Source: Hysterangium stoloniferum (Eukaryota > Basidiomycota > Agaricomycetes > Hysterangiales > Hysterangiaceae). Taken from it: a stretch of 64,000 bases of DNA. The first letter of the stretch is position 1. The number at the start of each line of letters is the position of its first letter. The notes beneath the pieces are model-generated. The model was not told where the DNA came from, did not search any database, and saw only the letters and a program-made list of their open reading frames with translations. Both the position numbers and the translations under genes were made by a program. This document shows, in pieces, positions 1 to 64,000 of the stretch. The stretch is taken from positions 1 through 64,000 of the forward strand of contig WHVD01000284.1 of the NCBI GenBank assembly GCA_015178975.1. The letters are read 5' to 3'.

Positions 1-675
1 ACATCACCACCGATCACGAACGCCCCTTATCCAATTCCACGTCCGCCTCCAAACCGGGCGCCGTTCCCGACGACGTCGATCTACTTCCGTCCCCCTAACA
101 CCCAACGAGATCGGCCAAATGGTCCTGTTTTGATATGGGACGAATGGCCTAGTGCGCGATGGAATGACAACGCCGGACGATCGTGCGTTTTAGGTTGTTC
201 TGTGAGTCGTGTTGATGCTGTGATGGTTGTCACGACCCAGATCCAGATGCCGCGGACAAACCCACACCAACATTTGTACCCAACGGCGATACCAACTGCA
301 AAGTCGGCCTCGCGGGTTTAAACGGTGATAACGACGACGGCAAGCGTGTCTTTGACTTTGACTTCGTACGTTTCCATCCCGATCCTGGGTGTAATAGGGG
401 GTGTTATCTCAAACGTCGATTTCCTGGTCTTCGTTTCGGTCTTTTTCATGATCGTTCAGGCTCGTTCCAATACTCGCAAAAAGTCCCTGTCGCGGTAGCG
501 GCCTGTGCTGGTCTGTTCGCGCTCCCGGGCCCGCTCGTGATTATGTTCACGCTCAGCGGCTGATATTGATGTGTCCATATCGACGCTCGTCCCGCGACTA
601 TGACCCACACCGCTCGCACTCGCACTCGCACTCGCCTTTCTCCGCCAGGGCCACGACGTTTCTCCCTCGTCTTGA

Positions 676-707
<32 letters not shown>

Positions 708-1098
708 ATGCACCCAACAGGTCCTCTCCCTCCCCGCCGCAGAAGTAACACTCATCTCTCCCCCTCACAATCCCCTCACCACATCCACACCACCCTTCCC
801 CTCCTCATTCACATTCCTCTTCTCTGCCCACCTCTTGCCCTCCAGAGCCTTCTTCATCCTCCTCCTCTCATCAACAGCCCGCGGATTTACAGCGCCCACA
901 GAGATACACCTCCGGAACATGATTCACATTGAATTGGTGAGGCTAGATGATACTGTGCGGGCAGGACAGCAGGAGAAGTTAGTAAAATGTGGATAAGAGG
1001 ACGAAAATGAGAATATAAACGAGAAAGAATGAGATTGCAAATAAAATAAGAATAAAGGCGAAGAGTTTGGATGAGGGCCAGCCGCAGTGGATTAACGA
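1..1098. other. No recognisable gene; hexamer microsatellites
   Basis: I see no convincing gene here. Two short hexamer-type repeats stand out: a CGCACT run near 612-634 and a CCTCGT run near 676-708. The apparent Glu-Asp and Arg-Thr repeat peptides in this stretch are translations of these microsatellites in different frames and should not be read as proteins. Confidence 0.6.
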
Positions 1099-1150
1099 CT
1101 ATGAAAACCTTCCACCGTTGGGCCATCCACTCACCGTGAATACCCTGTCG

Positions 1151-1480
1151 TCAGCTGCACGTGTCTTCAGTGACTCCCCCCAACGGCGAGGCCTGAACAG
1201 CGAATCGTTTGCTGTCGGTGGCAGGAACGTAATCTTCCGAAAACCGCTCGATGCGAAGATAGCGGGTCTTGCCATCATCATGGAGAACCTCAGCAACAAA
1301 GTATTCGTGTTCTGGCGTCGTATTCTTTTCCTTGATTCGCCATAACACCTGTGCTTTGGTGCTGACTACAATGTTGCTGTGCTCTGCTGACACGGCATGA
1401 GCACAGAGTGTGTGATACCATGATTCAACATCGGTGTCACTGGGGCACGCTATAGCTACGTAGGATTTGGGTTCGAACAT
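1151..1480 (-). CDS. Hypothetical protein fragment (possible exon)
   Basis: An open frame starting at MFEPKSYVAIACPSD runs about 110 residues to a stop at 1151. It has protein-like composition and includes the stretch VLWRIKEKNTTPEHEYFVAE, so it is more convincing than the surrounding frames. I do not recognise a family or a domain. A second minus frame (1099-1299) contains DRVFTVSGWPNGGRF, which reads like a continuation in another phase, so either an intron or a frameshift may lie near 1150. There is no start context, TATA box or partner gene to settle the model. It could be an exon of a decayed fungal gene or a chance frame. Confidence 0.3.
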   Translation of the reverse strand: MFEPKSYVAIACPSDTDVESWYHTLCAHAVSAEHSNIVVSTKAQVLWRIKEKNTTPEHEYFVAEVLHDDGKTRYLRIERFSEDYVPATDSKRFAVQASPLGGVTEDTCS

Positions 1481-2151
1481 GTGAAGAAGTCGTAGAAGCA
1501 GAGGGATAAAAGAGTTGGTAAAGGATGTCAGTGGGAATGGTGGTCTTCGTTGGACTTTTGACGAACACATTATCATCAACTGAGGACTGGTTGTAGTTAT
1601 GGGATCGATCGATACAGCCACGATGAAAACTCACCTGTGCAATAACAATCCAAGGTGCGGTTAGCGGACTAATTTTCAGTCAGGTTTTTCGCCAAAGTGC
1701 GGAATATTTAAAGTAGCTCAATCAGAATTGAATTTGGTTGCAGAGGGAGTCATTCTCTTGATGACATTACTGAAGGTGACACAAACGACGTTCGACGGAT
1801 TAAGGAAACGAGGAAACGGTCGCCGCTTTTCAAATGGCGCCTAACGCTAAGCTGTTATCTTAAATGAATCACTCCTTGCTGCTACAATTGACGCAGCCAT
1901 TAAGCTGGCCTTTTCAGGATTCTTACGCTGTGAGGAATTTACCATCAAAGGGAACACATTTCAATCCTTCGATCCTTCGGCTCACCTGACCAGGAATTCC
2001 ATTTCCTTCTTACCTAATTTCGAGGACCTCTCACATAACTATCACCTTTCCTGCCTCTAAAACCAACCCCTTTTGAAAAGGCGTCACTACCTACGTCGCC
2101 GCCGTTGCTGCCACCACTTGTGCTTGTGCAGGCCTCAAACACCTCTTCACC

Positions 2152-2532
2152 GTGGATCCATGCTCTCCCACTTCACCACTATTTTCCAACGGCGATGGGT
2201 CCTCCCTCCAGTATTCACTCTTCGTGTCTTCACTCAAATCCTTCCTCCATGCTGCTGGTTTCAATCCTGCCTCATTTGCAGGTCATTCCTTCCATAGAGG
2301 TACGGCATCTTCTGCTGCGGAAGCAGGGTTCACCGACTATGAAATCCAATTGCTAGGACGTTGGCGCAGCGATGCTTACAAACTTTACATCAAGTCCTCC
2401 TGCACTCGTGTTCTCAACCTCTCTGCAAGGCTTCATTGGGCCGTTCCCAACACTCAACCTCTCGGCCGTCTATGGCTTGAGCACGGCCCTATCTTTTTCC
2501 GGTCACGCAAAAGAGCGGTGGCGACGCAATAG
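2152..2532 (+). pseudogene. Tyrosine recombinase C-terminal fragment (DIRS/Crypton-like)
   Basis: A 126-residue frame carries the C-terminal half of a phage-integrase-fold tyrosine recombinase, the enzyme that integrates DIRS retrotransposons or Crypton DNA transposons. The visible order is the box-II region GHSFHRGTASSAAEAGFTD, then EIQLLGRWRSDAYKLYI with the nucleophile-type Tyr, then LSARLHWA. In active relatives box II reads HxxR. Here the fourth position is His (CAT at about 2,290), a change one G-to-A step from CGT, so the catalytic Arg appears lost. There is no N-terminal half, reverse transcriptase or split direct repeat nearby, so this is a remnant. The frame 5' of about 2,150 is not supported. 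Confidence 0.7.
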
Positions 2533-5500
2533 AACTCTATTTGCTTGCCCAGTGTCACAAACAAATGACAGAGATTATATTAGTTACAGGCGCTTCTAAT
2601 ACTGCGCGTCTATGTAAATGCTGGCTAACCTGAGTATGCTGGCACGGATCTAAGTTGATTAATAGTGACCTCGACCTCCTATCTTAAAGCGAGGCAGAAG
2701 AGAATGCGATACGATGAGAACAAGCTTTATTGAATTAATAGGGGCGAATAGCAATTGTTGTGGTGAGCTGAACATCCGGGCCTATGTTGCAATCCGAGTC
2801 CTTCAACCATTGTTCAATAGCGTTGCGTCTCATTGCTCGCCATCCTACAATGGCGTATCTGTCCCTCTGACATTGGTGATCTGAAAGAGCGGTTTTGCCG
2901 TGGCTTTTGGCATGGTTGGGCATATGAGGTAGGCTTCATGGAGGCAGGGCTTGTTTTTAGACTGAAGGTGGGCTCTTTATTCCCTTCGGTTCATTCACTT
3001 CGTGGTTTATTCATCTTGTGTCTTTTTCAGGACATGGACGTTTTCCAACGCGAGGATATTCTGGGTCACCATCCTCTATGACTGGATATGGAAGATCCCA
3101 CACTTTTCTCAATATCGCCGCTGCACCTTCGTCGCCACGAAACCTGTACCGCAGTCAGATCTCGGCCTCTATATCCTTCTCTAACCTCCCGCCGCTCGAA
3201 CATGACACCCTCCTCAGATTCCTACAAGTCCACTCATAAACGCGAACTCTGTCTATGAACATTCTTATCCCTCCTGGTCTGCTAACGCTCTTCATTTTTC
3301 ACCTCGTTCCCTCTGTGTCCCACCCCTTCGTTGTGTCGTCTCGTAAAAACGTGTGCCTTTCAAACGGGATTATGTTGGAGCGTGAGAAGCATTCAGGGGG
3401 GTGTATGCATCGTTCGGAGGGTTGGGCATGTTGGGTATACGGCTATTGTACCTGAAGGGGTATGCGGCGCTATAAGGATTACATCGTCTATTAGGAATGA
3501 GCCGAGATAAGTAACGGCCACGACGAGCCTGTGGCAAGTAAAAATGCCATTCTTGGGGCGCGGCAGATTTGCTGGTGGCGTGGCTTCGGGGAGAGAAGAT
3601 AGTGTTGACGATGCACGCGCAATTATAGTGGTTATATTCATTTTCCCATCATCATACAATCCCACCGTCACAGTCGTACATCTGAGCACCAAAGTCGCAT
3701 TCGACACGCACGCATACCCCCGCTATCATTCCCATTTTAACATCAGTTCAGACATTCCTACTACAACCGCAACCGCAACAACTACACCTTCTACATCCCG
3801 CACCACAACACCCACTTACATCACGCCCTCATCCCTCACCCGATGCAGCAGCAGCACGTGTAGTATCACTCTTGCACGTATCAATGGCACTACTTCCTCA
3901 CGTAATGGTAGCTCTTCTCGCAATAACACCCTAACCCCAACCCAAACCACTCCCTCCCTCTTTAGTACTAAAATTGATAGCGTCCGCGAGGGAATCCGCA
4001 GACTCAAAGATGAGGGATAAGGAAAGAGTGAGGGTGAGGCAGGAAAACATAAGCGACTACGGGTGTCAATGTGGGTGGTGCGACGGTAAGGAGATGGGCG
4101 GCTTTGTTGATGGGTGGTGGTGTAGGAGTTATGGATACTGTCCTTGGTTTGGTGTTGGGGAGAAGGATAGGGAAAAGGAAAAGGAAGGGACATTCGTTCA
4201 GGAGAAAAAAGGAACAGGAGGAAGGCATCGACACTGTCACTAGCGGTGCTGATGCCAGGGAACGAAATGCAGAGAGGGAGAAGAGGGGGGATGATGTTGA
4301 CGACCTTGCGTCGCCTTGCCCCTACTCCAGGTGACCGGCAAGAACAGACACAAGCGGGTTCTCGGAAAGACGAAGAGACGGAAAGAGGACGATAATCCAG
4401 CCACGAATGACCAAGAGTGGTAAAGAGAAAGTGGGAGAAGGAAAGGAAGAGTCACACTGCCAACAAGAGGGGAAAGCGCAAAATCAGTAGAGTTAAAAGG
4501 AGGCAACATAAAGTCTGGGGCATCGAGGGGGAGGAGCAAGAACGCGAACCCCAAATCGGCACGACATAGGACCGCGAACACGAGCGTAAACATAGCACGA
4601 CCGACTATGAAAGTGAACCCAGCACCACGGAGCACAAGTCCATCCTACGGATCATCACGAGTCCAAGGAGGGAGGGTATTCCTGCACCCGTAGCGCCTTT
4701 GGCCACGAATATTTTGACGCGTGTTAATAGTGTGGAGGAATGAGGCGATGATGCCGACGCGGGCCTTTTCTAAGCACGAGAGTGCCGACAGTCACGAGGC
4801 CTACCACGGGGAGAAGCGGTAACAACATTGATAACGCCGTTCCGCGTGATACGTCTGGAGCTGGACTTCATAGGACGTCGAGTGCTTACGGTAATGATAG
4901 TGGAAAAGGGTGCGTGAATGGAAGCGGGGTTACAGGCAATCCCCCGAGCGATCCGAGCACTAATGCTGTTACGTCTGGGTCTCGTCTTGACGTTCCGCCA
5001 GGTGCTGGCATCAATGCTCAGGATCATCCTCCCATGGTGTTAACGCTTCTCAACTCTCGCCTCGATCAACAACGGTCCCCGGTTATATATCCTCATCATC
5101 TTACAACTATCCCACCTCGTCCTTGACATACGCTGTCGGTGTCGCGTCCAACTTCATAAATCCGAGAACACGTAGGGTGAGATTGAGGTGTATCGAGGGT
5201 TCTTTGTGTCCATCTACCTGGCTCTAATCCTCTACCCACAATTTTCCACCGTCAATCCATCTTGTCCATCTGCAGTCCATTTGAATTCGCCGAACCCCCT
5301 ATATCCTCCACCACATCATATTATCCACCCGTATCTCCTGCCTGCACTGCCATCCTACGTTACTTGTTCTACACTGACTTGCCATTTCTTTTTTTTGGTC
5401 AATCGTGAATTTAGACATACTTTGGTAGAAATTGGGACATTTCGAGGAAAAATGTGGAAATACCATCGGGTATGTCAGGTGGCTTTGGGCGGGTCTTTAT

Positions 5501-6290
5501 TTTGGGTTGAATGTGGGCTTTCTGTGTTTATCCACTTACGTCATTTGCGAGACCAAAACGTTCGGTGTCTAAATCCCGAATACGCCTGGCGTCTCCTCCG
5601 CCCACTCGCCGCATGGTGTCGTGTATTCACCTCACTAGTAACTGGGTTGACTCAACACCGGTGGGCTACTTCTCCCATCTTTCAGGATCTGGGATTGCGG
5701 CTACATCTCAATGGGCAAATTACCACGGTACATACATTCGCTCTCGTTCCCACCATCCTACTTCTATTGACTGTTCACCGTGACGTCAATTCTGCCTCTT
5801 CTTCCTCGCTGAGACCGATATTATTCAGGAAACGCCGAGTAAGTTTCATAATCGAGGCGTGGATCAATAGACAGCATGAAGATATTCTCTATCGGGGCCA
5901 TAGCATCCTTAACAACCTTCTCCTGTAGATCAAGGGTGTCATATTATCAGCTAGTTAATTCTCAGAAATCCGAGGTCATGTGACTAGAATTATTTTTATT
6001 TTTATTTTTAATACCGCATCGCATAACGTAGATACATAGCGGTTGGGAGCAGGTACCCTAATGATAGGTGGATAGATAGGTAGGTGCTGGGGCGAGTGTG
6101 TATTGGGGTCAAATGTAGAGTGGGGGGAGGGTGAGAGAGCAAAAGAAAAAGAGAAAAGAAAAAGAGAAGAACGGAGGGGGGCTACGTCTTGCCAAAGGTG
6201 CTTGAATAGTTTACCAATAATAGTAACTGTATCGTGCTTGAGATCACCACCGTGAGGAGATACGGTAGAATGTATTGACAGCCCCTTTGG
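2533..6290. other. Gene-poor stretch with no recognisable feature
   Basis: About 3.7 kb with only short frames, several of them overlapping on both strands with proline, threonine or arginine bias. The 246-aa frame at 5,188-5,928 has no recognisable motif, no start context and unlikely composition. I see no RNA gene or mobile element in this stretch. Confidence 0.5.
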
Positions 6291-6706
6291 GGATCCCGGG
6301 GAGTCTGGGTGGGGTTCGTGGGTCGTAGGTCGTAGGTTGGAGGTCGTGGGTCGAGAGTTGAGATAGTTGAGAGAGATAGATGCGTTGGAGCCCATGGGCT
6401 CCAACTAGTGTGAGCGATGTGAATCAAGCAAGGGATTAGAGTGGAAAATGGATTAGATTACTGGGGGGAATCTAAGCTAATTTTATGTACAACATCTGCC
6501 AGTTTAAATAGACCAGGGAGTGAATGACATACTAAATCCGGTAATAATGAAAATGAAACTAACAAAACATAAAACAGGAATAGTAAACACCAAGTTTGGT
6601 GTTAGGAACGGGACGGAATGGAGTGGAGTCCAAATCGTGACAAATCATATCCCATAACGGGACATGGAGCGGGAGTGGAGTCCAAACTGTGACAGGTCAT
6701 TTGACT
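6291..6706 (-). mobile_element. Family A gypsy LTR fragment
   Basis: The sequence from GGGGATCCCGGGGAGTC to GTGACAGGTCATTTGAC aligns with the body of the family A LTRs at 46,987-47,806 and 54,372-55,182, including the internal AAGTTTGGTGTTAGGAACG block. Both LTR termini are missing. The right edge runs straight into chromodomain coding sequence at about 6,707, so the region that in other family A elements holds the antisense zinc-cluster gene and the PPT has been deleted. Confidence 0.8.
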
Positions 6707-7588
6707 CGAGTTTTGTGGCCAAAATCCATGAGGTTTCTTCATCGGTGCCCTCATAACCCACCCACTTGACTAAGTAAAGCAGTTTACAAGTGCATCGACA
6801 CTTATCAATTTTCAAATCTAAAATTTCAGAGATTTCAAACTTGGGTTCTCCGTCAATAATGACTGGAGGAGGTGGAGATTGCACGTGATCCGGGATAGTG
6901 TTAGCAGTACAAGGTTCTAATATAGAAACATGAGATACTGGGTGTACTGCACGCATGCTATCCAGGAGCCGTAGAGTCCAAGAGACTGAACCTACTTGTG
7001 TGATTATTTCAAAAGGACCTAAATATTTTTCAGCAAGCTTTTTTGATGGACGGGTAGTCCTAAAAAATTGAGCTTTGACATAAACATGGTCACCAATCTT
7101 GAAGTTGGGTGGCAGGATCTGGTGTTTGTCCACTGAATGTTGGTATTGCTCTTGGGCAGACTTTATTGCAGTCCAGAGTTCCTCATGGAGCTCGTGGAGG
7201 TCTGTGGTGAACTCTTGAGCACGGGCAGAGGCAAGATTTCATTCTGGATGTACTGTAATATTTGGATTATATCCTTTATTTGCAAAGAATGGGGAAACAC
7301 CAGTGGTGGCTGAAGGTGCATTGTTGTAAGCAAACTCTGCAAGTGGTAACAAGGATTTCCAATTGTCCTGTTGATAATTGCAATATACACGGAGATATTG
7401 TTCCAATGTCTGATTGACACATTCGGTTTGTCCATCGCCTTCTGGGTGATGTCTGGATGTGAAATGTAATTTCATGTCCAAGGATTTCCCGAGGGATCTA
7501 AAGAAGTGAGAAACGAACTCTGATCCTCAGTCAGAAGTTACATGGGATGGAACTCCGTGCTTGGAAAATATGTGGATAATGAAAAGTT
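6707..7588 (-). pseudogene. Chromovirus integrase/chromodomain remnant (family A)
   Basis: Read on the minus strand, this is the 3' end of a Ty3/gypsy pol: integrase core (SPFFANKGYNPNITVHPE), then the C-terminal domain (FKIGDHVYVKAQFF, KKLAEKYLGPFEIITQVGS, HVSILEP), then a chromodomain (CKLLYLVKWVGYEGTDEETS). It is split between two frames (6,645-7,133 and 7,239-7,481). The conserved TSDRGSEF box reads TSD-stop because CGA has become TGA at about 7,530. The fragment stops near 7,588 inside the integrase core, with no RT or RNase H upstream. It is a truncated, inactive relic. Confidence 0.85.
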
Positions 7589-8869
7589 CTATAATCATAA
7601 TTCCCACATTCATCAGAGAATATCTGAAAGTGTCACAAGATTGCTGTGTGTATCCATGCAGGGAGGTAAGCAAGGCAAATCGAAATATCCCACCATCTAA
7701 CAAAATAAAATTTCAAGGCCAAGTCAATGTGATCCCAAATTAGAGATTTAGGATCTCTAGTTGTGGTGGAAAATGACATACAAAATCCTTGCCAAATCTC
7801 TCAACCCCATGGCACTCAGATGATGCATCATGCCAGACCCTGCCGCTGCCATTATCCCAACTCCCAACATGGATTAACCATATCAGGAGCAAAGGTATTC
7901 TTCCCTCCACCGTGTTGTGCATACACTACCTTGCATTTTTTCGATAGCTACTTTGACACCTTTATTCACTGTAGGTTCATGCAATGGATGATGTCCATGT
8001 GCAGAAGCTCAAGGTTGAGTGGTGTGTGGTCTAAGGGTTTATTAATTTGTTATAGCAGCCAGTCGATCATAGCTTTTTTTTGGGAGTAGTTGAGCAATGA
8101 GGTATTCTCGTTTGATGTAGATTTTGATTAGTGGGGATTGGGCCAATAAATATGACATTATGAATGAACTTGGTCCTAATCGATGATTGAGTCCATCCAT
8201 AGCATATGCAGTTCCTGGTTTCATAGTAGTTGTAGGTGCTAGAAGAGTTTGGGGAATTGACAAATGATCTTTATTTTTTACAGTACTGACTCCCAGCCTA
8301 TGAAAAAGGAATGTAATGAGGTAAAGCAAGACAGAGGGCTAGGTATGAATTTATAGTCATTCTGTGATCTCTACATTATCGTTCACCACACAGTGACTGC
8401 TGTGATAAGGATTGAATGATGCTGTGTGTTCAACTGTAGACCTTGGCTGTTGGGTGGTTCTGTATGATTGCAAGCAGGGAAATAATGTTTACATGTAGAA
8501 CAGATGAAGGGAGAGCATCAGAATGGAGATGGAATGGGACACCTAAAGGGGTAAACTACAACACAACAGGTTTCAGGGTGCTGATGCATCCCAGTCTCCC
8601 AGCCTTCAGCAACTGGGGATCCTCTTTGTCTGTTGTGAGTTAAGATTGGCTTATATAGTGGTGGTCATTCTTGATGTTAGTCCATGGCGGTGGCAAGGTG
8701 TCGAGTCAGTGAGATGATTTGGGTAGATAAATATGAGGTCTGTCAGAGACATTGTAAGACTGATGTCATGATGCAGGATTTTTGGCACTGTGTATAACAA
8801 ATAATAACCTACAATTCTATCTCAGGAAATGTATGGTATAGATTGTGAAAGAGCAAAATGAAGAGGATT
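7589..8869. other. Degraded sequence without recognisable gene
   Basis: Only short unrelated frames are present. The sequence is rich in TG and CA dinucleotides and poor in CG, like the decayed elements elsewhere in the window, so it may be old transposon sequence that I cannot assign. Confidence 0.4.
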
Positions 8870-9230
8870 TTGGAATGGTGAATATATTTTCAAACAGTGA
8901 TGAGATATTTTTGAATGATGACACAGACTTTTGAACAGCGATCACATTTATGAACAGTGACAAAGTCATTTTTGAATGACAATGAAGAATTGTGTCAATG
9001 GGGATCAAGTTTTTAAATGGTGATGAAGAGGTTTTCAAAGTGTTTTTGGACAGCAACAAAGATGTTTTTGAAACAGTGATGAAGACCATTTCAATTGGTA
9101 TTTTTGAACCACGGACAACCATAATGCTTGTCAATGGCAAAGATTGGAGTTTGAATAGTGAAGGCAACAGTTTCAATGGCAAAGATGATGTTTTAAATGG
9201 CGAAGACACCCCTTTCAATGCCATCCATGA
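8870..9230 (+). repeat. Degenerate minisatellite (about 25-30 bp units)
   Basis: Phrases such as TTTTTGAATGATGA, TTTGAACAGCGAT, GAACAGTGACAAAG, TTTTAAATGGTGATGAAG and TTCAATGGCAAAGATGAT recur every 25-30 bp, with many substitutions. The 80-aa frame at 8,992-9,234 is a translation of this array (FNG/LNGED-type repeats) and has no other support. The array has no conserved spacers and is not a CRISPR. Confidence 0.55.
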
Positions 9231-9234
9231 ATGA

Positions 9235-10015
9235 GGCCCTCATTCGCAGGGGGAATACCCATAGCATCTCACCAACATACTAACTTGATGTTTTCCTCTT
9301 GTCGCCATTATGACAGTGTTTCATTATTTGTTCCATCACTTTACCACATATGTAATTTGCCACCTCAGAGCATTTATCATTTGTATGTTGTCTCATCTCC
9401 CATTGAATTGACTGCCTTGTTCCATTCACATCATATTCCCATTCTTGGCCCTCCATTCTTGCATTTCACTTTAGTATAAGATTCCCATCATGCACGCAGT
9501 TTGAATACCACCCAATAACATCAACATAGTCCTCTCTCATGTTTTAGAAGCTTGCACAATAATATATTCATTATCCTGAAGTATTGCTTCATACTGCCTA
9601 AATCCTTGTCTTAGCCTCCAACCAGACTGAGGCTTGTCTCCCTCCTGACCCTTAGCCTCTGGACACCAAATTTACAACCAAGTGTCAACATGTATATCCT
9701 GTTGCATTGTTACACCTATTCCCACCTCCACAACTTTACTTAGTTCCCAAACATTCTGCACTTCAATCCTTGTTCCATATTTGGTAACTTGTCTGTTGAA
9801 AATTATTCATTTCTTTGCTTATTATGTTCCTGACTCAAAATCCCTGTCCAAATCCATCAACTTAGCTCTGATATTGACTTAGTTAGCTTATTCCTCATTT
9901 TTTTCTGTACACTCAATATTCAGAACTCTTCAGAACCCTGGATATCTTCCATCTCTTAGCATATGTATATCAACTATCTGAAATATGGACACTGAGCATT
10001 TCTATAGGGTACAGC
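9235..10015. other. No recognisable feature
   Basis: AT-rich sequence with only short frames. Nothing recognisable was found before the solo LTR that begins at 10,016. Confidence 0.4.
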
Positions 10016-10803
10016 TGTTAAGAACAGAAAACTGACTGATGTCGGTAGACTGACAGAGGCCAAACAGAAGGACTTGGCTTCAGCTTATATGCTGTGCCTT
10101 TGCAAGTTACCATCAGGTGTCCTTAAATTTTGGGTGGGTGAGAACTAGTCCTGTCAAGTAAACCTTATGGTAAATCACCGATCAGAAACTGATGGACAAG
10201 TTGGGGGTTGAGTTGGAGAGTCAGAGATTAGAGGTTGAAGTGGTAAATGTAGGTTGAATTGTAAATCAGATGGCATCTGAATGTGGTGGCTGTGAATAGA
10301 TAGTGGAGTTGGAAATTAGAGGGGTATCTAAGTTGATATTGTGATTGTCCTGTAGCTACATTACAGCTGGACTTAAATACTAGTTATTGGCATCTCGAAA
10401 TACTAACTAAGGTAAGAGCAGGAATGTCCAATAGTGACAAATAAACTTGACTAGGAACCGGAAGGTTACAATAAGATCGGAAGTTGTGATTAACTGAGAG
10501 CAGAATTACAAGAAAAGGGAATAGTCCAAGAGCTACAAGTATATATGTATACAGGCATATGTGAAACACATAGAGTAGAAACAGGTCATCATAAATAAAA
10601 GGGGATGTATCAAAACATAACCAGATGGTACAAGTATAACTTGACAGGGGTGTAAGGGGTTTGATAACCATGAAGGTATATGTCAGTGTCGGTATACCAA
10701 TGGTTGCCAATATGATGACTTGGCCAGTAAATTGAAATGTAGGCAGACAATAGTATCATTGGGGACCATCAGGTTGTGACAGGATTGCAACACAGTCGTA
10801 ACA
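10016..10803 (-). mobile_element. Solo LTR, family B, with TSD ACAGC
   Basis: This 788-bp unit starts TGTTAAGAACAG and ends CAGTCGTAACA, and is flanked on both sides by ACAGC (10,011-10,015 and 10,804-10,808). It matches the LTRs of element B1 (29,325-30,264 and 34,761-35,716) across most of its length but is shorter and lacks the 16-bp tandem array. Differences from B1 are mainly CG to TG or CA, for example GACGGATGTCGG against GACTGATGTCGG, which points to an old, methylated copy. The single LTR with perfect TSD is the expected product of LTR-LTR recombination. Confidence 0.9.
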
Positions 10804-11149
10804 ACAGCATATAAACTGAAGCTAAGTCTGTACCCTAATGGCAAGTATCTGAGATCCCTAGTTACTTTCCAATAGTTTCCAAAATAAGCTCCTGTCTCAA
10901 GAACTTAGCATACATACTTTCTTGTTTGTGTTAAAATACTGGAGCGTCTGACAATGACATGCAAGGGTGCAACATATACACTAAAACCAAGCTTCGCTCT
11001 TCTTTAGTAATTGGAGTTACCAGTTAAGTGTACACTGAGCCTTGAGTCCCCCATCCCTGCTCTTCTGTTTTAGTACACACTTAACAACAATCCTAACTTT
11101 CTCAGCCTTGGACTGGGGATGGCACATCCACTGTGCTTCTGTATCAGAT

Positions 11150-11270
11150 TGTCAGGACTGGAAAACCTGCTGGGCTCCAGACCCCATCCTCTATGTGCTA
11201 TATTGTACTCACCAATGTACAGTTACAACTGGAATGTCCACCAGAACCTACATGCTGACCTGTTCAGACT
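11150..11270 (+). mobile_element. Decayed LTR fragment related to solo LTR G
   Basis: From TGTCAGGACTGGAAAACC onward this 120-bp stretch matches the beginning of the solo LTR G at 58,838, including the shared block around TATATTGTA and the cytosine-rich stretch after it, with C-to-T changes. It is cut off at 11,270, where the 252-bp repeat begins. Confidence 0.6.
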
Positions 11271-11522
11271 TGACTCTATTGCAATACACAATCTACAAGG
11301 GCCAAATAAGCTTGTAATGAAAGTACTTGTGTCTCAATATCTTTTGTCAGTTAGCATAGCACCTCCTGACAATATAGGTTTGGTGCTCTGGGAGGTGTAT
11401 AGTGGTTCCTACACACATTAACCTCCAAATGCATGGTCCACAATTAGCATCTTCATATGAAAAGTTGTAATAATTGGTGGACTCCCCCTATAAAAAGGTG
11501 TGTTTCATCATCAAATTTAACA
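11271..11522. repeat. Dispersed repeat, copy 1
   Basis: About 252 bp from TTGACTCTATTGCAATACAC to CATCAAATTTAACA, nearly the same as 20,692-20,944. Near its end it carries CCCCTATAAAAAGG, which looks like a core promoter, so it may be a short solo LTR or another non-autonomous element. It contains no coding frame of its own. This copy sits inside a decayed LTR G relative and has no clear TSD. Confidence 0.7.
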
Positions 11523-12619
11523 GTCCTTCCTATAATATCCATGGGTTTCTCCAGAAGCCCCCCATATTCCCACACTTAACACAGATAGGTTGTGGTTGGT
11601 ATTCCCATTCCAGCCTTTAAAAGTCCTCTTTGACTGCCCAACATTGTACAACATAGGTCCTCCCTTCACTATTTTGTACAAAAGTCCAGTTATCCACTAA
11701 ATGGTTTAAAGCTGAACTGTCTGGAGTCTAGGCAGTTGAGGTTTAGACTTCATCCTCAGCTGCCCAGTCACTGGTCACAACCAGCTTAACATGGCAGAAA
11801 AATGCCTCTAAGGCAACACAAGGTTTTTTGTTTTTGTTTTGTTTCTGTCTTTTTAAAAAAAAAGAATTCCTTCCAGACCTTGATTTCTACAAAATAGAGA
11901 AGGACATCAATTATTGCAATGGGATGAAATCCATCATTGAATTTTTCCTTTGTGAGCAATTGCAGTACATTCGAGAATTTGGCCATTATTCCTTTGGTAG
12001 TATGAGGGTCATTTCCATATACATACATGGCAAGGAAAGACCTAAAACATGGTTTATGTGGCTAGAACTGATATACCAGATTGTTGTTTCTTCCTTAACT
12101 GTTGTTTCTACTGAATGTTGTTCCATTCCCAATTCATCTTCTCCAAACACGATTGAATTCCTTTCGTGACCATGCTTTCCTTAAAACATTTCAACTCCTA
12201 AAACTCGACCATTATCTGCAAAGGACTCTTTCTGAGATAGTCAAGTGGGGTGACTGAAACTGGATGCCAATGATTTTTTATTAAACCAGTAGATCCTCAG
12301 CATAATCCCTCCCAAAATTGGGGGACTACTAATAATCTCTGAAGTGCTACAGTTGATATGGCACATCGCAGAAGGGGTTCATATTCTTCCACCACTAACA
12401 AGAATTTGTCTTGCAACAGTGCTTTTCATATGCTGTATTCTATTACAACTGTTCACAGTTAGAAAAAGTTTAGACTCTGAGAACGCATAAATTCTGAAAT
12501 AGTCTACAATTTCAAAATGTTTGAATTCCGAATGCATTTTCTAACATATAAGTATTTAAGAGATGTTGACACGGATTAAAGCTGACGCCCGGAGCCCGCA
12601 GCGGGGCTCGCGACCACCC
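11523..12619. other. No recognisable gene; short A-tract
   Basis: There is a T/A-rich tract near 11,823-11,865 and some short frames. The minus frame at 11,786-12,028 has protein-like text (NDPHTTKGIMAKFSNVLQLL) but I cannot assign it. Otherwise nothing is seen. Confidence 0.4.
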
Positions 12620-14062
12620 CTACTCCAGGATATCAACGACAACAACAGACATATCATCCCGCAAATACTTTGACCTGCTGTTCATCGTCGCCATGATCTC
12701 CTTGGCCATGCGATGATTATCGAGACCGAACAATATGTTCCGAATCACAACGTCCGCTAGATTATTAATATCGGTGGAAGGTATAAAGGAATGGCCGATG
12801 GACTTTTCGCAAGATAACATAGCTTCAGCGTCCAGCACATCCATGCCAGCGATAGATACAATCATATTCCCAACATCTTGGTCGGGCACTCCTTGCTCCA
12901 TGAGTGACGACCGCAATCCGTCCGAACAAAAAACAAGCCTGTCTCCTTTCTTGATAGAGAAATACATGACAGATGGTGTCGACGAGATATAAGGTGGGGT
13001 ATGTTTCTGTTGGGCCCATCGACCTGTCGCTTCGGGAGGAATCGGACATCCCCACATCGTGCTTAAAACGCTCGCGAGATCAACAGGGACTTTGAGAATT
13101 GCATCCCCAAGCGCTAAAAACATGCCATATGAATGTGAGAGCAGAAAAAGCATCGCATTACAGTCGCCTGCATACCTCGCGTGACCCCAAGCTGACCTTT
13201 CGTTCGATGGTATACAATCAGATCATCCTCGCCGGGATGTTCTTCCTGAAGTCGTTGTACTTCAGCGGCGTTGTTTAAATTGTGTAGGTCATTCAAGGGT
13301 ATGGCAGTCCAACTATTGTTGACGATACGACCGAGATCTATGGAAGACGGTGGTACGTATGGTTCCATTGAAGGAAGAAGAATAAATACACTCACATCCT
13401 TCGGAGTCACCGAGGGAAGCAACCCACATGTTGTGCTCGCTACTTGAGATAATAACGGCAATTAACGCAGTCGATCCAGCACAGGCACGCCTCATGATGG
13501 GATAAGGATCGTGTTCGCCCATCTCCTTCATACCAAGAAAACGAGGGACGTCATCCTTGGTCCATTCACTCCAGGGCTTTGAATCCATTGCACGCATTTT
13601 CTCAATTAGAGTGTGATGGAGTGTTGCGTCGAAGTTCTGAATGGTATCGACGAGACAAATGGGTATAGCGTCGCCGAGATTATTTTGATTCTTCGCAATT
13701 TCAGCAGTGATTCGGATATCAACCTCTTTGATTAGATTTTTAGAAGCATATTCCGATACATGATCATCGTAGTGACCTGAAACATCATTCTCGTTTCAAC
13801 AAGCCGACGTGTGAAAAGAAATGGTCTGGGTACCATCAAAAACCCCTACGATCCATCCATAGTGTGTTCTCAGAACGGCTATTCTGTCTTCATTAGGAAT
13901 CTTATACGCTTGAAAGGATGCTTGATGGAATTTGAAGTTTGGGTCGAAGGGGCTAATGGGAATAGTGGCCTTGGAGGCAAACTGCGTGTTCATGTCTTCT
14001 CTAGTGTGGTGTGTATCGTAGTGACCGATAGGAGAATTTCCCTCAAAGCAAATGTTCGACAT
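12620..14062 (-). CDS. PP2C-type (PPM family) serine/threonine phosphatase, 4 exons
   Basis: This is the best host gene in the window. Exons on the minus strand are 14062-13834, 13776-13396, 13337-13176 and 13113-12620. The three introns (57, 58 and 62 nt) have GT-AG ends, and all joins keep frame, giving 421 aa. PP2C motifs occur in order: EDRIAV and GWIVGVFDGHYDDH (first metal site, formed across intron 1), GSTALIAVI, MWVASLGDSEG, GVTRALGDA (formed across intron 3), DRLVFCSDGL and RDDMSVVVVDI, with the metal-binding Asp residues present. The family removes phosphate from Ser/Thr in a Mn/Mg-dependent reaction. The overall style resembles fungal PDH-phosphatase-like PP2Cs, but substrate and location cannot be read from sequence. 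I see no signal peptide. Start chosen: MSNICFEG at 14,062, the first ATG in the frame. No sign of decay. Confidence 0.9.
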
Positions 14063-14240
14063 GGTTCGACAGTCCTATAGATCGTGACTCGTGACTCGTG
14101 ACTAGCGTTCATCCCGTGGGAAAGCGAAGGACTTGTACATATATTAGACAAGCAATTTGGGACCCGGACCCACAACACGAATTCCCATTACATAAGTATC
14201 ACTGGTTTTATGTGGCAGGAAACTTTGTTCTCATCCAGCT

Positions 14241-14466
14241 TGTTGGAATTACGAGTGTGACATAAGCTCGTTTCTTTGTTTCATTGTTTCATTGTTTTTA
14301 TTTTCTTTGTTCTATTCCTCTTTTGTTCTCTATTTTAGTATCCCTTTTGTTTAGCAGACATATATAAGTAGCCTAGAGTCCAAGTATCTAGCCATTCGTT
14401 TGCCTTACGGCCAAATAGACAAACGGAACCTTATTGCTCTCTGTTCTCGCGAGCTTAATTCTAACA
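14241..14466. mobile_element. Solo LTR (Copia-like) with TSD CAGCT
   Basis: A 226-bp unit starts TGTTGGAATT and ends AATTCTAACA, a near-perfect inverted terminal pair, and is flanked by CAGCT on both sides (14,236-14,240 and 14,467-14,471). It contains TATATAAGTAGCC about 100 bp before the right end, consistent with a promoter in the plus orientation. The TGTTGGAAT-type start is common among Ty1/Copia LTRs. It lies about 180 bp upstream of the PP2C start codon, so it could influence that promoter. Confidence 0.85.
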
Positions 14467-14970
14467 CAGCTTTCTAAAAAATTTCGGTACATGTTTTTAA
14501 TGGCATTCAGGGGAAGTAGGCGGCCCGTTTTTAACGTCGCAAAACATCAGGTCAAGGCAAACATTCATTAAAACAGAATGGATGTGGCGTTAGGGAACAG
14601 ACAGGAGCCCAGTAGCCGATTCCATAAGTCGCAACGTTTTGACCACAAATATTGTTATAAATCAAGACCCCATTACAATATATCTGTAACAATCATTATA
14701 TCTCAGTCGATGGGTAGATAGGAATCGACTGAGGTAGCTCTTGGTAGTTTGAGTGTATTTATACGTCTGAACAAAGGGACGGAGATACCCATAAATCACG
14801 TGCTTCTCACTCTCCCAATTGTATTACGTCTTAGAGCATGCGTGAGCCCTCATTTCACAACAAATATGTCTTTTGGTAAAATATAGGTGTCGGCCATGTG
14901 GCGCACCGTGTGGCGTGAATCGATTGTGTCTACTCTCCTGAATTCTAAGCTCCCACTTCAATCATCTTTA

Positions 14971-15125
14971 CCTTTCGAAGCTCTGTATCGGAAGTGCTTT
15001 GATGAATCTATCCGCAAACCTATCTGTTGTCGAGGCGTTTTCTAGCCGAAACTCATCGTTCGCGACTCCTTCATGAATGAAGTGGTGGCGGATGTCGACG
15101 GGATTGACACGAGGGTTGGACGATG
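14971..15125 (-). pseudogene. Copia-type RNase H C-terminal fragment
   Basis: The minus-strand peptide around SSNPRVNPVDIRHHFIHEGV followed by TTDRFADRFIKALPIQSFER is the end of a Ty1/Copia RNase H domain. Active copies typically have a KHIDIRYHFIRE-like block followed by a DIFTKAL block. Only this roughly 50-residue piece is present, with no RT or integrase nearby, so it is a relic. Its relation to the solo LTR at 14,241 is unknown. Confidence 0.7.
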
Positions 15126-15504
15126 CTACGGTAAATACATATGACATATGGGTCCAAACCACACACAACTAGCAGGGTTGAGTGTCACAGGCAAGGAAGG
15201 TGAGGAGAACAACATAATTGGTACGCTACATAAGAGAAAGAGAAAGAGAAGTGCATAAACATCGACAGATCGGTTTCCTGAACAACTTGGTACTACTTTG
15301 ACTTCGCTGGCTTCTTTGGAGCAGGCGGTACATACTGGAGGAACATTAGCGATATTGTACTGCCAAGACGATGCAGCGGGTACGTACACTCGAGCTAGAT
15401 GAACAACTCGGGGACTTGCAGTCCTCTCGTATCGGAGTCTTTGTCCCACCTTGACGGATCCATTTGCACATATTGTTAATTCTAAGAAATACTCCTTGTA
15501 AGCG

Positions 15505-15905
15505 AGGATCAAGGAAGAATTTCCCATAACTCACGGTCCTTTGTTTATGCGCCTGGGGTGGTCGATTGGGAAGTTTAATCTATACTGATACTAAGTGGAG
15601 AGGTTTTTATAATGTTTTTGATGTCCAAGGATATCTCCGTGAGGGCGTCTGAATGGTGCTCGTTCCACTCTTGCGACCTGGAGATATGACTGTCATGTGT
15701 TCCATCCGAGAAGTCCTAGATCCTTGTCATTAAGAGTTTCAAATACTTTGTTGGCGCTCAAATTCATAGTCCATCAGCCACTGCCCAGGATCAAGGCACA
15801 ATTTCCCATAACTCGCGGTTCTTCGTTTATGCGCCTAGGGTAGGCTATGAATTTGAGCACCAACAAACTATTTGAAACTCTTAATGACAAGGATCTAGGA
15901 CTTCC
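15505..15905. repeat. Foldback repeat with a direct repeat in its loop
   Basis: The segment at about 15,709-15,772 (AAGTCCTAGATCCTTGTCAT through CAAATTCATAG) is repeated in inverted orientation at about 15,845-15,905, giving arms of about 60 bp with a few mismatches. The loop segment at 15,788-15,842 (GGATCAAGGCACAATTTCCC through GCGCCTAGGGT) is in turn a direct repeat of 15,507-15,561. This looks like a small duplication-inversion event. A hairpin RNA from it would be long, but no transcript signal is seen. Confidence 0.75.
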
Positions 15906-18900
15906 CGGATGGAGCACATGGGTACGGGTGTGGGTGATGAAGAAGATCGAAGACTCAAAATCAACATCAAAGGCCCGCTGTTCAAGCCCAAGGCAACTCT
16001 GCAGATCAAACACCACAAGCACATACGCGCGCACTATCTCATCCTCTATTCTCACCGTGTCCGCTGCGTCTGCTGGCAGTACAACAACAGCGGCAACTCT
16101 GACTTGAACTACAACAGGACCCCCGGGGCGCTCCCAGCCATAACCACCACCACAACTGTACCCATCCCAGCCCCCTCGTGCCCCAAACCTCCCGCCGCGA
16201 TGCTCTTTGCTTTACGACGCGCACTGCGTAGCACGGCGTTCGACTTGACGCCTGATATGCGTGATGCGAGGGACGTGATTGTTGGTTGGTGGGGGCTTGT
16301 TGAGGTGAGAGTTGTTTCTTTGTTGGTGTTGACTTCGTTGAATATACGCTTGGCGGTGAAGTGTACGTTAATCGTTCACGATGGATGGAATCTGCTGTGG
16401 GGTCCAACTTGTATTGGTGTACGACGGATGGATAGTTTTCTTTCAAGTTAGACGATTCCTTGTTCCTTCCTTGATATCGGTACTCATTGCTTTTTCTTCC
16501 TCCCTTTTTTTGTTTCTTGTTACATATTCTTTTGAGGTTACTTGGGCCTCGTCCCTGACAACGTAGTCGTACGATAGGTGGGCTTTCCTATGTTGTATAA
16601 ACGTGAATATTCAATAGATATGTATTCAAAACAAAAAAAAAACAAGGAAATCTGCCCAATACTCCAGCACGCACAGAAAAACCACCAAAACAAATATTAA
16701 TTATTCGTACAACCAAAAATACCCAATGGACAAATATATTCAAAACCTAAAATAAATAAATCACTGAATATTAGTATGGTCAAAAAAGTACAAATCCGGA
16801 GACTATTTTTTCATTGGGACATCAGCGGAGTCACGATAATTCTGAATTATTTATGGACAAAAATAATAATCTTTTCTTTATTGATCGATCTAATTAAACC
16901 ATATCGGCCGATACCGAACACAGCCTCCATTTGCCAAAAGTCACAGAAAGACCAGACGGTCAGGAAAGAATTCCGAAGCATCGATATTAAATTGATAAGG
17001 TCACGTGTGATGATCGATGAACGCGGGATCGTCCGCTTTAAGCTCGGAGCTCCTTGCCTGGAGATGCTTCTTGCCTTTTAATGGCGCTTAATCTGACATG
17101 GCTGCGTGTCGGAGGGCTCAGTGTGGGTCCGTGGGCTGTGGAACGTGACTCATGGATAAGTATTTGAGCCAATCTTCGGACCTCTCATTCTTTATTTGCC
17201 CCTGCTTTTTGAATTGAAGTTTTGGTATGGCGACATGGTCTCTATTTTTAGCCTGGCTTCTTTCTCCACCAGGTGTATTGCAAGTGGTCACAATGGTCAC
17301 AATCACACGAGGCTGGAGCACCCATCACTTGGTGGAGGAGGGCTGAAACAGCCGGAATAACTGGCTCAAGGGAGGAGACTGTCTAATGACGACAAACATG
17401 TATTGGTGTTTATATCTCAGCCGTAGAAAGGGGACTGAGTAAATTCATTGACGACGCACCCTCCTTCGTGACTGGCTTAGTCGTAGGATCGGTAGTGCAT
17501 TGACTTGGTATACATGAAACCTGTCACACGACGTCATGTGGGGCTAAAGATTGGCGGAAGTTGCATCCAACCAAAGGGGGATGAAGTTGATGCAGGATAG
17601 CTTGGTGGGGGGGCGATTCCGGCGGAAGCCCTTCGTCAGGAGATTAACGGATACATTAAAAATTTATATTCACGGGCAATCATGCGGGCGATAATTGGGT
17701 AGCGTCCATGTATCCGCGGATTTGTTGGGTATATGCGCTTTGCATATTAGTTGCGCGGATTATTCATAACAAGGTACTCAAATACACGCCCTTTGTATCC
17801 TAACAGCATTATACATCGATATCGAGATGATATAGGCAAGTATGTACGAGAATGAGAATGGGTCAGGTAGCTTGTTCTGTACGAAAAAGCGGCTTGTACA
17901 GTTCAATTTTAAGCAACTCCGAAATGGATAATGCACTCGTGACTTATTGGGGACTTGCGCAGACCACAGTAGATATTAGAATATAACTTGGCTCCTATCT
18001 ATGAGTAAACTACTGGGGATTATATATATCTATGGGAGAAGGTTCTGGAAGGGATGACAGAGATATTACTAAAGCTATGTTAAGTATGTTTCCAAGATAT
18101 TCTATATTATTCTAGGGTGTCAGGTTGATTACCAACATGACTTGTATCTCCATTCTTTGCTGATTCCTCGCCCGATCAATAAGAATTTCTTGTTAAGGAA
18201 CTAAAGCCTATGCCTGACATAATTGGACGAAGCGATGGCATCAAATCACCCGGCGGCAACTCGGCAAATGTTCCAAAACTCCGACTTGACTATTATTTCC
18301 ATTCTTCAAGTCAAAACCGGCTAGAATACCAACTATTGGAACCGCCCGTGATTTTTAATGGGGTGTTCCCGCGTAGCCTCACTAGTTTTCTAACCCAAAC
18401 ATAAGCAAAATTCATGCAATCTCGTAGAAAACGCAAAATAGAGCTACGCCACCTTCCCAGGCACAGGTCCACATTTGGAAATAAACCTTCAAGCGACACA
18501 TTTGCTCGCTCTGCAACCACAATTTCTTCAACAACCGTCTCTTGCAGCACCTTTTGCCTTCCAGTCGAAATTCAGCACAATCGCAAAACGCCACAGTAGG
18601 CGCCCGCCGCGGCCCCGCTGCTAAGGTTTCGCATGTCACAGCGAAATTAAAGATGCGCCTCGCGCATCAGGGTATCGTGGTATGCCAAAGTCCAGTTCCT
18701 ACCATATGCTTGGCGTTCCCGGTGGTCAGTTACCCACATATTTTATCTAATGGGCCTCTTTGCACAGGCGATTCCATATATTGCATTCCAAACACCACAG
18801 ATGTACCCAATCCGATAATACCGTGCGATAAAGGTCCGGATAATACCTTGTGACGAAGTTTTGATTATTAGCAGGACACATGATTCGCGAAGTTTACTTG

Positions 18901-19363
18901 TAAGCTTATGACTTGAGCAGGTAACCCAACTCTATAAACCATATTAAATGATAAGTGTTCACGTGTTGTAAAAAATTATGTATATATCCCCCTTGTATTC
19001 ATTTAATTTCTCACTATTTGACCGGCGCCCTCACTAGCTCTTTTGGGAGCTATGGGGCGTTACTTGGTGGACACACGACAAGATAAGCCGCAAGATCACA
19101 AGAACATCGAGCTCCTTGCTATCCCTGAGAGCTCTGTCTGCTCTAGATAGCGTATGAGTCTTCAATGAATAATACGATGCATGTTATCCTCAAATTATAT
19201 GTGTGAGGAGCTGAGCTCCGCTTTCTTTGGAAGCCGACATGATCTCTATACGCACCTGCATTGCATTGGTGAGCAATGTATTATCAATGATTTTTGCAGA
19301 CAATAAGGACTACGAGTATTTTGACCGCCCACGCCATAACACATATTTCTCAAACCTATCGCC
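15906..19363. other. Gene-poor region
   Basis: A 180-aa frame (15,909-16,451, plus) overlaps a similar-length minus frame and has no recognisable motif. The stretch 16,600-17,000 is strongly A/T-rich. The rest has only short frames. I see no tRNA, rRNA or identifiable element, although the lack of coding signal and the TE-rich surroundings make old transposon remains likely. Confidence 0.4.
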
Positions 19364-20578
19364 ATGAGTTTTAAAAATCTTGCGTATGACATTGGAGCTA
19401 TAGCTCACGTTTTTCTTCTGTTATTAGGGCTTTGCTACGGACTTGGACTGGGTATGGAATACCCAGTGTAAGCTCATCTTCCTCGTCTCCCACACGCCAC
19501 GCTGACATCCCCATGTAGCATTTCAGGACTGATCCAGTACACGGCCAACATTGCCGTCCACGGTTTCGAAATCGCCATGCGTGGCCTTGGCAAATTTGGC
19601 AGCTACCTCCGCTCTTTCATTGGCCCTTTGTCAATGAAGGCGAGCGGGGTTATCTTCAACAAGGTCATCGTCTTTCCTGAACCGCACAAGCGGTTGGAGA
19701 CCTTGCGCCTCCTCGATTCTATCGCGACCAGCCTCCTCGGCCCATCACCCGCTCCTGCCCCTGCCCCGCAATTTAATTGGGCTTCAAAATCCCTGGCGCT
19801 CTTCAAGGTCGTCCCAGGAGCGAAGATCGACCGGCATTATTCCCGTCTCATTACTAGTTGGTTGCCCATTGGCACCAGCTCCTATTTGGAATTGCGGACT
19901 TGTTATCGTCAAAGGTGAGTCAGCTACATTGGGATGACATGCTGTATGACCTGACTATTTCATAGTCTTCCTCCGGTTCAGTACTCGCTCTTACAGACAA
20001 TGTCCTAGGTCCCGGCGATGCTGTTCCAACTTCCTATGACGGCAGATGTTATGCATCAGGCTGTCCGGGTCTTATTTGGAGTTCAAGAGTATGTCGATGC
20101 AGAAGTTTGCCTGAGGTCACGTCAAGGTAAGTCTGCATTTTTTTCTTTATATCTCAACCGTTGACAAGCCGCACGCGCGTACAGAATCGCCTCGACTGCT
20201 GCATCCATCATCGCCATTGTCACACTGCTCGTCCTTGAGCTCTTGTGCAGTCCTGTCCGGAGTGGTTGCCGTCGCGTATGTGGGGCCCTCATGGGGCTTA
20301 GCTTGTATACCGTCTACTGGTTACTTGCAGCCCTGCCCGCTATCTGGCGTTCCATCCACAGGATATTGGCATACTCCTGTATGTCGGTATGCATGGTACT
20401 CAGGGCGGGTTATTATACATGCACCTTTCTGGCAACTCGGATTACTGCAGTTGCCTCGTCCCCTGCGATAATCCAACCTCCCGTTGCCGCCCTCCCTCCC
20501 GTTAGTGCTACTCGGCGCCATTATGTACTTCGTACACTCTCGTCTTCAAAGCGCCAGGCGCAAACCCGCGGCCGATAA
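19364..20578 (+). pseudogene. Multi-exon membrane-protein gene with an in-frame TAG
   Basis: Exons read as 19364-19467, 19519-19914, 19966-20126 and about 20185-20578, with introns of 51, 51 and 58 nt and good GT-AG ends (GTAAGC, GTGAGT, GTAAGT donors). The first two exons join in frame: MSFKNLAYDIGAIAHVFLLL, then ISGLIQYTANIAVHGFEIAM. Hydrophobic spans are near the N-terminus and in exon 4 (IIAIVTLLVLELL, GLSLYTVYWLLAALPAIW, ILAYSCMSVCMVL), so a multi-pass membrane protein is likely. Exon 3 has TAG at 20,006-20,008 (SLLQTMS-stop-VPAMLFQLPM) in an otherwise open frame. The exon 3/4 join also needs a non-consensus GTCACG donor at 20,116 to stay in frame. So this is either a recent pseudogene or alternatively spliced. 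No family is recognised. Confidence 0.5.
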
Positions 20579-20672
20579 CGCACCAGCTGTCAATGATGGA
20601 TGACCTCAACGCACTAGCTTTCGATGACGCTAATGCACCAGCTGAGGATGGTAATCCACTACGTGTGGAATG

Positions 20673-20944
20673 TATTAAAAATAGTATGAGTTGACTCTAT
20701 TGCAATACACAATATACAAGGGTTTAATAAGCTTGTAATAAAAGTACTTTGTGTCTCAATATCTTGTGTCAGTTAGTGTAGCACCTCCTGACAATATAGG
20801 TTGGATGCTCTGGGAGGTGTATAGTGGTTCTGACACACATTAACCTCCAAATGCATGGTCCACAATTAGCATCTTCATATGAAAAGTTGCAATAATTGGT
20901 GGACTCCCCCTATAAAAAGGTGTGTTTCATCATCAAATTTAACA
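20673..20944. repeat. Dispersed repeat, copy 2, with possible TSD GAATG
   Basis: This is the second copy of the roughly 252-bp repeat (homology from 20,692), here flanked by GAATG at 20,668-20,672 and 20,945-20,949. If that TSD is real, the inserted unit is 272 bp, starting TATTAAAAATAG and ending AATTTAACA. It retains the CCCCTATAAAAAGG box near its end. The two copies differ by only a few substitutions, so the repeat was active not long ago or is under conversion. Confidence 0.65.
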
Positions 20945-22407
20945 GAATGGCGGTAATGGATTAGCTGTGGATGACGGTAACGTCGAAGGTATGGATCACT
21001 ATACCCCACGTATCTCGTGGGAAGACAAGGGAAAGGGGGTCGACCTTAGAGAGTATGGCCTCTCATGCTGAACGACGGTACGAGCACACAGACAGACCTG
21101 TCTGCAGCATTTGGTTAGTATACTTCATTACTTCGCGCGAATCTATAAAAACTCATTCAAATCCGCGATCATTTCAGACATGCCTGTGACGGCGCTGCTC
21201 CCTGGTGTGTCATGCGAAATAGACCCCCTGCACGCCCGTGCTAGCATCACCGCAATGGACAGTGAAGGGAGTAATAATACTGGATACGGACAAGGTAATG
21301 ATCCTTTTCTCCTAGTGTGTCATTGTGGAAATTAATATTTTGTGCAAATATAGAAGTCCACGCAGACACGTCGTATAGGGGCATCTAGGGCGGCTCATCA
21401 TCTAGTACGCAGTAAGTTGGACCACTAATTTCTCTCAAATGTCTTTAACATTCATTAAATCCAGGATCTGCCCTCACACGAAGGCATTGGTCACGGTGCG
21501 CTTACCAGACGAGCTAACGAGCAGCCCGGGTCTTATGGCGAGGCCGAAGTCCTCACTTCCTGACTTAAAAATGTCACGAACTACCTCGTGAGTTGTGACT
21601 TATTTTAGTGCCACAAGAAACACAAACCTGACGACCACCCTAGCGGCCGCAGCTCCTAAAGTGACACCGAGGACAAGGTCTCCAACAGATGACCATCCCA
21701 GGCGTCCTCACCAGGACAAATCCAAATCCGACGGGTCGCCTGCATCAACACACAACCCGACGAACTAGCGATGGCATAAACGATATGGTTATGGTTTCCA
21801 TTTCTCAAACAATTGGTCCTCCATGCCGGGAACTTCTTTGGGTTGCAGGTGAATCCCATCAGCTATATTTCTCACACCGACTAACAGTAAGTTCTTCGCA
21901 AGACAAAGCGTTACAAACATGAGTCGTTAAAACCTCAACCCCATTACGAGGGAGAGAGAAAGGCGAAACGGGTCAGGGCCTTCAATAACAGAGGAGAACC
22001 GCCAACACGGTTAGACACGAAAGATTTCGTTTCATTAATTTTGGAAATTATACTCACCCTTCATCATCTAGGAAAGCGGCGAATGCCTAGTGAGACAGCA
22101 ATTACGCCTGAATTCGGGTGGAAGCAGGCCGGAAAACCAGCCCCGCAAGTCCAAATGCCCACCCCAACGTTCGGCAAAGATACTTGGCGGACCTCTAGCT
22201 GCTCGGATGGAACCGGCTGTGCCTCCACCACAATATGGCCGGCAGCGGAAAAATAAGTACGTGGATCAAGCCGGAACAGAAGCCAAAGCAGCGACAGGAG
22301 GGGAGGCAGCAGCGGACGAAAAGCAAAGGCAGCCAAAGATAAGAGGCAGAGGCAGAGGCAGAGGCCGCGGCGGACGAGGAGTAGGGACAGCGGCGGACGA
22401 GTGGTAG
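20945..22407 (+). other. Possible downstream exons, low-complexity C-terminus
   Basis: After the repeat, short open segments alternate with intron-like ends. One is the GTAAGTTCTTCGC donor at about 21,890 and the CATCTAG acceptor at 22,071. The last segment runs to a TAG at 22,405-22,407 and encodes a basic tail rich in RGRGRGRG and GGRG. These may be 3' exons of the membrane-protein gene or a separate decayed gene. I could not build a continuous frame, so this is recorded only as a candidate. Confidence 0.25.
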
Positions 22408-22446
22408 CGGCAGAGACCAGACATACTTTTTACTTTTTCAGTTTTC

Positions 22447-22471
22447 CTTCTTCTTCTTCTTCTTCTTCTTT
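22447..22471 (+). repeat. (CTT)n microsatellite
   Basis: About eight CTT units within a T-rich stretch directly after the RGRG-coding segment. Confidence 0.8.
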
Positions 22472-22925
22472 CTTTCGATATTTATGCTTCTTTCTTTTTT
22501 ATCCATTTCTGTGGTTCGTGGGCTCGTGGGGTCACTCGGTTCCGAATCGTATCTTTGAGAACGGGGTGCGTTTTTATCATCTTTCTCGATATGTTGACCT
22601 ATTCATTGTCGTTCAGCTGTATCTTTTTCGTGAGTATTGTGTCTTCGGAGTTTCCTAGGCCGAGTACTTGCTGTGCAAGCACGTGGGACGTCACCGGGGA
22701 GGTGCTGCACGTTGGACAATTAAACGTACGTCCATTTCTTAAAGCGTCGTAGTCATTTCTAACGTTGTCTTCCTTCTTTCTCCGTCTTTAAGCGGGCTTG
22801 GTATAACGGGGCATCCACGCAAGGGCTTGCTTGCAATTCCTGACTGAAGTATGTAGCATTCGCATTTGTTTTGGTCTTGTTTAACGCAACTTTTTCAGTA
22901 CCGTGACCGAGGCAGGACTGCCTCA
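22472..22925. other. No recognisable feature
   Basis: T-rich sequence with short frames only, lying between the (CTT)n tract and the chromovirus relic that begins near 22,926. Confidence 0.4.
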
Positions 22926-23098
22926 TCATCCACCTCCGGCAACTTGACATAGTAACACTAAAGACCTCCTGAGACGACTCAAGATTGGATGGTGGATCTT
23001 CATGAAACGTTCAGTGGCAAGGATCCAGGATGTTTCTTCATCTGTATCTTCATAGCCGGACCATTTCACCAGGTAGAGCAGTTTGCACGCCTTTACCT
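22926..23098 (-). pseudogene. Chromodomain end of a chromovirus relic (left flank of an inversion)
   Basis: On the minus strand the peptide reads KACKLLYLVKWSGYEDTDEE and then SWILATERFMK, the C-terminal chromodomain of a gypsy pol. In intact relatives this follows directly after LDSKIDK-RRT. Here the homology stops at 23,098 and the adjoining segment is in the opposite orientation, so this piece is the left flank of an internal inversion. Confidence 0.8.
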
Positions 23099-23972
23099 CT
23101 ATACTAGGTGTTGTTGACAGATTCACTAAGCAGAGTATTTTTATACCTACATATGACACAATTACCTCCCAAGGACTTGCAAAATTATTTGTTATCCACA
23201 TTTTCTTGAAACACAGCATCTCAACTCATGTCACCTCAGATTGGGGCCCTGAATTTGTCTCTCACTTCTTCAAATCACTCAGAACAGCCCTTGATCTGAA
23301 CCTACATTTCACTTTGGCACACCATCCAGAAGGTGATGGGCAGACTGAATGAGTAAATGAAACATTGGAACAATATCTTTGTATCTATTGCAACTACCAA
23401 CAGGGCAATTGGTTGGACCTCCTACCTCTTGCAGAATTTGCCTACAATGCCCCAAATGCTGCCACAGGCATCTCCCCTTTCTTTGTGAACAAAGGCTATA
23501 GCCCCAACATTGCGGTCCATCCAGAACATGATCTGGCCTCCACTGGCACTCAACAGTTTCTCACTGATCTAGATGAACTTCACTGCACCCTTTGGCAGTC
23601 CATACTTGCACTCAAGCATATTCCCAGAAGTTGGCAGACTGCCAACATCTTCAGACACCTGATTTTAAGGTCAGCAACCAGGTTTTTGTCAAAACTGAGG
23701 TTTTTAGGACCACCCAACCCACAAAAAAGCTTGTTGAAAAGTGTCTTAGTCCATATGAGATTATTACACAAGCAGGGACACATTTGTTCACACTTCAGCT
23801 TCCCAATACCATGTGTGCAGTACATCTGGTTTTCCATGTCTCTGTATTAGAACCAGCCATGCTGAATACCATTCCTGAATGCATTCAACCTCCCCCACCA
23901 CCTGTCATTATTGATGGAGAGCTCAAATTCAAAATTGAGGCCATTTTAGATTCCAAAATCAATCATAGGTGA
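23099..23972 (+). pseudogene. Inverted integrase segment of the same relic
   Basis: On the plus strand this 870-bp segment encodes the integrase from VVDRFTKQSIFIPTYDTITS to EAILDSKIN, exactly the part missing between the two minus-strand flanks. It includes the core (TSDWGPEFVSHFF, HHPEGDGQTE), a stop at 23,350-23,352, one frameshift near 23,620, and the C-terminal domain (NQVFVKTEVFRTTQPTKKL, HVSVLEP). The DDE Asp in TSD is present, but the following Arg is Trp. The element is dead. Confidence 0.85.
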
Positions 23973-23984
23973 CATGATTGTGAA

Positions 23985-24690
23985 ATAGGGAGGTGCTCAA
24001 TGAAATCCATGGAAATTGAGTTCCACAGGAGCTCTGGTACAGGGAGCTGCTTGAGTAGGACATAGGGTTTGTGTCTTTGGGCTTTGGATTGTATACAGGT
24101 GGTGCAAGACTTGTAATAGCTTTTTACAAGTGAGCAGAGGGCTGGCCAGGTGTATTCTTGATGGATAATACTAAGGGTTTTGTTGGATCCATAGTGGCCA
24201 GAGATGTGGTGGCTGTGAGCACACTGGAGAATATAAAAATGAAGTGTTCCAGCATCCAGTATGTAGATTCTGCCATCAAGGCAGATAAAACCACTTGAGT
24301 CCTGAGTCCATCAGGGGGCTGATGGGTTATTAGGTTGTCAAGATGGGAACTAGTAATTGGGTCATTTCAGAGGCCTGATAGGATATCTTGATGAAGCTTT
24401 GTGATATCCATAATGGTGACACTGCAAGGTATTGGTGCAACTAGAGAGGAAGCTTGAAGGGATGTCATTAGTTGTTCAGCAGTAAAGATAGGCTTAAAAT
24501 TGTGCAGGTTGACTGCTGCATAGTTGTTGGTCCCCTCTCTTTAAGGTAGACATCTTATCATCTTGTCATGGCATTGGGTTTACTGTCCAGGTGGCCAGGC
24601 CAAAATCCAATTATGAGGCTGAACTGAGAAAGGTATTCTGACCATTGGGCTTGCCAACAAGTAAGGAGCTTAGTCATAGCAAAATATTCT
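23985..24690 (-). pseudogene. RNase H-end and integrase N-terminal part of the relic (right flank)
   Basis: Minus-strand homology resumes at about 23,985 with the integrase SMDFIEHLP-type start. It continues back through the H2C2 zinc-binding region and the tail of RNase H (corresponding to FNMIIRFRPGRLGGKPDA in the intact copy at 50.8 kb) to about 24,690. Frames are broken throughout. Together with 22,926-23,098 it defines a minus-strand element whose centre is flipped. Confidence 0.75.
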
Positions 24691-24782
24691 AAGTTCTTAC
24701 ATGTACGAGTTTCTGACTTTCCGGTGACTTCCCGATAGTTCCGGAATAAGTTCCCAACACGGCACTTAACAGGCCTCCAATA

Positions 24783-25218
24783 TTATTGTAACCTTCCAGT
24801 TTCCAGTCAAGTCTATTTGTCAATAGTATTTCCACTCTTCCCATAGTTAGTAGTTTCTAGATGTGGATAACTAGTATTTAAGTCCAACTGTAATGTAGCT
24901 ACAAGGCAATCAGAATATTGACTCACAACACCCATATACATCTCTCATAGTCTTGCTCTAAGTATCCTGCTCTCCACCTCTGCTTGTGCTCACTCACCCT
25001 CAGTCTCTGACCCCTCGACCCAACACTCAACTTATCCTTCAGCTCCCAATTGGTAATGCACTGTGAGGTACTCAATAGGACTAGTTTCCACCTACCCAAA
25101 ATTTAAGGACACCCAACAATCAATTTGTGAGGGTGCAGCATATACATAAGCTGAAGCCAAGTCCTTCTGTTTGGTCCCCATTGGTCTACCGACATCAGTT
25201 AGTTTTCTGTTCTTAACA
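24783..25218 (+). mobile_element. 5'-truncated family B LTR
   Basis: This is the 3' half of a family B LTR in plus orientation, ending TTCTGTTCTTAACA at 25,218. It keeps the AATCAGAATAT transcript-start block (about 24,908) and the conserved U5 motif containing AAGCTGAAGCCAAGTCC (about 25,150). It is decayed by C-to-T and G-to-A changes. It abuts the Tc1 fragment directly. The bases after it (TACAG) could be half of a TSD, but the partner end is missing. Confidence 0.75.
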
Positions 25219-25524
25219 TACAGAATGGACTCTCCAATAGGAATGTGGCCTCTATCACAGGTTTTAGTAAGTTTATTATCAGTAGAATTGGTCAGGAGAT
25301 GGACATAGACAAAGAAAACCTGAAAGGAGGATGTCTTTGCAAGCTTTCTCCTACTGACCAAAGGAGGATCATGCATCAAATCACCTCTGGCAAGCTAGAT
25401 AATGCTGTCCAGGCCACACACTATATTAATTCCATCAATCAACATCATATCTCACCACAAACAGTCAGGAGGACCTTGAAACAGCATGGTTTCAAAGCTG
25501 TAGTCAAGGTGAAGAGGCCCTTGG
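25219..25524 (+). pseudogene. Tc1/mariner transposase, N-terminal half
   Basis: The frame from 25,245 encodes the bipartite helix-turn-helix DNA-binding region of a fungal Tc1 transposase: KLSPTDQRRIMHQITSGKLD, then SPQTVRRTLKQHGFKAVVKV. It ends in the middle of the gene at CTTGG (25,520-25,524), the target duplicated by element C1. The rest of the transposase continues 19.4 kb away at 44,966. The TIR upstream is not visible because a truncated LTR lies at 25,218. Confidence 0.9.
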
Positions 25525-26159
25525 TGTGAAGAGTGGTGGAAGTTCTAACCATTCTATATACAAAGAATATCGACCGTTTAGGTACAACATGAAGATGTAT
25601 TGATTGTCTAAGTCTAATACAGACCACACAGGGATTGACTACTTAGTTCAACATGATTGAGTGAAATAGCTATCTAAAGTAGAGTAGAGAGCTAAAATGA
25701 ATAAAGGGAATTGACTGTTAAGTGCAATTCCGAATGACTGCTTGAGTGTAGAAGAGAGTAACAAGAGAGTCGAATAATAGAGTAGCGCGGATGTAGTCCA
25801 CGTGGATTGAGATATAGATGGAGTTTCGACTGGTACAGTTCAAAACTCTGATTGTGTAGGTAGTTAAAGCCTGTCTGTGACAGTCGAGACGATACCCCAA
25901 TCACAACTTACAGGACACTAACTGGTGTCTGGGTAAGTCATGGTTGTGGGGTAAAAAGTGTCTGAGTTCTAACTATGGGCACTAGAATACATAAGCCTGG
26001 CATGTATGCACCCACAAGAGTCGATGTACCACATACATAGGTCATCGAACTAAATATAAATGTATAATGAAATAGGGAGAAAGTAGAAATAATAATGGAA
26101 ATATAGTATGAGCTCATCCAGACTATATTTCCTGAGTATATTTTGCCCTACCTCTCACA
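25525..26159 (-). repeat. C1 3' LTR (635 bp)
   Basis: Boundaries follow from the TG/CA ends, the CTTGG TSD on the left and homology to 44,332-44,965. On the minus strand the sequence just upstream of it is CTGGGAGGCAC, a weak polypurine tract. Confidence 0.92.
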
Positions 26160-26179
26160 GTGCCTCCCAGGTTGAAGAG

Positions 26180-28503
26180 CTATGTCAAAGAAGGGGTCGA
26201 AGGACACTTGGAACTCCTCCCTATGCATCCTGTGAGGAACCTCCAAGGTGCAGGATAGCATTTCCCCAGGTGAGACGCTTGGCATGAAAGGAAAGGGCAA
26301 TGTCTTCCCGCTTCAAAATGTCGGTGGTGGATGTCAACCCATCCAGTTTCTGGATTGATGAGACCCAACGGCCATAGGCCTTCTGGCGCATTTGAATGAC
26401 GGTGCGAATGTGATCAGCAGAGGCGTCAGTAATGCGGGTGATGAGAGGAGGCTGTGGGTGTAGTGATGGTGGGGCAGGAGTGAGAAGAGGTGCACAGCCT
26501 GTGTTGCCACCAGAAGGAAGTTTTCCTGAGGGGTCGGAATCTGACAACAGATGCTCCAACAGGTCAACTAGGTCCACAGCCGAGTGGACCAGTGTGTGCT
26601 CAGGAAGGATGCAAGAGGAGTCAACAAGCAGGGACCAGAACATAGAGAGCTCAACCCATTCGATATCCTCCGCTAAACGCAGCTGTTCCTTAGTGTGAGA
26701 GACCCACTATGCCCTTGGATATGCCCTTTAAGAAGGGGGTGCCGCAAGGTTGGCCCCAGGTGCGTTAATGTGCATCCCACAGTGAAAATGTTGGAGGGTA
26801 GTTAATGGACACCCACAGTGAAAATGTTGGAGGGTAGTTAATGGACACCCACATCCAACCGGTCTGTAAGAAATGAGCCAAGTCGGCCATGTCTCGAGAG
26901 TGAGGGGGAGAGGGCAGCTGTGGTGGGGGGCAGCAAATGGGGTCGGCCGGGAAAGGGTCAATGGCAAGGGGCTCATCAACCTGGACATCAGCTTTCTGCT
27001 GCTTCCCCTTCACTTTTTCGCTTAAGGGGGGAGGCACCTCGAAGACTTCCATGGCTGGGGAGGTTCCTTGAAGACCTCCGTGGTGGGGGGGGGGGGTTCC
27101 TCAAAGACATCCATGGCTGAGGGGGGCACCTCGAGGACTTCCTCCATGACTGGGGAAGGTGCTGCAATGATTTCCTGGATAGGGTGATCGACATCCATCA
27201 ATGTAACATTGGGTTGATGAATGGGGCTCCCCAGGGAAATGCAAGGTGAGCCAGGAGAGACGGGAGGTGGGCTCCACACTGGTAGGGGAACAAGGGAAGT
27301 GTCCGACGCCACAGGGAAAAATGGCACCAGGGTAGAGCAGGTGATGACAAGGGGGTCAGGGGATTTGCAGGGGGGTGGGGTTGACCACAGTGCTGGAGAA
27401 GGCTTGGGTGCAGGTGAGGGCGGTGGTCTGAGGGAAGATCCTGGGGGGAAGGGGCAATGGTATGGGGGGAAGAGAAGGTGGGTAAGTAGATGGATCATGA
27501 CCTCCCGGCAGCTCTGAAAAGGGTGTAAAGCACTGCAGTGAGGATGCGGAAGAAGAGGACAGAGGTGGAGGGAGGGGAGTGGAGCTGGACAGCATCGCAG
27601 GGTCAGTTGGATGATACCCCCTCCAAACTCTGATGGAAGTCAGCAGTTTTAGTTGTTGATTAGGGTCACTCATGAAAATGTGAATGTTGTCCGGAGTAAA
27701 AAACCTTCATGGCAATCAGCACCGAGGTACTTGCCGTCGTAGGCAGGGTAGCATGATTGGTCATCCTCTGAATTGGATGAGAAGTCAATGGGTCCCATCT
27801 GGTAGGTTCGTTCCTGAGGCCCACATTGGGAAGGAGGTCTGAAAGGTAGGGTAACTCCATCCCTGTGTCGCAATGCAATGCTTTGTAGCTTGATCCTCCG
27901 TACTTTGTCCCAATCGTAAAAGGGGACCCTGCCTGTTCCTTTCCTGCTTTTCTGTCCTACACTCTGAACACATGGCGTGCCCCCGTCACTGCAATTTGTC
28001 TCAGTGAAATCCATCCATTTATGGCCCAGGGGGGGAGTGATGGTTGAAGGGTTGTTGTTTCCTTCCATTCTCCTCCATTCCTGTCGTGTCCGCCTTGAGG
28101 GGATATGATCCCTAGCACCCATCTTTCGCTGTCCTTCTAAGTACTCCTCCCTCCTCTTCCTCTTGAGCATTTTCAATTCCTCCTGAACTTGCATGGAGAA
28201 AGCCTCAGATTGCTGTTTTTTCCTGATCTCCTCCTCGGTAGAAGGGAAGATACTATGAGGGGGTGGGGGGGTTTTGCTCCATGTTCCTGAGAGAGCCCCG
28301 CAAGTACCAGAGGACAAGCGTGGCTTCTGGAATGGGGTCCATCTGTGCAGGGTATGTGGATGAAGAGGCTTCCCCCAGGCGCTCGACAATTTCTGTTCGA
28401 GGTGGTGGGGGAGGAGGAACTGTTGTTTGGGGTCAGGGTATCCTTTTGAAGTTGGGGAGTCGGGATCTGGGGGACAGAGTATATGGAGTGAAAGCAGTGC
28501 CGC
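26180..28503 (-). pseudogene. C1 post-pol coding region (unknown protein, same sense as pol)
   Basis: Between pol and the 3' LTR of C1 there are long minus-strand frames in pol sense: 27,670-28,389 (239 aa), 27,022-27,498, 26,765-27,052 and 26,221-26,643. The first has a basic coiled-coil-like part (EEIRKKQQSEAFSMQVQEEL, LKRKRREEYLEGQ) and an acidic aromatic part (GRVPFYDWDKVRRIKLQSIA, SNSEDDQSCYPAYDGKYLG). The middle is extremely Pro-rich. A possible start is ATG at 35,728, just past the chromodomain, before the B1 insertion. I do not recognise the protein. Its size (about 2.3 kb) and place suggest an extra element gene, not host sequence. It is broken by stops. Confidence 0.6.
26759..26848. 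repeat. Short tandem duplication (about 38 bp, two units)
   Basis: The phrase CCACAGTGAAAATGTTGGAG followed by GGTAGTTAATGGACAC occurs twice in tandem at about 26,778-26,852, so the post-pol frame repeats the peptide FSLWVSINYPPT. It is a recent local duplication within C1. Confidence 0.75.
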
Positions 28504-29137
28504 TGTAAAGAGTAGTGGAAGTTCTAACTGTTCTATATACGAAGAATATCAACCGTTTAGGTACAACACTAAGATGTATTGACTGTAAATGTCTAATACA
28601 GATTAAACATGTATTGACTATTTAGTTCAATATGGTAGAAAGAAGTAGCTATCTAGAGTAAGGTAGAGAGCTAGAATGAATAAGTAGAATCAACTGTTAA
28701 GTACAATTCTGGATGACTGCTCGAGTGTAAAATAGAGTAACTAGAGAGTTGAGTAATAGAGTAGTGTGGATGTAGTCCACGCGAGTTGAGATAAGGATAG
28801 AGTTTCGACTGATGCAGTTTGAAACTCTGGCTGAGTAGATAGCTAAAACCTGTCTATGACGGTCGAGACAATACACCAATCACAACTTACAGGACACTAA
28901 TGGGTGTCTGGGTAAGTCGTGGTTGCAGTGTAAAAAGTGTCTGAGTTTTAACTATGGGCGCTAGAATACATAAGTCTGGCATGTATGTGCCCACAAGAGT
29001 TGATGTACCGCATACATAGGTCGTCGAACTAATTATAGATGTATGATAAAATAGAGAGAAAACAGAAATAATAAAGGAAATATAGTAAGGGATCATCCGA
29101 CTATATTTCCTGAGTGTATTTCACCATACCTCTCACA
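28504..29137 (-). mobile_element. Solo LTR of the C1 family inside C1
   Basis: A 634-bp LTR (TGTAAAGAGTAGTGG to CCTCTCACA) closely matching both C1 LTRs. Flanks are GCCGC (28,499-28,503) and GCCAC (29,138-29,142), a TSD with one CG-to-CA change. It therefore arrived as a separate insertion into the C1 post-pol region and then collapsed to a solo LTR. It is not a third terminal repeat of C1. Confidence 0.88.
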
Positions 29138-29324
29138 GCCACTCCCCGAGTTGGTGGAGGTGCCTGCTGTATTGTCCTGCGAGGTGGAGTGCATTGACAA
29201 TGACATCCCAGAATTACCCGTACAGTGCTCAACATTTTCAGTACGAGATGATGTGGTAGAAGTATTAATACATTGGGTTCGCAGTATTCTTTTGAAGTTG
29301 GGGAATTTGGGTTTGTAAGGTCCT

Positions 29325-30264
29325 TGTTAAGAGCAGAAACTGACGGATGTCGGCAGACCGACGGGGACCGAACGGAAGGACTTGGCTTCAGCTTATGTGC
29401 TGCGCCCTCGCAGGTTACCGTCAGGTGTCCTTAAATTTCGGGCGGGCGAAAACTAGTCCTGTCAAGTAAACCTCTCGGTAAACTACCGATCGGAAACCGA
29501 AGGATAAGTTGAGGGTTGGGTTGAGGGGTCGGAGACCAAGAGTCGGAGGCTGAGAGAGTCAGAGACTGAGAGAGTCGGAGACCGAGAGAGTCAGAGACTG
29601 AGAGTCGGAGACTGAGACAGTCGGAGACTGAGACAGTCGGAGACTGAGACAGTCGGAGACTGAGACAGTCGGGGACTGAGAGTCGGAGATTAGAGGTTGA
29701 AGTCGTAAATGTAGGTTGAATCGTAAATCGGATGGAGTCGGAATGTGGTGGTCGTGAATAGATAATGGAGTCGGAAATTAGAGGGATATATAAGTCGATC
29801 TAAGTCGATATTCTGATTGTCCAGTAGTTACATTACAATGGGTCTTATATACGAGTTATCGGCGTCTAGAAACTACTAACTAAGGGAAGAGCGGAAAACG
29901 GCATTGACAAATAAGCTTGACTAGGAACCGGAAAGTTACGATAAGTTCGGAAGCCGAGATTTAGCCGAGAGCGGAATTACGAGAAAAGGGAATAGTCCAC
30001 GGGCTACAGGTATATATGGGCATATGTGAAACATAGAGTAAAACGGATCATCATAATGGAAGGGGACGTATCAAAGCATAACCAGATGGTAGAGTATATT
30101 TTGACAGGGGCGTAAACGAGGTTTGATCGCCGTGAAGGTATACGTCAGTGTCGGTATTCCGAAGGTTGCCGAAATGATGACTTGATCAATAACTTCGAAC
30201 ATTGATAGACTGTAGTATTCGGAGACCATCGGGTTGCGACATGGGTTACGACACGGTCGTAACA
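29325..30264 (-). repeat. B1 3' LTR (940 bp)
   Basis: Plus-strand ends TGTTAAGAGC and GTCGTAACA. It contains four copies of GAGACTGAGACAGTCG near 29,598-29,670, a TATA box (CGTATATAAG on the minus strand, about 29,850) and the conserved U5 motif near 29,381. Confidence 0.95.
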
Positions 30265-30280
30265 GTATCCCCCCATTTGG
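30265..30280 (-). promoter_or_regulatory. B1 polypurine tract
   Basis: On the minus strand CCAAATGGGGGGATAC lies immediately before the 3' LTR start TGTTACGACC, the expected place and composition for a plus-strand primer. Confidence 0.85.
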
Positions 30281-30945
30281 CCGAAATCCCAAGGAGGCCG
30301 AAAAGTGCTGAAGAATAAGGTGAAGGCAGGAAGGTCGGAAGGGGATGGGATTTGGCAAGGTGCTGGAAAGGGTTCGGAAAAGGTTCGGAAAAGTTCGGAA
30401 AGGATTCAGAAAGGATTCGGAGAGGATTCGGAAAGTCAAGATCAAGATAAAAGTCAGGATGAGGCCATGGTCATATTTGGATACTTGAATGTAAGTTCAA
30501 ACCTCGAAAAGGTCCGGAAACCTAAAAATTCCGAAAATCCAATAAGGTCTGAAAGTCCGAAAAGGTCCGGGACAGAGTCCGGAAGTTCCGAGGGATCCGA
30601 GCACACTGAAAATGTGGGAGCAGACAAAACAGGGCAAGGGGGACAGGGGTGACGAAAGTCCGAAGATGCCAAAATGCAGAGGGTGCAAGGCAGTGCGAGA
30701 ATAAATGCTAACCAGTAGGACAGAAAGGTGCCGGAAAGGCTGGAAGGTGTCCGAATGGACTGGAAATTGCCTATGAGGGGCCGGAGTGTTAACTGGGGGC
30801 AAACAGGGAATGCCGAGTTGCTGGCAGCCACTGAGAGGGCTGAGGAGGAAGTGAAGGAAAAGAGAACAGGATACACAAATATGGGTGTCGGAAAATGTCG
30901 GGATGCTGTAGATGATAGGGGTCCGGATATGTTCGGATATGCTTG

Positions 30946-32590
30946 ATGGAAGTCTTTGATAATGTCCGATGTGTTTCCGAGTTCTGTGGCAAGAATCCAG
31001 GATACTTATTCATCGGTACCTTCGTAACCTGTCCACTTGACCAAATAGAGTAGTTTGCAGGTACGTCAGTGATTATCCATCTTTGAATCTAGGATTTCCG
31101 ATATCTCGAATTCGGGTTCCCCATCAATAACCATGGGTGGAGGCGAAGGTTGTACTAGGTGTACTGCACGCATATTCTCGGGGAGCTGAAGCGTCCAAGA
31201 GAGCGTGCCTGCTTGTGCTATAATTTCAAAAGGTCCTAAGTACTTGTTGGCGAGCTTTTTGGATGGCCTAGTCATTCGGAAGAACTCGGCTTTTGGAAGA
31301 ACTCGGTTTTGACAAATACTCGGTCACCGATCTTGAGTTCAGGGGGCGGCAGCCGATTTTTATCTGTGGAGTGTTGGTAATGTTCATGGGCCGATGTGAT
31401 GTTCTTTCGAAGTTCTTGGTGTAGCTCGTTGAGGTTTGTGACAAAGTCCTGAGCACGGGTTGAAGTGAGATCGCGTTCCAGATGGATAGCGATATTTGGG
31501 TTGTAGCCTTTATTTGCGAAGAAAGGCGAAATGCCGGTAGTAGCATTTGGGGTGTTGTTATATGCGAATTCGGCAAGCAGTAGAAGTGATTTCCGATTGT
31601 CTTGTTGATAGTTGTAATAGACTCTGATGTACTGTTCCAATGTTTGATTAGTGCATTTGGTTTGGCCGTTGCTTTCCGGGTGGTAGCCGGAAGTGAAATG
31701 GAGTTTCATGTCAAGTGCTTTTCCGAGTGACCTAAAAAAGTGAGAGATGAACTCGGATCTGCGATCGGAAGTGACATGCAACGGAAATGCCATGCTTGGA
31801 GAATACATGAGTGTTGAACAATTCGGCCAACTGTATGGATGTTACTGTATCATAAGTTGGAATGAAAATACTTTGCTTGGTAAGCCGATCCACAACAATG
31901 AGAATTGCGGTATGGCCGTTGGATGCCGGTAGGTGTTCGATGAAATCCATTGATATTGAATTCCAGGGTTTTTCCGGTATTGGGAGTTGTTGAGTAGGCC
32001 ATGTGGTGTGTGACATCTTGATTTGGAATGTGCACAGTTGGTGCATGATTTACAATAATGCTTGACAAAATCTCGGAGACCGGGCCATGTATTTTCTCTT
32101 TGGATAAGTCCAATGGTAAATTGATACTGAAAATGTCCCGAGATCTGGTGGTCATGTTTATGCTGTCAAACTCGAAGTCGGAGAGTGTCGGAGTCCGGAA
32201 CATATATGCAATTGTCAAGTTTAATGAAACCTTGCGGGTCGAGTGACCATCGAGAATGATCGGGGTCGGACGGGTTATTGAGGTGTGCTTTGGTAACTGG
32301 GTCTAATGGAATTGCCGATAGTATATCTTGATGTAATTTTCGGTGTCCATAAGGATAACACTGCACATGACTGGATGTATAAGGTAAGTAGCTCGGATTA
32401 ACTCGGACAGTTGTTCGGATGAAAACATAGGCTTGAAATTATCCAGATTAACTGTGGCGTAGTCGCTACTCCCCTCTTTAGGATAGACATCCCATCGTCT
32501 AGTCATAGCGTCGGGTTTTCCACCAAGGCGGCCAGGACGGAAGTGGATGATCATATTGAAGGCAGAAAGGTATTCGGAGAAGGGCCGGGT
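30946..32590 (-). pseudogene. Truncated pol of B1 (RNase H tail, integrase, chromodomain)
   Basis: Minus-strand pieces in order: the RNase H tail (SEYLSAFNMIIHFRPGRLGG, 32,303-32,590); the H2C2/early integrase (31,850-32,250); the core (SIFIPTYDTVTSIQ, TSDRRSEFISHFF, SGYHPESNGQTK, 31,272-31,932); the C-terminal domain (LKIGDRVFVKTEFF, then TRPSKKLANKYLGPFEI); and a chromodomain with TAA in DE-stop-VSWILAT near 30,992. A short duplication of GAAGAACTCGG at 31,275-31,300 breaks the frame at EFF. The pol 5' end is cut abruptly at about 32,577 inside RNase H, where non-coding repeats begin. Confidence 0.88.
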
Positions 32591-34747
32591 GACGGCATTT
32601 TCGGAATCCGAAGTTTCCAAAAATTCGGAGAGGTCGGAAAATCCGGAAATCTGAAATTGAGCTGAAACATTGGTGCCAAAAGACCAAGTATGCTAAAATG
32701 GTTGGAATGGCGCAAAAAGCCATATATGCTAAAAAGCCGAGATAAAAACAATCATGGCAAGAAGGAAAACTCAACAAGGAGTTAAATTTCGGAGAGTCCG
32801 AGGTTTCTGGAAAATCCGAGGGTTCCCGAAAATTTGAGGATTTCGGAAAGTCCAAGAAAATCCAAAAATCCAAAGGTTTTGGAAAGTCCGAGGATTCCAG
32901 AAAGGTCTGAAAATTCACAGAATTTGAAGTCAGACAAAAGGGCTGAAAAGGCCGAAAGAAGGCCAGGGAACCAAAAGGCTAGGATTGCCCGAAGGCCAAA
33001 GTTTGCCTGAAAGGGCTGGATTAAACTGATTTTTGGCAAGCAAACACTCAACAGATAATTGGGAACGGAAAGATCCGAGGATTCCGGAAAGTCCGGAAAT
33101 CTGAGGAATCCGAAGTTAAGTGAAAGTGTTGAACATGCCGAAAACAGCCATAAAATGCCTAAAGGGCCGAATATGCCAAAAGGCTTGAGGTGCCCAAAAG
33201 GGCCGAGGGTTGCCCGAAGGCCAAGAGTGCCAAAAGAGGCCAGGGGTGCCCGAGAAAAGGGCTGAGGGTTGCCCGAAGGCCAAAAGTGCCTGAAAGGCTG
33301 GATTAACTGATCTCAGCAAACAATCACTCAACAAATAAGTAGGATCCAAAGGGTCTGGAAATTCCAGAAAGTCTGGAAGTCCGAAGAATCCAAAAGTTCT
33401 GAGGGTTCCGGAAAGTTCGGAAATAACCATGGAATCCGAGTTTAAGTGAGAGAGTGGTAAGCCAAAAGACCAGAGATGCCGAAAAGGCTAGGCCCAGAAG
33501 GGCCATGGGTGCCCGAAGGCCAGAGATGCCTGAAAAGCCAGATTAAACTGATCTTCACGAGCATATACTCAACAGGTAATTGAAATCCAAAGGGTCCAAA
33601 GATTCCGGAAAGTCCGGAAATCCAAGGAATCCGAAGAATCCAAAGTTGACTGAAAGAGTAGAACATGCCAAAAGGGACCAGAGGTACCAAAAGGCCAGAA
33701 AATGCCCAGAAAGGCAAAGGGTTGCCCGAAGGCCAGAGATGTCTGAAAATATTCAGAGCAGACCAATACAGTCAAATGAGAGGCATCGGAAGTTTCGGAA
33801 AATTTACTGCTCAATACCCGGAAATCAACGGATTATAGTGGGTGAGACAGTGGTATCCTAGAAATAATCAAGCAACTCATACTGCTAGTCAAAGGGGTGA
33901 CGTCCAGATTTGTTCCACAAGGGAAACAGGTAAATGCTCCTCAGAGAAACTGAAAAGAGCCAGAAAATGTCCCAGAAGGGAACCGGAAAGCGTATTACAG
34001 TTTGGAATGTATCCAGGTTGCAAAAGCCGATGAGAGATGGGTACTGCATAAAATCTTCCTGACTCGGTGTCCGACCTGCCGAAAAAACCAGAAAGTCTGG
34101 AGAGTCATTGTAGGAATCAATGCAGAGGTTGAGAGGAATCCGAATAGTCGGAGAATAGTCGGAGAAATGGGTCGGAGGGTAGTGACAAGACAAGGAACGT
34201 GCATGGGTCAGCATGGACCAAAGGGTAGGTCGGAAAAGGGTCCAAACAAAAGTTCGGAAAAGGGGTCGGGACCCGAAAAAGGTCCGAAGGCGAGGCAAAG
34301 AACAAGGGTAAGCAAGGCGATGTTGATTTGGAGTTATGAGCAATGGTTTAGGAAGGTATATCTGTAAAGAAAACCAATACTAGGTGGCCAACACATTGCG
34401 AACTTGAATCCATAGTATACCATCAAGGTAAATGACAGGCAAAGCATATTTCCGGAGGCCGACGGATTCCGATAGTATGGTGACTAGTGGTAAATTAGTC
34501 CATTCGGAATATCCGGAAATAATCGGGAGCCGAGCAAACCAGGGGCAGGACAAAACAAGGATCGGAGCAGGGCAAAATGAGTGGAATCTGAGTAAAACAG
34601 GATCAGCTTTGGCCATTAACTTATCTTTGCATCTGGAAATCAGAATGATGTCTGAAAACACAAATGGTTCTGTAAAAGATAAGTAATGCGATGCCGATGT
34701 GGAGTGATGAACAAATGAATAGACATAAGAACGGGTTTGCGAGTAGA
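32590..34747 (-). repeat. Non-coding tandem-rich filler replacing gag-RT in B1
   Basis: This 2.1-kb stretch has no coding signal. It is full of short motifs such as TCCGGAAAGTCCGGAAATC and GCCCGAAGGCCAAAAGTGCC. A larger unit of about 245-280 bp (GGCTGGATTAAACTGATC, then CACTCAACAGATAATTG, then the TCCGGAAA stretch, then AACATGCC) repeats three times, starting near 33,012, 33,295 and 33,537. It occupies the position where gag, protease and RT should be. The similarly GGAAAAGTTCGGAAAGGATT-rich stretch at 30,355-30,440 suggests the same repeat type on the other side of pol. Confidence 0.75.
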
Positions 34748-34758
34748 AATCAGAATAT
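34748..34758 (-). promoter_or_regulatory. B1 primer binding site (self-priming type)
   Basis: On the minus strand the 5' LTR ends TTAACA, then GT, then ATATTCTGATT. These 11 nt are exactly complementary to AATCAGAATAT inside the LTR (35,260-35,270), which lies about 33 nt downstream of the TATA box and so should be the start of the transcript. This matches the Tf1/sushi mechanism, in which the mRNA 5' end folds back as primer. Confidence 0.85.
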
Positions 34759-34760
34759 AC

Positions 34761-35716
34761 TGTTAAGAGCAGAAACTGACGGATGTCGGCAGACCGACGG
34801 GGACCGAACGGAAGGACTTGGCTTCAGCTTATGTGCTGCGCCCTCGCAAGTTACCGTCAGGTGTCCTTAAATTTCGGGCGGGCGAAAACTAGTCCTGTCA
34901 AGTAAACCTCTCGGTAAACTACCGATCGGAAACCGAAGGATAAGTTGAGGGTTGGGTTGAGGGGTCGGAGACCAAGAGTCGGAGGCTGAGAGAGTCAGAG
35001 ACTGAGAGAGTCGGAGACCGAGAGAGTCAGAGACTGAGAGTCGGAGACTGAGACAGTCGGAGACTGAGACAGTCGGAGACTGAGACAGTCGGAGACTGAG
35101 ACAGTCGGAGACTGAGACAGTCGGGGACTGAGAGTCGGAGATTAGAGGTTGAAGTCGTAAATGTAGGTTGAATCGTAAATCGGATGGAGTCGGAATGTGG
35201 TGGTCGTGAATAGATAATGGAGTCGGAAATTAGAGGGATATATAAGTCGATCTAAGTCGATATTCTGATTGTCCAGTAGTTACATTACAATGGGTCTTAT
35301 ATACGAGTTATCGGCGTCTAGAAACTACTAACTAAGGGAAGAGCGGAAAACGGCATTGACAAATAAGCTTGACTAGGAACCGGAAAGTTACGATAAGTTC
35401 GGAAGCCGAGATTTAGCCGAGAGCGGAATTACGAGAAAAGGGAATAGTCCACGGGCTACAGGTATATATGGGCATATGTGAAACATAGAGTAAAACGGAT
35501 CATCATAATGGAAGGGGACGTATCAAAGCATAACCAGATGGTAGAGTATATTTTGACAGGGGCGTAAACGAGGTTTGATCGCCGTGAAGGTATACGTCAG
35601 TGTCGGTATTCCGAAGGTTGCCGAAATGATGACTTGATCAATAACTTCGAACATTGATAGACTGTAGTATTCGGAGACCATCGGGTTGCGACATGGGTTA
35701 CGACACGGTCGTAACA
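34761..35716 (-). repeat. B1 5' LTR (956 bp)
   Basis: Same boundaries as the 3' LTR, with five 16-bp units near 35,046-35,125. On the minus strand CGTATATAAGACCC (about 35,293-35,306) precedes AATCAGAATAT (35,260-35,270), the inferred start of R. Confidence 0.95.
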
Positions 35717-35939
35717 GTCCTGTGACATAGTGTACTGATTGGAGAGTTTGATGTGGAGGGAAGAGATAGGGGGATAAAATTTTCTTTAGCGGATTTATGT
35801 ATTTTATATTAATTTCAAGCTCCGCTCAGTTATTGAGGTGAAAGGCCAAGGGGGATGAATAGTGAGGAGTAGAGTTAAATTAAATAAACAGTGTTGTCAT
35901 TGTGAAAAGGTGAAATGATCATTAGATTCGATAAATAGT

Positions 35940-37046
35940 TTTGTAAGCTCTGAGAAGAGCGGGGGCATTACGAAGGTCGTTGCTGTTTAACCAGGTGTCC
36001 TCTTCTGGTCCATACCCTTTCCATTGAACTTGGAAGAGGAGTCAATTTTGATGCTTTTTGTGTCCTACTATAGCTTCTACTTTGTACTCCTTGTCGTTAC
36101 CGTCTAGTTCCCAAGGATTCTCGAGTAGCTCCCTTGACCTGAATTCCTTGGGGGAGAGATGGTACTTTTTAAGATGGTCTCAGTTGATCACTGGGTGTAG
36201 TTGATATTCCAAGGGAACATGGAGTCAAAAGTCTTGAGGATTGATCTTCTCCAAGACTTTGAATGGTCCTATCTGTCTTTGTATAAGTTTCCTCCCAGGT
36301 CCTTTGGCTTTGACAAGCTCGAGGGAATGGGGATTGATTAGAACATAATCTCCTTCTGAGATATCTTCCACTGATCTCCTTTTCTTATTGTAGCTGCGAG
36401 CTTGCATTTCTTGTGCTCACACAATTGAATCCCACACCACCTGTCGATGGTTTTCCAATTCTAGAATCCATTGGTCGGCTAAAGGGCTATCCGACAATTC
36501 CTTGGGAACCACAGGGTCATCCCCTCCTAGGCAGCGAGACATTCCTCTTGGTAGGTATCCCATCAGTAAAAAGGCCAGTGCATAACTTGTTGAACTCTGA
36601 ACCATCGAATTGTAGGTATGAGCCACCACCTGAGTCCATTTAGACCATTCTTCTTTCGAAGAAGCACAGTACGCTCTGAGAATTTGCTCATTGATGGCAT
36701 TGGCGTTCTCCATTTGACCGTCAGTTTGAGGATGATGAGATGAGGATACTGCAAGGGTGCTTCTGTATACTTTGCAGACCTCTCTCCAGAACCTACAGGT
36801 CCATCTCTTGTCTCAATCACAGATTACCCTTGAGGGTGAGCCAAAAGGAGCGGCTACTTTATTCACAAAGATTCGCATGAATCCTTCTGCGGATAGATCT
36901 GAAGTCATGGGCTCACAAATTAAAAAATGTGTGAGTTTATCCACAGCGAGAAAGATGGCTGAGTAAGCACCCTCTGTAGAAGGAGGCAATCCAGTAATCA
37001 GGTCCATTGAGACAACCTCAAACAGCCTTAAGGGTACATCCACAGG
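35940..37046 (-). pseudogene. C1 integrase and chromodomain
   Basis: Minus-strand pieces: integrase start (VVSMDLITGLPPSTEGAYSA, 36,813-37,043), the core tail (ENANAINEQILRAYCASSKE, 36,417-36,713), the C-terminal domain (GDYVLINPHSLELVKAKGPG and GPFKVLEKINPQ, 36,225-36,407) and a chromodomain-like end (LLFQVQWKGYGPEEDTWLN, about 36,000). Several frameshifts and stops separate them. The chromodomain sequence differs clearly from family A/B (VKWVGYEGTDEE), so C1 belongs to a different chromovirus lineage. Confidence 0.85.
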
Positions 37047-38258
37047 TCAAAGAGCTCCCTGTTGAGCAGAATGATCAACCTTATTTTTCTGGCATATGTC
37101 ACAGCTGCGAGCATACACCACACAGCCCTGTAACATCCTTGGCCAGAAAAACCAGTCCTTCATCAGCTGAAAAAGTCTGTGACTGCCTGCATGAGCTCCT
37201 TTGAAGGGGTTGTCATGTATCAATTTGAGTATCATGCTGCTAGGAATGCAGATTTGACTTTTCCAGTCCAAATCTCGAAAGAATAATAGCTTATTCTTGC
37301 CAATAAAATAGTGTGAGGGGGTAGCTACCATATTTGGGGAAATGGGATTGGCGGCGTAATGATTTCTGAAGGCGGGATCTTTCTCATATCGATCGCGAAG
37401 TTCCTTGACATAATTTTCATTGATTTCTATAAGAAATTGGGGGTTTGAGAGATTAAAGCTCACCTCGTCAATTTCATCGTTTCTGGGGAGGTTGTGCAAA
37501 TCCCATTTTGTTTGGGGGACCTCTTCCATGGTCCCAACTGGTTCAACTAACTCATGGTGAGTGAGGAAGACAGTCTTTTCCGCTGGTTTGTTCTCCCATA
37601 ATGTCTCGTTGTCATTCCAGTTGTGAGAATCTGCTATGATTGGTAAGAGATCGTCTCTCGCGGGACTAGCACAGTCAGGTACTTGAGGAAGTCTAGATAG
37701 TGGGTCAACATTGCTGTGTATCCATCCTGCTCGATGTAAGATTTGCAGACTGGGGTATGCAGCGTATACTGCCCCCCATGTGGCCAGTCGACGATTGGTA
37801 TTCTCGTAAGATCTGGCCCATTGTAACACCACATGGTCAGTGATCAAAAGGATATGTTCTCCTTCGATAAAGGGCTGGAAATGGACTAGTCCCTCTTTAG
37901 CAGCTAACACTTCTCGCTCCATGGCTGAGTAATTACATTCCACTTTCTTGAGCATGTGGCTCCAATAGGCAATGAAGTGCTCTACAGTGACATTGGTGTC
38001 GTCAAAATCTGAGGCCCAGGAATCTGCCCAAGTGAATTCCAGCTCCCTGGTTTTATAATGAGTAATGAAAATGGGCACATCTTGAGATTGATCGAAGGCT
38101 GATCTTGCTTGGGCATAGATTTTAGTATCTTTTAGATCCCTAAGCGTCATTTTCTGTATTTGTTGAAGACAACATCCCAGTGTGAAGTCTGAAGCATCCA
38201 TGTATAGCCGATAAGGCATGCCACTTGTGGGGTGTCCAAGTACTGGAGCAGAGCTCAA
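37047..38258 (-). pseudogene. C1 RNase H plus integrase H2C2 zinc domain
   Basis: One open frame of 403 aa. It begins in the RNase H domain (YRLYMDASDFTLGCCLQQ with the first Asp; AMEREVLAAKEGLVHFQPFI with the Glu; LLITDHVVLQWARS with the second Asp; a connection with HSNVDPLSRLPQ). It ends in the H2C2 zinc domain of integrase (HAGSHRLFQLMKDWFFWP, then CDICQKNK). The frame is intact and the catalytic acidic residues are present, but it is cut off from RT by a stop near 38,280. Confidence 0.88.
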
Positions 38259-38282
38259 TGCAACCTTGATGTCTTCAAAAGC

Positions 38283-39424
38283 TCAGGCATGTTTGGAATC
38301 CCAAGTCCAATGGACTCCTTGCTTTAAGAGGTTGAAGAGCGGAGCAACCATCCAGGAATAAATGGAATATAAGCTGAAAAGTACAGAACCATCCCAAGGA
38401 AGCATTGACTTGGAAGGTGTAGCTAGTTCCAGTATGGCAGTGACCTTCTCTTGATGGGTTGAAAAACCGAGCCTAGACACCTTATGTCCTAGTAATAGAA
38501 TCGAGTTATACCCCACGTAGCATTTTTTGGGCAAGAGAGTGATTCCTGCTGCAATTATGGCTTGTAGAACCTGGTCTAGATGCTCTAAATGATCGTCCCA
38601 TGTCTTAGAAAAGATCACAATGTTGTCAATATAGACTAGACAGAATATCCATAAGTAAGGTGCAAGTACGGTTTGCATAACTCTCTGGAATATAGAGGGT
38701 CCATTACAAAGTCCAAAGGGCATTCACCTGAATTGCCACAGTCCTCATGGGATCTGAGAGTGGTCTTTGGTTTATCTTCTTCTAAGATTTCAAGTTGGGT
38801 AAAGCTGGCTAGTGCATCAAAGGAAGATAGGATATTGGATCCTGAAAGCGCTTGCATGATCTCAGACTGGCATGGCAATGGGAATTTGTCGGGAACTGTT
38901 AGGCTGTTCAACTTCCTATAGTCAATCACCACTCTCGGTTTCCCATTGTGATAGACGAAAAAGGCTGGCACCCCCCAAGGACTTTTGGATGGTTCAATTA
39001 CTCCCTGTTGAAACCAAGTATCCATTTGTTCATTAATGACCTTCCTATTGGCTGGGGAAGTTGGAAACATTGACATCGAAATAGGTTGCACACCTTCTTT
39101 AAATGGGACATTGACTTTGATGTCTACTTGTTCTAAATGCCCATCTACTCCAAAGGCTTGGACATTCTTGGTCAATACTGACTCCAGGTGGGAGGAGACA
39201 TCAGCAGGAATGTCAGGTCCTAACTTAACCAACTTGTGTAGGTCCTCTGCCCAAAATGTTTCCGTGGTGGTGACTTCTGAGGTTTTAGGGCCTGCTGGGT
39301 CAAAATCGTCTGCGAGTTCCCATTCTGGGGGCTGTCTGGAAGGTCGAGGATTAAGGCCATGCTCCTCTTCTATTCTTGATAGGCTCTCTATGAGGTGAGT
39401 GATCTTGGTTGCCATTGACTGCAT
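38283..39424 (-). pseudogene. C1 reverse transcriptase (catalytic YIDN)
   Basis: Two overlapping frames hold the RT: VIEPSKSPWGVPAFFVYHNG, PRVVIDYRKLNSLTVPDKFP, SFDALASFTQLEIL (38,636-39,424), then MPFGLCNGPSIFQRVMQTVL and VYIDNIVIFSKTWDDHLEHL (38,283-38,723). A frameshift lies near 38,725. The second catalytic Asp of the YxDD box is Asn (codon at 38,622-38,624), one G-to-A step from GAC in the sequence GACGAC. The polymerase would be inactive even without the frameshift. Confidence 0.9.
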
Positions 39425-39989
39425 TGATGCCTTCTCAGTTGAAGATCTAGGTGTCTGGGCCCATTCATTCGCATCATGAATTAATCCAATGGTTTCCCCT
39501 TGTCTAATGATTCTTGGTGTCAGAGAGGGGTTAGCGAGAGGTATTGTGGCACATTCCCTACAGATAGCAGTGGTGGGAGTGGTTAGTATACTTCCATCGT
39601 CATCCTGCAGGACGACTCCCTCGACTATCCATTGGTCACCGATAAGATCTATGACAAAAATTGGTAATATTCAAGCTGATTCTGGCTCTATAGTACAATC
39701 CTGTAGGGCCCATGCGACTCTTTCAGTATGCACCCCTTTGTCTGGTTTGGAAGTCAATTCAGGTGAGTCATTGGCTAGTTCCTCAAGGGGGATCTTGCTA
39801 ATCGAGAAGGCTAAAGGCTGCGGCTCCTTGGAGGAACTGGCTGGGATACACCCCACCCTCCCTGGCAGAATCAATCTAGAGCCCAACAGCTGGTCTCATA
39901 GTGTTCCAATTTCATAGTTCACATGAAAGTCCTCTCCAAGAAGAATCGGGACAGTCATGCCTCAGACAATGTACATTTTGGCGATAAAT

Positions 39990-40383
39990 TTAAGGAGTAT
40001 TACCAGTGTCATCTTTGAGGTAAATGGGGATATTGACGTATCCTAAGACCTTAGCATTACTGGTAAGCTGTATGAGGCATAATTTGAGTCCTTGCTTGAG
40101 CTTGGGGCGGTCCACTAGTTCCTTATAGAAATCCTCTGAAATTAAAGAAAGATCGGCTCTGGCATCCAGCCTGATTTTAATAGGATTAGAGGCCTCTGAG
40201 TCCCCTACGCATCTGTAGATGTGTAATGCTGAAATCCCAATACTGGAGTATCCACCTGGGGGATCCCTTCTGCGGTAGATGATGGTCGAATCCTCTTTCA
40301 TAAACCGACTGGACCGAGGGTATTGGACCCTGGGTCTTTTGCTTTCCTTTCTTGTGGCTAGTTTGACATCCCTCCTGACACAT
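39990..40383 (-). pseudogene. C1 aspartic protease region
   Basis: The frame includes IKIRLDARADLSLISEDFYK, matching the position and flanks of the retroviral-type protease active site, normally LDSGA. Here it reads LDARA, so the catalytic triad is altered. It lies between gag and RT in the right order. Confidence 0.65.
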
Positions 40384-42045
40384 CTACTGTTAGGTACATT
40401 TGGAACAAAGTCATCCGCTTCAGAATCCGACTCCTCACAGAATTAGGTTGGGTAACTGCCTTGGGTCAAAGGGGAAGTTCTCCTCCTCCAATCCCTCTAA
40501 CTTAGAGGGGTCTTCTATAATGTAGGTCTGACTTATTTCTTTAGATAAGTTTGCAAATACTTCCTTGTCAATGATTTCCTCAATTGTAGGAGGTTTAGAT
40601 TGCAATAAGGCTCCCGTCTCAGTCAGACCTTTCCAGTTCTGACAATGAGCGTCCAGCCAGTCTCCTTTCTCAAGAAAATCACAGTCTGATATAGAAACAT
40701 AGACTTGTGATGCTTTGTTCTCATTTGGGGATGAACTCACGTTTAAAGCAACATCGTCCTCTGATTGAGGAAGGTAGACAGAAATGAAAATTGATTCCTC
40801 ATCAATGTTATGTAATTGTCCCTGTATGCTTAATCCATAAACCATTTCATAAGCCCTCTGATCCTCTGCCTCCTCGGTTGGGTTCTGCATGGAGCATTTG
40901 TTAATAGAGACATAGTGCGACATCCTACCAGTGTGAGGGCAGTCAATCTTAAAATGCTCTAAGCTCCTGCAAATCCAGCACTCCTTTGGGGGTTTAGTGA
41001 CACTTTTCTTGTCACTTCATTCAAAAAAGAACTTGCCGTGTTTCTTACCCTGTTTCATGTTGGATCTCCTAGGGACGGTTTTATCTTCAGCTTCGCTGAG
41101 AAGGACATGGCCTCAATTAGTAGGGTCAATTCCCCTGGAGTGCTCTTCTTCATACCAGGGATCTGATTCTTCCTGTTCGGCGATCATGACTCTGGGCTTC
41201 TGAAACTGATAGCGCTCTCAATGTGTTTGGACCCAAGCATTAATCAGAGCCTCTTGTAGATTGTTAGCATAAGTCTACAAGCTCATGATGTTGTCGATGG
41301 GTTGTCCTTGGAGAAGGTAGAGCCATTCCATGGGCAGTGTGAGGATAAGTCTGCACGTTTCGTCCTTTCGATTTTGGTTGAACCCATACAAGAATCGATA
41401 AAGCTTAATTCTCCATTGAATATAGTGAACAGGTGTCTCACGATCGTGGCTGGCTTGTCGAAATTTCATGGCTTCCCATTCTAAGGCTAAGGATTCATGC
41501 CAACGAGTTCCAAGTAATCCCTCTATGATACCCCAAAGGGACGATCCATGAGATCGACTGAATTCAGTGTGATGTTTATGGTCCAGAGTGCTCCACCAGA
41601 TCTTGGCATTGCCAGTGAGTCGTCTTGGCAGAGTGACTCCTAACAACATGCTCATGGAGTCTGATATCTCCGAGAGACTCATGATATCCATGATGTAGTC
41701 CAAGGCTTTGGATTGAGTTCCATCGTATTCGGGAAGGTCAGACCATTTTATCTTGATGTCGTTGGTGTTAAGAGAGATCTTTTTATCCTTAGGTAAGTCA
41801 TCGATAAGCGTGCTGGCTCGAGGCTGCATTGGAGTTCAAAAGGAAGAGTTAGGTACTCCTCATGATGGCTCCCACATCCCGAATTCCCCCATAGTCTGAA
41901 CTACTAGAGCTCAAGGATGAACTGCTAAGGGGTCCTCCTGGTGGCAGAAAAGGATTAGAGGAGATTGGCAGGGAATGGCAGGGATCGTCTGGGTTCAGCG
42001 ATCCTTGACCAGCAACCTGACCAGCTATACCCTCGGTGAATGCAG

Positions 42046-43001
42046 TGTAAGAATATGCGGCAGGTTTTCATGTGGGTGAGGGGATGACAAAGTCCCTTAA
42101 CGAAATACATCCGATGACTAAGCTACTGTACAGTATGAGACCATCAAGCTCAACGGCTTGCAACATATCCTAATAAATCCCAACACGCCCACTTTGCAAG
42201 TTGTTGAGAATGCGCCCACTTGACGCAAAATCCATCCGAAAATCCGTCCGAAAATCGAAAATAAAAAATCCACTGCGCCCACCATATGCGATATTCGTCC
42301 GAAACTTGAAAATACGCTGCGCCCACTAGACGCAAAAATCGTCTGGTACATTTGGCGTCGAATCATACCTTGGAGCATCCCTTGCTCCTAGTACACATTC
42401 CCCCAACCTCCCAGACCACACATCCGCTACGTTAGCGTTGAATTGTACCTCAGGCTCAGAACTCCTAGTACACATCCTCCTAACCTCCCGGAATTCTGAT
42501 GCCAGACCTCAGAGCCCTGCTCACAACTCGTAGTCCCCACAAATAACAGAATACTTCAGCCTGGCCACTCGTGGGACAACAGGCCTACTTTGCAAAGGTC
42601 GGTTCGCAGAACTCGAAGTCGAATGTTGTTGTCTTCATCAAACCCATAGATGTTCTTGGAACAGGTACAACAATCTGTGAGTCCATTCCCAATAAACCAT
42701 GCTCCATATACCACTGCCACTCCACAGTATCTTTAGTCCCAATACCACACTTTGTAAGTTCACCTCTCATTGCGCCAACAAAAATTTTCGAAATAAGAGC
42801 AGCAATGTTGACAATGACGAAGGGGTGTAGCAAATTAGAGGCAACTGGCGGGGCCCATAACCTGTAAGAATATGCGGCAGGTTTCCATGTGGGTGAAGGG
42901 GTGACAAAACCCTTAACGAAATACATCCGATGACTAAGCTACTGTACAGTATGAGACCATCAAGCTCAACGGCTTGCAACATATCCTAATAAATCCCAAC
43001 A
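42046..43001 (-). mobile_element. TRIM: miniature Copia-primed LTR element, TSD TGCAG
   Basis: A 956-bp element with direct terminal repeats of 140 bp (42,046-42,185) and 139 bp (42,863-43,001), both TGTAAGAATATGCGG to AATCCCAACA, flanked by TGCAG (42,041-42,045 and 43,002-43,006). The 677-bp interior has no convincing gene. Immediately after the 5' LTR on the minus strand is GGTTATGGGCCC, which matches the complement of the initiator tRNA-Met anticodon arm, as used by Copia and Ty5. The empty site is visible in the paralogous gag of C2 near 63,460, with one copy of the target. It is non-autonomous by size. Confidence 0.92.
42851..42862 (-). promoter_or_regulatory. TRIM primer binding site (half tRNA-iMet type)
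   Basis: GGTTATGGGCCC, read on the minus strand directly after the LTR end CTTACA with no spacer. The complement GGGCCCATAACC contains the CAT anticodon and loop of eukaryotic initiator tRNA-Met, the known primer of Copia-type elements that use a cleaved tRNA. Confidence 0.8.
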
Positions 43002-44331
43002 TGCAGTAGAGAAGGACAGTTGACCCCTGTTGGCGACTGATCGATTCCTAGTCGCAGGTTGTTCATCACCAAAGTTAGGATTATCCAGAATTCATTCAAA
43101 TGTGATGTGAGAGTGATGAATCCTCTGATGGGGTGCAGGGCTGGGTTCCATCATGATTTCTCTCTCGATTTCAATCGTATTCAAAGGCCGACACGGCTGA
43201 GGCTGATGGAAGGGAGTGCAGACTTCAATCCCTTTTTCCTGAAGATGGTCTGAAACTTGCATCCTCATATCCAACGGGAAGTCTTGCAAAATAACAGGAT
43301 GATTGATTGAATGGAGGAAACGAGTATCAGGAGACCCATTTAGGTTGCGAACAAGTGAACTAGTTGTGGAGATGGGGGAATCAGGCACCTGAATCGAGTT
43401 ATTATAAGGGTAAAGCACTTCCAAAACCATTTTATCGAGTTGCCTCTGATTTCGCTTCAACCGGCCCCTTAGAGTAAAGTATGCGAACGATGCATTTTGT
43501 GTGACTCTGTTAAGAGATTCCTCCAACATTTAGATGTATGTATACTGGTAGTCAACCTTGGGCATGATGTGATCCCCACTGAGTAGGACATGAAGGATTT
43601 GCAACGCATCATTGTGTGCACAGAGCACTTCGAGGAATAAAGAGAACACTTCCTGCTTGAAAATCATCCTTCCTCCTTCCATAACAGAAGTAACCTCACT
43701 CGACCATTTGGGAATCGAGTGGGTCAGGTCCTCAAGGATTCCTGGTCATGTGAATAAGTCCTGTGCCGATAAGATGGCCTGATAATGACCTAACCAGACT
43801 GTTACAGTCACTGGTAAAGAAGGGTAATCTGTATCGTACTCCTCCACGAAAGGAGTAATCTGATCCGCAGAGATTCGATCAGCGTAGTACATGTCCCATT
43901 TCATGTTAATAGGCTCAGCGTAAACCATATGACCCCTAAAGAACTGCTTGAGGATGACCTGCCTTGGTGGGAATGAGAGAACAGGTTCAAGTGCATGGGT
44001 AGGCTCGACACTAGCTCCAGGAATGCTCAACTGCCCGGTTGATGGACATTCCTCATGTGGATCAGGGGGAGTATCCATTGACAGTCCAGCTGCTGCTCTG
44101 GGGGAATTACCAGGAGGAGCTGGTCTTTGAAAAGTCAACAAAGACTTCCTCATGGTGACATTACGGGGTGGTTCCAGACTAGCAGGTCTTTGATGAGGTT
44201 TTGAACTACTTGGGGTTGTTGAAGATCTTGGTGTTTGGTTCTTGCCAGTGGTCATTTATGTGCTTAGAAATTAATAGTCGTAGAGTAATGTTTTTTCTGT
44301 AGGGAAAGAGCGGTTCAGCCTGGATCACCAC

Positions 44332-44965
44332 TGTGAAGAGTGGTGGAAGTTCTAATCATTCTATATATGAAGAATATCGACCTTTAGGTATGACACAAAG
44401 ATGTATTGACTGTCTAAGTCTCATACAGACCAAATGGGTATTGACTACTTAGTTCAATATGATTGAGTGAAATAGCTATCTAAAGTAGAGTAGAGAGCTA
44501 AAACAAATAAAGGGAATCGACTGTTAACCGTGATTCCGAATGACTGCTCGAGTGTAGAAGAGAGTAACAAGAGAGTTGAATAATAGAGTAGCACAGATGT
44601 AGTCCACATGGATTGAGATATAGATGGAGTTTCAACTGGTACAGTTCGAAACTCTGATTGTGTAGGTAGTTAAAGCCCATCTGTGACGGTCGAGATGATT
44701 CCCCAATCACAACTTACAGGACACTAACTGGTGTCTGGGTAAGTCGTGGTTGTGGGGTAAAAAGTGTCTGACTTCTAACTATGGGTGCTAGAATACATAA
44801 GCCTGGTGTGTATGTGCCCACAAGAGTTGATGTACCACATACATAGGTCGTCAAACTAGATATAAATGTATAATGAAATAGAGAGAAAGTAGAAATAATA
44901 ATGGAAATATAGTATGAGCTCCTCCAGACTATATTTCCTGAGTATATTTTGCCATACCTCTCACA
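44332..44965 (-). repeat. C1 5' LTR (634 bp) and adjacent PBS
   Basis: Boundaries follow from the TG/CA ends, the CTTGG TSD on the right and the second LTR. On the minus strand it is followed by GTGGTGATCCAGGCTGAACC (44,312-44,331), which includes TGG as expected for pairing with a tRNA CCA end. The tRNA was not identified. The same GTGGTGATCC begins the C2 PBS. Confidence 0.9.
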
Positions 44966-44970
44966 CTTGG

Positions 44971-45620
44971 TCAAGGCTCAACATAGAAAGGCCAGGGTTA
45001 ACATTTGCCCTCAAATACCAAAACTGGACAGTGGACGACTGGAAGAGGGTATTGTGGTCTGATGAGACCAAAATCAATAAGATTGTGCCAGATGGACATC
45101 TGTGTAGAAGAAAGCTGGAGAACCACTTTCTGAACCTACTGTCAAGCATGGAGGTGGAAATATTATGGTCTGGGGCTGCATGGATTGGAATGGAGTGGGA
45201 AAGCTTGCAGAGATTGAAGGATGGATGGATTCTTCATAATATGTAGAGATCTTGGATCAGAATTTATCCCAGAGCATTAGAGATTTGCAGGTTCCAGAAG
45301 ATGAGGCCATTTTCCAGCAAAACAATGATTCAAAGCATATCTCCAAGATGGCACAAAAATGGCTTTCTGAAAATCAGATTCAGGTATTAGACTGGGCAGC
45401 ACAGTCTCCTCACCTCAAACCCATAGAACATCTTTGAAATCACCTGAAGAAACAGCTACAAAAATATCCTTCACCACCAAAGGGAGTTTGGGAGTTATGG
45501 GAGAGGGTGGAAGTGGAATGGCCAAAGATTGAGCCTCAGGAGTCAGAAATGTATAGAAAGTTTCCAAGAAGACTTGATGCTGTAATAAAGGCTAAGGGAG
45601 GCCATACAAAATACTAGAAT
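44971..45620 (+). pseudogene. Tc1/mariner transposase, C-terminal half
   Basis: This continues the Tc1 transposase broken at 25,524. The first catalytic block is DWKRVLWSDETKIN (about 45,030-45,075). The second is FQQNNDSKHISKMAQKWLSE, where the usual QDND Asp is Asn. The third is SPHLKPIEHL with the Glu. Spacing from that Asn to the Glu is 34 residues, the DD34E class of Tc1. At least two frameshifts and stops occur (45,246 and 45,437). The inactive catalytic Asp plus the C1 insertion make it dead. LTR of A1 begins 30 bp after the frame end. Confidence 0.9.
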
Positions 45621-45649
45621 AAAAAGATATCTGATTCAAAAAGGGTGCT

Positions 45650-46658
45650 TGTTAAGGGTACGTACACAGCAGGTTCCTGGAGAAACCTGTGGAAACTCTG
45701 GTAGACTTGGCTTCAGCTTGGAGGCTACGCCCTCGCGAGATTGTGTTGTCCAATTTCAAACCGGCAGATGGGAAACCTGGGGAGTCTGGGCAGGGTTTGT
45801 GGGTCAAGGGGTCAGAGGTCAGAGGTCGTGGGTTGAGAGGTTGGGGAGTTGAGATAAATAAGAGAGATAGATGTGTCAGAGCCCGTGGGCTTTGACTAGC
45901 GAGAGTGGTGTAATTTAAAGAGGAGTTTAGAGCAGAAAATGTATTAGATTACTGGGGGGAATCTAAGCCAATTTTCTGGCTGGATTGTATGCACAACATC
46001 TACCAGACTATATAGACCGTGGAATGAATAACATACCAAATCCAGTAATAATGAAATGAAACTAGCAAAACATAAAACAAGAATAGTAAACACCAAATTT
46101 GGTGTTAGGACAGGATGGAACAGAGCGGAGTCCAAATTGTGACAGGTCATTGACTAAAACAGGAATGGGGTGGGAGCGGAGTCCGAATCGTGACAGGTCA
46201 TTAACTAAAATGGGAATGGGGCTCAGTTAGAGGGGTGACAGGTTTTCCGAGTGGGGTCTGGTGACTGATGTGCAGGGTCTGGTGACTGATGTGCAGGGTC
46301 TGGTGACTGATGTGCAGGGTCTGGTGACTGATGTGCAGGGTCTGGTGACTGATGTGCAGGGTCTGGTGACTGATGTGCAGGGTCTGGTGACTGATGTGCA
46401 GGGTCTGGTGACTGATGTGCAGGGTCCAGTGACTGATGCATGGGTTCTGGTGACTGATGTGCAGGACAGAGTTGGACAGACAGGGATGGAGTCCGGTGGG
46501 TATTCTGGTGACTGATACACAATGTAACAAAGTCAAGTGTGGACAAGTCTGACATACAGAGTCCAGTGGAAATTCCAGTAAACTGACAATTGGTGTGTGT
46601 AGGGCACGTGTGCATATACATTAGTGCCCAGAGTCCAGCAGGAATTCTGGTTGTAACA
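45650..46658 (-). mobile_element. Element A1 3' LTR (1,009 bp)
   Basis: A family A LTR with plus-strand ends TGTTAAGGG and GTTGTAACA. On its right is GTACCCTCCCTTTATG, the complement of the family A PPT, so this is the 3' LTR of a minus-strand element whose body runs to at least 61,812. It is longer than the 811-820 bp sister LTRs because of an expanded 21-bp array. It carries the conserved U5 motif ACTTGGCTTCAGCTT at 45,706. The left flank is GTGCT, and the matching right flank lies outside the window. Confidence 0.9.
46254..46470 (+). repeat. 21-bp minisatellite within the A1 LTR (about 10 units)
   Basis: Ten GGTGACTGATG-containing units with a strict 21-bp period, the first eight essentially identical and the last two diverged. 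The sister LTRs at 47,594 and 54,580 have a single equivalent of this unit (GACTGATGCGTGG), so the array is a local expansion. Translations on both strands (VTDVQGL and AHQSPDP repeats) are artefacts of it. Confidence 0.95.
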
Positions 46659-46869
46659 GTACCCTCCCTTTATGCTGAAGTCCCAAAGAGGCTCTAGACC
46701 TTGATAAGGTACTTGTCGGCTATGTGCATGTGTCAAAAGTCATGTTGGTTACATGTATGTGTCACAGGGTCACATGATCTGGAAGGAAAGGTTCAGATGC
46801 GACAAGCCTATATAAAAAATTGAAAAAAATGAATTTTTCTTCTTCTTTAATACCCCCATCATCAACAAC

Positions 46870-46986
46870 TTGGGACCAAACCCAATGCCAAGAAGACCAA
46901 TGCTGACCGCCGGGCCCTCCACAGGCACTCCATATCAGGCATCACTCACCACAGCCCAACTCTTGACACAGTGAGAAGAGCAATGC
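46870..46986 (+). pseudogene. Antisense zinc-cluster gene of A1, 5' part (start codon lost)
   Basis: This is the beginning of the third copy of the family A antisense gene. The expected ATG is TTG (46,870-46,872). The next codons match the N-terminus GPKPMPRKPMPTAGPS-type of the copy at 48,008, followed by an in-frame TGA. The gene is cut at 46,986 by the insertion of A2, whose TSD AATGC is 46,982-46,986. The gene resumes at 55,758. Its conserved TATA box (GCCTATATAAA) is at 46,806-46,816. Confidence 0.85.
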
Positions 46987-47806
46987 TGTTAGGATACACA
47001 CACAGGGTGGGTTTCCGGAGAAACCCGTGGGATATCTGGTAGGACTTGGCTTCAGCTTATAGGCTGCACCCTCGCTAGATCGTGTTGTCCAATTTCGAAC
47101 AGGCGGACAGGGATCCTGGGGAGTCCGGGTGGGGTTTTTGGGTCATAGGTTGTAAGTCGGAGGTCATGGGTCGTGAGTCGAGATAGTCGAGAGAGATAGA
47201 TGCGCTAGAGCCCGTGGGCTCTAACTAGTGAAAGCGATGTGAATCAAGCATGGTTTTAGAGTGGAAAATGTTATTAGATTACTGGGGGGAATCTAAGCTA
47301 ATTTTCTGACTGGATTGTATGTACAACATCTGCCAGTTTATATAGACCGTGGAGTGAATGACATACCAAATCCAGTAATGATGAAATGAAACTAATGAAA
47401 CATAAAATGGGAATAATAAACCCCAAGTTTGGTGTTAGGAATGGAACAGAACGGAGCAGAGTCCGAATCGTGACAAAGCATAACCCATAACGGGAAACAG
47501 AGCGGGAGTGGAGTCCTAAATCGTGACAGGTCATTTGACTAAAACAGGAACGGGGCTCGATTAGAGCAGTGACGGGATTCTAAGCGGGGTCCAGTGACTG
47601 ATGCGTGGAATGAAGATGGACATAGACAGAGACGGAGTCCGGGGGAAGTCCAGTTACTGAGATATGTCGTAATGAGGTCGAACGTAACAAGTCTTGACGT
47701 AACAGAGTCTGGGCAGGAAATCCTATAAACAGACATTTGGTGCTTGTAGCGTGTGGGGGTGTATGGGTTAGTGCCCAGAGTCCAGTGGGATTGTCTGGTC
47801 ATAACA
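46987..47806 (-). repeat. A2 3' LTR (820 bp) with PPT
   Basis: Plus-strand ends TGTTAGGATAC and GGTCATAACA. The PPT complement GTACCCTCCCTTTATG follows at 47,807-47,822. On the minus strand a TATA box (GGTCTATATAAACTGG) lies about 470 bp into the LTR, and the U5 motif containing AAGCTGAAGCCAAGTCC is near its 3' end (47,044-47,075). Confidence 0.93.
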
Positions 47807-47947
47807 GTACCCTCCCTTTATGCCGAAGTCCCAAAGAGGCTCTAGACCTAGACTGTTGGCTACACGCATGTGTCAAAAGTCATGTTGGTTACACGTATGT
47901 GTCAAAGAGTCATGTGATCTGGAAGGTAAGGTTCAAACGTGACAAGC

Positions 47948-47957
47948 CTATATATAA
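47948..47957 (+). promoter_or_regulatory. TATA box of the antisense zinc-cluster gene
   Basis: TATATATAAA lies 51 nt before the ATG at 48,008. The surrounding GACAAGCCTATATA block is conserved in A1 (about 46,800) and A3 (minus strand, about 54,220). Upstream (47,868-47,917) the motif TGTGTCAAA with AGTCATGT appears twice as a direct repeat, a candidate upstream element. The promoter is separate from the LTR promoter. Confidence 0.7.
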
Positions 47958-48007
47958 ATTTGAAAAATATAAATTTCTTCTTCTTTATTACCCCCAGCAT
48001 CTATAAC

Positions 48008-49007
48008 ATGGGACCAAAGCCCATGCCGCGCAAGCCTATGCCGACCGCCGGGCCCTCCATGGGCAATCAGTACCAGGCGCCGCTGTCTGCTGCCCAAATC
48101 TTGGCGCAGCAGGATGAGCAACGTCGACAGCGAGAAGAGGCGGAGCAAGAAGCCTGGGAGGTCGAGGAGGCCCTGAATAGGGAATACCAGGCAGCCATGG
48201 CCACGGAGGAAGAGGCTGTGAGGCAGAAGCAGAGGGATGAGGAGGAAGCTGCACCAGTGGCCGTGGAGAAGACCAGGATGGTGGCAGAGAAAGCCCGGGT
48301 GGCTGCGGTTGTTGCAGGAAAGGTAAGTCCCATAGTTCAACTTGTTGTTTTCTTTTGACTTGGCATTTTCAGCGCAAGGTGGCGGAAGTCGAGTCCGAGT
48401 CCGAGGGGGAGCCAGAAAGCCCCAAGAAGGTGAGTCTCGGTCTGTGGGTATACTGTGGAGCTAACCGTGTCAACAGAAAGGAAGGAAGGTGGTGCCAGTC
48501 CACCTACCGGCTCAGAACGACCCGCGGTGTTCCAGTTGTAATGACCAGAACACTGAGTGCAATCAGAAGTCTGGCTGGGGCCCAGGGTGTTACCAGTGCA
48601 CGCACCTCAAGGCGAGGTGCTCACTCATTCACGAGCAGGCTGCAGGGTCCAGTTCACCGGAGAATGACGGGTCGGACAGATACTCCAGTCTGGAGGAAGC
48701 CTTGGGATGGATTGCCGAGGGCATTGAAGCCCAAAACGAGTTGCTCCAGAAGAGCAACAAAGTCAGTGTCATCATGGCGAACGATCTCCACGCAATCCGC
48801 AGGGACCATTTCAAATTCCTGATGGAGTATGCCGGCTTTGTGTATGAAAAGCCAGAGGATGGGAGTTCCAAGGAGGCCGGTTCAGATGAGGAGGAGGTGC
48901 CCACGGAGATAGTGGAGCTACCTGAGGAGATGAATGAGGCAGGAAAAGCTGAGGCAAAAAAAGAGGCGGGGAAAAAAGATAGCCCCATCAATGTAGATGA
49001 AGAATAA
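48008..49007 (+). CDS. Antisense spliced gene of A2: coiled-coil, Zn(II)2Cys6-like protein
   Basis: Three exons (48008-48322, 48373-48429, 48477-49007) with introns of 50 and 47 nt (GTAAGT...CAG, GTGAGT...CAG) join in frame to a 300-aa protein. Residues 35-100 are a charged, probably helical segment (DEQRRQREEAEQEAWEVEEA). Residues 142-172 carry six Cys with spacing CX2CX6CX9CX2CX6C, as in the fungal binuclear zinc cluster. A further helical part (EEALGWIAEGIEAQNELLQK) and an acidic tail ending SPINVDEE follow. It lacks the basic residues usually found between Cys2 and Cys3, so DNA binding is not assured and protein binding is possible. It lies between pol (convergent, 200 bp away) and the 3' LTR. 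It is not a Gag knuckle (no CX2CX4HX4C). The frame is fully open. Confidence 0.8.
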
Positions 49008-49206
49008 AAATAAAACTTGATAATAATTTTGAACATAAAAGTAAAGCGTGAAAAACATAAGAATAAAAGTCATAGCCAAAGTCCACAGAGAGTCCACTTA
49101 AGGACTTGACAAGACATGTCAGAACCTGTAAAAGCAAAGAGAGACATAGGGCAACAGGGAATAATGAAAATGAGTCCAAATGTAACACGGGGTCCATGGA
49201 GTGTGG

Positions 49207-50340
49207 TCAGAGAGATGATAATGGTCCAGGTTTGAGTGGGTAAACTGTATGAAAGTCAGTAATGATTTCTGTGGCATTACCGAGTTCTGTGGCCAAAATC
49301 CATGAGGTTTCTTCATCGGTGCCCTCGTAACCCACCCATTTGACCAAGTAAAGCAGTTTACAAGTGCGTTGATGCTTGTCAATTTTTGAATCTAAAATCT
49401 GTGAGATTTCAAACTCGGGTTCTCCGTCAATGATGGCAGGAGGAGGTGGAGATTTCACGCGATCCGGGATAGTGTTAGCAGTACAAGGTTCTAGCATAGA
49501 AACATGAAATACCGGGTGTACCACGCACATGCTATCTGGAAGCCATAGAGTCCAAGAAACTGAACCTACTTGTGTGATAATTTCAAACAGACCTAAATAT
49601 TTTTCAGCAAGCTTTTGTGATGGACAGGTTGTCCAGAAGAATTGAGCTTTGACAAAGATGTGATCACCAATTTTGAAGTATGGTGGTGGGATCCAGTGTT
49701 TGTCTGCTGAATGTTGGTATTGCTCTTGGGCGGGCAATATTGCAGTCCGGAGTTCCTCATGGAGCTTGTGGAGGTCTGTGGTGAACTCTTGAGCACAAAC
49801 AGAGGCGAGATTTCGTTCTGGATGTACTGTAATATTTGGATTATATCCTTTATTTGCAAAGAATGGGGAAACACCAGTAGTGGCCGAGGGTGCATTGTTG
49901 TAAGCAAACTCTGCAAGTGGTAACAAGGATTTCCAATTGTCCTGTTGGTAGTTGCAATATACGCGGAGGTATTGTTCCAATGTCTGGTTGACGCATTTGG
50001 TTTGTCTGTCACCTTCCGGGTGATGTCTGGATGTGAAATGTAAGGTCATGTCCAAGGATTTTCTGAGGGATCTAAAGAAGTGAGACATGAACTCTGATCC
50101 TCGATTGGAAGTCATGTGGGATGGAACTCTGTGCTTGGAAAATATGTGGATAATGAAAAGTTCCACTAACTGCACGGATGTAATTGTGTCATATGTAGGG
50201 ATGAATATACCTTGTTTTGAGAATCTGTCAACAATGACTAGAATAGCAGAAAAGCCTTCGGAATCCAGTAGGTGTTCAATGAAATCCATAGAGATAGAAT
50301 TCCATGGGTGTTCCAGTACTGGGAGTTGTTTCAAGAGGCC
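49207..50340 (-). pseudogene. A2 integrase core, C-terminal domain and chromodomain
   Basis: A 375-aa frame from MKQLPVLEHPWNSISMDFIE to the stop after YPLKPGPLSSL. The DDE Asp in SMDFIEHL is present. The second is Asn in TSNRGSEFMSHFF (codon 50,104-50,106), from GAT in a CG context. The Glu region ends HHPEGDRQTKCVNQTLEQYL. The C-terminal domain (FKIGDHIFVKAQFF, AEKYLGLFEIITQVGS) and the chromodomain (CKLLYLVKWVGYEGTDEETS) follow, which normally directs integration to methylated-histone chromatin. Upstream the frame is closed by TGA after CSKSQ (50,347), again CGA to TGA. Confidence 0.9.
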
Positions 50341-50352
50341 GTATGGCTTGTG

Positions 50353-50691
50353 TCACTGGGATTTCGAGCAGGGACAAGTAGTGCAAGATTTACAATAGTG
50401 CTTAACGAATCCATGGAGTCCGGGCCAAGTGTATTCTCTTCTTATTAATGATAGAGTTTTGTTGTACCCGAAATGTCCTGAGAGTGGATGATCATGTTTG
50501 TATTGAAGGATCCTGAGGTGGAGGCCATCGGAGTCCAGTATGTAGATGTGATCGTCAAGTCTAATGAAACCATGTTGATCAAGAGACCACCGGGGTTGAC
50601 CGGGGTCCACGGGATTGTCAAGGTGAGCTTTAGTAATCAGGTCTAGTGGAATTGCCGATAGAATGTCTTGATGTAACTTCTCAATATCCAT
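50353..50691 (-). pseudogene. A2 integrase N-terminal H2C2 zinc domain
   Basis: This frame contains HPLSGHFGYNKTLSLIRREY and then KHYCKSCTTCPCSK, the HHCC zinc-binding domain that precedes the integrase core. It is in line with the core frame and separated only by a TGA, and is preceded by an RNase H tail segment with stops (50,700-50,835). Confidence 0.85.
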
Positions 50692-50835
50692 AATGATAAT
50701 TCAATGGACAATGGGATTGATGAGGAAAGTTGCACGGACCGATGCAGTAAGTTGTTGATTCGTGAAGATAGGTTTCAGGTTGTGTGGATTTACCATTGCA
50801 TAGTCGTTGCTCCCCTCTTTAGGATAGACGTCCCA

Positions 50836-51867
50836 TCATCTAATTAAAGCGTCGGGTTTGCCACCGAGACGGCCGGGTCGAAAACGGATAATCATGTTGA
50901 AGGCAGATAGATATTCAGACCAGCAGGCCTGCCGGCGGGTCAAAAGGTTTGTGGTAGAAAAGTATTCCAGGTTTTTGTGATCTGTTACAACGTCAATAGG
51001 AGTTCCTGAGCCTTCTAAATAGTGTCGCCATGCTTTGAAAGCTGAAAAGATTGCCAGAAGCTCTTTATCATGAACGTCGTAGTTGAGCTCTGCTCCGGTA
51101 AAAGTCCGGGACAGAAAAGCCACGGGGTGGACTTCTCCGTCGGAGTCCTGGATAGACAGAATGGCTCCGAGTGCATAGTCCGAGGCGTCCGTTTCGACAA
51201 TGAGCGGGAAGTCCGGTTTCCAATGCGACAGAATAGGAGCTGTAGAAAAAGAATTTTTTAAAAGATTGAAAGCTTTTTGACACTTATCATTGAAATTCCA
51301 CGGAGTCCCCTTACGTGTAAGACGGGTAAGGGGTACCGTGATGTCGGAATATCCACGGATAAAACATCTGTAAAAATTGGCAAAGCCGAGGAAGGATTGT
51401 ATATCTTTAACTTTTCGGGGTTCGGGCCAATCTTTGATGACTTGCACTTTAGTTTCATCCATGTGGAGTCCATCGGGTCCCATCATGAAACCTAGGTATT
51501 CCACGGAGTCCGTGTCAAAAGTACATTTTTTACCATTCGCGAATAAACCATGTTTTCTAAGTCTCCGGAGAACTTCACGGACTTGTTTGTCATGTTCCGC
51601 GGGATTCTCGGAGTAGATAAGAATGTCGTCCAAGTAAACAATGACGCATACATCGAGCATGTCGGAGAAAATGTCGTTGATAAAACGCTGAAAAACAGAA
51701 GGAGCATTGGTGAGTCCGAAGGGCATCACCAACCACTCAAAGGCTTCATAGCGGGTTCTAAAAGTGGTTTTCCATTCGTTGCCCGTGGCGATCTGGACCA
51801 AATGATAGGCATGCTTGAGATCTATTTTGGTGTAAATCCGGGCGTTCTGTGGAGCATTGAGCAGATT
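50836..51867 (-). pseudogene. A2 reverse transcriptase (5'-truncated) and RNase H
   Basis: An open frame starting within RT (NLLNAPQNARIYTKIDLKHA), through MPFGLTNAPSVFQRFINDIF, the intact active site VYLDDILIYSENP (51,620-51,640), VEYLGFMMGPDGLHMDETKV and the RNase H acidic residues ([39 protein letters not shown]). It ends at a TGA in ALIR-stop-W (CGA to TGA). The first roughly 130 RT residues, protease and gag are deleted at the head-to-head junction near 51,868. It is the best-preserved RT in the window. Confidence 0.9.
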
Positions 51868-52950
51868 ATGGATTTCATTGAACACCTACCGGACTCCGAA
51901 GGCTTTTCCGCCATTCTAGTCATTGTTGACAGATTCTCAAAACAAGGTATATTCATCCCTACATATGACACAATTACATCCGTGCAGTTAGTGGAACTTT
52001 TCATTATCCACATATTTTCCAAGCACAGAGTTCCATCCCACGTGACTTCCGATCGAGGATCAGAGTTCATGTCTCACTTCTTTAGATCCCTCAGAAAATC
52101 CTTGGACATGACCTTACATTTCACGTCCGGACATCACCCGGAAGGTGACGGACAAACCGAACATGTCAATCAGACATTGGAACAATATCTCCGTGTATAT
52201 TGCAACTACCAACAGGACAATTGGAAATGCTTGTTACCACTTGCAGAGTTTGCTTACAACAATGCACCCTCGGCCACCACTGGTGTTTCCCCGTTCTTTG
52301 CAAATAAAGGATATAATCCAAATATTACAGTACATCCAGAATGAAATCTCGCCTCTGCTCGTGCTCAAGAGTTCACCACAGACCTCCACGAGCTCCACGA
52401 GGAACTCCAGACTGCAATAAAGTCTGCCCAAGAGCAATATCAACTTTCAGCGGACAGACACCGGATCCTGCCACCCAATTTCAAGATAGGCGACCGTGTT
52501 TATGTCAAAGCTCAATTCTTTAGGACAACCCGTCCATCAAAAAAGCTTGCTGAAAAATATTTAGGTCCGTTTGAAATTATCGCACACGTAGGTTCAGTCT
52601 CTTGGACTCTACGTCTTCCAGATAGCATGCGCGCGGTACACCCGGTATTCCATGTTTCTATGTTAGAACCTTGTACTGCTAACACTATCCCAGATCGCGT
52701 GCAATCTCCGCCTCCTCCTGTCGTCATTGACGGAGAACCCGAGTTTGAAATCTCGCAGATTTTAGATTCAAAAATTGACAAGCGTCGACGCACTTGTAAA
52801 CTGCTTTACTTGGTCAAGTGGGCGGGTTACGAGGGCACCAATGAAGAGACATCATGGATTTTGGCCACGGAACTCGGTAATGCCACGGAAATCGTTACTG
52901 ACTTTCATTCAGCTTACCCACTCAAGCCTGGACCATTATCGTCTCTCTGA
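51868..52950 (+). pseudogene. A3 integrase and chromodomain, fused head-to-head to A2
   Basis: Plus-strand integrase from MDFIEHLPDSEGFSAILVIV on, with the DDE core intact: TSDRGSEFMSHFF (Asp at 52,051), HHPEGDGQTEHVNQTLEQYL, then the C-terminal domain (KIGDRVYVKAQFFRTTRPSK) and the chromodomain (CKLLYLVKWAGYEGTNEETS) up to the stop at 52,950. The frame is open apart from one TGA at 52,342-52,344 (HPE-stop-NLASAR), a CGA-to-TGA change. RT, RNase H and the H2C2 domain are missing at the fusion. Confidence 0.9.
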
Positions 52951-53159
52951 CTGCACTCTGCGGACCCCGTGTTACGTTTGGACTCATTTTCACTACTCCC
53001 TGTCGCCCTATGTCTCTCTTTGCTTTTACAGGTTCTGACATGTCTTATCAAGTCTTTAAGCGGACTCTCCGCGGACTTTGACTTTGACTTTGACTTTTAT
53101 TTTTTTTAAGTTTTTCACCCTTTACTTTCACATTCAAAAATTATTAAACTTTTATTATA

Positions 53160-54157
53160 TTATTCCTCATCTACATTTATGGGGCTATCCTTTTTACCCG
53201 CCTTTCTTTCTGCCTCAGCTTTTCCTGCCTCATTCATCTCCTCGGGTAGCTCCGCGACCTCCACGGGCACCTCTTCCTCATGAGACCCAGCCTCCGGCTT
53301 CTCATATACAAAGCTGGCATACTCCACCAGGAACTTATAATGGTCCCGGCGGAGTGCGCGGATATCATTCGCCATGACTACACTAACCTTGTTGCTCTTC
53401 CGGAGCAACTCGTTTTGCACGTCAATCCCATCAGCAATCCGTCCCAAGGCCTCCTCCAGACCGGAGTACCCGTCTGACCCGCCACTCTCTCTTGTACTCC
53501 CGGACCCCGTGGCCTGCTCATGGACAAGTGAGCACCTCGCCTTGAGGTGTGCGCACTGGTAGCAGCCCGGGCCCCGGTCGGACTTCCGATTGCACTCAGT
53601 GTTCCAGTCATTACAACCAGAACACCGCGGGTCGTTCCGAGTTGGTAGGCGGACTGGCGCCACCTTCCTTGCTTTCTGTTGATACGGTTAGCTCCATGGT
53701 AATCCCACGGATCCAATACTCACCTTGTTGGGGCTCTCTTGCTCCCCCTCGGACTCCAATTCGACGTCTGCTGCCTTGCGCTGAAAATACCAAGTCAAAA
53801 CAAAAACACAAGTCGAATGCTGGGACTTACTTTTCCTGCTACAACCGCGGCTCACTCCGTGGCCACCCGGGCCTTCTCTGCCACTACTTTGGCCTTCTCT
53901 GCGGCCACCCGCACAGCCTCCTCCTCATCCCTCTGCCTCTGCCTCGCAGCCTCTTCCTCGGCGGCCACGGCTGCCTGGTACTCCCTATTAAGGGCCTCCT
54001 CGACCTCTCGGGCTTCCCGCTCCGCCTCTTCCTGCTGTCGTCGCTGCTCGTCCCGCTGCACCAATATTTGGGCGGCGGTCAGCGGCGCCCGGTACGAACT
54101 GCCCATGGAGGGCTCCGCGGTCGGCATAGGTTTTCACGGCGTTGGTTTTGGTCCCAT
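53160..54157 (-). pseudogene. Antisense zinc-cluster gene of A3 (exon 1 damaged)
   Basis: Second copy of the antisense gene, opposite to A3 pol and convergent with it. Exon 3 (53,663 to 53,160) is completely open, with the same cluster spacing CX2CX6CX9CX2CX6C, the helical EEALGRIADGIDVQNELLRK and the same SPINVDEE end. Introns have the same donor and acceptor forms (GTAAGTCCC and GTGAGT donors). Exon 1 has TGA at codon 8 (54,134-54,136) and another at 53,852-53,854 within a 12-nt insertion relative to the A2 copy, so the full-length protein is not made unless translation starts or splicing differ. Its TATA region (GAGCCTATATAAAAATTG) is about 70 nt upstream of the ATG. Confidence 0.8.
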
Positions 54158-54371
54158 GTCGTAGATGATGGGGGTAATGAAGAAGAAGAAATTTCTATTT
54201 TTTCAATTTTTATATAGGCTCGTCGCATTTGAACCTTACCTTCCAGATCACATGACTCTTTGACACATACGTGTAACCAACATGACTTTGACACATGCGT
54301 GTAGCTGACAAGAACCTTATCCTTATCTATGCCTAGAGCCTCTTTGTGACTTCAGCATAAAGGGAGGGTAC

Positions 54372-55182
54372 TGTTACGACCCGGACAAATCCCACCGGAC
54401 TCCGGGCACTAACCCGTACGCCCCCACGCGCTACAAGCACCAATTGTCTGTTTATAGGATTTCCTGCCCAGCCTCCATCACGTCAAGACTTGTTACGTTC
54501 GACCTCATTACGACACATATCAGTAACCGGACTTCCCCTGGACTCCATCTCTGTCTATGTCCGTCTTCGTCCCACACATCAGTCACCGGATCCCGCTCAG
54601 AATCCCGTCACCACTCAATTCGAGCCCTGTTCCCGTTTTAGTCAAATGACCTGTCACGATTAGGACTCCGCTCCCACTCCGTTTCCTGTTATGGGTTTTG
54701 CTTTGTCACGATTCGGACTCCGCTCCGTTCTGTCCCGTTCCTAACACCAAATTTGGTGTTTACATTTCCCGTTTGTGTTTTGTTAGTTTCGTTTTCATTA
54801 TTACCGGATTAGTATGTTCATTCACTCCATGGTCTATTTAAACTGGCAGATGTTGTACATACAATCCAGTCAGAAAATTAGCTTAGATTTCCCCCCAGTA
54901 ATCTAATATATTTTTCCTACTCTAATCACACCGCTCGCACTAGTCGGAGCCCACGGGCTCCGGCGTATCTATCTCTCTCGACTATCTCGACTCACGACTC
55001 ACGACCTCACGACCTACGACCTACGACCCACGAACCCCGCCCGGACTCCCCAGGATTCCCGTCTGCCTGTTTGAAATTGGACGACACGATCTAGCGAGGG
55101 CGCAGCCTATAAGCTGAAGCCAAGTCCTACTGGATATCCCGCGGGTTTCTCATGAGACCCACCCTGTGTGTGTATCCTAACA
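54372..55182 (+). repeat. A3 3' LTR (811 bp) with PPT
   Basis: Ends TGTTACGACC and TATCCTAACA, preceded by CATAAAGGGAGGGTAC (PPT, 54,356-54,371). It is the most CG-rich family A LTR here. It contains CCACCGGACTCCGGGC near its start, a TATA box (GGTCTATTTAAACTGG, about 54,831) and the U5 motif GCAGCCTATAAGCTGAAGCC near 55,102. The right flank is AAAGT within the A2 5' LTR, and the matching left flank has been deleted. Confidence 0.93.
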
Positions 55183-55757
55183 AAAGTGATGTGAATCAAG
55201 CAAGGTTCTAGAGTGGAAAATGTTACTAGATTACTGGGGGGAATCTAAGCTAATTTTCTGACTGGATTGTACGTACAACATCTGTTAGTTTATATAGACC
55301 GTGGAGTGAATGACATACCAATCCAGTAATGACAAAACGAAACTAACAAAACATAAAACGGGAATAATAAACACCAAGTTTGGTGTTAGGAATGGAACGG
55401 AACGGAGTGGAGTCCGAATTGTGACAAAGCATAACCCATAACGGGAAATGGAGTGGGAGTGGAGTCCTAAATTGTGACAGGTCATTTGACTAAAATGGGA
55501 ACAGGGCTCAATTAGAGCAGTGACGGGATTCTAAGTGGGGTCCGGTGACTGATGTGTGGGACGAAGACAGACATAGACAGAGACGGAGTCCGGGGGAAGT
55601 CCGGTGACTGAGATGTGTCGTAATGAGGTCGAATGTAACAAGTCTTGATGTAATGGAGTCCGGGCGGGAAATCCTATAAACAGACATTTGGTGCTTGTAG
55701 CGCATGGGGGCGTACAGGTTAGTGCCCAGATTCCGGCGGGATTGTCCAGTCGTAACA
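55183..55757 (-). repeat. Remainder of A2 5' LTR (575 bp)
   Basis: This matches 47,220-47,806 of the A2 3' LTR from GCGATGTGAATCAAGC-type sequence to the terminal GTCGTAACA, and is followed by the TSD copy AATGC. The missing outer part (about 240 bp) lay on the other side of the A3 insertion and was deleted. Confidence 0.9.
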
Positions 55758-56595
55758 AATGCCGACAATGCGAGGAGGCCGAGAGAGAAGCCAGGGAGGC
55801 CGAGGAGGGCTTGGACAGAGAGTACCAGGTGGCCTTGGCCATGGAGGAAGAGGCTGAGAGGCAGAGGAAGAGAGATGAGGCAGAGGCTGCATGGGTGGCC
55901 ACAGAGAAAGCCAAGGTGGCTGCAGACAGGGCTGCAGTTGCCATGGGAAAGGTAAGTTCCACTATTCCTCATGTCAACTTAACTGACTTGTTTTTTCAGT
56001 CCAAGGCAGCAGAGGTCCTGAAGGGGAGCTGGAGAGTCCCCAGAAAGTGAGTCTCAGGTCTGTGGGTTCTTCAGGGAAACTAACCACAGCAACAGAAGTC
56101 AAGGAAAGTGGCACCAGTCCACCTACCTGTGAGGAATGACCTGCGGTGTTCCAGTTGCAATGACTGGAACACTGACTGTAATCGAAAGTCCGGGCGGGGA
56201 CCAGGCTGCTTCCAGTGTGCGCACCTCAAAGTGAGGTGCTCACTGGTTCACAAGCAGCCCACGGGGTCTGTGGCACAGGACATAAGTGGGTCAGATGGGA
56301 TTTCAGGACTGGATGAGGTTTTGGGATGGATCACTGAGGACATAGAGGCCCAAATCTAGTTGCTGAGGAAGGGCAACAAGGTACAGGTGGTGGTAGCCAA
56401 TGAACTCCATGGGCTCTGCAATGAGTTTTGGAAATTCCTTGTGGAGTACGGTGGCTATGTATATGAAGAGCCATAGATCGGAAGTTCCAAGGATGCCAGT
56501 TTGGATGAGGATCGGGTGCCCGTGGAGGTAGCAGAGCTTTCTGAGGAGAAGGCTGAGGTGGGGAAGAAACATAGCCCCATCAATGTAGATTGAAA
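55758..56595 (+). pseudogene. Antisense zinc-cluster gene of A1, 3' part
   Basis: Continuation of the gene interrupted at 46,986. Exon 1 remainder to 55,951, an intron to about 55,999, exon 2 to 56,046, an intron to about 56,095 and exon 3 to about 56,595. The six-Cys cluster (56,150-56,240) keeps the CX2CX6CX9CX2CX6C spacing, so it is conserved in the oldest copy too. A TAG at 56,357-56,359 and a later TAG end the frame early. The final HSPINVD is still recognisable. Confidence 0.85.
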
Positions 56596-56769
56596 ATAAA
56601 AGTAAAGTGAGAAAAACATAAGAATCAAAGTCTGCAGAAAGTCCACTTAAGGACTTGAAAACATGTCAGAACCTGTAAAAGCAAAGAGAGACATAGGGCA
56701 ACAGGGAAGAATGAGAATGAGTCCAAATGTAACATGGGGTCCACGGAGTGCAGTCAGAGAGACGATAGT

Positions 56770-57424
56770 GGTCTGGGTTTGAGCGGATAAGCTGTATGAA
56801 AATCAGTAACAATTTCCATGGCATTACCAAGTTCCGTGGCCAAAATCCATGAAGTCACTTCATCAGTGCCCTTGTAACCTGCCCACTTGACCAAGTAGAG
56901 CAGTTTACAAGTGCATCGACACTTATCAATTTTTGAATCTAAAATTTGCGAGATTTCAAACTTGGGTTCTCCATCAATAATGACTGGAGGAGGTGGAGAT
57001 TACATGTGATCTGGGATAGTGTTAGCAGTACAAGGTTCTAGCATAGAAACATGAAATACCAGGTGGTACGTACTGCGCACATGCTATCCGGAAGCCATAG
57101 GGTCCAAGAAACTGAACCTACTTGTGCAATAATTTCAAAACGACCTAAATATTTTTCAGCAAGCCTTTTTGATGGATGGGTAGTCTGGAAGAATTGAGCT
57201 TTGACAAAAACACAATCACGAATCTTGAAGTTGGGTGGCGGAATCCAATGTTTGTCTGCTGAATGTTGATATTCTTGGGTGGACTTTATAGCAGTCTGGA
57301 GTTCCTCGTGGAGCTCGTGGAGGTCTGTGGCAAACTCTTGAGTGTGAGCGGAGGCAAGATTTCATTCTGGATGTACTGTAATATTTGGATTATATCCTTT
57401 ATTTGCAAAGAATGGGGAAACACC
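56770..57424 (-). pseudogene. A1 integrase C-terminal part and chromodomain
   Basis: Minus-strand homology to the A2 integrase end: chromodomain near 56,780-56,930 (LLYLVKWAGYKGTDE-like), the C-terminal domain, and the core up to the GAAACACC site at 57,424, where solo LTR H is inserted. Multiple stops are present, and a 4-base insertion near 57,065 shifts the frame. Confidence 0.82.
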
Positions 57425-58240
57425 TGTAATGTATTCAGGGGATTCTTGTTACGACCGGACAAATCCCGCCGGACTCCGGGCACTAACCCGTACACCCCCA
57501 TGCACTACAAGCACCAATTATCTGTTTATAGGATGTCCCACCTGGACTCCGTACATCAAGACTCGTTACGTTTGACCTCATTACGACACATCTCAGTCAC
57601 CGGACTTCCCCCAGACTCTGTCTCTGTCTATGTCCATCTTCATCCCACGCATCAGTCACCAGACCCTGCTCAGAATCCCGTCACCGCTCTAACTGAGCCC
57701 TGTTCCCGTTTTAGTCAAATGACCTGTCACGATTAGGACTCTGCTCCCACTCCATTTCCCATTATGGGTTATGCTTTGTCACGATTCGGACTCCGCTCCA
57801 TTCCGTTCTGTTCCTAACAGTCACATCCGTGACTTGTGTGACATCCCGACACCGGAGGCTTATCTAATACATCACGTGACTAGTGTTACAGTCACCCGTG
57901 TGACTAGTGTTACAGTCACTCGTGTGACTAAATGCTAGTCATTAGTGTGACTGTATGAGCCGGATTAGGTAATGTGTCATGTGACGCCCAAATGCACACA
58001 TTGCCTTGCAGTAATAACTAAGTAAATAAAATATAAATAATTAGTTAAAAATTATAATAATTTAATTAAGTAATAATAGCATAATATGAGTCCATATATG
58101 CTATTATTTATGCGAAGTTAAAAGGAATAAGGCCTATTTTTCACAATAAACATAGTAAAAATACAATAAAAATTCGAGAAAATATTAAATAATTCAAAGA
58201 AAATTAAGAGAACATTATGAGATAATGCTGATACCTCACA
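57425..58240. mobile_element. Solo LTR H with TSD ACACC, carrying a family A LTR piece
   Basis: An 816-bp unit from TGTAATGTATTC to GATACCTCACA, flanked by ACACC at 57,420-57,424 and 58,241-58,245, within the A1 integrase. The uninterrupted integrase at 49,861 shows the empty site. Inside it, 57,447-57,819 is the first part of a family A LTR (TGTTACGACCGG to GTTCCTAACA) with no TSD, so LTR H was itself hit or captured a fragment. 57,870-57,955 has three GTGTGACTAGTGTTACAGTC-like repeats. The right part is very AT-rich. Confidence 0.85.
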
Positions 58241-58837
58241 ACACCAGTAGTGGCCGAGGGTGCATTGTTGTAAGCAAATTCTGCAAGTGGTAACAAGCAT
58301 TTCCAATTGTCCTGTTGATAATTGCAATATACATGGAGGTATTGTTCCAATGTCTGATTGACAGGTTCAGTTTGTCCATCACCTTCCAGGTGATGTCTGG
58401 ACATGAAATGTAATTTCATGTCCAAGGATTTCCCCAGGGATCTAAAGAAGTGAGATACGAACTCTAATCCTCAGTCAGAAGTTACATGGGATGGAACTCC
58501 ATGCTTGGAAAATATGTGGATAATAAAAAGTTCCACTAACTGCACAGATGTAATTGTATCATATGTAGGGATGAATATACCTTGTTTTGAGAATCTGTCA
58601 ACAATGACTAGAATGGCGGAAAAACCCTCGGAATCCGGTAGGTGTTCAATGAAATCCATAGAGATAGAATTCCATGGGTGTTCCAGTACTGGGAGTTGTT
58701 TCAAAAGGCCATATGGCTTGTGTCACTGAAATTTAGAGCATGGACAAGTAGTGCAAGATTTACAATAGTGCTTAGTGAATCCATGGAGTCCGGGCCAGGT
58801 GTATTCTCTTCTTATTAATGATAGAGTTTTGTTGTAC
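58241..58837 (-). pseudogene. A1 integrase core
   Basis: Continuation of A1 integrase: MDMKLHFMSRHHLEGDGQTE (58,204-58,425), then HVTSD-stop, where CGA has become TGA, and WNSISMDFIEHLPDSEGFSA (58,471-58,704). It runs up to the TGTAC target of solo LTR G. Confidence 0.88.
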
Positions 58838-59893
58838 TGTCAGGAACTGGAAAACCCGCCGGCCTCCGGGCCCCCGGACCCCGTCCTACATGCTCCCGAC
58901 CCTCTATATTGTATAGTAACAACCGGAGTTCCCACGGGAGCCCATATGTCAACTTGTTTATGCCTGACTCTCTGTACGCACCCCACCTGTCTGCACCTAA
59001 CCCTCCATGTCTCATACACCAGTCCTCGGACTCCTCCGGACTCCGGACTCCACTCTATGTACACCTGACACTCTGTGTCTTATGTACCAGTCACCGGACT
59101 CCGACCGGACTCCTGGAACCCCTCTAACAGAGCATAGAACCCCGCTCCTGTTATCTGTCTCTGCGTCTCACACACCAGTCATTGGAAAACCCACCGGACT
59201 CCACCGGACCTCCTGCACATCAAGCCTGTCTATACCCGACACTATCTTGTGCACCAAGTCACCGGACTCCCACCGGACTTCCGGAACCCCTCTAACTGAG
59301 CCCCGCTCCAGTTATGGTTAAATGATCTGTCATGATTCGTTCTCCGCTCCCGTTCCGTTCCGTCCCTAATTCCCAGTTTAGTATTTACTTGTTTCATTTT
59401 ATGTTTAATAGTTCTGCCTCTCATTAATACCGGATTTGGTATTATTACATTTCACAGTCTATATAAGTCTGCTATATTCATGTACTTAGAATCCAGTTTC
59501 AATCTCGAACTAGTTTTCCCCCGAACAAGTTTGATCCTTGAACAGTCTCTAGTCCTCTTGTCTGTCTGCACACTCGATTCCCAGAACTCCCACGGGAACT
59601 CCGGAATCTATACCTTCCTGTATGCATTCTGTCAGCTCGAAATATGGACACCCAAATGAGTGTACGAGGGTGCAGCCTATAAGCTGAAGCCAACTCCATC
59701 TCAGTCGTATCACCAGACTTTCTGGTAATTATTCTGATATCACCGTTCCTTGTACTAATAATCCCCAGAACTTTCCCGGGACCTATTGCCCGGGGACTCC
59801 GTGGGACTATTTCCCGGAAGCAAGTGTGTGTTCGGAATAGTTACCGGAAACCTCCGCGGGACTATCCGTGGAGCTTTGTTCGGGAACTTAACA
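58838..59893 (+). mobile_element. Solo LTR G (1,056 bp) with TSD TGTAC
   Basis: Starts TGTCAGGAACTGG and ends GGAACTTAACA, flanked by TGTAC at 58,833-58,837 and 59,894-59,898. The empty site is visible in A2 at about 50,464. It is much more CG-rich than the A1 sequence around it, so it is younger. It contains a TATA box (GTCTATATAAGTCTGC, about 59,455), the shared U5 motif (GCAGCCTATAAGCTGAAGCC, 59,671) and many ACCGGACTCC-type motifs between 59,030 and 59,290. Confidence 0.92.
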
Positions 59894-61812
59894 TGTACCC
59901 AAAATGTCCAGAGAGTGGGTGATCATATTTGTACTGAAGGATCCTGAGGCGGAGGCTGTCAGAGTCCGGTACATAGATACGATTGTCAAGTCTAATGAAA
60001 CCACGCTGATCGAGAGAGCACCGGGGTTGATCGGGGTCCACGGGATTGTCAAAGTGTGCTTTAGTTATCGGGTCTAGTGGAATTGCCAATAGAATATCTT
60101 GATGTAACTTCTCAATACCCATAATGATAATTCCACGGACAATGGGATTGATAAAGAAAGTCACACGGACTGATGCAGTAAGTTGCTGATTTGTGAAAAT
60201 GGGTTTCAGGTTGTGTGGGTTTACCGTGGCATAGTTGTTGCTCCCCTCTTTTGGATAGATATCCCATTGTCTAGTTAAAGCATCGGGTTTGCTGCCGAGA
60301 TGGCCAGGTCAAAAATGGATAACCATATTGAAAGCTGATAGGTATTCAGACCAGTGGGCCTGCTGGCAGGTCAAAAGTTTTGTAGTAGAAAAGTTTTTGT
60401 GATCTGTTACAATGTCAATCAGAGTTCCCGAGCCTTCCAAATAGTGTCGCCACATTTTGAAAGCTGAAAAAATTGCCAGGAGTTCCTTATCATGAACATT
60501 GTAATTGAGCTCTGCTTCGGAAAAGGTCCGGGACAGAAAGCCATAGGGTGGACTTCTCCATTGGAGTCCTGGATAGACAGAATGGCTCCAAGTGCATAGT
60601 CCAAGGTATCCATTTCAACAATGAGCAGAAAGTCCGGTTTCCAATATGACAGAATTGGAGCTGATGAAAAAGAATTTTTTAAAAGATTGAAAGCTTTTTG
60701 ACACTTATCATTAAAATTCCACGGAGTATCCTTATGCATAAGATGGGTAAGGGGAACCATGATGTTGGAATATCCACAGATAAACCGTTGGTAAAAATTG
60801 GCAAAGCTGAGGAAAGATTGTATGTCTTTGACTTTTCTGGGTTCTGGCTAATCTTTGATGACTTGTACTTAGTTTCATCCATGTGGAGTCTGTCAGGTCC
60901 CATAATGAAACCTAGATACTCCATGGAGTCCATGTCAAAAGTACATTTTTTACCATTCATGGATAAACCATGTTGTCTGAGTCTCTGGAGAACTTCATGG
61001 ACTTGTTTGTCATGTTCCATGGGATTCTCGGAGTAGATAAGAATGTTGTCCAAGTAAACAATGATGCATACATTGAGCATGTCAGAGAAAATATTGTTGA
61101 TAAAATGTTGAAAAACAGATGGAGCATTGGTGAGTCCAAAGGGCATCACCAACCTTTCAAAAGCCCTATAATGGGTTCTAAAAGTGGTTTTCCATTCATC
61201 ACCTGCAGAGATCCAGACCAAATGAGAGGTGTGCTTAAGGTCTATTTTGATGTAAATCCGGGCATTCCGTGGAGCATCGAGTAGATCAGATATAAGTGGA
61301 AGTGGATACTTATCCTTTTTGGTGACAGCATTGAGTCCTCTGAAATCAACACATAGTCTAAGGGATCCATCCTTTTTCTTGACAAAGAGAACAGGTGCTC
61401 CAAAAGGAGACTTAGAGGTTCTGATAAAACCTATGGACAAATGTTCATCCAGGAAGTCACGGATTGTGGAAGGTTCTGTGGACAAGAGCAGGTAAATATG
61501 TCCTAGGGGTGGCTGGGCGCCATCTTCGAGGTCGATTTTTAAGTCATATTCTCTGTGGGGCAGAAGCCAGTCAGCTTTCCACTTACTAAAAACATCCACG
61601 AAGTCATGATATTTCTCCAGGATGCCTTCTAGGTCAGCAGCTTGCTCAAATTCGGATTCCAGGGTTGAAAAACAACTAACCTGTCCATTTTTGTAGCCCT
61701 AATAAAAGCTGCAGCATTCATCAGAGAAATAGATGGAGGTGCCATGGGTTCCAGGGAAGCCATGGGTGCCATAGGGATCACAGGAGTCCTCAAGACTGCA
61801 GGTGCCAGGAAG
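59894..61812 (-). pseudogene. A1 RT, RNase H and integrase N-terminal part (RT motif YLDN)
   Basis: From right to left: RT (60,679-61,599; FIRTSKSPFGAPVLFVKKKD, SLRLCVDFRGLNAVTKKDKY, MPFGLTNAPSVFQHFINNIF, VYLDNILIYSENP), RNase H (60,419-60,760, [10 protein letters not shown]) and the H2C2 region (59,894-60,164). The RT catalytic YLDD is YLDN (codon 61,045-61,047), where the A2 copy still has GACGAC. A frameshift follows DETK near 60,870. The element continues upstream to 61,812, where C2 interrupts it, so its protease, gag and 5' LTR are outside the window. Confidence 0.9.
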
Positions 61813-62067
61813 TGTAAAGGGTATGCATATATGCATACCTGGACTAAGGAATAATAACTGGATTATAGTACTTTATTATTTACCTTTTATTTTCTTTCTT
61901 TATATTCTTTCTATCTTTTGAGCACACCTTGATTTTGTAGTTCGAAGCTTTGTGTATACGTATGGGCACTCTCGGTGCCAAAAGAGACAGACAACCTTTA
62001 CCCAGCAGACACCACCTCGTAACGACTCAGATGTCAAATAGCGAGAGGTGTCAAGGGTAGTATCTCA
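61813..62067 (+). repeat. Element C2 5' LTR (255 bp)
   Basis: Starts TGTAAAGGGTATGC and ends AGTATCTCA, directly followed by GTGGTGATCCGAGCCGGACC (62,068-62,087), which shares GTGGTGATCC with the C1 PBS. The LTR is short and unrelated in sequence to the C1 LTR, although the gag proteins are clearly homologous. The right LTR and TSD are outside the window, so boundaries rest on the TG/CA ends and the PBS. Confidence 0.75.
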
Positions 62068-62143
62068 GTGGTGATCCGAGCCGGACCGTTCTTTTCCTAC
62101 GAGGAAAAACCTATTATTTGACTACTAAGACCTGAACACGTGA

Positions 62144-64000
62144 ATGACTACGGGCAAGAATCAAACATCTAGGCCTTCATCAATGCCGGGTAGCTCCATG
62201 CCTCGTCAAAAATCTTTTAACCTAGAACCACCCCGTAACGTCACCCTGAGGAAGTCTTCGTCGACTTTTCAAGGATCAGCTCCTCCGGAGGATTCCCCCG
62301 GAGTAGTAGCTGGATCGTCAACGAACATTCCCCAGCTTCCTCCAGGATCACCTCCTCCAGAGGATTCCCCGGAGTAGTAGCTAAATCGTCAATGAACATT
62401 CCCCCAATCCACCTGAGGAACGCTCATTACTTGAGCAGTTGGACACCCCTGGAGTTAACGTTGAGTCTAATCGAGCACCCACGCCCGTTCTCAGATTCCC
62501 TCCGAGACAGGTCATCCTTAAGCAGTTCCTCGGAGGTCATATGGTTTACGCCCAGCCCATCGATTACAAATGGGATGTGTACTACACCGATCGAATCCCC
62601 GAGGATCAGGTTACCCCCTTCGTGGAGGAGTACAGTACGGATTACCCTATTCTACCGGAGACTGTAGCAGTCTGGTTAGGGCGTTATCAAGCAATTTTAT
62701 CAGTGCGGGATTTATTCACGCAACCAGGGAACCTTGAGGATTTGACCCAATCGATTCCTGAATGGTCGAACGAGGTGACGACTACTATGGAAGGAGGAAG
62801 AAGAATTCTCAAGTGGGAGGTGTTTTCTATGTTCCTTGAAGCACTTCGTACGCATGATGATGTGTTGCAGATCCTGCATGTCCTGCTTGGCGGAGATCAT
62901 GTTGTGCCTAAGGTTGACTACCAGTACATGTACATCCGTATGTTGGAGGAGTCTCTCAATGGAGTCACGCCAAATCTATCGCTGGCATACCTCACTTTAA
63001 GAGGTCGGTTGAAGTGAAACCAAAGAAGACTTGATAAGATGGTTTTAGAGGTACTCCTCCCCTATAACGACTCGATCCAGGTCCCTGATTCACCTATCTC
63101 CACGACCAATTCATTCGTTCGCAACTTAAATGGGTCCCCTGATCCTCGTTTTCTGCATTCTCTCAACCGTCCCGTAATATTGGAGGATTTTCCACTGGAC
63201 TTGAGGACGCAAGTGATAGAACGCCTTCAGGAGAAGAGGATTGAGGTCTGCGCTCCCTTCCATCAACCCCAGCCGTGTCGACTTCTGAACGCGACGGAGA
63301 TCGAGAGACAAATCGCGATGGAACCGGGCCTAACGTCTTTCCAGGGAGATCACTGCTCTTGCATCGCATTTGAGGGAGTCTCCAACAGCCCTAACTTCAG
63401 GGATGAAGTGACCACTCTCAGAAACCGATCAGTCGCCAACAAGGGTCGACCGTCCTTCTCCACGGCATTCACTGAGGGCATAGCTGGCCCAGTTGCTGGT
63501 CGAGGATCGCTTAATCCAGACGGTCCCCGCCATTCTCTATCGATCGCTTCAAACCCTTTCTTGCCATCAGGAGGACCCCCTAGCGATTCATCTGGGAGTT
63601 CAAATACTTCAGACCGGGGAGGGAACTCAGGATGTGGGGAATGCAACAATGGAGTGCCTAATACCCCTTTTCGAACTCCGATGTGGTCTCGAGCTAGCAC
63701 GCTTATTGATGACTTACCTAAGGACAAGAAGGTCACTCTTAACACCAACGACCTCAAGATCAAATGGTCTGATCTCCCTGAATACGATGGAGCTCAATCC
63801 GAAGCTCTGGACTATATCATGGATATCATGAGTCTCGCGGAGATATCAGACTCTATGAGTGCGATCTTAGGAGTTGCTCTGCCAAGACGACTCAAGGGGC
63901 ATGCTAAGGTCTGGTGGAGCACCTTAGACCGTGAGCATCGTACTGAATTCAGTCAATCTCATGGGTCGTTTCTTTGGGGTATCGTCGAAGGATTGCTCGG
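62144..64000 (+). pseudogene. Element C2 gag (runs off the window)
   Basis: Gag begins MTTGKNQTSRPSSMPGSSMP, as in C1. Its first frame stops at 62,377 because of a tandem duplication (62,280-62,405) with one C missing in the second unit. The frame resumes with FPPRQVILKQFLGGHMVYAQ (62,439-63,017), where TGA replaces the CGA-type Arg codon in GRLK-stop-NQRR. It continues with the capsid-like ASTLIDDLPKDKKVTLNTND and WWSTLDREHRTEFSQSHGS at the window edge. The GC content and intact text are higher than in C1, so C2 is the younger relative. Protease and pol should lie beyond 64,000. Confidence 0.88.

What the first reader, a model, noticed from the sequence alone, without database searches (positions are those of the whole stretch)
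46806..56595. A spliced antisense gene with a Zn(II)2Cys6-like cluster is carried by a chromovirus family
Seen: in three copies (A1: 46,870-46,986 plus 55,758-56,595; A2: 48,008-49,007; A3: 54,157-53,160, minus) a gene lies between the chromodomain stop and the PPT/3' LTR, always opposite to pol. It keeps the same two introns, the same TATA block (GCCTATATA), and a six-Cys cluster CX2CX6CX9CX2CX6C. Known: antisense extra ORFs occur downstream of pol in some plant Ty3/gypsy lineages, and Zn2Cys6 is a fungus-typical regulator domain. Inference: the element acquired a fungal zinc-cluster gene, which may regulate the LTR, silence the host response or act as an accessory capsid or targeting factor. 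I know of no described fungal chromovirus with this layout.
Basis: partly seen in the sequence, partly recalled or inferred. Interest (0 to 1): 0.92.

Follow-up and report, generated by a model that had tools for sequence, protein, structure and literature searches.

The report
Retrotransposon carrying a swappable antisense gene
A very abundant jumping gene in a truffle-like fungus carries an extra backwards, intron-bearing gene that is kept under selection and seems to have been exchanged between element lineages, which offers a way to ask what such backwards genes do.

Summary
Confirmed, and stronger than first stated. The window comes from a 111-Mb fungal genome, very probably Hysterangium stoloniferum. 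A chromovirus there carries a spliced antisense gene between the chromodomain stop and the PPT/3' LTR. Both introns keep GT-AG in 41 of 41 copies. Nine young copies keep an intact 294-aa spliced ORF; four have both LTRs complete, 0-2 differences apart. Of 150 pol hits found without reference to the gene, 136 show all or part of it in place, 5 a broken one, 9 are unresolved.

New here: at least two deeply diverged gene types (probably three) on nearly uniform backbones. Gene dS between types A and B is 0.74-0.99, against 0.11-0.19 for pol of the same elements. Identity falls only inside the gene cassette, implying cassette exchange. dN/dS is about 0.2.

The Zn2Cys6 label fits the cysteine spacing only; Pfam Zn_clus is below cut-off. 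The layout has a fungal precedent, Boty/brtn, in a chromodomain element. Best reading: a nuclear accessory regulator of the element; function is inferred, transcription untested.

The parts
46987..47806 (.). LTR at the 3' side of the A2 element (lies upstream of the gene)
   Evidence: blastn of L031 LTR 1-821, 88.0%; ends TGTTA...TAACA read
47807..47821 (-). polypurine tract next to the 3' LTR (purine-rich on the minus strand)
   Evidence: read directly; same position in full-length copies
47946..47954 (+). TATA block GCCTATATA of the antisense gene
   Evidence: block from PPT to TATA about 95% identical between gene types
48008..48322 (+). A2 exon 1: start codon, Pro-rich start, long Glu/Ala/Arg-rich stretch read as a helix
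48323..48372 (+). A2 intron 1 (50 nt, GTAAGT..CAG, branchpoint-like TTGAC)
48373..48429 (+). A2 exon 2 (19 codons); both splice junctions fall inside basic clusters (GK^RK and KK^KGRK)
48430..48476 (+). A2 intron 2 (47 nt, GTGAGT..CAG, branchpoint-like CTAAC)
48477..49007 (+). A2 exon 3: Cys6 cluster, helix-like segment, acidic tail, stop
48528..48620 (+). six-Cys cluster CX2CX6CX9CX2CX6C (residues 142-172 of A2)
   Evidence: in the 30 type-A copies counted, five of the six Cys never change and the first changes once
49207..51864 (-). A2 element pol, 3' two thirds, broken; chromodomain end at 49207
53160..54157 (-). A3 copy of the gene (three exons, same introns; stops at codons 8 and 102)
54211..54219 (-). 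TATA block GCCTATATA of A3
54372..55182 (.). LTR next to A3 (inverted relative to the A2 LTR)
46870..46986 (+). A1 remnant, 5' part of exon 1 (probable third gene type)
55758..56595 (+). A1 remnant, rest of exon 1 to exon 3, decayed
46982..46986 (.). 5-bp target duplication AATGC (partner 55758-55762) around the insertion that splits A1
   Evidence: read

Best explanation
The feature is a genuine accessory gene of a large, recently active chromovirus family. It has its own TATA block just inside the 3' LTR and is read towards pol. Because it runs antisense, its two introns cannot be spliced out of the genomic RNA, so they survive retrotransposition (inference). The spliced product (about 294-300 aa) has a long charged stretch, basic clusters completed by splicing, a Cys6 zinc-cluster-like module and a C-terminal part; I read it as a nuclear, probably zinc-binding protein that acts on the element itself, its LTR or chromatin state, like the accessory regulators of complex retroviruses. 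The Cys module is almost the same in types A and B, as expected if it recognises the shared backbone. Residues 225-250 have changed as fast as silent sites between A and B but are constrained within A, as expected if this segment meets a changing partner (a host factor, or a copy of itself). Elements have swapped the whole gene cassette by recombination, probably template switching between co-packaged RNAs. Shown: position, splicing signals, selection, type structure, sharp cassette borders. Inferred: transcription, protein, nuclear site, zinc, target, partner, and the route of exchange.
For: Intact 294-aa spliced ORF in 9 of 9 young copies fetched (chosen because their exon 3 scored alike), 4 with both LTRs complete and 0-2 differences apart, with 5-bp target duplications. 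Gene or part of it in place at 136 of 150 pol hits; no gene hit in the pasted lists lay within 1.5 kb in another orientation. Splice signals 41/41. dN/dS between types 0.173-0.255, median 0.198, over 30 type-A copies; in these, five Cys never change and one changes once. Gene dS 0.74-0.99 against pol dS 0.11-0.19 in the same ten elements. Pol dS among nine A elements (median 0.147) equals that between A and B, while gene dS jumps from 0.32 to 0.75-1.02. Borders of the divergent block about 30 bp before the ATG and 70-100 bp after the stop. A/B branch 0.008 in the pol tree, 0.53 in the gene tree; B backbone nested among A backbones, AU p 0.014. Residues 225-250: dN/dS 0.97 A against B, 0.11 within A.
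Against: No RNA or protein data. Pfam Zn_clus below cut-off; no PDB relative; AlphaFold model uninformative (mean pLDDT 45, 3 sequences). CGG-N3-CCG sites, the textbook target of zinc-cluster proteins (recalled), looked enriched in the LTR against shuffles but occur at 2.6 per kb in the internal region too, so the test is inconclusive. Within type A the gene is also about twice as diverged as pol at silent sites, so part of the gap may be a higher rate, or exchange inside type A. Residues 225-250 were picked after seeing the data (one-pair permutation p 0.0004). The nesting of B rests on a long-branch outgroup, an unsettled bootstrap and copies degraded at CpG. In one copy (L003) A/B dN/dS was 0.35.
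Confidence: 0.5

Rival explanations
1. The protein is not a regulator but a structural or delivery factor: it travels with the pre-integration complex and, with the chromodomain, helps nuclear entry or target choice.
For: Basic clusters completed by splicing, long charged stretch, constant Cys module; accessory nuclear proteins are proposed for plant antisense genes (PMC7264820, part 2). A/B change in one segment could follow a change of chromatin partner.
Against: Gag and pol of L031 carry the usual domains without it (PR-RT-RH-IN-SH3-chromo); antisense expression from a separate promoter is a poor way to dose a particle protein (inference).
Confidence: 0.2
2. The antisense RNA is the active product (double-stranded RNA, self-limiting control or promoter interference); the ORF is secondary.
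For: Convergent, tail-to-tail transcription over the end of pol is implied by the layout; plant antisense genes have been proposed to act so (PMC7264820).
Against: dN/dS about 0.2, frame-keeping exon indels and a conserved Cys cluster need a protein.
Confidence: 0.1
3. The gene is not exchanged; it simply evolves much faster than the rest.
For: Within type A the gene is about 2.1 times as diverged as pol at silent sites (36 pairs); one 26-residue segment changes fast.
Against: Between A and B the gap is 4.3 to 7.4 times, introns are diverged like the exons, the type-B element L050 shows no gap (0.055 against 0.041-0.056), and pol is no more diverged between A and B than within A.
Confidence: 0.08
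4. The shared backbone, not the gene, was exchanged: old gene types were kept apart while recombination homogenised gag, pol and LTRs around them.
For: Gives the same divergence profile; a probable third type on an 87-90% identical pol fits several old types.
Against: B backbones nested among A backbones point to one recent join, but cannot separate the two in full.
Confidence: 0.15

Closest known systems
Boty-like elements of Botrytis cinerea with antisense gene brtn (Zhao et al. 2011, cited, not read)
   Same: Fungal Ty3/gypsy element with CHROMO domain in gag-pol and an extra antisense gene (PMC4227169 passages; PMC7264820)
   Different: Ascomycete host; no Botrytis protein among the hits, but the BRTN sequence itself was not at hand for a direct comparison; introns, Cys cluster and gene types of brtn not known to me
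Plant antisense aORF-3R genes: Grande gene23, RIRE2, Retand (TRP28 domain)
   Same: Extra gene antisense between pol and 3' LTR, kept in most copies, Grande's with own promoter and nuclear product (PMC7264820; PMC11963269 passages)
   Different: Domains differ from this one; Retand is not a chromovirus; the word intron does not occur in the Retand paper
Fungal Zn2Cys6 (Zn_clus, PF00172) regulators
   Same: Spacing of six cysteines; basic residues in one Cys loop
   Different: Pfam score below cut-off; triads appear in swapped order (subthreshold alignment)
HTLV-1 HBZ and similar retroviral antisense regulators
   Same: Antisense, nuclear regulator (PMC11963269 passages)
   Different: No sequence relation tested; comparison by layout only
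Tf1/sushi self-priming chromoviruses (recalled)
   Same: PBS complementary to an 11-nt stretch of the own LTR, 26 nt after a TATATAA box
   Different: Extra antisense gene

Membership tests
Ty3/gypsy chromovirus | PR-RT-RNase H-integrase order with C-terminal chromodomain | tested here: met
   L031 pol: RVP_2, RVT_1, RT_RNaseH, Integrase_H2C2, rve, SH3_Tf2-1, Chromo above cut-off
Ty3/gypsy chromovirus | LTRs, target duplication, PPT | tested here: met
   LTR of 821 bp, 5-bp duplications, PPT in L031, L033, L035, L037
Tf1-like self-priming | PBS complementary to the 5' end of the own transcript | tested here: inconclusive
   11-nt complement in LTR 496-506 downstream of TATATAA; transcript start not known
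[quoted passage not shown]
   136 of 150 pol hits, 5 broken, 9 unresolved
Antisense accessory gene (aORF-3R) | Antisense transcription from own promoter | not testable with these tools
   Only a conserved TATA block
Zn_clus PF00172 | Six Cys with CX2CX6CX5-12CX2CX6-8C (pattern recalled) | tested here: met
   CX2CX6CX9CX2CX6C
Zn_clus PF00172 | Pfam gathering score | tested here: not met
   11.8 and 8.0 bits against 21
Zn_clus PF00172 | Fold | tested here: inconclusive
   AlphaFold mean pLDDT 45
Boty brtn | Sequence relation to BRTN protein | tested here: inconclusive
   No Botrytis protein among hits; sequence of BRTN not at hand

The most novel reading that the evidence does not exclude
The retroelement keeps its accessory gene as an exchangeable set of old alleles (at least two, probably three types): a constant DNA-facing module joined to a type-specific partner-facing segment, swapped as a cassette onto one backbone, with the latest burst carrying a newly joined type. 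This would be a retrotransposon analogue of antigenic shift or of idiomorphs, by which the element escapes a host control factor or restricts rival copies.
Probability: 0.25. Interest if true: 0.85.

Novelty: new variant of a known kind. Interest (0 to 1): 0.64.

Why it matters
Antisense extra genes of LTR retrotransposons have been described for years, their functions still unknown according to the 2020 review read here (PMC7264820). Here one is kept by selection, has introns that its antisense orientation would protect, has a modular structure, and comes in deeply diverged types on nearly the same backbone. That gives a natural experiment: the types tell which part faces a constant target and which part faces something that changes. 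It also points to cassette recombination with sharp borders inside a fungal retroelement family.

Tried and rejected
Rejected: a passenger host gene (in place at 136 of 150, dN/dS about 0.2). Rejected: the open frames on the other strand as the real gene (introns, frame-keeping exon lengths and Cys cluster fit the antisense strand; dN/dS was computed for that strand only). Tried, inconclusive: CGG-N3-CCG sites in the LTR (enriched against shuffles in 3 of 4 LTRs; not clearly so against the element's own interior). Tried, no result: zinc-cluster halves scanned apart in Pfam (0 hits for 4 pieces); PDB searches; phage collection; paper searches for fungal or basidiomycete LTR elements with zinc cluster or antisense introns (listings only). 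The AlphaFold model was too weak for a fold search, so none was run. Reaching relatives outside H. stoloniferum failed (one search scored only the 8000 candidates sharing most words).

Rows dropped: L003 left out of the codon counts and of the gene tree because of a large insertion in exon 1. Young copies L031-L039 were picked because their exon 3 scored identically, so the absence of exon 3 protein changes among them is by choice; exons 1+2 were not picked so and show 4 silent and 2 replacement sites. In one search only part of the hit list was pasted. One unresolved pol hit (C212) has an exon 1 hit on its own strand about 1.7 kb away on the other side, which I took for a neighbouring element but did not check. 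One search compared pol identity of A-type (16) and older B-type (38) neighbours, lists read by eye (92-97% and 94-98%).
Full report
What was checked. Direct translation confirms it. A2 (exons 48008-48322, 48373-48429, 48477-49007) gives an uninterrupted 300-aa product; A3 keeps the structure but has stops at codons 8 and 102; A1 is a decayed remnant split by an insertion with a 5-bp duplication.

Source. The protein search returned one relative, from Hysterangium stoloniferum, which is 99% identical over its residues 65-201 to a place in the window's own 111-Mb assembly. The genome is therefore very probably that species, an ectomycorrhizal fungus (PMC7550596 passages). A profile search added one more H. 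stoloniferum protein. No relative from any other organism was found, within the limits of a word-based search.

The element. Four fetched young copies have both LTRs complete (L031, L033, L035, L037): 821 bp, 0 to 2 differences between the two LTRs, 5-bp target duplications and a PPT-like tract. Pol of L031 is an intact 1304-codon frame with protease, RT, RNase H, integrase, an SH3-like module and a chromodomain, all above Pfam cut-off; gag matches Retrotrans_gag above cut-off. An 11-nt stretch after the 5' LTR is complementary to the LTR 26 nt downstream of a TATATAA box, which suggests Tf1-like self-priming (family feature recalled).

Is the gene a part of the element? Searching the genome with the pol end alone gave 150 scored hits. 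In 128 a gene hit lies on the opposite strand, 198 to 249 bp beyond the pol hit; no pasted gene hit lay within 1.5 kb in another orientation. Of the other 22, two show the gene's 3' part in a DNA search, six have exon 1 at the normal distance (845-882 bp), five have exon 1 nearer or farther (247 and 1510-2895 bp: deletion or interruption), and nine are unresolved. So 136 of 150 show all or part of it in place, 5 a broken one, and 9 are unknown. Each protein search scored only the best 150 of 863 to 4245 candidates, so the family is larger than counted.

Are the introns real? In 41 copies both introns begin GT and end AG (41/41 and 41/41); a branchpoint-like motif is present in 41 and 40 of 41; exon 1 and exon 2 lengths are multiples of three in 37 and 40 of 41, whereas intron lengths take all three remainders. 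Both junctions fall inside basic clusters. RNA was not available.

Selection. Between type B (L031) and 30 type-A copies (L003 left out), dN/dS is 0.173 to 0.255, median 0.198; among type-A copies, decayed ones included, the median is 0.276 over 434 pairs. In one search, which kept L003, ten type-A copies gave 0.18 to 0.35. Pol of the same elements, with L050, gives 0.12 to 0.33. The six Cys are kept in the 30 type-A copies except for one change at the first. Old copies decay mainly by transitions at CpG.

The unexpected result. Type A and type B genes differ at synonymous sites by 0.74 to 0.99, while pol of the same ten A elements differs from L031 by 0.11 to 0.19; the type-B element L050 shows no such gap (0.055 against 0.041-0.056). 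Among nine A elements (36 pairs) gene dS has median 0.32 and pol dS 0.147: the gene is about twice as diverged as pol already within type A, but the A/B step brings a gap of 4.3 to 7.4 times with no rise in pol. Along the element, identity is about 0.95 over most of its length (LTR and the gag start somewhat lower) and 0.5-0.97, mostly 0.6-0.85, in 30-bp windows of a block that begins some 30 bp before the start codon and ends 70-100 bp after the stop; promoter and PPT lie outside it. The branch between A and B is 0.008 changes per site in the pol tree (16 rows) and 0.53 in the gene tree (15 rows). With an outgroup, B backbones nest among A backbones beside L043 and L048 (95/92), and A as one clade is rejected with AU p 0.014; the outgroup is long and the bootstrap had not fully settled. 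A1 of the window is probably a third type: 73-74% in the gene, 87-90% in pol, exon 3 dS 0.86 to A2 and 1.33 to B; it is decayed, and at the protein level it is nearer to B than to A (73% and 59%). Exchange of the gene cassette between lineages is the simplest account.

What changes between types. The Cys cluster has dN/dS 0.10 between A and B, and residues 199-224 have 0.08, while residues 225-250 have 0.97. Within five type-A copies with open frames (one lacks the ATG) the same segment has 0.11. The segment was chosen after looking; a permutation on one pair gives p 0.0004 for so dense a 26-codon window.

The zinc-cluster label. The spacing matches the Zn2Cys6 pattern (recalled), but Pfam scores are 11.8 and 8.0 against 21, and the profile's second half falls on the first triad, as if the two halves were in swapped order. 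Neither half alone gives a hit; no PDB chain of this family appears; the AlphaFold model has mean pLDDT 45. I call it zinc-cluster-like.

Mechanism. Most likely a nuclear accessory regulator. Antisense orientation explains how introns survive an RNA stage (inference from the strand). The constant Cys module fits a constant target such as the shared backbone, and the variable segment fits a changing partner. A search for CGG-N3-CCG sites in the LTR was inconclusive. Transcription, protein, zinc, target and partner remain unshown.

Known relatives. [quoted passage not shown] A Boty-like element has a CHROMO domain and brtn (PMC4227169 passages; Zhao et al. 2011 known only from citation). So the layout is a known kind.

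Noticed in passing
46987-55757: The insertion that splits A1 is bounded by a 5-bp duplication AATGC, but inside it the A2 and A3 half-elements (84% alike in exons 2-3, 89% in the pol end) face each other: LTR-gene-pol joined at about 51865 to pol-gene-LTR inverted, then a partial LTR. It looks like a product of aberrant reverse transcription from two co-packaged RNAs, or of later rearrangement.
   Followed up: partly
L031 7700-7754 and LTR position 496: Sequence after the 5' LTR is complementary to the putative transcript start behind a TATATAA box: candidate Tf1-like self-priming; the LTR side is also seen in L043, L046 and L050.
   Followed up: partly
LTR pairs of L041, L043, L046-L050: LTR differences are mostly transitions, the larger part of all differences at CpG (for example 32 of 50 in L043); CpG observed/expected 1.17 in the young L031 and 0.68-0.79 in older L047 and L046. 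Suggests CpG methylation decay.
   Followed up: partly
46212-46505: Minisatellite of 21-bp units next to or inside an LTR-derived stretch.
   Followed up: no
30910-32578 and 23091-24698: Pol fragments of more distant relatives (66-70% nucleotide identity); whether they carry an antisense gene was not examined.
   Followed up: no
P0002 (public protein): A public H. stoloniferum gene model joins exons 1-2 to the end of exon 3 and skips the Cys cluster; could be an annotation artefact or a splice form.
   Followed up: no
gene residues 225-250, type A copies: Synonymous diversity within type A is about three times higher here than in the rest of the gene (0.80 against 0.26, five copies); maybe finer allelic exchange.
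   Followed up: no
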